DNA from: Sphagnum magellanicum
Lineage: Eukaryota > Streptophyta > Sphagnopsida > Sphagnales > Sphagnaceae
NCBI GenBank assembly: GCA_021904315.1
Contig: CM038912.1
Location: forward strand, 10,317,061-10,381,060
Length of the DNA stretch: 64,000 bases
Reading direction: 5' to 3'
The first letter of the stretch is position 1. The number at the start of each line of letters is the position of its first letter. This document shows positions 1 through 64,000 of this stretch, one piece after another. Both the position numbers and the translations under genes were made by a program. The notes beneath the pieces are model-generated. The model saw only the letters and a program-made list of their open reading frames with translations. It was not told the DNA's origin and made no database searches.

Positions 1-457
1 AAGCAAGAAATGGAGGTCATCGCTAAATGGAAGCCTAGCAATGTGAGACATCTTTTGGGATGCATCCAGACTGTCAACTCTGAAATAGACAACAACTTCA
101 ACAAATGCATCACATAATATGCAATTTCTGTACTAAAATTGGATTTCAGATTCTCAAATTCACTATTGATCAAGATTTGATCCATTCTCAAAAAAAAGAT
201 TCTTTCAATGTCTTCTACAAGAATTGAACTCAGATGTCATTTTTGCAATCAAGCTGGAACTGCTTGACCTTGAAGTGGAAAGCCATGCTAGGGAGTGTAA
301 CATTCTTTTAAGCAAAAAAAACAGAGGTGGACATGAAAAGGGCTGCTATAGTTTGATATGTTTAGGGTTAGAAAAGGGTTTAGAGTGCAAGAGAAACCCC
401 CCCCCCCCAAGATTTTGATATCAATATCAACAACAAACCTAACATATATTTTCCATA
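1..457. other. Flank upstream of the Helitron, no gene seen
   Basis: No convincing gene. The stretch holds a 12-C homopolymer at 397-408. The true 5' terminus of the Helitron (expected to begin with TC after a host A) should lie in or left of this stretch, but I could not place it. The ORFs here are short and unlike any family I know. Confidence 0.4.
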
Positions 458-1086
458 ATGCCCAAAGACATACAAGAACGCATGCGTGCACTCATTACAC
501 AGCATGGTAGTGTTTTAGCAGCTTTGGTGGCCCTTTGGCAGCACCCAAAAGCTTAGCAGAATGACGAGCAAACTGACTCTTTGGAAAATCTTGTTCCACA
601 TATTAATGTTCCAGCAAAATTCAATCAAGACACATCAGAATCTACACCTGAATATCGCAATCACCTACAAAGAAAATGGCATGCCAAGTAACGTACAGAG
701 TCGATCGAGCTATCTGAAACGCCACAAGAATAAAGTAATTGTTTGTGTCAAGAACGGCGAACCATACAACAAACAGCAGCACATGCACAACCCTCTCTTG
801 GCAATGACGCATTGCAATTGTTTGGAGATAAAGACGCATCAGCCCCGAAACGATGGGATTATGGAGAAATGGACACAATCTATGGATTCTATAACGCGAA
901 AATGTGGATCAAAGAACGATTAGCAAAGTTGAACAACAACAACCTAGAATTTTTTCTATGTTGCGAGGATGGCAAAATTATGTTATCGTGTCTTCCTCCA
1001 ACACTACAAGAGTTGGAAGTTCTTTTAACGAACAAAGATAGAAGTGTCGTCAAATTTTGAGATTAGATCTGCATGTATAATTTAGT

Positions 1087-1091
1087 GTTGG
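1087..1091. repeat. Target-site duplication GTTGG (left), partner at 2066-2070
   Basis: GTTGG occurs directly on both sides of the solo LTR. Deleting the LTR and one GTTGG restores an uninterrupted Helitron reading frame across the site, which independently confirms these boundaries. Confidence 0.9.
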
Positions 1092-2065
1092 TGATGCACT
1101 CCCAACTCCTTAAAGGGCTCAAATGTGAGCCCAAGTAGAAAACAGCGAAAAAGGAGGAGTTGGAGCACGCTCCCTAGCTCACAACCATTTGAGGGGTAGA
1201 GGGGGGGGTTGGAGCTCCGGGATGGGACTAGGAAGAGTTGACAAGCTTTAGTCACTCACACGGGCCTACACACAACCCCCACAAAGTGGTTAGTGCAAAG
1301 TCGGAGCACCCTTGGTGCTAGGACGAGCCACGGGCAACACAGACACACGAGACTCACCACGGCCCGGACTTGGGGGAAGCCACCACCTTCCCCCTTATAG
1401 TATACTCTGTGACTCTCCACGGAGGCTACATCCAAATGGCTATTTTTTTCCCGGGACTCCCGAGTGGGAGTCCCAAAATCGCGCCTAATGGGACTCCTGG
1501 GACTTTAGAGCCCCATAACTTTGCGAGCAGACCTTGGATCGCAATGTGGTCTAAAGCAAAGTTGTAGCTCTCGTCGAGAGCTTTCCAATGCCGTGTTGCA
1601 CTCCCGAATCGGACATCGGGAAGAGGTCGATTCTCGACTTTTTGTGGTCGGGAGTCAAACTAGCAGTTCGACTCCCGACCCTTCTTTTGGCCATAACTTG
1701 TGTTTCAGATGTCCAAATGAGCCAAGCGAGCCCATTTTAAACATCTACGCTCTAAGAGCTTTCCAATGATATAAAGAACGTCACAAGCCATTGAGGTTTG
1801 ACCCCTGCAATCGCTCTCTGAAGTTTCAGGAGTCCACCGGGACTCCATCTCCCCAAGTGGGAGTTGCCTTGGGAGTGTGAGTGTTTACTCCCTCACACTC
1901 CCTAGCATTTTCTTGCACTCCCGTGAGTATGTGATGTGACTCCCGGGCTTCCTTTTGCCTTGACTCCCAGGCTTCCTCTTGGCTTAACTCCCGGGCTTCC
2001 TCTTGGCCCGCACCCTTGCAATTCCCTTTTGCCTTGGTCGCAAGCCCAAAGCTAGGGTTACGACA
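1092..2065 (-). mobile_element. Solo LTR (family L1, copy 1) inserted in the Helitron
   Basis: A 974-bp block starts TGATGCAC and ends TTACGACA (TG...CA). It is flanked by perfect 5-bp duplications GTTGG at 1087-1091 and 2066-2070. The same sequence recurs at 14677-15456 (opposite orientation) and 36425-37317. On the - strand a TATA-like CTATAAGGGGGAAGG lies near 1385-1400 and is conserved in all three copies, so I orient the LTR on the - strand. No internal region remains, which indicates recombination between two former LTRs. Confidence 0.9.
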
Positions 2066-2665
2066 GTTGGCATTCACTTCATTTGGTGCCAAAGTTGATG
2101 AGTCGGTAACAAGAGGCATTGGATCGTACTCCTTTTGCATTCAAGGTGAGCTTTATCACAAAATCGGATCCCTATGTCATGCCAAAGAATAGTGTTCACA
2201 GTTTACATAGTTATACATTCATGATACGGAGAGCCAACGTCAAAACTGCCATGCCGTTATGCCATCGCTTGATCCAACAACATTGGATCAATTGTTGACC
2301 ATCATGTACAATATTAATCCCTATGTTGAAGTGTTCAAAATGGCAAGGGATATGATGGCAATAGAAGGTGCTCCCACAAATCTGAAATTGCATCTCATTG
2401 GTTCTCGAACAAAGGATGTTTGCCGATACAATGTGCCGACGGCCGATGAAGTCGCTACATTAATGGTAGGAGATGGTTCTGAAGTTGTAGACAAATGTGA
2501 TGTCGTCGTTGTTCAACAAGCTAGCCCATTTCAACGCATTTCAGAGCTACATGTGGGATACATGGCTCTACATTATCCGTTGTTATTTCCTTATGGTGAA
2601 GATGGATGGCATCCAAATATTCCGCTCAATGGTGTTGTTGTTGATGGAAATTTGGATGAAGACCA

Positions 2666-4660
2666 ATGCAAGAATTTGAGCATCAAAGAAAACATCACAA
2701 TGTGACAATGGCCAAATTTTACGATTATCAACTTCAACATCGAGACACTGATGGCATTGCGTTGCTTCGGGGTGATCGTTTGAGGCATCAATACATTGTG
2801 GATGCTTATGCGGCTATTGAACAAAACCGCTTGAAATATTTGCACCTAAATAAAAAAAAACTTCATGCAAATCTTTATCAAGGCCTTCAAGACGCCATCA
2901 CTACAGGTGACAATAGCACTGCTACTATCGGACAAAGGATCATTCTACCATCTTCTTCCATAATAGGTCCACATCACATGGTTCAGAATTATCAAGATGC
3001 CATGGCAATCTGCAGATAGGCCTGCAGCCTGGATGCGTTTGTTACATTCACTTGCAATCCCCAACGGCCTAAGATGAAGAAAGCGTTGGTACTCAGACAA
3101 CAACCTTAGGATCGACCGGATTTGGTAACCTGGGTGTTCAAAATCAAGCTAAAGGAGTTGATCAATGACATTCACAAGAAGCATATTCTAGGATGCACGA
3201 TTGCGGAAATCTATGTCATTGAATTTCAAAAACGTGGGTTGTTGCATGCACACATTCTCATCTTCTTTGCCAAAGACTACAAGCCACACACGGTCAAGGA
3301 TGTAGACTGCATGATCAATGCTAAACTTCCGAATCCAGAGATAAACAAGTTGGCCCATAAGACAGTTGCAAGATGCATGATGCATGGTCCATGTGGAGCT
3401 ACGTTTCCAAATGCCCCATGCATGGAAGAAGGCAAATGCAAAAAACAATATCCACGCAAGTTCCAATTCGAGACGGTGACAAATGTAAACGGATATCCTA
3501 TTTATCAACGTAGAGATATGGGGTGCACACTTTTGGTTCATGGCGTTGAATTGGACAATCATTGGGTGGTACCACACAATGTCTATTTGTCAACCAAATA
3601 TGATACGCACATCAACATTGAGGTCTGCAACAACATTCGTGTAGTCAACTATCTATTCAAATACATTTATAAAGGACATGATCGTGCAACTATTGAAATT
3701 TCATGCCAAAATGACAATGCCACCGAAGGGAATGTGGTCGAAGTCGATGAAATTAAAAAATATCTTGACTGTCGTTATGTATCTACATTGGAAGCAGCGT
3801 GGTGCATCTTCAAATTTGATATGCATGAGCGGTTTCATGCCGTTGAGCGTCTGCAATACCATTTGCCCAATCAACAAATGGTGATGTTCGACGATGATGA
3901 TGATGTGCAAGAAGTGGCAACACGGTCAGCCATTCCCAGAACGATGTTAACGAAACGGTTCAAAACAAACCAAGAATCGAAAGCTGCACGAAGCCTTATG
4001 TTCGATCAATTCCCTTAGCAATGGGTGTGGAATCAGAAATTGAAGCGATGGACAATGCGCAAGAGAGGCTTTGCCATTGGTCGCATGTATTATGCACACC
4101 CGACATCAGGTGAACGTTATTATTTGCGAATGCTGCTGAACTGCGTCAAAGGTGCCACATCCTACGAGCATTTGTGGACAGTGGATGGCACATAGCATGA
4201 CACATTCAAAGATGCATGCATTGCAATGGGTTTGCTTGCAGACGACAATGAATGGCGTCAAGCCTTGGAAGAAGCCGAACTTTAGGCCTCAGGACGATAG
4301 TTGTGTGACATGTTTGCTTCCATGCTGATGTTTTGTGAGGTGACGAATCCCAAATAGCTATGGGATGCACATTGGGAGTCTTTGAATGATGACATTGAAG
4401 CAATGACACACCATGAGCATGATGATCCAGCTGTTACCCTTTCTGAGGATGCGCTGAAGGATCGTGCATTGTATGAGATTGATAAAGTTCTCATCCGCAA
4501 CGGACACTGCCTGGAAGATTTTCCAATGCTTCCCAAGTCTAATTACATCCCTTCTATTCATGGGGGAAATTGATTGGTCCAAGAAGAACTGGCTTATGAA
4601 CAACATTCACAGATGCAAAAATGCAGAAGATAGGCTCAATGATGATTAGCGTAACGCATA
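2666..4660 (+). pseudogene. Helitron Rep (HUH endonuclease) domain
   Basis: One frame, broken by several stops, carries the hallmarks of the Helitron replication initiator. It has the motif F-T-C-N-P near 3040-3065, the metal-binding His-x-His (H-A-H) at 3245-3253 inside E-F-Q-K-R-G-L-L-H-A-H, and the tyrosine motif N-Y-L-F-K-Y-I-Y-K-G-H-D near 3640-3680. In intact elements this domain nicks and joins single-stranded transposon ends through its tyrosines. The longest uninterrupted stretch is 3122-4018 (298 codons). Stops occur near 3017, 3107, 4016, 4195 and 4285. The frame holds until a shift just before the helicase Walker A motif. Function is lost in this copy. Confidence 0.88.
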
Positions 4661-4689
4661 TGAAACTATTTTGACTGTTGTGACAAACA

Positions 4690-6076
4690 AAAAGGGCAAA
4701 CTATTTTTTGTGTGTGGCAGTGGTGGAACCGGCAAAACATTTGTTTAAACAACGCTTCTATCTCGTCTACAAGGGGCAAAGCAAAATTGTGCTTGCAGTT
4801 GCCTCATCAAGAATTGCATCTTTGTTGCTTCTAGGCGGCAGAACCGCCCATTCAAGATTCAAGATTCTAATTAATCTACATGATGAGTCGACTTACAACA
4901 TCGCACAACAGATGAAAGTGGCCGAATTGGTGTGTAAAGTTGATCTAATCATTTGGGATGAGGCACCGATGATGCATCGGTGAGCTTTCGAAACTATTGA
5001 TCGGACCCTACGTGATTTGATGTAATTGGATGACGCACTAGCAACCGAGAAAATCTTTGGTGGGAAAACCATGGTCCTTGGTGGGGATTTTCATCAAATC
5101 ATGCTTGTTGTTCCTAAGGGAGGACGAGAAGACATTGTTAGTGTTTCGTTGCTTCAATCACATCTTTGGCAACATGTTACGATTCTTTGTCTTCATATCA
5201 ACATGCAAATCATCGTGCTAATTCTGAAAAGCAGCGAGAGTTTGCCAAATGGGTGTTGAGTGCAGTCTTCTTGCCATTGTAGAAGAAGAAGGTGTTGATC
5301 CAGATTGGATCAAGATTCCATCCCATATGAAGCTGCCAGTAGAAGATTGCAGCTTAAGAGGATTAATCCGAACCATCTATCTGAATCACCAACGCCACTC
5401 TAGAGATACCATGTATCTTATGCAACGAATCATTCTGGCCCCAAAAATACTAACGTTATGTGAAGTCAACAATGCAATTCTAGAATCGCTATTTGAAGAA
5501 TTGCACATGTACTTGAGCACAAATTCTTTGACTTCGATAGAAGAAGGTGCAAGTGCTGCTGTAGGAGTTTCAATGGATTCATTGTATCCGGTGGAATTTT
5601 TGAACACTTTGCAATTTAGCGGTATCGCAAATCATAAGCTGGAACTCAAAGTGGGTGTGCCAATCCTTTTGTTGCGCAATCTCAATCAATCAATAAGATT
5701 GTGCAATGGTACGAAGTTGATTGTCAAGAGATTGGGTGAGCGTGTCATTGAAACGGATATCATCACAGGGAACAATGTCGGCAAACATGTGTTCATACCT
5801 CGCATCATCATGTCCCCCTCCGGGATTGATTGGCCATTTGTTTTGCGTTGTCGTCAATTTCCTATTTGAGTGGCATTTGCAATCACAATCAACAAGAGTC
5901 AAGGTCAGACACTAAACAACGTTGGGGTGTATTTTTCGTCTCCGGTCTATTCCCATGGTCAGCTATATATTACTATCTCACGAGTCATAAGCAATGGAAA
6001 CATCAAGATTTTCAGTGGCCAGGGTCCCGATGGATACATGCGGAATGTTGTATATAAAGAGGTTTTGGAAATGTAG
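4690..6076 (+). pseudogene. Helitron PIF1-like helicase domain
   Basis: The Walker A motif G-S-G-G-T-G-K-T lies at 4716-4739, in a different frame from what follows. After a frame change near 4770 the helicase continues with A-S-S-x-I-A and G-G-R-T-A-H-S-R-F. Walker B is W-D-E-A-P-M near 4950-4970, and the G-G-D-F-H-Q-I motif lies near 5085-5105. A further shift leads to 5249-5869. The C-terminal A-F-A-I-T-I-N-K-S-Q-G-Q-T motif (5870-5910) is followed by S-H-G-Q-L-Y and S-R-V, ending at a stop near 6076. This is the superfamily 1B helicase that unwinds DNA during Helitron transposition. It is broken by at least three frame changes and several stops. Confidence 0.9.
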
Positions 6077-6106
6077 TTTGTAATTGTAATTTTGTAATAT
6101 GTACCG

Positions 6107-6151
6107 TCAATTACACACACACTTGTGCATTAGGCACAAGGTTCAAACTAA
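6107..6151 (+). other. Helitron 3' terminus: hairpin and CTAA end
   Basis: The stem CTTGTGC / GCACAAG with loop ATTAG (6122-6140) is followed by a short spacer and CTAA (6148-6151), then T. This matches the Helitron rule: a subterminal hairpin, a CTRR end and insertion before T. The copy at 52219 has the same architecture with a compensated stem change (see findings). Confidence 0.85.
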
Positions 6152-6154
6152 TGA

Positions 6155-6860
6155 CTTATATGTTTAAAGACATGTTTTAAATGTGCATGGTAGGAAGTAC
6201 TTACATGTTTTGAACCATGCCAAAAGCATGGTAACCAAGGACTTACATGTTTTGAAACATGTAAAAGACATGCCAAGAAGGAGTTACATGGTTCTATCAT
6301 GTTTTTGCCATTTTTCCACCATTTAAGCCCATATTTGCATATACTTCAACATGTAATTCCTTCTCAATATGTTTGTGGCATGTTTTAAAACATCTACTTC
6401 TTTTTTAGCATGCTTCCATTATGTTTCAAACTTGTTTCGAAACATGTACACCTTTTTCAAAATGTTTCAAAACATTTAAGTCTTTCCCTACATGTTTTTG
6501 GCATGTTTCCAAACATTAATTCCTTCTCAATATGTTTCAAAAATGAAAGCATATAACTCCTTTTTGGCATGTTTCTAACATGTTTCAAAGCATGTAAGTC
6601 CTTAACATGTTTTAAGCTTGTTCGAAAGTATGTAAACCCTTCTCAACATGTTCTAGGACATGTAAGTCCTTAACATGTTTATGGCATGTTTTAATACATC
6701 TAAATCCCCCAACATATTACAAGGATATTCAAAATTAATATGTAAGCCCTTATGGACATGTTTCAAAATGTGTAAGTTTTTTTAACAAGTTTTTAGCATG
6801 TTTTTAAACATGTAATTAATCATTCCCAACAAGTTTCAAATCCTTTTCAACATGTTTTAG
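6155..6860. repeat. Degenerate array of palindromic ACATGTTT..AAACATGT units
   Basis: About 700 bp made of many imperfect copies of a short unit resembling AACATGTTTCAAAACATGTAAGTCCTT. The core ACATGT is self-complementary. Unit length varies, mostly 25-45 bp. The array begins immediately after the Helitron 3' end. No coding potential is seen. Confidence 0.7.
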
Positions 6861-8986
6861 AGTGCATATAAAGGTGCAAACAAGATAAAACAAACCAATG
6901 GCAATAGTTTAAGAAAGGACTGCATATATTTTTGCCCAAAAATAATTTGTTCATACAAATGAATTTTGGAACAATTATTTTTACAAATTTTATAATAAAT
7001 GCATATAATTTTCTAGGTAGATGAGTGTTTTTTTTAAATTGAATAAATATCTTTTTTTGAAAATGTGTTGATTCCTTGTAAATTCAATGTTTCATCTCTA
7101 AAATTGATAACAATGTCAAATTATAACCAAAAAAAAAAAAAGATTGTTTTTTTTTTTTTTTGGTATAATAAACTACAACTTTTTTTAACACATCATGTAC
7201 ATTATACCCCATTTATATGTTGTAAAGGACTTTTGAAGCTCTAAAATTCTAAATCAACTTTGGAAAGTTCTTTGAATTTTTAAAGTTTTTGAATTTCACA
7301 TATTTTAGGGTATCAATGTTTTTCGAATGTGGCTAATAGGTCTTTATCTTTTTTATTTTTTCCATCAATTTTATTTTATTATATGAGTCCTTTTGATAGT
7401 CCTTCACAAGATTGATCCATTCTGATACAATAGGTGTTCACTTTCAAAGGTCCTAAATCAAAACTTAAACTTAAAATTTTATCAAATGGATTTTTTGTTT
7501 GAGTTCTTTGACATTCATATGAATGAGAAAGGAACAACTTGTCATGATTGCCATGGTTTTAAATGGTAAAACATAAATATTCCTCCAATCTTGACTATTT
7601 TTAAGGCCCATTTAACATACTTTTTGGCTTGTTTTATTATGATTGCACCCATAAAACCATCTATGCGCAATGTTTCTTTGTTGAATCCAATTTTTTTTGA
7701 AAACTTATAACTTTTAATAAACTTATCCAAATTGGAAATATGACCCCATTATCATATAACTTTTGTTAAGAAATTTTCAATCACATGTAAATAATTTCAA
7801 TTATCCACAATTTTAATTTTAAATTATTTTATGGATGTTTGGGTTCCTTTTGGCAAAATCTATATATAAAAAAAGTATTTTATTTTCGCTATGTAAGGCT
7901 ACTTTCTTATTAAAATCATTGAAAATTTTCCAAATATACAAAGATCATTCAACTGAAATGTGTTTTGACTGTCAAATTTCATTCAAAATAAGAAAAAATT
8001 AATAAGTGAAGAACTTTCTAAAACATGGGAAATCCTAAACTTTTGAAACATTTCACAACTTATCTTTACAATTCAAGGGAAACTCCATTTTTGAATTAAC
8101 ATTCTAAAGTTTCCAAAATTTAAACATGTTTATAAATCCTTTTGAATCTTATAATACTTTTTGACACATGGAAAATTTATACTCAATTAATTGAATATAA
8201 TAGATAATGACCTTGCAAGGACTTGAACCATATACCAACAATGAATCAAGAACAACAAAATAAACAACCAAGTAATGAAATTCATCTAAGGTAACAATTT
8301 GAAATACTTAAAACAATCAAGCCAATAATTAACAAGAAGGAAATAATGAAAAAACAAGGAAATTTATATGCAACAAATATTAACAAGAAAATCAAAAAAT
8401 AGCAAACTAGAAAAAAAATTATAACTTGATCAACAAATACACACACACACACACACACACACACAATTATAAAGGGAAAAAATTAAATGAGCAAATATAA
8501 CAAGCAAGAAAACCAATGAACAAGGAAAATAAAATGAAGTTTTTTTTAAACAAGTAAGAAAAAAGTAAGTAAAACTAACAAGCAAATCAAATGAGTGGGA
8601 AACTCAATTTTGAATTTTCAAAACTTGGGGTAGAAGCAAGACCTGTGAACTTCAAAATATCAAAATGTGACACCTCAAGATTTGGATGGGGAAAAATAAA
8701 TAAATAAAAGAAAATATTTTTAAATTTGAAACCTATATCTATAATATGCCAAATTAGTTTGAAACAAGGTTTTGGCTTCACATTGAGTTTCAAATGTTTT
8801 GACAACCCAATTGTATTTCCATGGTCCTTGATTATTGTCCATGTTTTAAAAACATGTCACTCAAATAACATTTGGGCAAATTTTATAACAAACTTCCAAA
8901 ACATGCACCACAAACTAACATATGGTTTTCCCCAAGGGTGGCTAACCTTTTAGGACATGTCTTTATGAGGTTAGCAAAAAATGGAA
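6861..8986. other. AT-rich spacer with (AC)13 microsatellite
   Basis: No gene is recognisable. It contains long A/T runs near 7128-7160 and a perfect AC dinucleotide repeat at 8439-8464. Confidence 0.6.
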
Positions 8987-9220
8987 TGTTGAAAGAATGC
9001 ACTAAGGTCAAATTATTAATCCCTAGCTAAGATTGTTATAAATGAACTCTAAGTTTACAAAACAAGAAAAATGCATCAACACCAAATATTAAAAGAAGCT
9101 CTTAGAATCTACCCATAAAGAGAATAAGTTTTAAATCCTTATAATTGCAACAACACCATACATTATTAGAAAAGCTACAATAATTATCTATAACAATTAG
9201 TGCAAATATTAGTTTATGTA
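8987..9220 (-). repeat. Copia-like 3' LTR (partial)
   Basis: It aligns by eye with 12052-12300: same start, a shared ATAA-rich core and a shared tract reading caacaccatacaatattag. Similarity fades after about 9220. Confidence 0.55.
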
Positions 9221-10004
9221 AAGGTATACATAAGAAATTTCCCATAATAATGTCATTTTCAAATAATTTTAAGTTTTTTAAGTAACAAAGAACATTAATT
9301 ACATTTTTTTAAAAGTGTTTTTCAGTACTCCATATTCATTAGATCCATTTCAAATTTATTCAAATTTGGGCTCCACACTACTTTGCACTACCAATGATGA
9401 TCACTTGACATATGGTCAAAATCTTAATATATAAAAAAACTAAATGATTATGAAAAGAAAGATGATTAGTTACCTAGCACCATTAATCCATGATCATATG
9501 AAGTGTCCATGAAATCATATACATCTCCTTAAATTGGGTTATTCCTCCATTGCTTAAAGAATATCTAGGTGGTTGGCCTAACAAAAACCTAATCTTCAAT
9601 TTTCCAACCTACTATCATGTCCACTATGGGTTTAAATAGTTCCTTTATTCATGACAAACTTCAACCCCTTCACAATGGCACAAACACTAAAACAAACCTT
9701 GAAACCTACTTCCTTACTATTGGCATGACAACAACTTATCCAAAAAGTCCCTTCTTCCACTTTCATCCCCTATTTCTAATCCACATAAATTAACAATCGC
9801 AAGCCAATGGATAGTTGGGTGTGGGGAACTCTTCTTACACAACTATGGCTATGGTTCTTCCCTCCTTGCTTTAAATTCACCTCCTACCTACCTTGCACCT
9901 ACCTCACACACAAATCAACAATAATAACCTAAAGCATGACCACACAATCTTTTGTTTATATTTTCTTGAATATATATTTCATTCTTATATTATCCTTCTC
10001 TTTT

Positions 10005-10177
10005 TGTTGTGACCTATAGTGTCGTGACGTTCGGTGTCGTAAGGGTGTAAATCCATAGTAAACTCTAATGAACAAAACGACTAAAACTAGTCAAAGTAGA
10101 AACTAATCAACCAAAAAGAAATGCATGCACATATATATACAATGCACAAGAGGAGGTTGAGATGAAATTCTCATGTA
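10005..10177 (-). repeat. Terminal block A'' of the gypsy family
   Basis: 173 bp sharing sequence with 40558-40734 and 41028-41204. All three start TGT[C/T]GTGAC on the + strand. It directly follows the G18 polypurine tract in element orientation. Confidence 0.8.
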
Positions 10178-10195
10178 CCCCCCCCCCCCCCCCCC
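10178..10195 (-). other. Polypurine tract (G18 on - strand)
   Basis: A run of 18 C on the + strand sits between the PHD-finger reading frame and terminal block A''. It is equivalent to the 8-base run at 41205-41212. Its position fits the plus-strand primer of an LTR element. Confidence 0.65.
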
Positions 10196-10255
10196 AAGCC
10201 CTAAGTCGGGAAAAGCATGGCATGGTCTGAGTAGAAATCAAGGTGTTGCAGGAGA

Positions 10256-11005
10256 ACATGATGAACAGTACCAAATGTCGGTGGAAACTTGAATGAACTT
10301 TAGCTTGAGGCAAAATAGATGATATCCGCCATTACAATTATCACAAAGCAGCATTTAATCAACATCGTTTATCCTTTGACATACTTGACATGGATAGTCA
10401 AGTGGAGGAATCCAAGTTAACATGATGATGGTAGGGTCCAAGTTTGGCATGTGGCAGGGCGTATAGTTTTTGGAATGATCCCAAATTATGCGTCCGTTAG
10501 CTCTTTGCAACTCCAACACACCTGAATGCCTGATCGCCTTAATCCTCAAGATAGTGCGATTGGAAGAAATGTCTAGAGTATCATTAGGTTGTCGCTAGAG
10601 ATACACAAAATCACCAACATCAAATTGTCTCACCTTAGGTTTGTAACTGCCACCTCGTGTGTGTGCATACCGTAAGGTGTCTCGATGTTGTGCAATGGAC
10701 AAGTTCTCCATGGCCATGGGCAGAATCCTCCTGAATAAATCAGCCCTCTCTGCGATGACCCTAACCCAAGTGGATGGGGAGTCCAAATCCACAACCTGGT
10801 CCATTTGAATAGCAATGGAAGAGGGTGGAATGGGATGTTTCCCAAAAAGTAGAAAGTAAGGAGAAAAATGAGACAAAGAGGCATGTTTGGACATCTTGTA
10901 ATCCATGGTGATATAAGGTAGGGCCAGGTCCCAATCCTCTTTGTTCCCAGTGAGGCAAATCTTTCGAAGTCCCTTTTTGCATATCTAAACCATCCTCTCT
11001 ACAAG
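10256..11005 (-). pseudogene. Integrase C-terminal region plus PHD finger (copy 1)
   Basis: In - strand order it shows the end of the integrase core G-L-V-E-R-M-V, where the Glu codon (10997-10999) would be the third catalytic acid. Next comes the F-D-V-G-D-F-V-Y-L tract of the integrase C-terminal SH3-like part, then a Cys4-His-Cys3 PHD finger at 10390-10256. The PHD finger has C-x2-C, C-D-N-C, Y-H, F-C and W-Y-C-S-S-C. Stops occur at least near 10600 and 10351, and one comes right after the E-R-M-V motif. Relative to the copy at 41 kb this fragment keeps the integrase Glu and the PHD Trp, both lost there. Confidence 0.8.
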
Positions 11006-11019
11006 GCCACCTAGGTCGG

Positions 11020-11577
11020 TCAATTTAACTTGCAATCTACAAATGTTATTCCAACTTCAAACAGCTCTTCTAAGTTGGAGGATCTAACGCTTTATTTTCA
11101 AATGATCATGATCACCATGACACCATTATTAAAGCATGGATTTTGCTCTAGCTTTTCTTTGCAATCAAAGAAAATTAAAATTATCTCTTGTTATTTTATC
11201 TTGCAAATGACCCATTAATGAATCAATAGTTGGTGAAATGTTGATTCTTGATATTACCTAATTAGGTGGTTCATATAAATTTGGTAATTTACATTCAAAA
11301 TGATCTCCATTAGGTCTTCGTCAAGAATCCTTACACCAATATTAAAGCAAGTTGAACAAGGATGTGCTTGAAATCCTTCAAATATGCTTCAACTCCAAGT
11401 TGTCTTTAGTAATCTTGAAGAATTAAAGTTTGTTGTAAAGCTACAATCTTCAAACAAGGTCATCAATCTCATACTGAATTCATAATAGTGCTCATGCATC
11501 CTTTGGATCATTAAGATCACCAATGTTTGATAATATTTTGTCTTGAACAAAAGTTATTAAAAAAGTCATTTGAGAAA
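11020..11577 (-). pseudogene. Copia-type gag remnant
   Basis: On the - strand, after allowing stops and one or two frame changes, the translation shows the pattern of copia gag (UBN2-like). It reads D-P-K-D-A, a Q-Y-E-I-D tract, L-Y-N-K-L, a decayed Y-L-K-D-F-K-H-I-L-V-Q-L equivalent, then I-L-D-E-D-L-M-E-I-I-L. In an intact element this protein forms the virus-like particle. No open frame longer than about 60 codons remains. Confidence 0.6.
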
Positions 11578-12039
11578 CACTTTTGATTTTTTGAAAAGAA
11601 AGGCGTTAACTTGATTGGGTGTCTCAAATGATGACTAGGGCTACTTTAGTTTGGTCAATCCTTTGTACTATGAAAGAAGTGGTAGTGCCACAAAGTGTTA
11701 TGAACTATGAAAAAAGTTGTACTTGGAATAGTGGTCCTAAATGGGGCCATAATATCCCACATTTGCTCTCTTTTTAGTTGACTATTGATTCAAATTTTCC
11801 AATTGCGAGGAATATTAAAATAATATGGAAAATCATGTCATGAATGTTTGCCATTGTACACATATTCTCAAGATATTATGAACAATATGGCTTTATGAAA
11901 GTTATGTACATGACAAGTTTGTAAGTGGAGGTAAGTTTTACTCATCTTTCTATACTTGTCAAAGTTGTGTTCACAATAATCTTTAATTGATTTATCTCCA
12001 ATCTATTATGTAATCTTCACAAGGACCAATGAGTCTAGC

Positions 12040-12051
12040 ATTTTGATACCA
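12040..12051 (-). other. Primer-binding site, initiator tRNA-Met type
   Basis: On the - strand this reads TGGTATCAAAAT directly after the LTR end. Plant LTR elements commonly use TGGTATCAGAGC; the first eight bases match. Confidence 0.6.
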
Positions 12052-12300
12052 TGTTCAAAAAATGCATTCATGTCTCTTTACTAATCCATAAGATTATTAT
12101 AAAGGAATGCCAAGTTCAAAAAACAATATAAGCACACCAACATTAAATAATAGACAAAACACCTAATATGCCCATAAGCATGATATGCTTAAATCCCTAC
12201 AATTATGGCAACACCATACAATATTAGAAAACTAAAAAAAATGTGTGGAACAATAGACTCCAATTCTTGTTATTTATCTATAAATAATTAATGCAAAGAT
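12052..12300 (-). repeat. Copia-like 5' LTR (partial)
   Basis: Partner of the block at 8987-9220. It carries an extra insertion near 12233-12270 relative to the left copy and directly abuts the primer-binding site. Confidence 0.55.
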
Positions 12301-14676
12301 TAGTAACTTTCATATCATGCAAGAAGCCCAAAGTCACACATGACCCCCTTTCTGGTTCAAGGATTCACACCACTTGTTGAAATAGGGTTTAAGTTTTATT
12401 GATTCAAGACCATTGTTAAATCAATAAAATGATATAGTTAATTTTGGTACCTCACAAATAAAACTTTTGAACATATTTCAACATGAGAACCTTCAACTAT
12501 TTTTTCAATTTACTTTTATGAGCCCAAATTGCTATAAGTAAATGGTAAAGATTATTGGGTTAGACACTCAATTCTAGTTCTAGAATTCAACCACTCATAA
12601 TAGGTACAAAGGAATAAAAGATGAACTATCTATAAATGGATAAAGAAACTTCTCAATGAATTCAACAAAGTCCACTAATGACCTAAGATAGTTGGGAAAA
12701 CAACATTGCAATAAAAGGGACATAATGATCTAATCCACTTGTACTTTGAGTATTGGTTGTAATGATATTTTTCCATTTCCCATACACCTACACAACTTTT
12801 CCTTCCATAATTAGTTTAAATTACATTGATTATCTTTTCATTCTAACTTTTGGTACTAAACTTAACATTCTTTCAATCTACATAAGCTAGAATAGTAACA
12901 ATTACATTAACAAATTGACTTTTGCACATGGTTAAATTCAGCAAATATGTAAATCATGAACACACTTCATTCCAAAACTCTATAGGCACAACCGATAGAA
13001 GTGCTACACAAATTTTTGGGGTTTTAAAAGTTTGATTGTTTGAAAAATAAATTTTGATTCTAATTCTAGTTCTTCTTTTTACCAAAATCCATATTATTTG
13101 AATATAATTGTTAGAGTTTGAAGGTTCCCAGATACGCATCTTCTTGGTTGCCATCGGAACAAGGACTAAGAAGTATTTGTTGTAATTATAGTCATTGTCC
13201 AGGTAGGAGTAGATAATTTTCTTGATTAAAGAATTTGTCCCCAAAAAAAAACTAATAATTTTTTTTGGTCAATGTTGTACATAGTTACTAGAATGGATTA
13301 GGATTTTTGTGAATAGGATATCTAATCCACCATAATTGTTTCTTAGGAAATTTTTGTGCAGCATTACTTATCTCAAGTCCTCCAGGACTAGGAACAAATA
13401 TTGAAGCCTATAATGTTTTAGCATTAAGATGTCTAGGTCGTGTTGAACCCAAGACAATAGTGATTATGCCACTCAAGCCTTTAATGAAGTTAAAGTTTGG
13501 TTTTGGCATAATGCCCTAACCAAGGACCTTTAGGCAGTTTCCTATATTTTTCCTTTCGATCCATTTAGTCTTTTATGGTTAATTTTGTAAATTTAGGATT
13601 GCCTTATAACAGTAGGTAGTTTTTTAATAAGTGGGGCATGTGTTCATATTAAGCATCCTTCCTCATGGGCACCAAACATCCCATGTCCTTTAATTCATCA
13701 TGTCCCATTGAACCTTGTCCTTCCCATCACCCATTTATTTGATCATGTGCCACCACAAACCTAGTTTCCACCTCATCTCCCATGCAAACCACGCACCTCC
13801 CATTAGTTCCCCTTTCCATTTTAATAAACCACACACCATCCACTAGTTCCCCTTACCAGCCCCTAACATTTTGGGTGAATGCAGGGCTCCATCCTTACAC
13901 TTTCACAAACCCCCTTGATCATGCACATATAGGACATTTTTTGAAACATTCTACCAACCCTTCCAATTGGACATGATCAAACCCCCCAACCTACCCTCAT
14001 TTCCTTAACACATTTGTAACTTCCACCTAAAGTTTTTTGCACCACCTATTGGCACCAATTTACTAATCGAAGGTTAGCTCGTCATTAACATTTTTGTCAA
14101 GCACACCCAATCCATTTAATCCAAACCCCCACGACCATCTCGACTCAGTACCTTCCCTTATTCCCACCCTGCCTACATTAGCTTGGACTTGGGTTTCATC
14201 TTTAAATGTCATTTGGTCATTTCATTTAGGTTTTCCTCACCCTTGATTATATAATTGCATCCCTACCAATCTATAACATGACATACAAATGGCGTTTCAT
14301 TTTCCACTAGATAAATTAATGCAAGACCCCTATGATGTGATAGCTTGGCATTTGCTCCTTTTATACCCCAATGGTGTCTCACTTTGCCCCCTCGTGGCGG
14401 AACAATGGGGCATAGGGAAATGTGGATTCAACTCATGTGTTTTTTAGCATGCAGTTGGGAAAACTTTTAAGAATAATTTTTTTTATAAACCCAAGTTTTG
14501 GCGACAAGTTTGAATTCAATGTCTTTTCCCCAACATGATCCCCCAGTTCATAAATGTTTTCTTCATAGTCTAGTTTATGGATGTGCAAGGGAATACTCTA
14601 AAGCAACTCGCCCTTTACCACCATTTTCCTTTGCACCCACGTCCTCTAACATCACCTCAACTTTCACCACACTACA
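12301..14676. other. Spacer; no gene identified
   Basis: No supported gene. From about 13690 the + strand becomes C-rich and proline/threonine-rich in translation. This may be a decayed N-terminal part of the reverse transcriptase that follows after the solo LTR, but I cannot show homology. Confidence 0.35.
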
Positions 14677-15456
14677 TGTCGCAACCCTACTTTGAAAGAG
14701 TGCGAAAATGAAACTCACACTCCTGAAATGGGGACTTGGGAATCCTTTAGGACTCCTGAAACTTCAGAGTTCGATTGCAGGGGTCAAAACACCTCGCATT
14801 AGGGTGTTCATTATATCATTGGAAAACTATCAAAGTGTAAATATCAAAAATGGGATCGCATGGGCCATTTGGACATTTGCAACACACGTTATGGCAAAAA
14901 GAAGGGTTGGGAATCAACCCGACCTCGGTGTGTGTAGGTGGAGTGCGACACGTTGTTGGAAAGCTTTCGAAGAGAACTACAAGTTTGCTTCAGACCTCAT
15001 CCTAATCGGAGGTCTGAGCAAAGAGTTATGACCTCACAAAGTTTTGAAAGTCCAAATCGGGACAGTTTCGAGACTCCTCCTTGGGAGTCCCGGGACAAAA
15101 AGTCATTCGGATGTGAGTGCCATGAAGAGGTGTAGAGAATACTATATGGGGGAAGGTGGTGGCTTCCCTTGAGTCCGAGCCGTGGTGAGTCTTGTGAATC
15201 CAAAGTTGCCCGTGGCTTGTCCTAGCATTAAAGGTGCTCTACAAAATGAACTAACCAACTTGTTAGTTGGTTTGATGCAGGTTCAAATAAGTAACTAAAG
15301 CTTCTCACTCTTCCTAGTCCCATCCCGAAGCTTCAACATGCTCCTCTACCCTTTCTAGTGCTGAGAGTTGGGAGTGTGCCCCGAGTTCTTCACAATTCCG
15401 TTGTTTGAGTAACTTAGGCCCATCTTGGGTCTAACTAGGAACTTGGGAGTGCATCA
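14677..15456 (+). mobile_element. Solo LTR (family L1, copy 2)
   Basis: 780 bp running TGTCGCAACC ... GTGCATCA, the reverse complement of the family block at 1092-2065. Perfect 5-bp duplications CTACA lie at 14672-14676 and 15457-15461. A TATA-like TACTATATGGGGGAAGG lies near 15138-15160, in the same position as in the other copies. The block is about 200 bp shorter than copy 1 because of internal deletion. Confidence 0.9.
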
Positions 15457-15699
15457 CTACACCTTGAATCAAATGTTTACTTCCTGATTATCCTAAAAAA
15501 CTACAAACCAAATTAAAACCTCAATTTTTTTTTTTGATTCTTTCAAATTGGCATTTCAGTGCATGCCCCATCTATTGGCAAGTGGTCATTTTGGGATATT
15601 TTTTAACACCTTTGAAAAAAAATTCACCCAAAAGAATGGATTTCCTCAATTATTTCAACTTTGTTTTCATATTACTAAAAGTCACATTCCACCTTGAAT

Positions 15700-17860
15700 T
15701 ACATGTGTTCTTGCTGTGACTTGCCTTTTAGCCATGACCAAGCCTTCAAGTGGAGTTCGTCCCATTGCAGTGGGGGAGGCACTATATCGACTCACAAGTC
15801 GTGCCTTATGTTTTCAATTTTGTAACACCTTCACAACACATTTCTCCCCACACCAATTGGGAGTCACAACTAAAGGTGGTTATGAAGTAATAGTCCATGA
15901 CATTAGGTGCACCCTAGACCTTCACCTTGACTAGGTTGTTTTATAGTTAAACATGGCAAACGCTTTCAATTCGGTGTCAAAAGGGGTCATATTTCAAGAA
16001 CTTCATGTATCAAGTGGAAACATCATGTAATTCATCCCTTTTGTTCGTGCATTCTATGTAGTAAAATCTCCACTATTTTACAGCCATTATAATCGGGAAA
16101 GTGATGTCACAATCATCCCCTTTGCCATGGGAACTCGTCAAAGTGATCCCTTGGGAGGGGCATTATTTACATTAACCCACTTTATGGCTTTGCATTCTAT
16201 AACCATTCATTTCCCTTCTTGTCTATTTCCACCCATTATAGACAACACTCACATCATAGATCCTTCTTCTATTGTATCATCTGCATATGAACATTTTCAG
16301 TCTAAACTCCGAGTGATAGGTCTTTCTATCCAACCTCATAAATGTGTAGCATGATCACCTTCTAGTTTATCACCTGACTTCAACACCCCATCCCAGTTTA
16401 CCACCCCATCAGAAGGAAATGGAGTTTTGGGAGTTCCATTGGGCACTTCATTATTCACATCATCCTTTCATCAAAGATGCCATGTTAGAGGATATTTGAC
16501 ATGTCGATCTTCTCCCTAGAATGGATGATGTTCAAGTAGCTTTTAAAATTTTGTTTCACTATTTCGTGCAATGGCCTTCATATCTCTTATGATGTACACC
16601 TCCTTCTTCCACCTTCATAGAGTCTTTCATTTCTTTTAATTCTTCCCTCCTTCAAGTGTTTGGGCGCCTTTTGGGTCCAAAATCCTTTGACAACTTAGAA
16701 GGACCTTTAGCTCGTAAATAAGCCTCTCTCCCAATAACTTTTAATGGCATCGAGTTTATACTAATGGCCACCATCACCCCATTTAGGGAGTTGGGCCCTT
16801 GTAGCCTCAATAATAGCTGTTAGGTTTATGGTTGATCAACGTCTTTTCCTTCTTGAAGCCTTAACACAAGTCAATAATAACACCTTCCCTTTCCAACAAC
16901 ATCTCAAAGGGGCATGTGATCTCCTACCGCCACCAACCCGTGCATGTTTTCTTTCATTTGAACAACTCACTGGGCAACAAATGGTTTGATTTCAAAATTC
17001 CATCTCAAAATGTTTACACCATCATAACCTTTCCAAATGTTCTTTGACAAGATATATGAAGCCCATTGTGCCTAAATTCTATCATGTTCTGGTCGAAGGG
17101 TGAGTGCTTAGCTTATAGTTAAACCAATCCTCTTAGGCTTTCGATTAGCTTCCCTAATCTTTTCCACAACGCTTCAAATATGACTTAAACTACCTCATCC
17201 CTCAATTGTAAGTATTCCTTGATGTGCGTGCACACATCCCATCGACCCTATGGGTTTCCACCTCTTACGTTGTGTTCATGACAATGAGTGCACATGAACC
17301 CATGATGTAGTTCACAACACCTTTGTTGCCATTGCGTGAGATGTTGGTTTTCATTGGGGGCGAAAATAATTACATGTGCTTCCTTCAAACACATTCAATT
17401 CCTCATGTCAATGAATCAACATTATGCTTACCAAAGATGACATTTGCACCTTAATTGATGTTGTCATTATTGACCCAACACAAGCGAATTTACTTCCCAA
17501 ATCTTGTTGCACCCAAGGATTTGTTGCTTCCGATGTGACTCAAGCCAAAGAACGGAGCTAGTGTGACTAACACCCCGTTAATCAATTCCTCCCCTTAGTA
17601 ATGGAGGTATTTGGATGTCTACATAAATAGGCGGATGTGTTTCTACACAATTGTGCTGATGCCATTTGGAGTTTGAAAGGACTAGAAGGCCCTCCTCTTT
17701 CTATCTTGGTTACTTTTCTTTGGCAAATAATTTCAATCACATTGCAAAAGCTGCAAGCATCCTCCATCTTAATTCAAGCAGTAGCTATAAGCCTAGCTTC
17801 TTCTTGATTTCCACCCTTTCAAAACACATCTCCCATCTCCACAACTGACTTATTGTAAGC
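15700..17860 (+). pseudogene. Non-LTR-type reverse transcriptase pseudogene
   Basis: With stops and frame changes the + strand shows reverse-transcriptase motifs. The G-V-R-P-I-A-V-G-E-x-L-Y-R-L tract lies near 15755-15800. A decayed V-x-L-x-x-N-M-A-N-A-F-N-S-V tract lies near 15940-15980, and G-T-R-Q-S-D-P-L-G-G-A-L-F near 16130-16170. The catalytic box is reduced to I-D-N-T-H-I-I near 16235-16260, where active enzymes have two Asp. G-V-P-L-G-T-S follows near 16430. A C-terminal tract resembling this plant family extends to about 17850. The longest open stretch is about 75 codons, so it is inactive. The L1 solo LTR just upstream may have split its 5' part. Confidence 0.7.
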
Positions 17861-20590
17861 GGCCAGTTTTTGATATTGAAAAATACAGCTGACCTACTAC
17901 AAGTGATCAATTTTGACATCTAGTTTGAACTAACTTGACATCTTGTAAATTTTCCCTTTTCTTTTTTTGTCTTTTTGTCTTTTTTTTTAATCCTTTTATA
18001 CGTTTTCCTAGTCTATGGTGTCTTTATCAATAAAGTTTTACAAGGTTGCATCAAAACCTAATTCAACTAAACTAAAAGAGCATAATATTATTCACAACCA
18101 TTATCACCATACTTGCATGTTTGACTTAATTTATTTTTAATAAATCTAGAACTATTACTTGTACTTGTTTTCTAATTCTTGATTTCAAAAAAACCTTTAG
18201 TCTTGGTTCTAATGTTTTTTTTGTTTTTTTATAGAATCTTCAATCCAATTTTTAAACCATTCTTTTGGATTTTAAAAACCTTTGATTTTGATCATTTTCA
18301 CAAAGAATTTAAGGCTAGTTTGGTTTTAAACTAGGTTTGGTTCAATATTCATTGCACACAATTAAACCAAAAAAAATTATTGTAATATTAGTTTGTTCAA
18401 GTAATGCACAAAGTGCAAGATAATGTATCATTAATTTGTAGAACTAATCAAATGCAATAACTTGTCTCAAATGTAAGGCCAAGCTCTTTTTTCAAAAACA
18501 AAAAGAAAAGTTGTATTTGTCTACCTAAACCCAAGATTTGTTTAAAATGGTATAACACACCCACCTCAATTTCTAATTCAATTTTTTAATGAGGTCAATT
18601 GCCCAGTTAGATTCCAATGGTGGTTCCAACAAAATTTGAAACCTCCAATTCAAAGATGCTAGAACTTGACCTATAACCTAGACCTAAACCTTCCTAAATC
18701 CTATTGTCTACTAGCATTGATAAAAACCTCTACCTAACTTTATCCATTGGTTGATAATTAGCATAAGTACTAAATCAAATTTTCACAATTTTGAGTACAA
18801 TATGTTGAGCCCATAATTTTTCCCCTAAATTATTGACACTAGTGTGGCTTGGGTTGCTAATTTCTTGTTCCAAAATCAATTTTTGTACTTTAATTGAATT
18901 TTCATTAACCAAAACTAATTAAAATTCAATATCATTAACCTTAGGTTCAAAAATTATAGAATCACCTTCATAAAATCATATTAGTTGAAGGCTTCTCAAC
19001 AATACCAATTGCCCACCCCAATTTCCCTAAAACTTTAGTTTTGATTTTATTGAATTTTCAATGACAAAATTGTTCAACACTCAATGGCTCTTGCAACATG
19101 GGTCTAAACATTGCGAAACCACCTTGGTCAACCACTACACATCAAAGAGCTTTCCAATAGTACCAAGAACATAGCAAGAGGCACCAAGGTTTTAGAGATT
19201 TCAACATGACAAACAAACAAATTTCAGGCTTCCTTACTAGATAGACAATAATTAGTGTCATTGCTTCCACAATGTCAATGATACCAAATAATGTTAGCAA
19301 CCCAGATAGTGTGTGTTGAAATATCATTCGGTTTTATGATTTCAATTGACGGCCTGCATACTAACTTTTGTGAACAACATGAAGCATAGATTGTCCACCA
19401 ACAATCATATTGTGCACACACGCACGCGCGCACACACACACACACACACTATAGTTAGACATTTAACATTTGCATACATTTTTGTGCAAAGCTTTAATGC
19501 CCATGTAAGTTCTGTAAATCTAACAAAATGTTACATGTCAAAACAAACAATTGTGTCAACCATACAAAAGATTCTTGACATGTTCATATTTATTCTTCTC
19601 TTTTAACTATTGCTCCAAACCAAAATGAACATTTGCATGCAAGTACACCACAAACTCCCATCTTGGTTCGGTAACCCCACACAAAAATTCAGTAATTTAA
19701 ACAATTAGTATCTCAACATAAATCAGATCTCACCATCATTGCACTTCCCTACTCATGTTTCCTGCTCATGTTTTGACTCATTCCTTGTAGCCTAATCACA
19801 TCCAACATGTAGAATAAATGCACATCATGCATCATGTTGCAAGATATCTTGCAACATGAAGTCCATATTAAGATGCACCGTGATGCATGAACTTCATTGA
19901 TCAATCCCAACCCTCACAACTACCTTACAAACACAATTCCATAGGGAGTCCAGGGGCATCAAGTTTCAGAGTGTGGAAAATTGAATGTAAGATCCTAGGT
20001 ATCGATTTCTTCACTAAAAATTTCTAATTTTGGTAATGTAATGGTCCCAATTGTAAATAAATCTAGTTTTGTTGCAAAAAATATATCTTTTTCTTAGTCT
20101 GTGACTCCTTTTGTTAGATCATAACATAACAAAACCTTGAGACGTTTGGTATTACTATCCAAATGTTTGGTTGCAATGATGGTTTGCACTGTCCCATTGC
20201 CCTCAATGTTAATTACATTGTTCCCCCAATCATGGGTGACTCATGCATTATGCAACTAAGGTGAGGCTAAGAACATTGAATAGTTGGAATCCAAAACATT
20301 GTTTTTCATTACCATGGACATCGCAATGTGTGGGATCCCATGGATTTGGATTTTTAGATCCTTGATGAGTCCCACTGTTTTGGTGATGGTGTGATTTGCC
20401 ATTCAAAATGTATATGATTTTGGTTTAGGATTGGGAAGTCTTAATCGTTTCCAAAGTTCTTCCGTCATGATGTTCACGCCATATCTTCCATCTAATTGGA
20501 CATCTTCAACCATGTTCTTGCCCACTTTAACCTGGATCATAACCATCTGAGAATCAATCGCCATCAAGGCAATAATAGGATTAAGTCATG
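17861..20590. other. AT-rich spacer with alternating purine-pyrimidine tract
   Basis: No gene seen. 19411-19449 is an alternating purine-pyrimidine run (TGTGCACACACGCACGCGCG followed by CA repeats). Confidence 0.55.
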
Positions 20591-20599
20591 TTGTGGTGA

Positions 20600-22340
20600 T
20601 ATTTTTTCTTCCATGCACAAGCTTGGCAATAACATATTGTCTCAAATCCAAGGTGATCTTGAAGAGTTGGACCAAGGTAAGGGTATGTTTACTCTCCAAT
20701 AGTTGTTGAGTAAAATCTTCCAAAATTGAATAGCTTCCGATAATTCCGATAGCATTGTTATTTTTGATAATTCGGTAGAACCAATAAAATTTGCAGGTTC
20801 GATACATTTGATAGAACTGATAAAACCGAAAGGTTTGATAGATCTGATAGGTTTGGTAAATTGATTTTTGCTATTTGAACCAAAATTCCTTGTGAGGTTG
20901 GCTTTAGTTGGAGTTTGTTTATTAGTTCTAGGTAGAGATCCCTTGGTGGCTCCTTCTATTATACGTCCCTAATAGCTTCTTTAAACAAACGTGGAAGCTT
21001 TTCTTCTTCTTGCCAATCGACTAAACTCTTGTTCTTGAGAGGAAGTCTTTTCTCCTTGAATACCACATGTTTGGGTTTGATTGTGGGTTTAATTGTTAAA
21101 ACCATGTTAATAGCAATGTCTTTCTTTTTGGGTGGAGTCACCATTGCCTTTTCTTTGAACATCACTTGAGTTGTGTCATTATGAAGACAATCATAGATTT
21201 TATGTTCAACGGAATTGCAAATGAAGCAACAGTAAATGATGGAATTGGATTTGTTCGCTTCTCCGCGACCTCCTTTGTTACCAAATTTATTTCTTGTACC
21301 ACCACTAGTTTGGGCTTAAACTCCATTTATTGCTACCTCCTTTTTGTCTTTAAATTTGTTGTTCAAGTTATCCTGATTCTAGTGGCAATGCTCGTTGGAA
21401 TGTCTTGGTTTATTGCATTAATTGTAGATCACATATGTTTGCCTTCCTTCGTTAGCCTTCTCCTGCTTAGTTGGTGGTTCCAACAATTTTTGATATTCAT
21501 TGGTGTTTCCAATACTTTCTTCACAAGTGATTGCATCTTCTTTATGTTCAAACAAGGTGTCCCTCTTCATCCTTGCTGTGGCTATCCAAAGATATGGCTA
21601 TAATCCTACTTGAAAGAAAGTGGTCAGCAAACTATCATTTGTTTGATGATGAAAACAATTTTCTAGTTATAGTATATGTTCATAGTACACTTCCACCTTA
21701 TCATTTTCGCCTTGTTTTATCATTTATAATGCCATGTACACTTGTTCATTTGTCTATGCTTGTTGGTAGCATTTGCAAAATGTGGCTTCTGGCTCTTCAA
21801 ATTTGTAAATTAGATGGGCTTTCATAAACATTCTCTCCCCATTCAGACATGGCATCGTGAAGAGTAAAACAAAAAATATTAATGATATTGGCATCATTTT
21901 TTTCTCCATTGGCTTGAATGGCTTTACGAAAAACTTGTACATGAGCATCAAGATACATTCTCACATTGTAAATACAGTAGGGTAAGGATTTCTTACTTGT
22001 GGAGGATTTGGTACTATAAGGGGTTGGACAAGATACCACGAAGGGTACCATGGATTCTAGGTAGGCCCTTTCCACAACTTTATTAGTACTATAACATATG
22101 GTCTTGGATTTTGGTTTCCTTTGGGTTTGCTACCACCACCTCTTGGAGGGCCACTATTGCCACCTCTTGGAAGACTGCTATTACCACCTCTTGGAGGACC
22201 ATTATCACCACTGCCAAAATGTTTGCCACCACCTTTGTTGATAGGTATAGCCCGTCCACTAGTAGGCGGCCAACCAACATCTCCAATCGAAGATGGTTTG
22301 CCCCTTCATTCATGGTACGATTTTTCAATACCAAAAAAAA
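20600..22340 (-). pseudogene. Ty3/gypsy gag remnant with CCHC knuckle
   Basis: On the - strand a Gly/Pro-rich tract near 22330-22120 is followed by a gag capsid-like stretch (22075-21750). That stretch has F-C-F-T-L-H-D-A-M-S-E-W-G-E-N and K-A-H-L-I-Y-K-F-E-E, the usual order in one plant gypsy gag family. Further on is a CCHC zinc knuckle C-F-I-C-N-S-V-E-H-K-I-Y-D-C (21228-21187), then a Lys/Pro-rich tail. Several frame changes and stops break it. The + strand ORFs at 21166-21827 are shadows of this. No pol region was recognised further left, so this is a truncated element. Confidence 0.7.
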
Positions 22341-23799
22341 TTATTTTTGGTAAGGTCCCAAATTGATTCCCATGGAGTTTCTGATTCGATCTTAATGCGT
22401 TACAATTCTAGTGGATGAATTCCAGTAGGTTATATAGTTTCTAGTTTGATATTTTTGGTAACATCTTTTAATTCATTTTGCTCCCCACTATGAAAGTTTG
22501 TAGCCTCCTCTAGGTTAATCTTTGGCTACTCCAGTCGTTTCGAGCTACCTATGTGGCCTACTTCAACATTTTCTTGCAAAACTTGTTCCATTCTTTTCTT
22601 CATACCCTTGTCAACACTATTGGCATATTGTAAATGACTACAAAAAATTGTGATCTACAAGTTATTTTGGTTTTTTTTTAAAAATAAAATAGTTTATTAA
22701 ACAATAATAATAATTTGTTAAACAACAATAATAATTTCATGGTTTATTTTGGTAGAGTCAAATAAATCTAATGAATATTTGTCCAAATAGGAATGACAAT
22801 GAATTAAAAATTATGGATTCATTATCTAGTGTATGGTTGCGAAATGTTAAAACCACCTAGTGAACTACCGAGTTTTGAAAGGAATAAATTAAAGGAGTAG
22901 AAGATAAAATCTTCTTGCTATCCTTAGGTAAGCAAAAAAGTTCAACACAAAGGGGATTATTGAATTTTAGTAGGATAACCTCATAAACTTTATGCATAAA
23001 TAAACATGAGACAAATAGAAGGAAGAAGACTTTGCCACAACAAGATAGAGTACTCATGACATATAAAAAGAAAATAACACATATAATTTTACGTACAAAA
23101 GTATTGTAGGAAAAAAATAATTTTATTTAGAAAAATAAACTAGTAGAAATATTGTCATTTGCAACCATTCCATGTGCAACTATATGTGACTAAATGTCAC
23201 CTACAACTATGAATGGTTGCCTATGCGACTATTTATCAAATTTGGATGGATTTTGGTCTTCCTTTAAACTAGTTGCAACTATGACCTATTTCATCATCCC
23301 AATAGGTTGATTTTTCATGATGTTTTTGTATTTTTTACAACATCGTATATACATTTAATTGCACATGCAACCAAGTAGTCACATTATAGTTGCATAAAAT
23401 ACATATGCTACCTAGTAGTTACACGTATATATGTCAGTTGGTTTGGTGGAATAACCACATTCAATTTTTTCAATTGCGATATGGGAGGAGTTAATCACAT
23501 AACCTCCACCCAAAAGGCTAAACTTAAAAATAAATAGGATTTTGTTGTAAAAGTTTTAGACACTTCACCCAAGAAAGAATGGAATGACTGTCCTTTTCAA
23601 CCTTGGTGTTAGCCCTTTTGTAAAAGGGATATAAAATACAATTTGGCACTATTGGTGACTCTTGGGCAACTCGCAAAAAAATGGGGTTAGAAAGAAAGCA
23701 AGGCAATGGAATGGAATTTAATTTATTTCAATGCTTAATGAGTCTACAGTTCAGGGTTTTTTTGTTGTGCAGATTTCTCTGCATTTTCATTGATATATT
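22341..23799. other. AT-rich spacer; no gene identified
   Basis: No supported gene. A stretch near 23150-23440 contains repeated words such as GTTGCAACTATG / GCAACTATATGTGACTAAATG. Related words recur near 34260-34350, suggesting an old shared repeat too decayed to classify. Confidence 0.4.
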
Positions 23800-24110
23800 A
23801 CAAATCTCCACAGCAACAAACAGTTTGAAGGTAACATGATAATGAGAACAATCATAACATTAAAAAAGTTGCTCACACAAAGTGTTGGACCATCACCTTC
23901 ATCCTGTATAGCAGTGACAAAGTTCCTACAACTACCAAGTGACTTCATCAGCTCCCAGCAGTGGATGCAGACAAGTATTTAACAGTCTACCCAAAACCTG
24001 GGCAAACCAGTATACAAATTCTGTGTTCTGAGTTTTTGTTGCATTTTGGAAAGCAACAGGAAGACCCAGTCATGATGTTCGCTAGCATTCGAGAGACACA
24101 GAATAAAAGC
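23800..24110. repeat. 300-bp repeated module, copy 1
   Basis: It aligns by eye with 25930-26225. Shared words in order include aatctccacaac, tcaca(ca)aagtgt, tagcagtga, gacttcatcagctcccagca, gagtttttgttgcattt and catgatg. A third, shorter piece is at 24240-24350. One full copy lies 3' of the split gene and the other inside its first intron. Confidence 0.65.
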
Positions 24111-24679
24111 AAGCAAGCATCCAACCCAAAGCATCCAGCCCAAAGCATCTAGCCCAAAGCATAAAGAGGCCTACATATAAAGTGGTGATCATGGCCTCTT
24201 GCAGTCTCAACATATCCTTTTAAGCACACAAGCAATATGACCAACTACCATAACATCCCCACTGACTTCACCAGCTCCCATTGTACTGAGTTTCTGTCAC
24301 GAGACCAACAGTAACAGGAAGACTCAGACATGATGGTAGCTAGATTAAATAACATGGTAATGAGAATGTGATGACCAGATCTGTGTATCTGTGGAAATCC
24401 AGAAATTCTAGAATCCGTGGAAACTATGATTTAGATCCAAAAAAACATATCCATCCAACTCAAGCAGGAAACTTCAGTGAAAGCAAGGGCATCTATAAAA
24501 ACCAATTCATACCTCCACTAAATATTACAATTGCAAAACCTAACACTCCTAGTTTGAAGCAATGAAAACACATGCAAGCACCTGTAAAATAGTCAGCAAG
24601 AAAGGGGGGGGGGGGAATACACTCATACTATGAAGTCCAAGCCACCAACATTTGGTCACCATCTTGACAGCCTCAAACT

Positions 24680-27060
24680 CTATTCCGATCTCCTTTGTGG
24701 CCTGCGTACGAAAAGCCTGTCCAGATCCTCAGTTGAAACATTGCTCCTGTATTGAAACAGCCAAGTGATATTGCAGGTGAGAAAGAGGAAAATGTGGCTG
24801 CAAATCGGAGGATAGAGAAGGTAACTTCCCATTTCTTATGGAAGATTTAGAAACCACACTAAGACATGTTGTGACCAGGTATATACATCCATTTAAAGAT
24901 TAAAATGAGGCTACTGGGTCTCAATGCAGCTGATTGGCAGAGTATTGAACACATCTCATAAACAGGGCTAAACTACAGTTTGATTTCCCATTGTGTTCTT
25001 TTCAACCAAAAACTACTGCTGTGCACATCAAGACAGATGCTGAAATTACAATGTGAGAAAAGACCACCTCTGCTGGATACATTCTCCCCACAAGAAAATA
25101 ATCCATAAGGCTTTGGATTGATAAACCTGCAAGGAGGAAAGAGAAGAGAATTGACTACCACCTAGATAAGGAGGAAAGTAAGAGACCTTAAGAAGTATTC
25201 TCCCCAAAAGAAAACCTTCCTCTAACTTGATGGTTTGGAAAAAGACAGAAAACTTGATTCCCAATGCATCAAGTTTTGCCCCGGGTACTGATCAGTAAGA
25301 AATTGCTTTTGGGGATGTAAAGACACTGACCTTCCTTGTATCTGGGGTGGGACAAGAACGCCTCCTGTACTGCTCATTGTCGTCCCTGAAGGTGTTATGT
25401 TCCTGCGAGGAAATTTAGTGCTGTGCAATGCATGTGCACCCCCATTCAACTGTGGCCGTTTCCTTGATGTAGCCAAGGCTGCAGCAACCCTGGAGGCATG
25501 GTCTCCAGTGGAATTATTGCTAGTTCCTTCCTGCATAGAACCCCCAAGCAGCTCTGTAGCATCAGGAAGCCGCACCGATGGTGTGGTAGCAGGTTGTACA
25601 TAGGCAGCAGACTGAGATCTTGGCCCTGGGAGGTCCCCTTGATTACTGAAAAAGGCAAGAGGAAACCATTTACAGCAAAGTTAAAAAACTTTCCAGAAGA
25701 CTAGCATCATGCAGTAGGAACTGGCGGAACATATCTTCATGAGTAATTTGGAAACCATCAATACTTGCAATTGAAGTTGACCTGGACTAACCTGAGCATA
25801 AACTTACAGTGATTTCACATCCAACAACATATCAGTGAAAAGCAAAGAGAGGAACCCACCCTAAATGCAGAGAAAAAAGTGCAAGCAGCTATTGAAGAAA
25901 ACTGTCAGTCAAATATCTAATGAAATTGCTTAGAAATCTCCACAACAAAAATTTAAAGCCAACATGACAATGAGTGCAGTCATAACCTTATGACAGCCAC
26001 TCACAAAGTGTCAGACTATCCCCCTAATCACAAATAGCAGTGATGAGCTGCTATGACTACCCACTGACTTCATCAGCTCCCAGCAGTGGGGGTAGACAAG
26101 TATATTATAATTTTCCAGTCATACCATATTTTACAAGATCTGCATCCTGAGTTTCTGTTGCATTTCTGGAAGGAACAGGAGAACTCAGTCATGATGCTGC
26201 CTAGCACTCAAGAGATATTGCTCATAAAAAAAGTCAATAGTATCATCCTCATCCAATCTGCAATAAGTGACAGCCATGTACATGGCCGTGATTTTGTGTG
26301 GTAGCAACAAGTGTGGTAGTAAGCAGCTACTACAAGTTACAACACAGGACCTGTCAGAATATATGCATTATTTTGTGAGCTAATCAAAGAGTCCTCTTCT
26401 TCACTATTGCTCCTTGACTTTCTGAAGAAAACCTGGATCTTAAATGGTGGGTCCCAAGAAGTGTCAAACAGAGTGCCACATTTACTGTCGGAATGTCAAG
26501 AGTCCACCCACACCAACAACAAATATTCAGTTGAGCACAAAATGCATGCATAGAAATCAAAGCACTCATAATTAACTTTCAAAAAAGCCTCCTAGATCAA
26601 TCCTTTCTGAGATTTTATAGTCTAGATGTGAGAAAATTCTGTGAAAAAAGAATATACAAAAAAATTCCAGGGCAAAAGAAATTCTGTGGGGATTCCTCTG
26701 ATGCCTTTGTTCTATACCAGTGAGCTAAGAACAAAAAATCTCATTCTATACATAAACAGTTGGGAACCTCAAATTCTTTTAGAAAAGAAAAACTCTCTAG
26801 CAATTTCTGCAAAAGGAGTGAAGGAGGGGAAGAAAATAATAATGCCGGGAGTAGAAAGAGACAGCCAAGAAGCCGAGCACCAGCAGCTGATATGGAATTT
26901 GCAGAGAGAAAAAAGAAACCAAAAACGACATCAAAATAAAGGCTTGCGGAAAAAAAGAAACATGCAAAAACGATTTTTACCTGTGCGATGGAGAGGCAAC
27001 CATGGGCTGAGGCTCAGAATCTCCAGCGTCATCATCGGAAGCATAATCCACGAGAGACAT
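24680..27060 (-). CDS. Three-exon gene for a 153-aa protein ending in an S-N-V-S-T-E-D motif
   Basis: Reconstructed from splice signals on the - strand. Exon 1 is 27060-26981 (ATG; donor AG/GTAAAA), exon 2 is 25645-25331 (acceptor TTTTTCAG; donor AAG/GTCAGT), and exon 3 is 24746-24680 (acceptor AATACAG; stop TAG). Phases agree at both junctions and give 462 coding bases. The protein starts M-S-L-V-D-Y-A-S-D-D-D with an acidic N-terminus. It continues with L-P-D-A-T-E-L-L and D-H-A-S-R-V-A-A-A-L, then a basic Ser/Lys/Arg stretch. It ends G-R-S-N-V-S-T-E-D-L-D-R-L-F-V-R-R and a basic tail. This layout feels like a small conserved plant protein, perhaps nuclear, but I cannot name it. Introns are 1335 and 584 bp; intron 1 holds a repeat module. 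A coding gene is strongly supported by phase, splice signals and lack of stops. Confidence 0.8.
25930..26225. repeat. 300-bp repeated module, copy 2 (in intron 1)
   Basis: Partner of 23800-24110, in the same orientation, about 2.1 kb away. No terminal inverted repeat or poly-A end was recognised, so the element type is unknown. A segmental duplication is equally possible. Confidence 0.6.
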
Positions 27061-30000
27061 ATTTGTTGCACGAGACTTCCCCCCCCCTCCTTATAATTTG
27101 ACCAAGTATGAGGAGCTTGAAGAAGCAACTCTCAAGCCTGACGTCATGGCTAGAACTCGGTGATCTGCCTGCGGATCCCACAACCCTAAAACACACTTCA
27201 CGACTCACCCAACCAAAAAAAATTAAAAAAACAAACCAGAAACAAAAAACCTCTTCGTTTCCTTCCCCTTCCCTACTCGTCTTCTGCTTTGTAAGAATCA
27301 TGCACCCACACAGACACACACATAACCAAAACACTTTCACTCTTTTCTTTTCCTACTTTCTTATGTACCCATCCACTCTTTTGAGTATTCACGATCTCTA
27401 CTTGCAGATCACAGTTCTGTTAAGCCTCTCTACCAAAACCCCAGAAAACACTCAAACCTCTTTCTATTGCTTGCCATCCTTCTTGGTTCTGTAGCACAAC
27501 TTTGTTGGCATCTGCAACAACACAACCCCACACGGCAGACACGAAACACTCATGTTTGTGTTCACCAATTTGTGCGGATCAAAGGGCTTACTATTGCAGC
27601 GAAGCGTGTGCAACCCCTAGGAAAGAAACCAAGACAAGAAGGGGAAGACAAGAAGGGGTAGAAAGCAAAGTGAAACCCTAAAACCCACTCAAGTCTCACA
27701 ACGTTAATTATCATTAAGATATTTGCTAATCACAAATAATTAAGGCTACCAATTTTATTTTATTTTTTGCGCAAGTTTTTTTTAAAAAATTGCAAGAAAG
27801 TTTTAAATGTTGAAAAGTTTAACCCCCATTTTTGATGAAAAATGAGAAATAAAACATAATATTAATACAATTTTTTTTCTTTTTTTTGTATGCTACTAAA
27901 AAAAAAAGATTTGATACACATTCCTTCATATGGGTTATCATTTGTGACCCCCATATATTTGGAAAATATTTAGGTTGAAAATTAATTGTTTATATCAACT
28001 CCATGAACAATAGCAAAAAGACCACTTGAAGAGGTATCATGGACATGGGCACACATGAGAAAGATGAAATGAACATTGTACACTTTCATTAATATTTTTA
28101 TTAGACCCAAAATGTTTTTGAATAATTTATTGGAGTAAATGATGACACAATTGTTATGGATCAATTAACATTAATATCCGGTGATTGCCATTAATATGAA
28201 TATGTTGTACACATTTATGTTTTTAATGCATGTTCCCATAGAAACCAAGGTATGAATGTTGTTAATATTGTTGGGTTATTCCTATAGACTTGCACATTGT
28301 AAAATCTTTTCAATTTTAACATTCATATAAGATCAATCTCATGTAAAGCTATTGCGTTTTTTTCTTCGTGATTATGTTGAATTTGTGAACTATGTAAATT
28401 TCAAATCAAATGTCGTGCATGTTGTGGTCCACCCATATTGTAATCTCTTCACATTTCATTTAGAGAAAATCCCATTGTTGATTTAGCAATCCCATTGTAT
28501 TTGCCTACAACTGGAATCATGTGGAAAAAGTGTTGTTTTCAACCAACTAAGGCTTCATTTTTCCAATGTGTATAATTTATTTATTTTTCTCACTATTAGG
28601 GATTCAAATTTCACATTTGTTGACTAGTGTATGAATGCATGTAAAGCTTTTCATGCTAGCTTTTCTACTCATTCCTTTTGATATATATAGCTACCTAAAA
28701 ATGTGTTTTTATTCATTTATAAATGTGTGACAAAATGAGCCTACAATCTATCATGATATAAAACAAGGTTGAAAAGGAAAATGAGGATGAAGATGTGAAA
28801 ATTGAACCAAATTTGAGAATTTGAAACAAATCTTCAACAAAGCTAATAGGTAATTCATAAGTTTTTCAAAAACTTACATATTCATTATGAAATTCAATGT
28901 TTTTATGTTCATAGTAAGGTTTGCTCAATATCATAATAAATCTTCCAAAGTAATAAAATTTGTCATGAAGATTCAAGTGGCCAAATGTTTTCTAGTTTAC
29001 AATCATTGCCATTGGATGCCCAATTAAAAGTTCTTACAGACTTAGATATTGGCTTTGACAAAGCTTGGGGAAACAATTCCAAATAACACTTTAGTTTTGA
29101 ACTACAATTTAATGTTTTCAAACAATGCTAATTTTATATCTATATATATATATAATTTTTGTGCATGTATGTACCTTGGTTTTGATAACCATCTCATCTT
29201 TGAAGCTTATACAATTCACATTTCTTAAGGGATGTTTATGATGGACATTGCATGGTGCATATTATCTAATAAACCCATTCATTTCAAAGAGCTTCAATGT
29301 GTATTCCATCGTGGATGATGGACCTATTTGAATGTTAATTATATATAGATGAAAGCCCTTCAAAAATGAATGTTGTTTTAATAATTAAGCTTAATTATTC
29401 CTTATCTTGATAATTTTTTGATAAACGTCAAATAAATGTATCAAACACAACTTTTGATTAGGTTAGAATTGGAAATAAAAATTTGAACTATTGTACAATT
29501 TGCTTTGCTATTTAATTGGGTTCAAAATCAATTTGTTATGTGTGTTTATGTGCAAATATTTGTGTCCAAATATTGATAGTGCATCACTCAATGAATATGT
29601 AAACCACCATAGGGCTAATTATTAATAGGTTGCAAAAGTAGTGGAGTGAATCCAAAAAGAGGATGAATTAAAATTAAATAAAAATTTACAAAATCTCCAA
29701 CTAAAGTTATTAATATTAGAAGCAAATAAAACACAAGGGGATTGTGGAATTCTTAATAGTTGTGTTATCTAAAGTTTGATTATGGAGTTCAATCTTTCAC
29801 ACAAAAGACCCTCAAGTGTGAGCTCTTCAACATCATTGATTTGATTATGAAAGGAAGCCCCTTATATTTGTGTTTTCATTTTTGTTTTTTTCCTTGAATT
29901 TGGTGTGGTTAACAATGGCAAGCTTGAATTTTTTTTCAGTTTTTAATTTTGGTCATGGAAACCATAATCCCAAATTTATTTTGTTGGTAAGAAACATTAA

Positions 30001-30461
30001 GAGGGTTACCAATTTCAAACGTTTGTTGTCAAGAACTTTTAACCATGAAAGCTAGATATAAGAAGGTAAGAATTGACCCAAGGTGATGTTCTTGCATTAC
30101 TACATATCTTGTCCTTTTCCTTTTCCTTATCCTTTTGTATTAAAATCTATACAGAAATGGACACCAAATGATTTCAGGCTTAATAAAAAAAAGTTTAGTC
30201 ATTTATAATAAGTAAATGCTAACAAAACAAATAAATGGATGATGATTAAAAGTGCACAATGACATAATGGCATGTTTGATTTGATGAAAAGTAAGTAATG
30301 TTAATTGATGTGTTATACCTTATGGTAATCAACATGGGTGCCAACTATCATAATTTGTGCATAATTTTTGTTTTGTCCTAAATGATTAAAAACTAATACA
30401 CAATGTTAACTAAAAGCTTGGTGGCATATATTATTAGTTTAATATTGTGACAAAAGTGCCA
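27061..30461. other. Upstream flank of the split gene, then AT-rich spacer
   Basis: 27061-27700 is comparatively GC-rich and would hold the promoter and 5' leader of the - strand gene. An ATTATAAGG TATA-like word on the - strand near 27088-27096 lies too close to the ATG to be convincing. From 27700 to 30461 the DNA is AT-rich and I see no gene. Confidence 0.45.
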
Positions 30462-30845
30462 AATGGCATGTTCATTATAATTAATTGTGTAATTAAATGT
30501 TTCGATGTGCCATGTCAAATTTGACTAGTTGTGTGATGATATGGCATGGTCATTTAAAATAATTGTGTGATTAAATGATGACGTGTCATGTCCATTTTGA
30601 CTAATTGTGTGATTGATTGTGATGACATGGCATGTTCATTGTGACTAAATTTGATAATGTGGCATGTCCATTTTGTCTAATTGTGTTACTAAGTTTGATG
30701 ACATGGCACATCCATTATTATTAATTGTTTGATTGTATGTGATGATGCGGCATGTCCATTCCAACTAATTGTTTAATCAAGTGTGATGACATGGCATTTC
30801 CATTATGATTATGGTTTAATTAAATGTTATTCCATGGAATGTTTA
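30462..30845. repeat. Tandem array, about 45-bp unit (GATGACATGGCATGTCCATT...)
   Basis: Roughly eight or nine imperfect copies of a unit resembling GTGATGACATGGCATGTCCATTTTGACTAATTGTGTGATTAAAT. Copies differ by substitutions and small indels. No coding potential. Confidence 0.75.
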
Positions 30846-33800
30846 ATGTATTGGTAATGTGTTTATTTAACTACAAATGGATTATAATTACACATGTATT
30901 ACATTATTTCACACTTGTTCATTAAATATAGGTTTGCAAGTTAGGTTTTAGGGTTCTAAATCTGCTTTTTCAAACCTTAAATTTTGAGTTGCTACATGTT
31001 CAAAGACCTACTTTGAAAGCCGATGTAGAACACACATAAACTAATATAAACTAAAATGATAACACACTTGCACAAATTTCTAAACACAAATATCAAGAAG
31101 CAAAATTGCAACAAAGTAAATAAATTAAGAAATTGATTACATATGAAGTTCGCACAAAAGTTTGAACCTTTATAAACTACATAAGTTAGATGTATAATAA
31201 GAAAACCATGCTTACATATATTTTTATGTTAGCTTCCAAGGCCAAAGTATTATGATCCAATCACATCTTTTACAATGTGGATTGGAAGGTCATGATCAAA
31301 CAAAGGATATGACAAGGCAACAATAGCTTGCAAGCCTAAAGAAATAGCAACAAATGCAATCATTTGACATGATTGTATTGTGATGCATAGCTCCCCTTCC
31401 ACCAATATACTTGATGAAATTATTAATGGCAAAACCCTTGATTTCAACTTTAATCACAAGAATGACATGCTCATTTTTCTTATATTGCAAAACAAATGCA
31501 AATATATAATTAGTAAAACAAGATATACATTACCATTGCTCATGAACATTGCATTGCCAAATTCAAATGTAACGTAACTTAATGTTGAGAAGCTTGCATT
31601 CGGTCGGGCCTTTCCATCTTTGTTGATTTTATGTGAGCACTTAGGGCTTCCTTGTGACCCAACCTTTTTTTTGCAAAATTGTAACATCGTGAGTTGTCTT
31701 CTATGGGTTTGATTTGTGTTCCTTACAAATTTGCATATTTGAAAGCACCCATGACTACATACATTATAAATGGAAAAACAAAAAAATTTAAACATTAGCA
31801 TCAAATAAACTCAAACACTTAGGGCATAAATAATAAATATATAGTTTTTAAATTGACTACTAATTTGCCCAATTAGTTGTCAACTAGGCCAAAAATGGCA
31901 CAACTTTTTTTATAATGCAAGTTCTTTGCTATGAGCCACATCTACCCATGTGGGTGGGATCCCACATACCCTATAGTGTTTAGTGCCTCCAACAACGATT
32001 TCAAGTATAACCATAGAGCGTTGATCAAGTAGTTGTCCTCTATTTATAATTTAAAAGCCAAGGGTAGTGTATAGGAAAATAGTGTGTTGCTTACATATTT
32101 GAATGGACAATCATCTATCAATATCATATTGTGTGGACCTAGATTCCTAAACATAAGACTTACCACATCCCCTACTCTTTTGATGTTCTTCAAAACAACT
32201 TCTTAATTTACAACTAATGGATGATTTCTATGTGTATGTTCACATTTCACATTGGTTTTAAACCTTCATCTTCGCCTAATAATAATGAACCATGGAAAGC
32301 AAATTTGGGAAGATTGCTAATGACCATATCTTAATATCAAATATTTGGGAATAAGGTGTAAGAATTCAAACATACGCAAATGTGAGCTTACTGCTTGTTC
32401 CCACGTCATTTTGTAAGGATTAATAAATTCCATGTTTTAGCATAGTTTACATGTTTTGAATCACATAATAACACATTCATGTCTAAGACTAGTAAGTGAC
32501 ATACTATGGGCTTGCTTGGATAACGAATGTAGGCACTCATTAGAATAATGAAGTTCACCTCATTGTGGTCATTTGTGAACATGACATTGTTGCCACCCCC
32601 AATTTAGAAATCATGTGATTTGGATTAGGTTTACTTATCAAAACTTATTGAAATCAAAGGATCCCCTTCTAAAGCTGAAGAATAATTGACCATTATTATA
32701 ATTAGTTCCTTATTTGTTGCCATATTAATTGGAAAAAAATTCAAGATTTTTTTCAGGTCCAATAAAACATGATAGGTTTTATTAGGGCTCCTTTTGTGCA
32801 AGTTGTTGTGTTTGCTAAATGTTGCATTTTGGTGACAAGCTCAAATGTTGATCTTAAATGCAGTCTAACCCACATCCAATCAAAAATTAGATTCCACGAG
32901 GCAATGCAAGATAATATGAAAAGTAGAAACAATTTTTTAATTTAATAATATATATACTTATAAAATGAACTAGGCCAATGAACCATTTGTACAACTTGAA
33001 GGATAACAACTCTAGCTCAAATAGTCAAAGGTTTTGAGGGTTGAAATGGTTACAAATTACCAATTTGTAATTCACATTAAACTTGTAACTATATTCATAA
33101 AATGTATTGATCAATAGTGCATGAACATTTAAATCTAACAAGATTTTGTTGGATTGTAAATAGGTGTGAGGCTCCTCCAATGATTAATGTCAAAAATGAA
33201 CTATGCAACAAAAATATTCAAACCCAAAGTATTTCAAAATGTCCACATTGTGCTTTTCTTGCAAGACAACAAAATTTGAAAGATTATCTAGCTTTATTCA
33301 TTAAGTTATGATAAGTAAGCCAAAGAATTGCATGTCCACTTGCTTCTACACTCATACATTAAAATTATTAAACATGAAACATCCATTTTATTCAATGTTG
33401 CATAACAAATGGATGACCATACCTCTCCCATAGTCCTAACATCTTTGTTGTGTTGTACGAATAATGATGTCCTCCCCCATTTGATCGAATGCATAGTGGC
33501 ACCAAATTTTAGAAACATCCACATCTATTTAGTCATACTAAACATCTTTTTTTGGTGTCCATTAATTCACCAATGGTCTTCTACATTTCATCTTGGTTGT
33601 TATAAGGTTTCAAAGTGCATTTCAACTTTAAATCCCATACCACTCCCAACATAATCATATTGTCATAATCCATAGGTTCATCTTCTTATAAAACCATACC
33701 ACAATTCAAATGGTCCTTCCTGATATTTACAATGCAATCCATTGCCCATGGTTCAAAGAAACCAAATTGCCTTTTGTTCAAATTGCTGACTACCAAAAAA

Positions 33801-34559
33801 AATGTTCATCAATGGAAGTAAAAATTGTAACACATGTACATTGATGCCTATCAACCTAAGGTATTTTTAGTTCTACTTTAATCTCATCCTCCTCGAGATA
33901 TGCCCATTTACAATTGTTGCACTTTTCTATTTCACATTAATTTTGGATATCCATTAACGTTTGGGACCTTCTTAAATCCATCTCTTAAACCTAATCAAAT
34001 CCACAAGTCATAAGCTCAAGTTGCATATTGAATATGAACAAAACACACACACACACACACACACATATAATAACTTGTAGAACAAGTTTACCAGGAAGGC
34101 AAAAACATATACCAAATGCTTTCCAATTTCACCTATTCGTCCAATGTGGTGTCCAATTTTTTTACTAGTTCAGGTTTTTGTCATTTGAATAGATTATAGA
34201 ATTTTAATCTTTTACACAAAAACACATTTTGAGTTTTGCACCTTGCCTTTTATGACTATGTATTAGTTAGGAAGGACATTTGCGACTAGTGACTATTGAG
34301 TTGCTAAATCCATATTGTTTCACCTATTTAGTCGCAAAGGACATATAGTTGCAAAACCAAATCATTTCATCGATTAATTTTTTTAATTTTCTTATAATAT
34401 TAAAATTGTGTGGCATCATTGACCTTGGTTTGATGTGTAAAATGCATGTCATGTCACCCTAATCATTTTACTCAACTAAAAGTTACAAAATGCCTTGATA
34501 AATGGATGACACGTGTCAAAAATCTATAAACACATGTTCAATTATGAGTCATCACATAT
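30846..34559. other. AT-rich spacer; no gene identified
   Basis: Only short ORFs, none with recognisable domains. An AC dinucleotide repeat lies near 34042-34065. Confidence 0.5.
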
Positions 34560-35240
34560 GAACAAAGGTGAAACTAACTTAGCCTAAGTAGCTTAGGTAG
34601 CTAACCTAACAAAAAGTTAATTTAACATAGTTTAGCAAGCCCAAGTTAATTAACCTAAACTAAGTGGCCTATGTTAAAAACAAACATCGGCCTCTTAACC
34701 TAGGTAGCTTAAACAAGGCTACCTAACTTAGGTGAAGTGGTTTAGGTATCATAAGTTACAAGAACAAAGACTTAAACCCCTCACCCTACACTTTGGGGTT
34801 CAAGTCTTCATCCATTACATTACCACATTTTTTATGTTAAGTCTATTAAACACAAAATTATAAAGATCAATTTTTTTAGTTTCAAATGAAATTAAACCAC
34901 CCTAAATTGACATAGGACAACCTACCTACTACCTACCAATTTAACCTAGGTTAATATAAGCCTTCCTAAATTGACTTATGATGAGGTAGATCAACTTAGA
35001 CTATTTACAAGCTTAACCTAGGTTAATTTAGGGATCCTCATGCTAAAAATAAATTAACATAATTTAGCTTAACTAGCTATGATCACTTAGGTTTTAAGTT
35101 AAACTTAGATTGAGTTAAGGTAAACTTAGATAGGTTAGATTTAAATTAAGCTAAGTTAAACTTAAGTTAATATAGGGTAGACCTAGACTAAATTAAGTTA
35201 CTATTGGTTAGACATAGATTAAATTAATCTAAACATAATT
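34560..35240. repeat. Degenerate repeats of TTAACCTAGGTTA / AGCTTAGGT words
   Basis: About 680 bp dominated by variants of TTAACCTAGG, CTTAGGTAGCTTA and their complements, many self-complementary. Unit length is irregular, so I see a word-rich decayed array rather than a clean satellite. Confidence 0.5.
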
Positions 35241-36424
35241 ATTTTAAATGATTTTGGTTTAAAATAATAACCAGTTAATTAATTTCATAAAAAATAAAAT
35301 TTTAAAAATTAAAAATTAAATAAATAAATAATTTATCTATTTAATTTTTTGATGAATTATGATTATGAATTAATTGATTAATTAATAGAAAGTATGAAGT
35401 AAAAGTGAATGTTACTTCGAAAATTAAATAATTAAAAAATAGTGGGTAATTATAGGTAGGTTTATAAATGGGTAAGTAGATAGGTAATTAGTTAATGGCT
35501 AATTTGTTAATTAGCTCGTTAACCTATTAGTTAACTAGTTTTTTATTACCTATTTAGTTATCTAACTTAAAAAATAAAAAATAAACACAAAACATATGGG
35601 AGAATATCTATAGTTGTAACTCAATTTGCATTTTAGGTGTAATCAAAAAAATTAACCCATATGTTTTGTCCTCCAATCTTATTTTGTAAATTATATAACA
35701 AAGGTGTTTTTTCTTATGTTTTCACATTAAAAAACATATGTCATTGGGGATGAACTCAAAGAAATTTAACCCTTAAAAAAAAACATAAAATTAAATAACG
35801 ATATTTTCATGGCTATTTTTTTAACCCACCTATCTTCCTACCTACTTATTAGCTCAAATAAACATTCATTTGATTTTTTTCCCAAAATATAATTAATATA
35901 CCATGTTGTAGATTTTGATTATGCCACATGTCACAATCTAAAACCATTTTAAATGAATGTTAATAATGGATGGCCAATATCAATGTTTGAATAATAAACG
36001 AATTTTCACCTAAATTTTTTCATAATGCCACATGGTGGATTTTTATACTGCCAAGTGGCACCATCATAAGTCATTGGAATTTGATGGCATGGATTTTTTC
36101 AACATTTTAAATCATTTTTAAAAATTACTTTAATTTAAAACATGTGGCAAATAATTGTGGATAATTGATAGTTGTAAAAATAGTTGCAAAAACAAGACCT
36201 AGTTACCAATGTTATATAGATGGTTAAAGGATGAACATGTATATGTTAATTGTATACATCATCCATGGTCCATTTGGTGATGTCATGTTGAGTTATGATT
36301 TGTAATTAAATGTTGGATGTGATTTCACTATGTAACTAAAGTAATTTGTAAATGTTGGTTGTAATTGTTTTATAATCACAAATTGACATTTTTCTTCTAC
36401 TGGCAACAAGTTGTGGATACCATG
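35241..36424. other. AT-rich spacer ending in a possible primer-binding site
   Basis: No gene seen. On the - strand, 36422-36410 reads TGGTATCCACAAC next to the LTR that follows. It resembles the first bases of an initiator-tRNA-Met primer-binding site. No coding internal region follows on the left. Confidence 0.35.
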
Positions 36425-37317
36425 TGACGCACCCCCAAGCTCCTTGATATACTCAACTATGAATCCAAAGGTGAAAGCATTGGAAGGATAAAAAATTGGG
36501 GTATGCTCCTTGGCTTACAGCACTTCAGGGGTAGAGGGGTGTGTTAGAGCTTCGACATGGGAGATTAGGACGAATGACAAGTGGATCAATTATTCACACA
36601 AACTTAAACAAACCAAACAATAAGTTGGTTAGTGCATAATTGGAACATTTTTGGTGCACAGACGAACCATGAACAAACACGGACTCAGAAAACTAACCAC
36701 GGCCCGAACTAGGGGGAGCCAACACCTTCCCCTTTATAATATCTTCTATGCCTAAGCATGGGGCTTGCATCCAAATATCATTTTGTCTTGGGACTCCCAA
36801 CTTGGGATTTTCGCAACTTTGGAGGCCCATAATTTTTTGTATAAAATTTCGATTGAAGTGAGATCTAAAGCAAAGTTGTAGCCCTCGTTGAAAGCTTTCC
36901 AATGGTATGTGGCACACCACCTGCACACAAGTAAATAAGGGCGATTCTTGACTTTTAATGGTTGGGAGTCAAATTGGTAGTTGACTCCTGACCCTTCTTT
37001 TGATCATAAATTATGTTTTAAGTACTCAAATGGGTCATGTGAGCCCATTATAAACATCTACGTTCCAAAAGCTTTCAAATGGTCTAAAAAAAATTCAATT
37101 TAATGAATTTTGACCCCTATAATCGCCCTTTGAAAATTTGGGAGTTCATTGGGACTCTAAGTCCCAAAGTGAGAGCCCATTTGGGAGTGTGTGAGTTCAT
37201 TCCCTCACATTCTCCTACATTCCTGGGAGCATGAAATGTGACTTTCGGGCTTCACTTTTGGTTCGCACCTTTGCAAGCCCTTACTTTGGTCGCGAGCCCA
37301 AGGCTAAGGTTGCGACA
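36425..37317 (-). mobile_element. LTR of family L1, copy 3
   Basis: 893 bp running TGACGCACCCCC ... TTGCGACA, collinear with 1092-2065. On the - strand a TATA box ATTATAAAGGGGAAGG lies near 36730-36745. Unlike copies 1 and 2 there is no matching 5-bp duplication (CCATG left, ATGGT right), so it may be one LTR of a decayed element rather than a solo LTR. It is more diverged than copy 1. Confidence 0.75.
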
Positions 37318-40300
37318 ATGGTGGTATGAAGATGGGTGGGTCAAGTGTTGGCCATCCAAATGATCCAATAGGTGGATTGAATGGTGGTCCTACAAGTCGA
37401 TTTCCTTCGAGTGAACTAATTCTTCCAAGTGAATTTCTAGGTTATCCTCCATTTGATGGATGATGAACATAACCTCCATAAAAGTTGGTAAATTGTTAAC
37501 AATTTGATGGATCTTAGTATTGATTAGTGTAGTGGCTATTATTAAAATAACATATTATTTAATAGGTCATGTGTCCTTGTGAATGATTGGTTGAACCATT
37601 GTAGTAAAATGATTACTAACATTATGTGGTGTGTGTATTGGTGGTATGACATGTTGTTATGGTACCAAATGCACATATCTAGGTACATAAGCTATATACA
37701 ATTCTTAAAAATCAAAGGATTAAATCCTTTTGTTCCAATTGGATGTGTTAGATACAAATTAGGATCTAAAGGTACATAAAGGGGTATGACATTATACCAC
37801 ATTGCGTATGTAAACATAGGTAAAACCTTGGCCCTGTTTGGTACAAATGGTGTAATAAATGGTTGCTAAGTTGGTTGATAACTAACTTGAACTAATGTAA
37901 GACCAATGCTAGAATTCATGGTTTGAATTCTTTATAGAGGTACATTAAGTAATATTCAACTATAATATGGTAAACCCCCTTTATAATCACACCCATTTTG
38001 GTCACATTTTTGTTTGTGTCACACATTTTTTAATAACCATTCGTTGTAGTAAGAAACACCATTTTTTATAATTACTGTCACATTTGTTAGTAACACAAAA
38101 TATTTGCAAAACGTTTTTTTTATGATTGTGACTATAATGGGAAAAATCTAAGGCAAATATTAAGGTTTTGTAAATTGTAGTTCCTTTTGGCAATGTTAGT
38201 GTTGCTTTGTGTTTAACTTGTGTAGAATAATTATAATGAATCCAATTGAAGAGAAAAGAAAAGACAACCTTTTTAATGTAACCAAGCAAAAGATATGCAA
38301 ACTTGCCAAAAATAAATAAAATCTTAATTAAAAAGATCTAGTTGACAAGATACATAAGCTAATAGTTAAAAAACTCAAACTCAATGTAAATCATCGCATT
38401 AAAACATGCAAAAATCACGACCTTCTTTTAGTCTAATAATACATACTAAAATTTAAAATAACCCATGTAAGAAATTTAACTAGTTATCACCTTTATTCTA
38501 GCATAAAGGGTTGTTTTATAAGGTTTTTTTTCTGCCTATAGTCATAATCTTGTAATGGTTTATATGGAATATGATTATACATATTTAAATCACAATTCAT
38601 TAATGTCACCAAAACAAGTGGTCACCGAAGGCGTGATTATAAAGGGGGTTTACTATAGTTGGAATGACAAGTTGATGAACATTCATCACCTCATCCCTCA
38701 ACAATTGTCTCAATGTATCATTAATAAAGGGGTAGCAATTAAATTGATGTCCCACCTATTGACAATAAAAACAAGTTTCCATTTCAATTCCTAGATTTCT
38801 CTTAAAATTGGTGTATTGTATGGAACTTGTAATCTTTCACCTTGACCAGGAACCATTTTGGTTGACTAGGTGACATGTTGGTGTGTGGGCCTTTGTTGAA
38901 CAATAGTTGGTGTTGCTTGAAGTTCAATACATTCTAAATGTGGCATGGAAATTAATTGATTGGAAGGTTTATGGTTGATGTGATGAAGTTGTTCCAACTT
39001 GTTTGTAAGTTGGATTTGTTCCATCTCCAAATCAATGGTTACCAAATTGATGTTGGGATTTGGTTGATGATTTTGCAAACCAACAAAGATTATTGTTGGT
39101 GTAGGTACACTTGTTTTGGGTATGAAATAACTAGGGGTTACAAATCGCCATTGTTGTTGTGCTTAAACAACTTCATCAAATTGTTGAACATGTTCATTAT
39201 TGCCACCATTGTGAATGTTCATTGCCCATTGTAAGGTTAAGGTTTGTGATGTCATTTGGTGACTATTTAGGGGTATGATTGGGCCCCTTGTCACAATCAA
39301 TTTTGCTACATTTTGATGTCGATCATTGGTTTGTACCCATTGCGCTACATACATGTTTGTGCATTCACTAGTTCATTTTTTATAAGTTGCACCTGCTACT
39401 TCTCTTACATTTGTGTAGGTTCTAACACATGTTGATGTATAACACGATCTAATTATTTCCTAAGACTTCTAGTTAGTACTTTTCACATCTCTTAAATTCA
39501 ATAGGTTTTATAAAAACATTTGCATTATTTTTAAAGATACAACCATATTGATTCCTCCCAACATTTTAAAATTGTAATTTTTTTAAATTTATAAATTGAA
39601 CATCTAATTTCCTTCAAAAACTCTACACTTAGTTTAATCTATTTCCTAATGTTTTCAAAATACAACAAAAAAAACAACATTTATTAAAAATTGCACAAAA
39701 ACATTCAAAACATGATACAAATTAAAATTTGTAAGTGTCAATGCTTTTAGTTCTAATATACTTCTTGATGATTATAACCAAAAATTATGAACATGATGCT
39801 CTAAATTCAAATCTCCAACTTGATTGCCAAATATTAATATTTTTAATATTTTCCCATTAATTTTTTCTATTTTCAGGAACATGTTCAAAAACTTAAGAAT
39901 AGGTACATCCAAAAAAAAATCTAAATCTTATGTACAATTCAAAATTTTAAATGAAAAACAAATGTACACAAGTTGCTAAATTAAAAAGAATTAAACTAAA
40001 AATAAAAATGTTTTATTTTCCATTGTAAGTTTGAAATGAAAAACAAAAAATCAAATCAAATCCTTCCCATGTTCTTTTTCTTCTTACTTATATACATGTT
40101 AATTCAAAATTAGACAGTATGATGAAACCATTTAAATAGTCGTTGACTGGTGTATATAATAATAATCCAAAATTAAAAAATAAATTATTTGTTACAAACA
40201 ATTTGTTCAATAGATCACCTATTTTGTTTTTCACCAGTTGATTAACTGCTTGTTGATTAATTACTTGTCACCTATCAAATGTTGTAACCTATTAGGTTTT

Positions 40301-40552
40301 GTCACATGTTAGGAACATAATCACCTATTACAAAAATTTGGGTAACACAAAGTTTCCAATTTTTGTTGCGAATAACAATATACATTTTTTTGGTGCATGC
40401 TTGTGGTTGACAAGCCCAATAATGAATTACAAAGCTATTGGCATGCTTGTGGTTGGGGGTTTCTATCTTCAAATGTAGACTTCTATAATTGTATATGTTG
40501 TGGCATGCTTAACAATGGCAACTCCAACCAATAATTTAAGAACTTTTTAGCA
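37318..40552. other. Spacer with decayed Asn/Gln-rich reading on the - strand
   Basis: On the - strand two open stretches (39354-39163 and 39078-38866) are rich in Asn, Gln and His. The region near 37400-37800 reads Pro/Tyr/Asn-rich with stops. This could be the tail of a decayed transposon gag or a lost gene, but I see no domain. The rest is AT-rich. 40390-40557 contains copies of a host word family TGTGGCATGCTT...GGTTGGG, also present right of the element at 50070-50345. Confidence 0.35.
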
Positions 40553-40557
40553 ATTGT

Positions 40558-41025
40558 TGTCGTGACATGTAGTGTCGTGACGTACGGTGTCGTCAAGATG
40601 TAAATACGTAGTAAATTCTACTAAACAAAAAGATTAAAGCCATTCAAAAGGTATAAACTAATCAACTAAAAAGATATGCATGCACACATATATATACAAT
40701 GCACAAGTGAGGCTGAGATGAAATTCTCATGTATATTGAAATGCAAAGAAAGAAGGAAATGAACTATATGTAGACTGTGGCCATGCAATGGCCGCCGTGA
40801 GCATCTAGAAATCCTAGCTTATTATGGAGGAGGCTCCTGACAAAGGAATTCTAGAAAAACTAAAAGGAAAAAAAAAGGGTTGGGCCTTTTATACCGTCGC
40901 CAACAAACTGAAACCCTAAATACCTAATAACGTACAATCATCTAAGACCGTGTATTAACCCGAAAAGCGCACATGGGCATGCCTGTAACTAGCCATCATG
41001 TATGAGGCCATGTACGGGCATGATA
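40558..41025 (-). repeat. Candidate 3' LTR (blocks A + B)
   Basis: Block A is 40558-40734 and block B is 40735-41024. On the + strand it begins TGTCGTG and ends CATGATA (CATGACA in the partner copy). The ends would therefore be short inverted repeats TGTCRTG, as usual for LTRs. Block B contains GGTATAAAAGG on the - strand and is matched by 49776-50065. Block A has no partner at the 5' end of the element. Confidence 0.65.
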
Positions 41026-41027
41026 GT

Positions 41028-41204
41028 TGTTGTGACGTGTAGTGTCGTGATGTACGGTGTTGTAAGGATGTAAATATGTAGTAAATTCTACTAAACAAAA
41101 AAAATTAAAGCCATTCAAAGGTATAAACTAATCAACTAAAAAGAGATGCATGCACACATATATATACAATGCACAAGTGAGGCTGAGATGAAATTCTCAT
41201 GTAT
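41028..41204 (-). repeat. Extra terminal block A' next to the polypurine tract
   Basis: 177 bp nearly identical to 40558-40734. It sits between the polypurine tract (41205-41212) and the candidate 3' LTR, separated from block B by three bases (AGT). The same tract-plus-block arrangement is found at 10005-10195. See findings for interpretations. Confidence 0.8.
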
Positions 41205-41212
41205 CCCCCCCC
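41205..41212 (-). other. Polypurine tract (G8 on - strand)
   Basis: An 8-base C run on the + strand between the end of the PHD-finger frame and block A'. It is the counterpart of the 18-base run at 10178-10195. Confidence 0.6.
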
Positions 41213-41271
41213 AAACCTGAGCTGGGAAAAGCATGGCATGGTCTGGGTAGGAATCAAGGTACTGTAGGAAA

Positions 41272-41406
41272 ACATGATGAACAGTACTAATTGCAGGTGG
41301 GAACTTGAGTGAGCTCCGGCTTAAGGCAAAAGAAATGGTATCCACCATTACAGTTGTCACAAAGTAGCATCTGATCAGCATCGTCCGTCCTCTGACATAC
41401 TTGACA
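41272..41406 (-). pseudogene. C-terminal PHD finger of the integrase polyprotein
   Basis: In the pol frame directly after the integrase C-terminal part comes a Cys4-His-Cys3 array. It has C-Q-V-C, then L-L-C-D-N-C, then G-G-Y-H-F-F-C, then Y-C-S-S-C. The residues L-L-C-D and Y-H are classic for PHD fingers, which read histone H3 tails. The Trp before Y-C is replaced by a TAG stop, whereas the copy at 10 kb keeps W-Y-C. It occupies the place where chromoviruses carry a chromodomain, so a targeting role is an inference. The polypurine tract begins about 60 bases further on, so this was the protein's C-terminus. Confidence 0.88.
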
Positions 41407-42624
41407 TGGATAATCAAGTGGAGGAATCCAAGTCGATGTGATGATGGTAGGATCCAAGTTCGGCAGGTGGCGGGGCGCACAATTTTTGGAATGATCATGA
41501 ATAGTGCGTCCGTCAGCTCCTTGTAACTCCAAAACACCTGAAGGCTTGATCGCCTTAATTCTCAGGATAGTGCGACCGAAAGAAGTGTCTAAAGTATCAT
41601 TGGGTTGTCGCTGAAGATACACAAAATCACCAACATCAAATTGTTTCACCTTAAGTTTGTAACTGCCACCTCGTGTGTGTGCATATCGTAAGGTGTCTCG
41701 ATGTTGTGCAATGGACAAGTTCTCCATGGCCATGGGCATAACCCTCCTAAATAAAGTGACCCTTTCTGCAATGACCTTAGCCTAAGTGGTTGGGGAGTCC
41801 AAGTCCACAACTTGGTCCATTTGAGCTGCAATGGAAGAGGGTGGAATGGGATGTCTCCCAAAAAGTAAAAAGTAAGGAGAGAAATGAGATAAAAAGGCGT
41901 GTTTGGACATCCTGTATCCCATGGTGATGTAAGGGAGGGCCAGGTCCCAATCCTCTTTGTTCTTAGTGAGGCAAATCTTTCGAAGTCCTTTCTTGCACGT
42001 TTGAACCATCCTTTTTGCAAGGCCATTAGCTTGGGGATGATCTCTTGAAGTCCGACGATGGTCAATGAGAGCATGGTCAAGTAGGTCTTGGAATTATCCC
42101 TTGAATTCTGATCCTTGATCAGTAAGGCACTCAGCACAAGCCCCAAACCTACTTAGAACCTGTTGTAAAAAAGCCTGGTTGGTGCTATGTGATGACTTGT
42201 CTAATAGCGCAACAAGCTCAACCCACTTTGAAAAATGTTCAATCATAATCATGATGTAAACATTACCCCTAGAGGTTTGTGGTAACTCTCCAGCTAAATC
42301 ACATTACTAATGATAGAACATGCCTTGAATAAGGAGTGGAGAAAGCGTGAGCTGTCGAGAGGAGAAAGAAATTTTCACTTTATCACATTGTTCACACCTA
42401 GCAATGATGTCTCAGACTTGAACATATATTCCTCTCCAATGGTAATGAGGAGCGAGAAGGCTATAAGTACGTTTAACTCCAAAGTGTCTAAGCTCCGAGT
42501 GTACCTTTTGAATAAGACCAGGCCGTTCATGTGGTGGTGGAACCACTCTGTCACCTTGTGGTAAGCATCGGATGAGGTGATTGTCCTTCCATGAATAGCA
42601 TTTGGACCGCTGTTGTATGTGATT
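41407..42624 (-). pseudogene. Integrase (zinc-binding, core, C-terminal parts)
   Basis: In the pol frame, an N-terminal His/Cys zinc-binding motif (H-S-E-L-R-H ... C-E-Q-C) lies near 42490-42380. The core begins with C-D-L-A-G near 42300 (first Asp). It continues through L-T-D-Q-G-S-E-F near 42115 (second Asp) and H-P-Q-A-N-G-L-A-K-R-M-V-Q near 42040-42001. The residue at 42013-42015 is Lys where the third catalytic Glu is expected; the copy at 10 kb has Glu. The C-terminal part has F-D-V-G-D-F-V-Y-L near 41635-41610. Stops occur near 42300, 42105 and 41785. The enzyme would have joined cDNA to host DNA; this copy is inactive. Confidence 0.9.
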
Positions 42625-43173
42625 TCATTGACTTGACGTAACTTGGGGAGGGTATTCCCCATGTTGAAGAAACCTCAAAATGTCCAAGTCCTCCCATATA
42701 TCGAGAATGGGATGCTCAACCAGGTTACATTGCAATAGTGCAAGATAACTAGATGCCTCAGATACATGTACTGCTGGAATCTGGTCAAAATCTTGCCTGG
42801 TTTCTGAAAAATCTTTAGAGGTAGTGAGGGGTCTTCGTGACATGGTATCCGTATTCTGATGTGTAATACCAGGTTGGTGAATAACCTTGAACTCATATTC
42901 TTGAAGTATAAGCACCCAACGAGCTAATTTACCAATAAGCTTATCATTGGTCATCAACCACTTGATAGGTTGGTGATCGGTATACAAAGTGAAATTGGTG
43001 CCATAAAGATAGGGCCTGAAATGTATGACGACCCATACAACAGCAAGGCACTCCCCCTCGTATGAAGAGTAGTTGCTCTTAGCCTTGTTGTTGCTTCGAG
43101 ATGCATAGGCGATAACATATTCCTTACTTACCTCATCAAGTTGGCCAAGAATAGCCCCAATACTATGAGCACT
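42625..43173 (-). pseudogene. RNase H domain
   Basis: It continues the pol frame after a stop at 43174-43176. Visible are A-Y-A-S-R-S, the N-Y-S-S-Y-E-G-E-C-L-A-V-V-W tract near 43080-43035 (with the catalytic Glu), and Y-T-D-H-Q-P-I-K-W (42985-42960), as in gypsy RNase H. It ends in a tether reaching a stop at 42625. It would have degraded the RNA strand during reverse transcription. Confidence 0.9.
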
Positions 43174-44400
43174 CTAGTTAGTGTGTAGAATGAAAACCTT
43201 GTTGAAATCAGGTCTTCTCAGAATGGGGAACTCTAAAAGCTTTTCCTTGAATGTGTTGAAAGCTTCTTGAGCTTCATCACTCCATGTCCAAGCAACATCC
43301 TTCTTTAACAATGCATAGAGAGGATGAGCAATAGTACTAAAATCTTGGACATAAATTTTGTAATAATTACATAGTCCGATGAAGCTCCTCAACGTGTGAA
43401 CATAAGTAGGATTGGGCATTTCCAAAATGGCTACTACTTTGGCCCAATGAGCCATAATACCATTTGGCAAAATTCTATGTCCAAGGTAGATTACTGAGGT
43501 GACAAGAAACTCACACTTTTTAGGATGGATCTTCATATTGACTTCGTGGAGTCTCTTGAATAACTCCTTAAGATGATCCAAATGCTGCAGGAGTCCCTTG
43601 CTATGCACTAGGACGTCATTTATGTAGCACTTCAGGAAATCTTCCCCTTCACGAACCTGGTCCATGACTCGTTGAAAGAAGACAGGTGCATTCTTCAATC
43701 CAAAAAGCATCACAAGCCATTCCCATAACTTGTTACTTCCATGGAATGTTATTTTCTTGCGATCCTTCGCAGCGAGCACAATCTGGTTGAAACCTTGCCT
43801 TAGATCCACAATTGTGAAGATGTTTGAATCTCCAATGCTATCAAACAATTCTTCAGGGATGGGCATGGGGTACCTATCCTGCGGTGTAACTAGGTTCAAA
43901 GGCCTGTAATCCTCGCACATCCTTTTCTCAGTCCATAATCCAGCTAAATCTTTTTTTGCTGGCATTACTATAGCAGCTGCGAAATCAGAACTTGATGGCT
44001 GAATGAGACTGGCCTCATGGAGCTCTTTACATCTTTCATCTACCAGTTCCCATTCATGTTTGCTCAACCTATGCCTCCTTCGATAGACGGGTGTCTCATC
44101 TATAAGGTCTATAGAGAACTGCATGGTCTTACACCTACCTAAGTCTTTCATTGAGAATGCAAACACATTCTCATACTTAATTAGCAAGTTTGTGACTTGG
44201 TCTCTCTCCTTCTTGGTGAGCTGGTTACCCATAACCAAAGGGTAGTTGGAAACACATGGAATGGAGTTGGAAAGTGTGTTTGAAGAACCTGGTGTATTGG
44301 GTTCTCCATTATCCAACTGCGTAAATTCATAGAAGGTTGTAATTATTTCTCCAGAAGCTGATGCACCTCCAGGTGTATTAGACACAACTTGAGTAAAATT
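43174..44400 (-). pseudogene. Reverse transcriptase domain
   Basis: This lies in the longest open stretch of the element (44727-43174, 517 codons). RT motifs in order are Y-R-R-R-H-R-L-S, the M-P-A-K-K-D tract, D-Y-R-P-L-N, F-T-I-V-D-L-R-Q-G-F-N-Q-I, F-G-L-K-N-A-P-V-F-F-Q-R-V-M, and the catalytic box. The box at 43615-43626 reads Y-I-N-D instead of Y-x-D-D. The first catalytic Asp is thus Asn, consistent with one G-to-A change, and abolishes activity. Thumb motifs Y-L-G-H and L-R-S-F-I-G-L follow. The family is gypsy-type by motif content and by the downstream order. Confidence 0.93.
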
Positions 44401-44544
44401 ACATGGTACCTCCTCCCCCCTAACACTGAGAGTGAAATGTAGAGTGTTGAAGATAGGCAAGTGTACTTGGTCGGGGTGCCATGTGGTTACATCGCTAGAA
44501 TTGCAAGTTGATTGAATCAGTGTTGGTATTGTGTACATTTGAAA

Positions 44545-45500
44545 GAATACACAAGTTACCAACAACCATGTAAGAGAGTTCAAGTCCATGCCTCTCCCTA
44601 GTAGAGCATTACGCTCCAATCTAGTCACCTTAGTGTGACTAGTAGTGCCAGCTTGGAACCCCATAGCCCTTTCTCTTTCTTCTGGGCTTGGTTCATCCCA
44701 AGTGGCTGAAGCATGACGATACACCATGCCTGGCCCATCTCCTTGAAAGGCGTGTGCTCATGGGAAGGAGACAAAGGTGGGCCAAGCACTTCTTAGTTTT
44801 CCTATTGTGTTCGCAGGAAACCAAGGAGGTTTTTCTTACCTTGTAATTGGTTGGCAAGAACTTTGATTATCCAATATGTGAAAAACCTATAGATTCGGGT
44901 CTCTGATAGTGTATTTCAGAGCTAGCTGCAGAACTGAGAGTGGTGCCAAGTTGGTCCACTAGTTGCGCAGCCGTTGCGCATAGGAACCGCATTGTGCCGC
45001 ATCAAGTAAGAATGGCTCTCCAAGGTAATGCTTGATCAGTGTGTAGTGCTCCTGCACTTTCTCCTTCTAATCGAGCTGAGAAGGAGTGTTCTCAATTACA
45101 TAACCAAGTGTAGGAGAAATGGATTGAGCGCAGGTGATCAATCGTATCATGTCCGTGAAAAAACCAGATCTTGTGTCATTCAAGCCTTTTCCAAATCTAG
45201 CCGCTAAAAATACTTGACACTCCGAACTTGAAATGATGAGGTCGACAGGGCCAAGTAATTCCATATGCTTCTTCTGAATTAGTTGTATGTCAGAGGGCAA
45301 AAATGTGAAACTAGCCTTCCATGCGGTGGTTGCAAATTGTTGCGGAAATCTTGTTGTGAACTCCTTCATTCTTGATGTCGCCACTTGCCTTGCAATAGGA
45401 TCAATGTCTATTTAGAAATACCTTCAAACCACCATCCTTGACTGTAGCAGGGTTTCGAGACCTATACCAATACCACCAAAGAGCTCTAGTAATGTAATCC
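44545..45500 (-). pseudogene. C5 cytosine DNA methyltransferase domain inside pol
   Basis: All motifs lie in one frame, the pol frame. Motif I is L-L-E-L-F-G-G-I-G at 45492-45445 (AdoMet binding). Motif II is I-D-I-D-P-I-A near 45411-45391. Motif IV has the catalytic Cys in S-E-C-Q at 45217-45219, followed by G-K-G-L-N-D-T-R-S. Motif VI is I-E-N-T at about 45094. Motif VIII is C-G-S-Y-A-Q-R-L-R near 44991-44965. Motif IX is S-P-E-E-R-E-R-A-M-G-F near 44685-44650, and motif X is L-L-G-R-G-M-D-L-N-S-L near 44600-44567. Order I to X is canonical, unlike plant DRM enzymes. Pro before the catalytic Cys is Glu. Seven in-frame stops lie at 45424, 45412, 45067, 44959, 44887, 44836 and 44758. Confidence 0.88.
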
Positions 45501-46626
45501 CTTCCTTCGGTGGTGTCCAGGTGATTAGCTGACGAAGTAATGGCTTAATAGGTTCGCCATGGCTCTCCATGCTCTCAAAACTAGACAAAGCTTTGACCAA
45601 GGGCTTGTGGGCTACTTTGAACCTTTGTACAACCACTGGTCCATGTTGAATGTTAGTAGGAACCACCTTCAAGCTTTTAGTAGCTTGAGCGTAAGCTATC
45701 TCCTCCTCATCTCCCTCTATCCATTCGTGGCTAACTTGTTGGATGTAAGAAATGGTGTGTGCTTCCTTGAGCATACAATGGTGAGCCATAGGACTATGGT
45801 TACCATGTAAATCAAGGGGTATATATCCTAGGTGGTGGCCATAAGTCTCCCAATCCACTCGGTAGTATGCATGTTCGAACCAGTTGTCAATTGTGAAACC
45901 TGGTGGAAATAGGGCCTCTTGCCCAATGAACACATCATAACTTGTGGCATTGGTGACTAAACATCTGACCTATAATAAAAGTTCTTGATCTGTACCTTCA
46001 TTGAACTTAAGTGCAATCAAATCCGAGCTTTCCCCAAGTACCTCCTCTACGCTCCCACTAGCGATGTGAATCTACCACATAGATTTTCGTAGTTTGGAAT
46101 CAAGCATGCCCATCTTTTTGGCGAATTGAACTCCAAGAATCACTGGTTGGGCACCTATGTCAAGAAGTACCACTCTGGGTGTATGTCCTCCCACTTGGAT
46201 TGTTGACCCGGAATTATCGATAATGGCAACTCCGGTGGCGATGGAAGTTCTCTCAGTAGGCACCACCTTCGGAAATGAGTGAAAGACTTTATGAAAAGAA
46301 TGGCTATCCACAACACCTTTGCTGAGTAATAAATCCACAAGTGAGGTGTTCTGAACTCCCTTCTGATATGTGAATGTAAAATCAGAGGTAGGAAAGCCCA
46401 CTAGTTTAGCCATGTTATAACTAGTGACCAGATTACGAACGCCATCTGCAACACGTGAGCCAATCGAATGTCTCTCCAAGGTGTTGGATGGGACCTCTGT
46501 AACATGTGGATCAAGGATTGGTAGAAGACCTGATGTAGTGTTCAAGGTATCCTCTAAGATTGCAATTATGTCTTTGGTGCTTAGCTTCAAATCTTGAAAA
46601 CTAAACAATGGTGTATACACAAGCTT
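45501..46626 (-). pseudogene. Aspartic protease region and linker to the methyltransferase
   Basis: Pol frame. The retropepsin-like tract V-V-L-L-D-I-G-A-Q-P-V-I-L-G has its Asp codon at 46159-46161. It carries D-I-G where active enzymes have D-[S/T]-G. It continues to S-Y-D-V-F-I-G-Q-E-A-L-F-P near 45945-45905, the usual end of the plant gypsy protease fold. Stops interrupt at 46072 and near 45957. From about 45900 to 45500 an unassigned linker of roughly 130 residues leads into methyltransferase motif I without leaving the frame. Confidence 0.8.
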
Positions 46627-47235
46627 TTACGCCATTTCATGCATTTGAAGTTGGTATTCCATAAGCTGATCAGTGGAAAATTGTGTGTTTTCCTGATGTA
46701 CATGTACTCTTGGGACACGAGAATTTGATGCCCTAACAGCTTGTAGTGTAGTATTCTCCTCCCCCCTCGCCAACAAGGTGCATTCTTCTTCCATGTTGAG
46801 AGGACGAAAAGATTGTGGCATGACTGCTCGAACTCCTCTAGCCCTGGTAATAGGACTTGAACCGGATGCGAGTCCATCAGTCTGAATTACCTGCCTAGTG
46901 GCAGAAACTCTAGGTGCCACACTAGCTTCTTGTGCCGCGACATAGGAAGGGCAAAAAGAAGTAGCAAATTCTGGTGTGAGACTAGAATTGCGTGGAGTGG
47001 AAAGAACATACTCCCCAACCATGGCATCGTGTGGAAGGCCATAGCATGACCTAGGAGGTCCCTCTTGTGATCCTGAACCTTGTACAGGTTGGGCATGACT
47101 AGCTGGTTGGGAGGACTTGCCTTTTAGATTAGCAAGTTGAGCCCTCAATGATTCGAGTTCATTTTGTAAAGTCTGAACTTGAATTACATGGGCTTGAAAC
47201 ACCTCCCTCTTGTTAGCATTGTGCTCTTTTAGCAT
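46627..47235 (-). pseudogene. Start of pol: coiled-coil and low-complexity segment
   Basis: The pol frame can start at an ATG (47235-47233) that overlaps the end of gag. The first part contains a heptad-like, Leu/Glu/Gln-rich stretch (V-Q-T-L-Q-N-E-L-E-S-L-R-A-Q-L) that should form a coiled coil. It is followed by Ser/Gln/Gly-rich sequence. The stop at 46627 separates it from the protease. The upstream continuation of this frame over 47236-47556 is a shadow of the gag zinc knuckles. Confidence 0.65.
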
Positions 47236-48661
47236 TCTTGTTGGAATTACCCTTGGTGGGCAAAGCCTGAGTGGAAGGCTGAGGTGCCTTGGCTTTTGGT
47301 TGAGGGATAGTGGAAGATGCTGGCAGATTTTACCACTGTAATCGGAATCGCTTCCGCTCTGGGAACATGGCAAAACAAACAGATTCCTGATGTCCCTCTT
47401 TCCCACAATAATCACAAAAGAGATTTTCGGAAGGAATGTTGCATTCACTAGCTTTGTGGGCACGATTGCCATAGTAATTGCAAGAAGGTAGGATGGGTGT
47501 AGCCGAATGCACCGCTTTAGTCCTTGAAGAAGAATGAGATGATCTAGTTGGCGCAATTGGTGTAGGTTGAGGCCTTGAACGTGATGGAGGCCTCATAGTG
47601 TTGGCCTCATAGTGTGCATGAGCCAGTTCCAACTTTTCGGAAATGTTGTACACATCCAGCAAAATGTACGAGTCTCCAAATTCTGTAAAGACCCGTTGCA
47701 AAACCTACGCGTGGAATGTTGGAGTACTTTCCAACGAACGAAGATACTGGTGGGCAGCTTCCAAGTCGGTGACGCTTTGGGTATCCTCTTTGAGTTTGAG
47801 AGTTATCTTCTTGTAAAGCATCTTGAGGGTTTCATCCTTCTGCCGAGAGAAGGTGGCGGGCTACAGAATTTTTTTAGAACTTTTGACTGGAAATTCCAGC
47901 TCAAGAATTCAAAAGAATTCCCCCACTGGATCAGCAAAAGCTAGTGCATCGGTGGTGGGAGGAATGTTTGTAGTAGCAATAATGAGTTGTTGACGAGAAA
48001 GGTTTACTGAGGTAGGTACCGGGTCTGGATTATTCAACACAGTCCCGTGATGTGCAATTGCAGCTTGCAATGCAACTTGAGAGGTGGTGGCAATGGTTAT
48101 GGGGTAAGCTGGATTGGGAATCTGGGTGACACCCAAAATCCTTGCAGAATGTTGTTCGTAAACATCCAATGCCTCATAGTGCACATAACGAGCCAATTGT
48201 TTGAATGCAAATGCCTCGGTGTAATTAGCGCCATACTTGAGCTCCAATTCTCAAACCACAGTTGAGAAGGTTGCCTTGAACTCCCTCAAAGAAATAGTAC
48301 CTGGCCTTCCGTTGAACTTTTCAATTCTCCTAGAGGAACTGCTGACCTCCATGGTGTATATGGGTGTTGAAGTCACAGCTTGCAATGGAGTATATGGTGA
48401 TGGTGCAAAAGTAGGTGCAACAATAGGCGTACCCCACTAATTAACCCCTCCAAATGGACTTTGATGTATTGTTGATGTAGTGTATCCTAAACCTGAATTC
48501 TTGGTAGGAGTTGTACTAAATGACGATGGTGCTATGGATGCTTGATGGCACCGTCCTGAAGATTGTGAGCTTAAAGAAATCGGCTCAAAGGATTGTGTGT
48601 TACTTTGTAGTTGATACCTGGGCTCTTGCCGATCGATAGTGCTCTCATCATCCGAGGACAT
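47213..48661 (-). pseudogene. Gag with capsid region and two CCHC knuckles
   Basis: One frame from ATG 48661 to TAA 47213 with six internal stops (48437, 48251, 47909, 47861, 47705, 47330). The Ser/Thr/Pro-rich N-terminus is followed by a capsid-like stretch. That stretch has K-F-N-G-R-P-G-T and L-R-E-F-K-A-T-F near 48320-48270, then an all-helical tract to about 47640. Knuckle 1 is C-N-Y-Y-G-N-R-A-H-K-A-S-E-C (second Cys replaced by Tyr) and knuckle 2 is C-D-Y-C-G-K-E-G-H-Q-E-S-V-C (intact). It forms the particle and packages RNA in intact elements. Its end overlaps the pol start in the +1 frame. Confidence 0.85.
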
Positions 48662-48835
48662 GGTGTTATCCCATGCCCTAAAATGTTGTGATAGTACACA
48701 ACATTAATTACAAAATTCTAACACAATGTACAATTTGAAGAATAAAGTGTGTTGTTGGGAATGACCCGTGACACACAGAAATCGCATGAAAGTCAAACAG
48801 ATGTTGGATGAAAAGGCATGATGGCAAAACAGTAC

Positions 48836-49110
48836 GTAGGATGGCAGGGCGCAGGACGGTAAGGCACAAGACATAGGACGGCAAGGTGTAAGATGTAGGA
48901 CGACAAGGCGTAAGATGTAGGACGACAAGGCGTAGGATGTCAAAATAGTACATAGGACGGCAAGGTGTAGGATGTCAAAATAGTACATAGGACGATAGGC
49001 GTAGGACGTAGGATGATAAGGCGTAAGGCGTTAGGACAATAGGACGCAAGACCACAGGGCGTCAGGATAATAATACGCAGGACGTAGGACGTCAAGACAG
49101 CAGGATGCAG
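48836..49110. repeat. Minisatellite, unit near GTAGGACGGCAAGGC (15-30 bp)
   Basis: Many copies of words such as GGACGGCAAGGC, GTAAGATGTAGGAC and GATGTCAAAATAGTACATAG in tandem. Two longer units (about 55 bp) recur near 48930-48990. Clearly richer in GGAC and GGC than the surrounding DNA. Confidence 0.75.
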
Positions 49111-49260
49111 GATCAATGGATAGAAGTTCAGTTCGATGGATAAAAGTTCGGTCTAACGGAGAAAAGTCGGACGGACGTCGAACGGAAATCAGACGAATGT
49201 CCGATGGACGTCAGACGGAAGTCGGACAGACGTCGGATGGAAGTCCGACTTACGTCGAAC
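49111..49260. repeat. Minisatellite, unit near GTCGGACGGACGTC (12-24 bp)
   Basis: Repeated words GGACGTC, CGGAAGTCGGAC and GATGGACGTCAGACGG, many of them partly palindromic (GACGTC). CpG-dense. Confidence 0.7.
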
Positions 49261-49324
49261 ATGCAAAGCTCAACCATCGTAGGGGCAATGGTGGGCAGTG
49301 GCACTACATTGCAGCTCCTCGCAA

Positions 49325-49490
49325 TGCAACGTTATAGCGATGGCCAGGAGCGTTGTAGTTCACAACGTTGCTACGGCGCTAGCCGGCAACGCGCTGTAGC
49401 TTGCAACGTTGTTGCGGCAACGTGCTGGACTTCACAACGCTGCTGTAATGTTCGACAACGCACTGCAATTTTGGCCAATGTTGCGCTGTA
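49325..49490. repeat. Repeats of GCAACGTTG / GCAACGCGCTGTAG words
   Basis: About 165 bp with recurring, partly palindromic AACGTT and GCAACGCGCTG words. CpG-rich, unlike the AT-rich surroundings. Confidence 0.65.
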
Positions 49491-49775
49491 ACGTTTTTTT
49501 TTTTTTTTAAATTTTTTATTCGACAACTTGAAGAAAAAAAAAAAATGGGAGAAAGAGAGAAGTTTTGACACTTGCTCTTTAGTGTCCCAACTTCATTTGT
49601 CTTGGCTTTGTTGGTTGTAAGAAACGCAAGCTCCCTCCAACAACACTAGTAGCAACAGTAGTAGCGCGCTCCTTCCGGCAGCAACAACATGAGTAGTAAC
49701 AACTTAGGAAATTCAAAAGCATAAGAAATCTGTTGCTTTCAACATGAAGCAACAGGGAATACAATTTTTCTAAAA

Positions 49776-50066
49776 ATTGAAATGCAAAGAAAGAAAGAAA
49801 TGAACTATATGTAGACGGTGGCCGTGCAATGGCCACCGTGAGCATCTAGAAATCCTAGCTTATTATGGAGGAAGCTCCTAACAAAGGAATTCTAGAAAAA
49901 TTAAAAGGAGAAAGAAAGGGTTGGGCCTTTTATACCGTTGCCAACAAACTGAAACCCTAAGTACCTAATAGCGTACAGTCGCCTAAGACCGTGTATTAGC
50001 CTTAAAAGTGCACATGGGCATGCCCGTAACTGGCCATCATGTATGAGGCCATGTACGGGCATGACA
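49776..50066 (-). repeat. 5' terminal block B' (partial 5' LTR)
   Basis: 291 bp collinear and nearly identical to 40735-41025. On the - strand it starts TGTCATGCCC next to the target duplication. Block A, which completes the left LTR, is absent; unique leader sequence begins at 49775 instead. Confidence 0.8.
49919..49943 (-). promoter_or_regulatory. TATA box of the gypsy element
   Basis: On the - strand GGTATAAAAGGCCC lies in terminal block B' and is conserved in block B near 40890. It is followed within about 50 bp by a pyrimidine-rich run. This is the expected start of element transcription toward gag. Confidence 0.65.
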
Positions 50067-50070
50067 TTGT

Positions 50071-51983
50071 TTGACCTTTAGTTATGGACTTTTGGCTTAA
50101 ACTACACAACTTTGTAGTGTTGTTTTGTGGCATGCTTTAGGGTGGGAGTTTAAGGTTTCACTTCAGAGCCTTGTAAGCTAATTATGTTTTAACATGGACG
50201 TGGTTGGGAGCTTCTAGGTTCAATTACCAAGCTTTGCATGCCTTTAATGTGGCTTGCTTTTGATTGATGGTTGACAATTTTAAGTTTCATTTCCACATGA
50301 CTATAGGACAAGTTTTTGTGCTCGTGAAATGGCAACTCCCAACTTCATGTACAAAATGCAAAGCTCCAAAAAAAGTTGAAAAATGTTTTTGACATCACAA
50401 CTAAACCGATATATCATAATACACAGGTAGCTTTGGCATTTTTTTTTTTTTTTTTCATTTTACTGAATTTTAAAGAATTTATCAATGCTATAATGTCAAA
50501 AATTCCAAAAATTCAAACTTGTAGGCAACAAAAATTGAAAGTTGCCGTCATAAATACAAATGCACCAGTTTTGAACCATCTAACCACAAAGATAACAAAA
50601 ATATTGTGATAATAGATAGTGATGCATTTAATACTTATATTTATGACCCATCAAAATGTCCAAAATTAAAAACTCATATGCAAAAAAATCAAAAATTATA
50701 AAATAAACAAATTATTTGGAACATAAGTGCCAAAGTTGTCTAGGTACTAGGATACTAGTATTTTTAGTTAATACCTTTCTAGTACCAAATTTTAAAAACC
50801 TTGGTGTTCATACCGTTGTGTACATTTTTTGAACTACACACAAACACACATATATATAGATTCCACCTTATGTACTTGGATTTCTATTAGCAGAGTGTAA
50901 TTGTTCTGACATTTATGGTTATAGTAATGGAGCTTTGGTCGACACTTAGGGTTAACATATATCTGATGAATTTAAGGAGATTTTTCATGAATTTTTGTTA
51001 ATTAAAGTTCCAATTTGTACTTTAGAGATGTTGGAGTAATGATGAAAATCAGACCAAAGAAAAGGGGGAGGGCTAAGAATAAATGCAAAGCACTGCTTAG
51101 ATTTTTCCTTCGTATTTTCAGCTCCATTACCTGCCTGAAGAAACTTTTTTCAACAAGTAGGATCTTCTGCGGTGGAAGGTACCAGCCAGGCTATACTGGG
51201 ATCTTCTGACCAACCGAAGGTACCAACTAGTTTGTCACTATTACATATAGTAAAGGACGTTGTGAAGCATCATTTCATCCATCTGTCCCATCATTCATCC
51301 GTCAATCCGTCAATCACCCATTTGTCCTGTCATGGTCTGTTTACTTTGATGGGGCGAAAAAAGAGTGAAATACAGACATGGCGCGACGAAAAATAATATA
51401 TATTAGTGTTGTAAATTTTATTTTTATTTTTATTTTTTATTTTGGGGTTTTTGGACTTAGGTACACTCATCTTGTCTCTTTCTCAACAACTGAAAGAGTT
51501 GGGTTGGGTTGGGTTGGGTTGGGTTTTTTTTTTTTTTTTTTTGAAATTTTATTTAAAGTATTAGAAAATTTCAATGCTTTTTACATTGCCATAATTTTTT
51601 TATTATAGTTCAATGGATGCTAGAGCGAGCAACCGTTAAGCACACTTTTATTATATATTGACAATTTCAAGGCTTGCATTTGCCATAATAATAATGGCAA
51701 TGGATGTCAGTTGCCATTTTAACACACAAACTTAATAGATATATTGATGATTGCAATGATCAGATTGCCCAGAAAAATAATTTTGCCAATAATAATAATA
51801 ATATGCTGGATGCCAAAGGTATTATTATGATGCATGTGAAAATTGACTGCACCAGAAACCCTAACCATTGTGAACAGGGAGAGGGTCTGGATACTGGAAC
51901 TTATCAACATACAAAAACAAAGAAATAATTTTCAACAGATTGATACCTATTAAATAAGTAACTTACTACTTACTTACAAGTTG
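50071..51983. other. Spacer; no gene identified
   Basis: It begins with host repeat words (TGTGGCATGCTT) that also flank the gypsy element on its left. A TTGGG pentanucleotide repeat (51498-51523) is followed by an 18-T run. Short ORFs near 51015 and 51704 show no domain. Confidence 0.5.
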
Positions 51984-52219
51984 AACAATGTTGGGGTATA
52001 TTTGCTGTTTCCAGTCTATTCCCATGGTAAGCTGTATGTTGCTATCTCATGGGTCACAAGTAGTGCAAACATCAAGATTTTTAGTGGCCAGGTCCCGATG
52101 GATACATGCGGAATGTCGTATATAAAGAGGTTTTGGAAATGTAGTTTGTAATTGTAATTTTGTAATATGTATTGTCAAATACACACACACCTGTGCATTA
52201 GGCACAGGGTTCAAACTAG
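51984..52219 (+). mobile_element. Helitron 3'-end fragment (copy 2)
   Basis: 236 bp collinear with 5916-6151: the last helicase codons including S-H-G-K-L-Y, the AT-rich 3' tail, the hairpin CCTGTGC-ATTAG-GCACAGG (52191-52209) and CTAG (52216-52219). Only the 3' end is present, so it is a 5'-truncated copy or the end of a non-autonomous relative. The base after CTAG is A rather than the usual T. Confidence 0.85.
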
Positions 52220-52389
52220 ATTCTAAAAAGTGAAAAGTTCCCAGCTCTGTTTTACTTACGAAAAGGACCTGATAACAAGCCCTTCTGTGACTTTCGACCT
52301 GTTCCCTTAGCCTACTGGCCTTGGGCATCAGGGAAGGGCCTAGTATAGGCTTTTCTCCTATACCTAAAGCCTCGACCAACTATTTTTTC

Positions 52390-52870
52390 TTAAGTTTTAC
52401 AAGGGAGAAAGATGATCCTCTTGTCAGCATCACAAGTTAACATATATCAAGGTGAATCCAAAGTAAGTTATTTGTCGGCACCTAAGTTAACATATAGCAA
52501 GGTGAACCCAAAGTAGGTTATTCTTTGTTTAATTTTTACAAGGAAAACTAATACAGATGAGTCTTTGTTGGCACCTAAGGTTAACATATATCCAGGTGAA
52601 GCCATAGCAGGGTTATTCTCTATTAAATTTCACAAGAGAAGAAAAAGATGATCTTCTGTGAGGACCTAGGGTTAACATATATCCACATGAACCCAAAGTA
52701 GGTTATATTCCTTTAGAAAGTTTACAAGGAAAACTAAGATGGGCTTTTGTCAAGACCTAGGATTAACATATATCAAGGTGAACCCAAAGTAGGTTGTTCT
52801 TTGTTAAGTTTGACAAGGAAGAAAAGAAAGAAACGAATTTTTGGGCACCTAGGGTTAACATATATCCAGT
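52390..52870. repeat. Tandem array, about 85-bp unit (GGTTAACATATATCCAGGTGAACCCAAAGTAGGTTATT...)
   Basis: Five to six units containing, in order, TTTACAAGGAA, GATG, a TTTGTNGGCACCTAGGGTTAACATATATC(C/A)AGGTGAA stretch and CCAAAGTAGGTTATT. Units vary from about 65 to 105 bp. It ends just upstream of the putative MAP1 first exon. Confidence 0.8.
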
Positions 52871-52937
52871 TTTGGCTCCTTTCACACTGTGCATTTCTTT
52901 GCGTGAGAGAGAAGTAAGTGTTGCACATTTCTTCCCG

Positions 52938-53037
52938 ATGTTTGCTCGAGAGATGGAAATCCATGTTGCGATTCTTGTCAGCTCCGCAACGGAGGGCTTC
53001 AGGCGCAGCGGCAGCAGCCGGCAGTGTATTGCAGCAA
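52938..53037 (+). other. Putative 5' leader exon of MAP1 with upstream ATG
   Basis: A GC-richer stretch with a strong splice donor, A/GTATGT, at 53038. Three ATGs lie in it. The first (52938), if spliced to 53873, would open a 43-codon upstream frame that stops before the MAP1 ATG. The transcription start is unknown; this is inferred from sequence only. Confidence 0.4.
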
Positions 53038-53872
53038 GTATGTCTGTTTTTGTGAAGCTCAAACTTGTGGGTGATTTTATTTTTTGTTGTTTTGCGATTT
53101 CGTTTGGTGTCGTGTCTTTTCTGTTTGGTCTCAGTGCTCTGCAGTTTGAGATGTCTTTTCTTTTTGGTGTAAAGTCTTGGATTTACTGTCTGGGATGTGT
53201 TTGCATGACTTCAAGCATCTTCCCAAATATTTTCTTCTTTCTCTTCTTCACACGAAATATCTGCAAAGTGCATGGAATTTCGGTTCTGTTTTAGGGTTTT
53301 TCGACGCGTTGTTGGTACTTCCTCAATGCTCTGCAGTTTGAATTGTCCTTTCTTTCGGGTGCATTTGTAGTGTTGGATTTGCTGTTTTGGATGTGTTTGT
53401 ATATCTTCAAGCATCTTGCAGAATACTTTCTTCTTCTTCACAAAAAAGATCTGCCAGGTAGCACGGTCATGGAATTTCGGTTTTGGATTAGGGTTTTTGG
53501 ACTTGTTGTCGGTACTTCTTCAATGCTCTGGGGTTTGAAATGTCTTGTTTTGTGTTGGGTGCATTTATAGTCTTGATTTTCTGTCTTGGATGTGTTTGTG
53601 TGTCTTGCATCTTGCAGAATATCTTCTCCTTCTTCACGTGAAAAATCTGCAAAGTAGCATTGCCATGGAATTCTGGTTTTGGTTTAGGGTTTTTTGGACT
53701 TTGTTTCACTGCAGAGTAGCTATTTCTTGGGTTCTGATGTTTTCTCCATGTTATGGGCTTTTGTCTTGCTTCAGAGTTGAGATCTTGGATTCTGATTTTT
53801 TCTACGTTGTACTTAATCTTGCTCCACACTCGATTTGTGGATTCTGATGGTTTTTTTGCCATCTGGTTACAG
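53038..53872 (+). other. Putative 5'-UTR intron of MAP1
   Basis: Donor GTATGT at 53038 and a T-rich acceptor, GGTTACAG, ending at 53872. The next exon would run into the MAP1 ATG at 54044. T-rich content and the tandem units inside are compatible with a plant leader intron. Confidence 0.5.
53133..53710. repeat. Three tandem units of about 190 bp in the MAP1 leader
   Basis: Units begin near 53133, 53328 and 53518 with TCAATGCTCTGCAGTTTGAAATGTC. Each continues through GTCTTGGATGTGTTTG, CATCTTGCAGAATATCTTC, TTCTTCAC, ATCTGCAAAGT and CATGGAATTTCGGTTTTGG, then TTAGGGTTTTTGGAC. Small indels separate them. The ORFs in this region are by-products of the repetition. Confidence 0.85.
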
Positions 53873-54043
53873 ATTGGGAGTTAACAGAAGTGGAAGTTGT
53901 CTAAACCACCTCATCTGACTATGCCAACAACAACAAGACCAACAGGATTGAAGAGCTGTAGGCACAAAGAGAGCTAAAAGACATTAAGGTTGAATTTTGG
54001 AAACTTTGGATTGTGAGGAGAAGAATAAGTGAAAGGGGAGGTG

Positions 54044-55258
54044 ATGGAAGGCAGCAGGAATCAGGATGCAGATTCAGGACGGCAGCTGGCTTGTGTGCGC
54101 TGCAGCAAAGTGGCCAAACTTCAATGTCCAAAATGTTTGGAACTGAAGCTCCCTCGAAGTAATGCATCTTTTTGCTCACAGGAATGCTTTAAGGAGTCGT
54201 GGATCATGCACAAGCCTCTGCACAGCCAGCTGGAGCTGCAAAACAATGCATCAGGAAATGGTGTTCATGATCAGTATCTGCAGGGTTGGATGTACTGCCT
54301 TCGCAAGGGTCAAGCTCGTAGCACACAGCTGCCTTATTTTGCTTGGACAGGACCTTTGAGGCCATATCCCATCTCACCAAGGCGGCTTGTCCCAGAAAAC
54401 ATCCAGCGACCTGAGTGGGCATCTTCGGGAAGACCTCAGCAGGAGATGGTTAGTGAGTGGCAAACCAGTGTGGAAATCAAGAGTGCAGAGCAAATAGCAA
54501 GATTGCGACATGCTTGCAAGGTTGCCCGTGATGTGTTGGATGCAGCAGCAAGAGCAATCAAGCCAGGGGTAACAGCAGACAAGATAGATGAGATTGTACA
54601 TGATGCTACAATTTCTGCTGGGGCTTACCCTTCGCCTCTGAACTATCATTTCTTCCCAAAATCCTGCTGCACATCTGTGAATGAAGTTGTCTGCCATGGC
54701 ATTCCAGATTCCAGGCAATTGGAGGAGGGTGATATTGTCAATGTGGATGTGACTATCTATCTGAATGGGTGCCATGCTGATTTGAACGAGACATATTTTG
54801 TAGGCAAAGTAGATCAGGCATCAGAAACTTTGGTTCGAACTACCTATGAATGCCTGGAGAAGGCCATTGCCATTGTGAAGCCCGGTGTGCGTTACCGTGA
54901 AGTTGGGGAGGTCATCAGTCGGCATGCATCTCTGGCTGGTTTATCTGTGGTGAAGTCATATTGTGGACATGGAATAGGAGAGCTATTCCACTGTGCACCT
55001 AACATACCTCACTATTCTCACAACAAAGCTGTGGGAATGATGAAGGCAGGTCAAACATTCACCATTGAACCCATGATTAATTCAGGGGTATGGCGTGATC
55101 GCATGTGGCCAGATGGGTGGACTTCTGTGACTGCAGATGGCAAACGCAGTGCACAATTTGAGCATACACTTTTGGTTACAGAGACAGGAGTTGAAGTTTT
55201 AACAGCTCGTGTTCCAAGCTCTCCAAATGTTTTCCCTTGGCTGAATAATAGCTTATAA
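54044..55258 (+). CDS. MAP1: Methionine aminopeptidase type 1 (cytosolic, zinc-finger form)
   Basis: Removes the initiator Met from nascent proteins at the ribosome. The 404-aa protein is uninterrupted. I start at ATG 54044 because the frame opens upstream only with GTG. Residues 17-60 form the N-terminal C6H2 zinc finger (C17, C20, C28, C31, C44, C48, H56, H60) that associates eukaryotic MAP1 with ribosomes. The pita-bread catalytic domain spans about 140-395. Metal ligands D235, D246, H309, E342 and E373 are all present, as are H202 and H218 of the active site. Residue 203 is Phe in Y-H-F-F-P-K-S, where I remember Gly in the family. The coding part has no intron, which is unusual for a plant MAP1 and may mean a retrocopy, although there is a possible leader intron. 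It looks intact and functional. Confidence 0.93.
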   Translation: MEGSRNQDADSGRQLACVRCSKVAKLQCPKCLELKLPRSNASFCSQECFKESWIMHKPLHSQLELQNNASGNGVHDQYLQGWMYCLRKGQARSTQLPYFAWTGPLRPYPISPRRLVPENIQRPEWASSGRPQQEMVSEWQTSVEIKSAEQIARLRHACKVARDVLDAAARAIKPGVTADKIDEIVHDATISAGAYPSPLNYHFFPKSCCTSVNEVVCHGIPDSRQLEEGDIVNVDVTIYLNGCHADLNETYFVGKVDQASETLVRTTYECLEKAIAIVKPGVRYREVGEVISRHASLAGLSVVKSYCGHGIGELFHCAPNIPHYSHNKAVGMMKAGQTFTIEPMINSGVWRDRMWPDGWTSVTADGKRSAQFEHTLLVTETGVEVLTARVPSSPNVFPWLNNSL

Positions 55259-57700
55259 GATGCTAGGTACCTATTTATCTGGTCAACCTCACGTCCAGAA
55301 AAGTCTAGTGTGAGAAGAATATTTGGCAGGATACTGCTGCTTCTTCTAGTTTCTTTACTGTGCAGTATAGATTTGGCAATGATTTCTCAAGTTTGTTTCA
55401 AGGAATCTGAGCTAGAAAGCAAGTTGAAACTATAAAAACATTTTCAGCTTTGGATTTTTGTGATGCCTTACTCTTCAGATGTCATTAACAGCAATGAAAC
55501 ATGAAGCAAGTAGTGGTGCAACTGCAACTGGTATAAGTGCAAGTGGTTTAGTGTTCAATCTCATCAGGAGCACATGCAAGTGCATGTGCTAGCTCCTGGC
55601 TCAATTCTTACACCTTTTCCACTTCACTGCACATACTGGATGTGCTGTGTAAATTCTCATTTCTTGAAGATCTAGAGGTACCATACTAGCCAAAAAGACT
55701 GCACTGGATTCCTCAGCTCCCAGGACAGCCAAGAATCACTGCTGGATGACACCATTGTTGCATCCCAGGCCATGGTGCAAATGTCAGGTAGATTTCTATG
55801 ATAGAGTCAATCTGAGACTCTGTACTGCATGATGAAATGTCATGTCATTACTGCAGGCTCAAGTAGAGAGCTGAGCAATTGATGTTGATCTTTTTGCAGT
55901 AGTAAGGGACATTCTTCACACTGATGTTATGTATTACCCAAGAGCTCTTTCAAGATGGGGAATGCTTTGTGCATGTTTTGTCTCTGCTCCCTGTGTAGGT
56001 TGAAGGGCTCCTTACCATGGCACCTTGCTGTTGCAAAGTCTTCAGGGCATTGTTCAAAGAGTGTGATCCAGTTGTCTTCTTTGAACTGAGTGGCCACAAT
56101 TCAGGATAACGGTGAGGACTCAGTTGATGGTTCTTCAAACTGTGGATATAGTTTCTGCCGATGGGTCTGCTTAGAAAAATTTCCTCTGTTTGAGCTCAGG
56201 GGGAGCTGAGGAGGGGTAGGAAGAGTCCAGTTTTTCCATAGAAATCAGAAAGGGCTGCACTTTCCTTACATTGCAATGACAAGTTGTGATGACCAGATGG
56301 TAAGCTTTTGATCAATCCTGCATGTCCTGAAGTCTTGTGCATTTGAGCAGGCATGACTACTGCTACACGTGGTCGACTGGTTGCAGGTATTGGGTTTAGA
56401 AGCTACTTTGATGACCAGATTGTAAGCTTTTGATCAATCAAAGCCTCTCTTTACAATTGTACACAATCACCATTATCCTCTCTGGAAGCTTGATGGTGTA
56501 GAAGATGGCTTGATTTCAAACATCTCTCATAAAACCTGATTGTGTAGAAGATGTTTCAGTTGCAACTGTAACTGCTCTTATAAAATTGGCATGGGCTTCC
56601 AGAGGAATGGGCACCATTTTCACTCCATACAATGAACTATGATTTGGAGCTTTGAAGGTCATGATCGCCTCAAGCTGGATATCTTGCACTTGACATGCCA
56701 AAAGTTTCTGCATCTGCAGAAGCAATGGCAATGGACCTGAATTCAGAGTCTGAGTTCACAAATAAGGCACCAAAGGAGCCCAACAGATGCACCACACATG
56801 TGATGTGAACTGATGAGATTTGCAAGCTCAAAATGTATGTGCCATGGAACCCAGTATCCCCTTTTCATCTTCCAATGATTGTGCACTTTTATGTGAGCTC
56901 CTTCTTCACCTCACAAAGTTGTGGAATCTCCTCCTGGACAAAGCTCTCACTTCCTGAATAGTCTCTAATCTGGGTTTCCAGGAAGAAGTCCTTGTCAAGA
57001 TGGGTTGAGCACCAGCTCCATTATTCATGTACATGCTCCTTAAGCTTGGCATTGAGAAACTCACAATTGGCTCTTCTGATGATACACAAGCAATATCTGT
57101 GTCTTCTTCAACCTTGCTCTACGATTGTGCTGCAACCCAACTGCAGATATCATCATCTCTTGTCATTCTCAAACCAGCAGGCAATGGATTGACTTGCTGG
57201 TTGCATCCAGCCTTGAGAAGCTCTTGAGAATTGACCTCAATTGTTCTCCCATTGTTCTTTTCCTGGAGAACAGGCCAGCGAGTGGGCCCCAGCAGCAGCA
57301 ACATATCATCATTTTGAGCTCAGTCAACACACCACGACAACAACCACCACGACAATCCGGTAATACCCATTTTGCTTGGACCCATTCTGAATCCAGCAAC
57401 AGTCAAGGAAGATTTCATTCCCGATCCAACAACACCAGCTGCTGCTGCAAGAGGACGAAGGTGAAGGAGAAGAAGTCCACACAAGTTCACAAGACACTGC
57501 AGAACGGGTCCAGGTCCACACACAAGTCCACAAGACACTGCAGAACTGGTCCAGATCCACAAGCCAGAGAGTGAACCAGCGTCCACTACAACGCGAAGGA
57601 TGGATGGTAAGTGATGAGGAAACAGGTTTCTGCTGGGTTCCCAATTCATTAGCTAACCTTTTTTTTCTCTTATTACCTACCTATTAACTACCTGCTTGTG
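55259..57700. other. MAP1 3' flank; no gene identified
   Basis: Short ORFs only. It includes near-identical words GATGACCAGAT(G/T)GTAAGCTTTTGATCAATC at about 56290 and 56410, and a tandem doublet ACAAG-ACACTGCAGAACNGGTCCAG at 57490-57565. 3'-UTR sequence of MAP1 presumably occupies the first few hundred bases; no clear AATAAA signal was picked out. Confidence 0.45.
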
Positions 57701-60700
57701 GATTAGTAGATACGTAGTAAAACCTTAAACCCTAAACCCTTACGTACCTATGTATAAATCGGTGTTGTGTGGTTGTTAAGTTTTAGGAGGAACCTTGGGT
57801 TTTGGTTTTGGAAAAGTTTATGGGGGTCGATTCCAGTTTCAGTTAGGTTTAACATCATTGGAAACAATGTAAAAAATAAAATAAAGTAATTTATAAAAAA
57901 ATTTAGATTGCTTCAAAGCTTTTATAAGGTCAAAAATTAAGCTAAACTAATCTATTAAAATGGATCAATACCATTTCTTTTATGCCAATTAGTTTCATGT
58001 CTCATGCATTTGTCTGCGAACTTTGAAATGTGTCTTGCCACCCTTGAATTCAGCCCTCAAAACCCCTCAACTAGCCCCTAAATACCCTCCAAACCACCAC
58101 CTTAAAAATCCCCAAATGCACCCCCTTTTGGCCCCAAAACTAGGATCACATGAATTAAATCTTAGTTTTGGGACAAAAAGATCACAATGAACCATAACAA
58201 CTAGGGTTACCAACATGACATTGTCAGGATAATTCTTGTAGATGCTTATAAGTATTTGAAGATTATCCATGCCCAACCAAAACCACTATACGTTTGTGGA
58301 AATATTGAAATACTCAAGACTTTTTCTACTTAAATCTAAAAACTAACAATCCCCAAAATTTGTCAAATTACAAACCCAACATAAGAATAACATACCTCAT
58401 GGGCTCTCCACCATGCAAGTGGATCTTTGCATTCGTCTTCAATGATCACAATGACAACCAAGATCCCAATAATTAGGCATATCTAGGCCTTTTGCACTTG
58501 TGGGCTCTTCTTATAATCAATGTCCCCATGAGCCTCCACTTTGTACCATTTATTGCATTTTGTACAATACATAATTAAATAATTTAATGCCTTGGGTTAA
58601 GAGAAAAAAATTATATTTTATAACATTAAATGGATCAAAGGAAGATTTAGGGTTAAATAGATCTCTCAAACATTTATGACTTTTTGCAAACACATCTTTT
58701 TTGATATTAATTAAATTCAAGGTAAGGTTAATTTAGGATAGAAGAATCATGAACCATATATTGAACAAATGAAACTTATTTCTTCTCTTTTGAAGGTGAG
58801 GGAAAACATTTTTTAATTTGGAAAGATTCAAATTAGAAGTTAAGAAATAAATATTTTCCTTCAATTGTTAAAATTCTTGATTTTTTAAACTTTGATTTAT
58901 AATTCATAATTAGCTCATCTAAAATAATTTTTGTATAGTTGTCATGTGTAAGGTTTTATAATTAAGGTTTAAGATGTTTTGAAAGTGATGCATCTTTAAG
59001 GTTTAATCTATAACAATACTCAAGGTTTTTATTTTACTTGGAGTTGTGGTTTAATTTAGGATTGGAAAGCTTTGCAAGGAGAATGTTATCACCTTGGATC
59101 ATAAAATTAAAAGTTTTTTTTTTCCTCTCCTTCATTTCTTTCATTCATGTGTGGTTTTAATTTAATTATAATTCAATTAGTTTCATGTATTGGATCAACA
59201 TGTGAGTATAACCTAAATTTTTAAATTATTATTAGAGAAGATATTAAGTTAGCAAATGTTTAATCCTAGTTCAAGAAATCTACCTGTTGTTATTAGTCAT
59301 GAATATGGGTATTGCAAGAATGGGTCCCAATCCAATGTGTGTTTTAGTTTTGAAATGCAAGTATTGCAAGATTGGGTCCCAAGTCTAGTGTGTGTTTTAA
59401 TTTTGGAATGCAAATATTGCAAGTTTGAGTCCCAAGTTTAATGTGTGTTTTAGTTTTGCAATGTTAATATTGCAAGGTTGCATCCCAAGTTCAATGTGTG
59501 TTTTAGTTTGAAATGCAAGTATCGCATTTGGTTGGGTCCCAAGTCCAAGGTGTGTTTTAATTTAGAATGTAGGTATTGTAAGGTTGGGTCCCAAGTCTTG
59601 TGTGTGTGTTTAGTTTGAAATGCAAGTATTACACTTGGTTGGGTCTTAGGTTTATTGTATGTTTTAATTTGGAATGCAAGTATTACAAGGTTAGTTCCCA
59701 TGTCCAATGTGGGTTTTAGTTTTGGAATGCAAATATTACAAGGTTGGGTCCTAAGTCCAATGTGTGTTTAAAGTTGGTATGTGGGTATTGTAGGGTTGGG
59801 TCCCAAGTCCAATGTGGATTTAAGTAATTGGCATGTAGATATTGCAAGTGGAACATTTACATTCTTAGTGTTGTTATTAGTTTGGCATGTAAGTATTGTC
59901 CATCTAAGTTCTATGCATAGTGTATTGATTATGCAAGTATTAACTAGTTATGTATTCCATTAATAATCATGGTATAATGAAAAAAGTGGGTATTGTAGGT
60001 GCATGTTTTTACAAGTTTATAAACATGGGTTGTATTTCCAAATCATAATCAATTCAAATTTAAAGCCCAGTAAAATCTCTTTTTCAAATGTGGATTTGGT
60101 ATGGACTTCAAAAGTGAGGCATGGGGGCACAAACAAAGTGTTGATCAAAATTGCATACATAGCACATGCAAGTGTGTGTGAGTTCTTGGAAGGTGAATGA
60201 GATTATGTGGAAACCCCAGTGGAGTGGAACATGCACAAAAACTTGCCCCCACAAAAGGATATAAAGACCCCATCAATTAAAAACCACCTTAACCATACTT
60301 GGTATAATGTGATGTTCCATGAATTTTTTTTTGTTTTTTAAATGTCCTTCACAAACATGGCCTAATGTGGTTGAACTATGTTTAACCATCAAACACACTG
60401 TGAACAAACATGAATCGGCACATGGCCAACAAGATCTGAAATTGCCAATTCACATATCACAATATGCATTTTGAATTTCACAATCTTTGAAAGATTGCAT
60501 TTGGACTCAATTGAGTTTAAATCACACTATTTAACAAATTTATGACAAGCACAAAACAATTTGGTGAAAACATGTGAATGTTTGAAAAGCCATGATAACT
60601 TCATTTGACAACAAGACATAGCGTATTTGAATTGGAAACATAAGAAAGGGAGTTGACAATTTCACAAAAACCTAGCCATTTCAATTTGATTTTGAGCTTT

Positions 60701-60880
60701 GCATCATTCAAAACATGTATTTTGTTTCCAATAAGCTAGTGAAATAATAGAATTCAAGTCCTATTCATTCTAGGCATCCAAACACCAATGCAATGTCAAT
60801 CCATGCTTGCAAGGCAGAGCCAAAAATAAACGTCCTGCAGATTTCTCGTACCGATCTAAATTGCAGAAGAGGATGAGTCT
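57701..60880. other. Spacer between MAP1 and the F-box gene
   Basis: No gene seen. A short AAACCCTAAACCCT word at 57727-57740 is telomere-like but only two units long, so telo-box is the better description. The tandem array at 59300-59855 is listed separately. Confidence 0.5.
59300..59855. repeat. Tandem array, about 58-bp unit (TGGGTCCCAAGTCCAATGTGTGTTTTAG...)
   Basis: Nine to ten imperfect units reading roughly GGTTGGGTCCCAAGTCCAATGTGTGTTTTAGTTTGGAATGCAAGTATTGCAA. Some units lost or gained a few bases. Non-coding. Confidence 0.85.
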
Positions 60881-60979
60881 CATCCCTAGTGATTATGGTC
60901 TCGTCCACAATGGATGAGTCTCATCGATCCAGATTCCTTCTTGTTTGTTTTTCGTGTTTGTTCATCAACGAACGGCAGC

Positions 60980-61020
60980 GCGCTCTCTCTCGCTCTTTCT
61001 TCTCTCTCTTCTCTCTGTGG
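60980..61020 (+). promoter_or_regulatory. CT-rich tract, candidate core-promoter pyrimidine patch
   Basis: CTCTCTCTCGCTCTTTCTTC and following CT repeats about 750 bp upstream of the F-box ATG. Plant promoters often have such pyrimidine patches near the start site. No convincing TATA was seen, and the placement is tentative. Confidence 0.3.
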
Positions 61021-61274
61021 GTTTGTGTCCGTCGCGGTGCAACTTTGGTTTTTTCCTGGTCTTTGTTGCCGCCGTAAATGGCAGAGCAAGACGCCATGCT
61101 TATCGCATGTTGTTTGGACTTGAATTGAGCAGGTCTGGAATCGGGAGACGCGGAGAGGAGCCTTGTGTCTTTCTGCGGATATGAATCATTTATACTGCTG
61201 CACACGAAGTTGTGGACAATCGAACGCAGTGAGGGGAGACGAGGGTTGTCTGTCTGTCTGTTTGTTTGTTTGTT

Positions 61275-61545
61275 GTGTGGCCGTCAGGGAAAACGAGAGC
61301 GGCGGGAAGGAAGGAAGGACAGCTAGCGGCGCGTATTTTGTTTATGAGGAAGCCGTCAGGGAAAACGAGAGCGGAAGGAAAGAAGGACAGCTCGCGGCGT
61401 GATATTGCTGATTATGAGTAATCCGTCGGGGAAAACGAGAGCGGAAGGAAGGAAGGACAGCTCGCGGTGTGTATTGTTGTTTATGAGTAAGCCGTAAGGG
61501 AAAACGAGAGCGGAAGGAAGGACAACTCGCGGCCTGTACTTTGTA
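61275..61545. repeat. Four tandem units (66-71 bp) upstream of the F-box gene
   Basis: Units contain GCCGTCAGGGAAAACGAGAGCGGAAGGAAGGAAGGACAGCTCGCGGCGTGTATT...GTTTATGAGTAA, starting near 61281, 61351, 61423 and 61489. GC-rich and CpG-containing, unlike the rest of the spacer. Confidence 0.85.
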
Positions 61546-61628
61546 AATGATTCTTTGAATTTCAATTAAGAAGGATGTGCGGGCCTGCCTGGTGACGTTA
61601 TCGTGTTTGTTGGATATTGATGTAGCTT

Positions 61629-61652
61629 GAGAGAGAGAGAGAGAGAGAGAGA
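61629..61652 (+). repeat. (GA)12 microsatellite in the F-box 5' leader
   Basis: A perfect GA repeat about 100 bp upstream of the start codon. GA tracts in plant leaders can bind GAGA-binding (BBR/BPC) factors; whether this one does is unknown. Confidence 0.8.
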
Positions 61653-61754
61653 ACTTGATTGCAGAGTAGGTATTTTTTTTTATAGAAATCGGGGGTGAAG
61701 TAAAACAGCGGAAGAGGAAACGAGAGGAAAACGCTCAGAAAAAGCAAGGAAAAT

Positions 61755-62882
61755 ATGGAGGTGAGAATGGAAGGGATGTTATGGGGGAGCTTGCCTGAGC
61801 ACATCCTGGACAGAGTGTTGACCATGTTACCCGTGAAGAGCTTGTTCCGTTTCAGGGCTGTGTGCAAGAGATGGAACGACTTCCCGTCTTCCCACAGCTT
61901 CTTAGATGCATGCTCATCGGATCAACCTAAATGTTGTGAGACATGGCTGGTTGTGACAAATTCTCACAGATCATTCGCATACAATCCCTACTCTAAGAAG
62001 CTGTCCAATCTGGCCCCTCCGCTGTTCCAAGACTTGTGGTACTCTGACTTCCTTGCGAGCAGTGAGGGACTAATCTTGCGGGCATCATCATCATGCTCTC
62101 CTCAGGATGGAACGCTCCAGGCTGCTGCCAGTAGTATCCACATCTGTAACCCTTTTACAGGATTTGTGAGGCAGTTGCCTCAGGCAGTTGGACGGCCATG
62201 TGCTGCTCAAATCCTGATAGATCCCAGTGGCCACAGATACCGCATTGTTGCACTCTGTGTGCAGCAATCTGATACCAGCCAGCAGGAGGAGCCACATAGA
62301 TGGTCATTAGAGTCTTACAATTCAGTGGGCAACTGCTGGCAGGTGTTGTGTAGCAAAGTTCCAGTTGAGATCATCATGCAGGATACAATAAGCATGGTTG
62401 TGTGTAATGAGATAGCATACTGCGCCATTGGTGTACGCATTCCTTCTGATGTCTGGGAATTCCATTTTCAGACAAGCACTTGGTATCGTGTTGGGTTACC
62501 AGCTTTGCCAGCTTACGCCAGGTATCATCTTGTGGGATGTCAGGGGAGGCTACTTCTGGTGGCTAGGATCAAAGAACAACAACATCCAGATGCAACACTC
62601 ATAGAACGAATCCACATCTGGCAGCTTGAACAGAGTAAGAAACTATGGACCCACATGCTTGAAGTTCCTGATGAGATGCTGGGCCAAATGGGAAGCCGAG
62701 GCTGGGCCTTGAGTTGCTGTGCATATGGGGACTTACTCATCTTGATTTTCAAGGATATGTTGTGGACCAAGATTCTGGTCTACAACTTCACTACAGACCA
62801 GATTCACTGTGGACCTTGTCTGTACACTGTCTTATCCACCACAGAGTTTCTCTTTTACCCCAGGCTATCTGCGTTGGTGTGA
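61755..62882 (+). CDS. F-box protein, F-box/kelch-like group
   Basis: A 375-aa, intronless frame starting at ATG 61755 with a good context (A at -3, G at +4); ATG 61767 is an alternative. Residues about 10-52 form the F-box (W-G-S-L-P-E-H-I-L-D-R-V-L ... L-P-V-K-S-L-F-R-F-R-A-V-C-K-R-W). This motif docks the protein to SKP1 in an SCF ubiquitin ligase. The rest shows the alternating W/Y/G pattern of the plant F-box-associated or kelch-like beta domain. Examples are A-Y-N-P-Y-S-K-K near 75, I-C-N-P-F-T-G-F near 131, W-E-F-H-F-Q-T-S-T-W-Y near 235, and I-W-Q-L-E-Q-S-K-K-L-W near 290. This part would select the substrate, which cannot be predicted. The gene is preceded by a GA repeat and a four-unit array, and appears intact. 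Confidence 0.9.
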   Translation: MEVRMEGMLWGSLPEHILDRVLTMLPVKSLFRFRAVCKRWNDFPSSHSFLDACSSDQPKCCETWLVVTNSHRSFAYNPYSKKLSNLAPPLFQDLWYSDFLASSEGLILRASSSCSPQDGTLQAAASSIHICNPFTGFVRQLPQAVGRPCAAQILIDPSGHRYRIVALCVQQSDTSQQEEPHRWSLESYNSVGNCWQVLCSKVPVEIIMQDTISMVVCNEIAYCAIGVRIPSDVWEFHFQTSTWYRVGLPALPAYARYHLVGCQGRLLLVARIKEQQHPDATLIERIHIWQLEQSKKLWTHMLEVPDEMLGQMGSRGWALSCCAYGDLLILIFKDMLWTKILVYNFTTDQIHCGPCLYTVLSTTEFLFYPRLSALV

Positions 62883-64000
62883 TGATGATGCGCACGGTCT
62901 TTGGTGAAAATCCTCATTCAGTCTGCAGGACCAACAACACCACCACACACCCTATCAGTTTGGTGTTCATACCCTTGCAATCTCCTGAGCACCAGAAAAA
63001 AAAGAATCGGTGGCCAAGGTATGTGAGAAGCACTTCTCCTGCTCTTCAAACTTGTATAGACTTAGAGAGACAGAAATCCACCACACCTTGCTCACCAAAT
63101 GGAAGACACAATGGTGGGATGAGACAAAGTTTTTCAGTATCTGCTGGAGGGTTCAGTACTCATCTCCATATGGGAAGCTTGTTGATTTGAAGTTAGATCC
63201 CTCCTTTGAGCCAAAAACAGTCTGTAAGAAGGCTGGATCAGTCACCTTGGGAACATGTACGTGCATCTGCTTTTCTTCTAGACAGGTCAAGCCAATTCAA
63301 GCTCAAAAACTTAACTCCTTGTTGTGCATCCAAAAAAAAACAACCCAGGTTTGGAAGATGATTAACCCTGCTCAGTGTCTATGGGAGGTCTGGTGCTCAT
63401 ATTATGTGAGGTCTTTAATTGAAGTTACTCCTGACTTCAAGCTGAAAACAGTCTGTTGGAGGGCCAGATCAGTCATGTTGTAAACACCTACTTCATCTGC
63501 TTGTCTTAGATAGGTCAAATCACTTGAGCATAATGACAGCACCTTGGTTGCGGGCAAAGCAAACCAGGTTTGGAAGGCACTGAAACATGCAAAGTGGCCA
63601 TGTCCGAACTTCTTTGCTTGGTGACCCCCTTTGTTTTTCAGCTCCTTCAAGGTATCTCTCTTGTTTGGTTCGTTTTCCCCTCATGGGAATCCACACATTG
63701 GCCTTCTGTATATATACACTTTCAAGGATAGCGTGCTGGAGCTTTGGTACATGAATGCAGGCCAATCCAACTACTGAGTTATGGAGGATTGATTTTGGCT
63801 TCAAGGACAACATTGACGTTTTCAGCGCAGTCTTCTGTTGAGGGTGTACATTGTGGAGTTCTCATTGGTTGAGGATGTGCATGCATGCACATGTGTCTGT
63901 GTTTGTTGTTATCTTGGATCTGCCCCCATTGATTTGCCTACTCATTTGTCTGTGCAAATGGGGGCAATGTAGAGGGGCATATCTATTGCTCTCAACTAAC
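62883..64000. other. F-box 3' flank with a tandem doublet; no further gene
   Basis: About 235-bp units at roughly 63144-63380 and 63383-63620 share, in order, AGGTCTGGTGCTCAT-like, TTGAAGTTA..CTCC, GAAAACAGTCTGT, GGCTGGATCAGTCA, CATCTGCTT..TCTTAGA(C)AGGTCAA and CAGGTTTGGAAG. Short ORFs here have no domain; part is likely 3' UTR. Confidence 0.6.

What the first reader, a model, noticed from the sequence alone, without database searches (positions are those of the whole stretch)
44545..45500. A gypsy retrotransposon carrying a C5 DNA methyltransferase within its pol polyprotein
Between protease and reverse transcriptase, in the same frame as both, all major C5-methyltransferase motifs occur in the order I, II, IV (catalytic Cys), VI, VIII, IX, X. 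From memory, retrotransposons with captured cytosine methyltransferases have been reported in dinoflagellates (Symbiodinium) and the charophyte Klebsormidium. A plant gypsy-order element with the domain fused inside pol would be a striking land-plant case. It might let an element methylate its own or host DNA, for silencing evasion or controlled dormancy; that role is inference.
Basis: partly seen in the sequence, partly recalled or inferred. Interest (0 to 1): 0.93.

Follow-up and report, generated by a model that had tools for sequence, protein, structure and literature searches.

The report
Moss retrotransposon with built-in DNA methyltransferase
A peat-moss jumping element carries its own DNA-methylating enzyme inside its replication protein, and relatives occur in liverworts and green algae, which matters because methylation is what hosts normally use to silence such elements.

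The parts
40558..50066 (-). whole element, termini TGTC...GACA, 9509 bp
   Evidence: repeat structure, termini and TSD
50067..50070 (.). 4-bp target-site duplication at the 5' end of the element (ACAA on the minus strand)
40554..40557 (.). 4-bp target-site duplication at the 3' end of the element
49776..50066 (-). terminal repeat B (5' end), holding a TATA-like box (+ strand ttttatacc near 49929-49937)
   Evidence: 91.6% to 40735-41043; sequence read
47375..47482 (-). two zinc knuckles of gag, the first with one Cys changed
   Evidence: translation, frame 0
46090..46200 (-). aspartic protease, weak in this copy (LLDIGAQP)
   Evidence: Asp_protease_2, 14.5 bits, below its cut-off of 24.3; L013 has DTGA and gag-asp_proteas at 30.8 bits
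44524..45531 (-). C5 methyltransferase domain, DNMT3-type, 7 stops in this copy
43471..43929 (-). reverse transcriptase
   Evidence: RVT_1, 82.7 bits
42625..43282 (-). RNase H, interrupted by a stop
   Evidence: RT_RNaseH_2 26.8 bits (below its cut-off of 29.8) and RT_RNaseH 29.2 bits
41740..42560 (-). zinc-binding and DDE integrase, broken in this copy
   Evidence: translation; Integrase_H2C2 and rve in the corresponding part of L013; 5 stops in the aligned integrase part
41305..41406 (-). PHD finger at the end of pol
   Evidence: PF00628, 37.3 bits
41205..41212 (-). G8 tract directly before repeat A', probable polypurine tract
   Evidence: sequence; same place in L012
41028..41204 (-). repeat A' (inner copy)
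   Evidence: 93.4% to 40553-40734
41026..41027 (-). 2-bp spacer of the A-B junction (AC here, GC in other copies)
40735..41025 (-). repeat B (inner copy)
40558..40734 (-). repeat A (terminal copy, 3' end)

Best explanation
It is a decayed copy of a multi-copy gypsy-type retrotransposon family of a peat moss whose pol polyprotein carries a DNMT3-type cytosine methyltransferase between protease and RT, and a PHD finger behind a DDE integrase. Shown: presence at the same place in the family copies examined, DNMT3 fold (predicted), conserved catalytic Cys and motif VI Glu, purifying selection, split repeats, 4-bp TSDs. Inferred: (1) one ancient capture of a DNMT3-type domain by a green-lineage gypsy ancestor, then one move of the domain within pol (about 65%); (2) the enzyme is active on DNA (about 55%) and methylates the element's cDNA or its insertion site, as a self-mark or self-restraint rather than a shield from host silencing; (3) the cDNA is circular when integrated: LTR = A.GC.B, the integrase cuts at the A^GC^B palindrome, a one-LTR circle gives B-int-A and a two-LTR circle gives B-int-A-B-A (about 45%). 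The confidence below is for the identification and its family-wide nature.
Against: The window's own Pfam score is marginal. Motif IV has Glu, not Pro, before the Cys, so activity is not assured. KnitGypsy-Dnmt3 showed no activity in yeast, judged inconclusive by its authors. The two-LTR-circle model also predicts B-A-B-int-A, not seen at 15 resolved 5' ends nor at 2 of family two. L019 has no TSD. The RT-MTase rows are not one clade once outgroups are added: P0163 and P0094 fall outside. No RT outgroup and no plant DNMT3 could be included.
Confidence: 0.9

Rival explanations
1. The two pol orders reflect two independent captures of related DNMT3-type genes by two gypsy lineages, as de Mendoza et al. 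proposed between other retrotransposons, not one capture and a move.
For: The two orders coincide with deep splits in the MTase, RT and (but for P0176) integrase trees; recurrent capture is documented.
Against: With DNMT3A and two DRMs as outgroups all retro domains form one clade (0.992) on a long stem, and GW(E/P)CQ is shared by both orders. Outgroups were only three.
Confidence: 0.3
2. The methyltransferase is no longer an enzyme but a conserved structural or nucleic-acid-binding part of pol, or it acts on RNA.
For: Glu replaces the near-universal Pro of motif IV (universality recalled) in 82 of 114 domains; KnitGypsy-Dnmt3 gave no DNA methylation in yeast.
Against: Catalytic Cys, motif VI Glu and the AHRxRxxW region are almost invariant; a domain kept only for binding need not keep them.
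Confidence: 0.3
3. The split repeats arise without a circle, for example by cleavage of linear cDNA at both inner A-B junctions, or by a PAT-like template mechanism that directly yields B-int-A-B-A.
For: The product B-A-B-int-A, expected from free choice of junction in a two-LTR circle, was not seen at 15 resolved 5' ends.
Against: Linear A.B-int-A.B cDNA has no third A to give B-int-A-B-A; PAT elements are recalled to use a tyrosine recombinase and no TSD, unlike here.
Confidence: 0.45
4. A private insertion of a methyltransferase gene into one element copy, or a chance resemblance.
For: The window match alone is only just above the Pfam cut-off.
Against: The domain is at the same place in the copies examined.
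Confidence: 0.01

Closest known systems
KnitGypsy-Dnmt3 of Klebsormidium nitens (de Mendoza et al. 2018, PMC5890265; parts 1-2 of the text, sections 10 and 11 and passages read)
   Same: Gypsy domains, a Dnmt3-related domain inside Pol, intronless, purifying selection, repeats described as DIRS-like.
   Different: Here a land plant; two families in one genome; relatives in chlorophytes; PHD finger and GWECQ seen; TSDs and two insertion forms resolved. Position of the domain in the Klebsormidium Pol and its motif IV could not be compared (figures and supplements not held).
SymbioDIRS-Dnmt3 of Symbiodinium (same paper)
   Same: Dnmt3 domain in Pol; split repeats; shown active on CG in yeast.
   Different: Tyrosine recombinase and DIRS-type RT; here a DDE integrase with 4-bp TSDs.
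DNMT3A/DNMT3B catalytic domain
   Same: Predicted fold, motif order, AHRxRxxWxNL region.
   Different: GW(E/P)CQ instead of SPCN; no other DNMT3 domains matched in the L013 parts scanned.
PAT/DIRS split-direct-repeat retrotransposons
   Same: Order of repeat halves B-int-A-B-A.
   Different: DDE integrase and TSDs; a B-int-A form also occurs.

Membership tests
C5 cytosine methyltransferase (PF00145) | Match above the curated cut-off | tested here: met
   22.4 bits in the window, 38.2 in L013, cut-off 22
C5 cytosine methyltransferase (PF00145) | Catalytic Cys in motif IV and Glu in motif VI | tested here: met
   Cys in 113 of 114 (one gap), Glu in 114 of 114 domains
C5 cytosine methyltransferase (PF00145) | Pro-Cys dipeptide in motif IV | tested here: not met
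   Glu-Cys in 22 of 22 window-family copies; Pro in 27 of 114 domains
DNMT3 | Motifs in the order I to X, not rearranged as in DRM | tested here: met
   host DRMs with rearranged order
DNMT3 | Catalytic fold closest to DNMT3 | tested here: met
DNMT3 | Grouping inside the DNMT3 clade in a tree | tested here: inconclusive
   Only one DNMT3A fragment and two DRMs as outgroups
DNMT3 | De novo methylation activity | not testable with these tools
   needs an assay
Ty3/gypsy LTR retrotransposon | Protease, RT, RNase H and DDE integrase in this order | tested here: met
   L013 pieces scanned apart
Ty3/gypsy LTR retrotransposon | Identical full LTRs at both ends | tested here: not met
   B-int-A-B-A and B-int-A
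Ty3/gypsy LTR retrotransposon | Short TSDs from the integrase | tested here: met
   4 bp in 12 of 13 copies
DIRS/PAT | Split direct repeats | tested here: met
DIRS/PAT | Tyrosine recombinase in place of DDE integrase, no TSD | tested here: not met
   Integrase_H2C2 and rve; TSDs
KnitGypsy-Dnmt3 | Dnmt3-type domain in a gypsy Pol with DIRS-like repeats | tested here: met
   against the description
KnitGypsy-Dnmt3 | Sequence clade with the Klebsormidium elements | not tested
   No hit named Klebsormidium in three protein searches; no sequence at hand

The most novel reading that the evidence does not exclude
A green-lineage-wide clade of retrotransposons, older than the chlorophyte-streptophyte split, has kept one captured DNMT3-type enzyme with a distinctive Glu-Cys active site, moved it once within pol, and inserts through a DDE integrase that cuts a circle-junction-like palindrome (GACA.GC.TGTC) inside its own LTR. 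That would be the old circle-junction integration model realised in nature, with the enzyme at hand to methylate the circle before integration.
Probability: 0.3. Interest if true: 0.9.

Novelty: new variant of a known kind. Interest (0 to 1): 0.74.

Why it matters
Retroelements that encode the host's own silencing mark were known, from the print seen here, in dinoflagellates and one charophyte. Finding them in abundance in a moss, and relatives in liverworts and chlorophytes, turns an algal curiosity into an old association of the green lineage and brings it into experimentally tractable plants such as Marchantia. The GWECQ active site is a variant that can be assayed directly. TSDs on split-LTR insertions make it testable whether a DDE integrase can use a circle junction, a long-standing question from retrovirology (recalled).

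Tried and rejected
Rejected: private insertion or chance; a DRM-like rearranged enzyme (motif order I to X; host DRMs differ). A bacterial or phage origin is not favoured, since M.MpeI and HhaI score below DNMT3 in fold, but it was not formally tested.

Led nowhere: Rfam scan, no match. IMG/VR: the P0067 scan gave no relative; the alignment scan gave 48 distant loci, 25-49% identical over parts, which I take to be phage enzymes and did not follow up. GTDB genome scan: no relative. A rooted RT tree with methyltransferase-free gypsy elements could not be made because the genome search was unreachable. The repeat structure of the RT-MTase (chlorophyte-type) clade could not be examined, as only proteins were available. 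Paper searches for earlier reports in land plants or chlorophytes: the only direct report among the listed titles was PMC5890265. One search listed 25 of 1,392 papers and 15 of 16, supplements were not held and subscription papers are mostly missing, so absence from print is not shown.

Dropped rows: one search counted 14 copies with both ends, but L010's stretch starts inside repeat B, so its 5' end is not in the data; I count 13. L009, L011, L014, L020, L021, L027 and L028 lack a full pair of readable ends there. In one search I gave the script the first 100 of the 146 RT rows. The trees used only domains at least 80% complete and of known order; 16 rows with methyltransferase and integrase but no RT were counted with the RT-MTase side.

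Full report
Observation. The minus strand of 41-48.4 kb, translated in three frames, shows the methyltransferase motifs in the order claimed, between protease and RT and in their frame. Pfam gives PF00145 on ORF 45067-45384 (22.4 bits, cut-off 22), RVT_1, RNase H and, at the end of pol, a PHD finger. The match in the window alone is thin; the case rests on the relatives.

Host. The window lies in an assembly of 438,994,042 bases in 31 contigs; contig C20 has 4.72 Mb. Sphagnum divinum is listed at 439 Mb (a table passage of PMC13120521) and has 20 chromosomes with a sex chromosome of about 5 Mb (passages of PMC9946827). In the main text of that genome paper 'methyltransferase', 'gypsy' and 'retrotransposon' occur 0 times.

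The family. A search of this genome with PF00145 gave 124 matches (123 of 387 candidates scored), host genes included: two of them, L002 and L005, look like DRMs. With the domain of one open copy (L013) 103 of 1162 candidates were scored; they gave 104 rows, 79-100% identical, 12 of them without an inner stop. I fetched 20 copies of 10 kb, chosen by long frames around a PF00145 match. One carries a single 2379-residue frame with zinc knuckles, protease, methyltransferase, RT, RNase H, integrase and PHD finger. The window copy is 88.7% identical to it in the domain and has 7 stops there. Of the 100 best RT matches (146 scored of 4016 candidates) 73 have a scored methyltransferase match within 2.6 kb upstream, a lower bound because of the scoring cap. 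Six of the other 27 were fetched: four cover the whole domain, all broken into two or more frames; one (L043) lacks its start; one (L039) shows only its last part, at 70% identity. I saw no protease-RT junction without the domain, but 21 of the 27 were not looked at. A second family, L001/L003/L004, 41-42% identical in the domain, has GWPCQGHS and ENV and also ends in integrase and a PHD-like finger (L035, by eye).

Relatives. Three protein searches returned 66, 31 and 89 proteins, 176 distinct; only about 8,000 candidates sharing most words were scored. Named sources are Marchantia polymorpha, Calypogeia fissa, Sphagnum troendelagicum, S. fallax, Closterium, Haematococcus lacustris, Monoraphidium neglectum and, by its identifier, Chromochloris; one is a bacterial MAG (P0137, which I take for eukaryotic contamination); most others carry no host name. 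Domain order over the 176: RT before MTase 88, MTase before RT 19, MTase and integrase only 19, MTase only 50. Pfam confirmed the order in the six proteins scanned (P0043 and P0010 MTase-RT; P0067, P0070 and P0082 RT-RNase H-MTase-integrase-PHD; P0058 RNase H-MTase-integrase-PHD). Named proteins with both domains: 9 of 9 streptophyte ones (5 Marchantia, 1 S. fallax, 3 Closterium) are MTase-RT and 3 of 3 chlorophyte ones RT-MTase. FastTree trees split the two orders without error for MTase (114 rows, 15 MTase-RT, support 0.997) and RT (90 rows, 10, support 0.981), and with one exception, P0176, for integrase (98 rows, 7, support 0.885). With a DNMT3A fragment and two Sphagnum DRMs as outgroups all retro domains form one clade (0.992) and MTase-RT is a clade (0.942), while the RT-MTase rows are not one clade: P0163 and P0094 fall outside. 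One capture followed by a move within pol is the simplest reading; two captures are not excluded.

Ends. In the window the repeats read, on the element's strand, B - coding - A' - B - A. Of the 20 fetched copies 8 show B-int-A-B-A (L010, L012, L016, L018, L022, L023, L024, L026) and 8 show B-int-A (L011, L013, L015, L017, L019, L020, L025, L027); L009 and L014 are cut by the stretch, L028 ends in B, and L021 has most of B inverted at both ends. Resolved ends read TGTC...GACA with few changes; 4-bp TSDs match in 12 of 13 copies with both ends: 8 of 8 B-int-A-B-A and 4 of 5 B-int-A, L019 being the miss. The inner A-B junction is exactly GACA.GC.TGTC, a palindrome, in 7 of the 12 copies that show one, the window not among them, and in family two, whose L001 copy is B-int-A-B-A (TSD TTTC) and whose L003 copy is B-int-A (TSD CTTG). 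A G8 tract stands directly before A' and a TATA-like box lies in B. So the reverse-transcribed LTR should be A.GC.B, and the integrase ends lie inside it. Cutting a one-LTR circle at A^GC^B gives B-int-A; cutting a two-LTR circle gives B-int-A-B-A, or B-A-B-int-A if the other junction is cut. The last was not seen at 15 resolved 5' ends, so the model needs a directional cut or is wrong. De Mendoza et al. noted DIRS-like repeats in KnitGypsy-Dnmt3 without a mechanism in the text I saw.

Resident copies. Between the two A's or the two B's of a copy 113 of 156 differences are transitions, and C/T differences make up 11% of CG, 13% of CHG and 3.6% of CHH sites (direction of change not known). That is the footprint expected of host CG and CHG methylation; the element's enzyme does not appear to keep copies unmethylated. 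The repeats of the window copy differ at 30 of 464 positions, those of L012 at 5 of 486, so the window copy is old and others are young.

Mechanism. De Mendoza et al. showed CG methylation in yeast by SymbioDIRS-Dnmt3 domains and none by KnitGypsy-Dnmt3, which they call inconclusive; they suggest methylation of the cDNA. By analogy I think methylation of the element's own cDNA, or of its target, most likely, with self-restraint or self-marking as the gain; the PHD finger may steer integration to chromatin. All of that is inference.

Novelty. The kind is published (KnitGypsy-Dnmt3). What I did not find in print in the searches made are land-plant and chlorophyte members, the two pol orders, the Glu-Cys active site and TSD-defined split-LTR insertions. 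The Marchantia methylome paper names five host methyltransferases (MET, two CMT, two DRM), and the passages of it that I saw mention no element-borne ones.

Noticed in passing
window 10001-11009: A second, truncated fragment of the family: one A repeat, the PHD and integrase end of pol, 85% identical to 41027-42025.
   Followed up: partly
window 49730-49755: Just inside repeat B, where a primer-binding site would lie, is a perfect 9-bp inverted repeat (CTGTTGCTT...AAGCAACAG, 8-base loop), also seen in L012; no tRNA-like PBS was recognised by eye.
   Followed up: no
L021 1-309 and 8975-9424: A copy in which most of repeat B is inverted at both ends.
   Followed up: no
protein P0176: A polyprotein of order MTase-RT-integrase with a divergent motif IV (AEPPCQGVS) whose integrase falls outside the MTase-RT group: a possible separate capture.
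   Followed up: partly
window 41305-41406 and polyproteins P0067, P0070, P0082, P0058: A PHD finger closes pol in both domain orders, where chromoviruses carry a chromodomain (recalled); it may be a chromatin reader.
   Followed up: partly
G000, rows: Stops in broken copies are mostly TAG and TAA, few TGA, as C-to-T change at CAG and CAA would give; not counted formally.
   Followed up: partly
window 2259-5869: ORFs resembling Helitron replication and helicase proteins (recognised by eye, not scanned).
   Followed up: no
window 54029-55258 and 61755-62882: ORFs resembling a methionine aminopeptidase and an F-box protein, probably host genes (by eye, not scanned).
   Followed up: no
window 53130-53701, 59309-59823, 61280-61536: Minisatellite arrays with units of about 197, 53/107 and 70/139 bp.
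   Followed up: no
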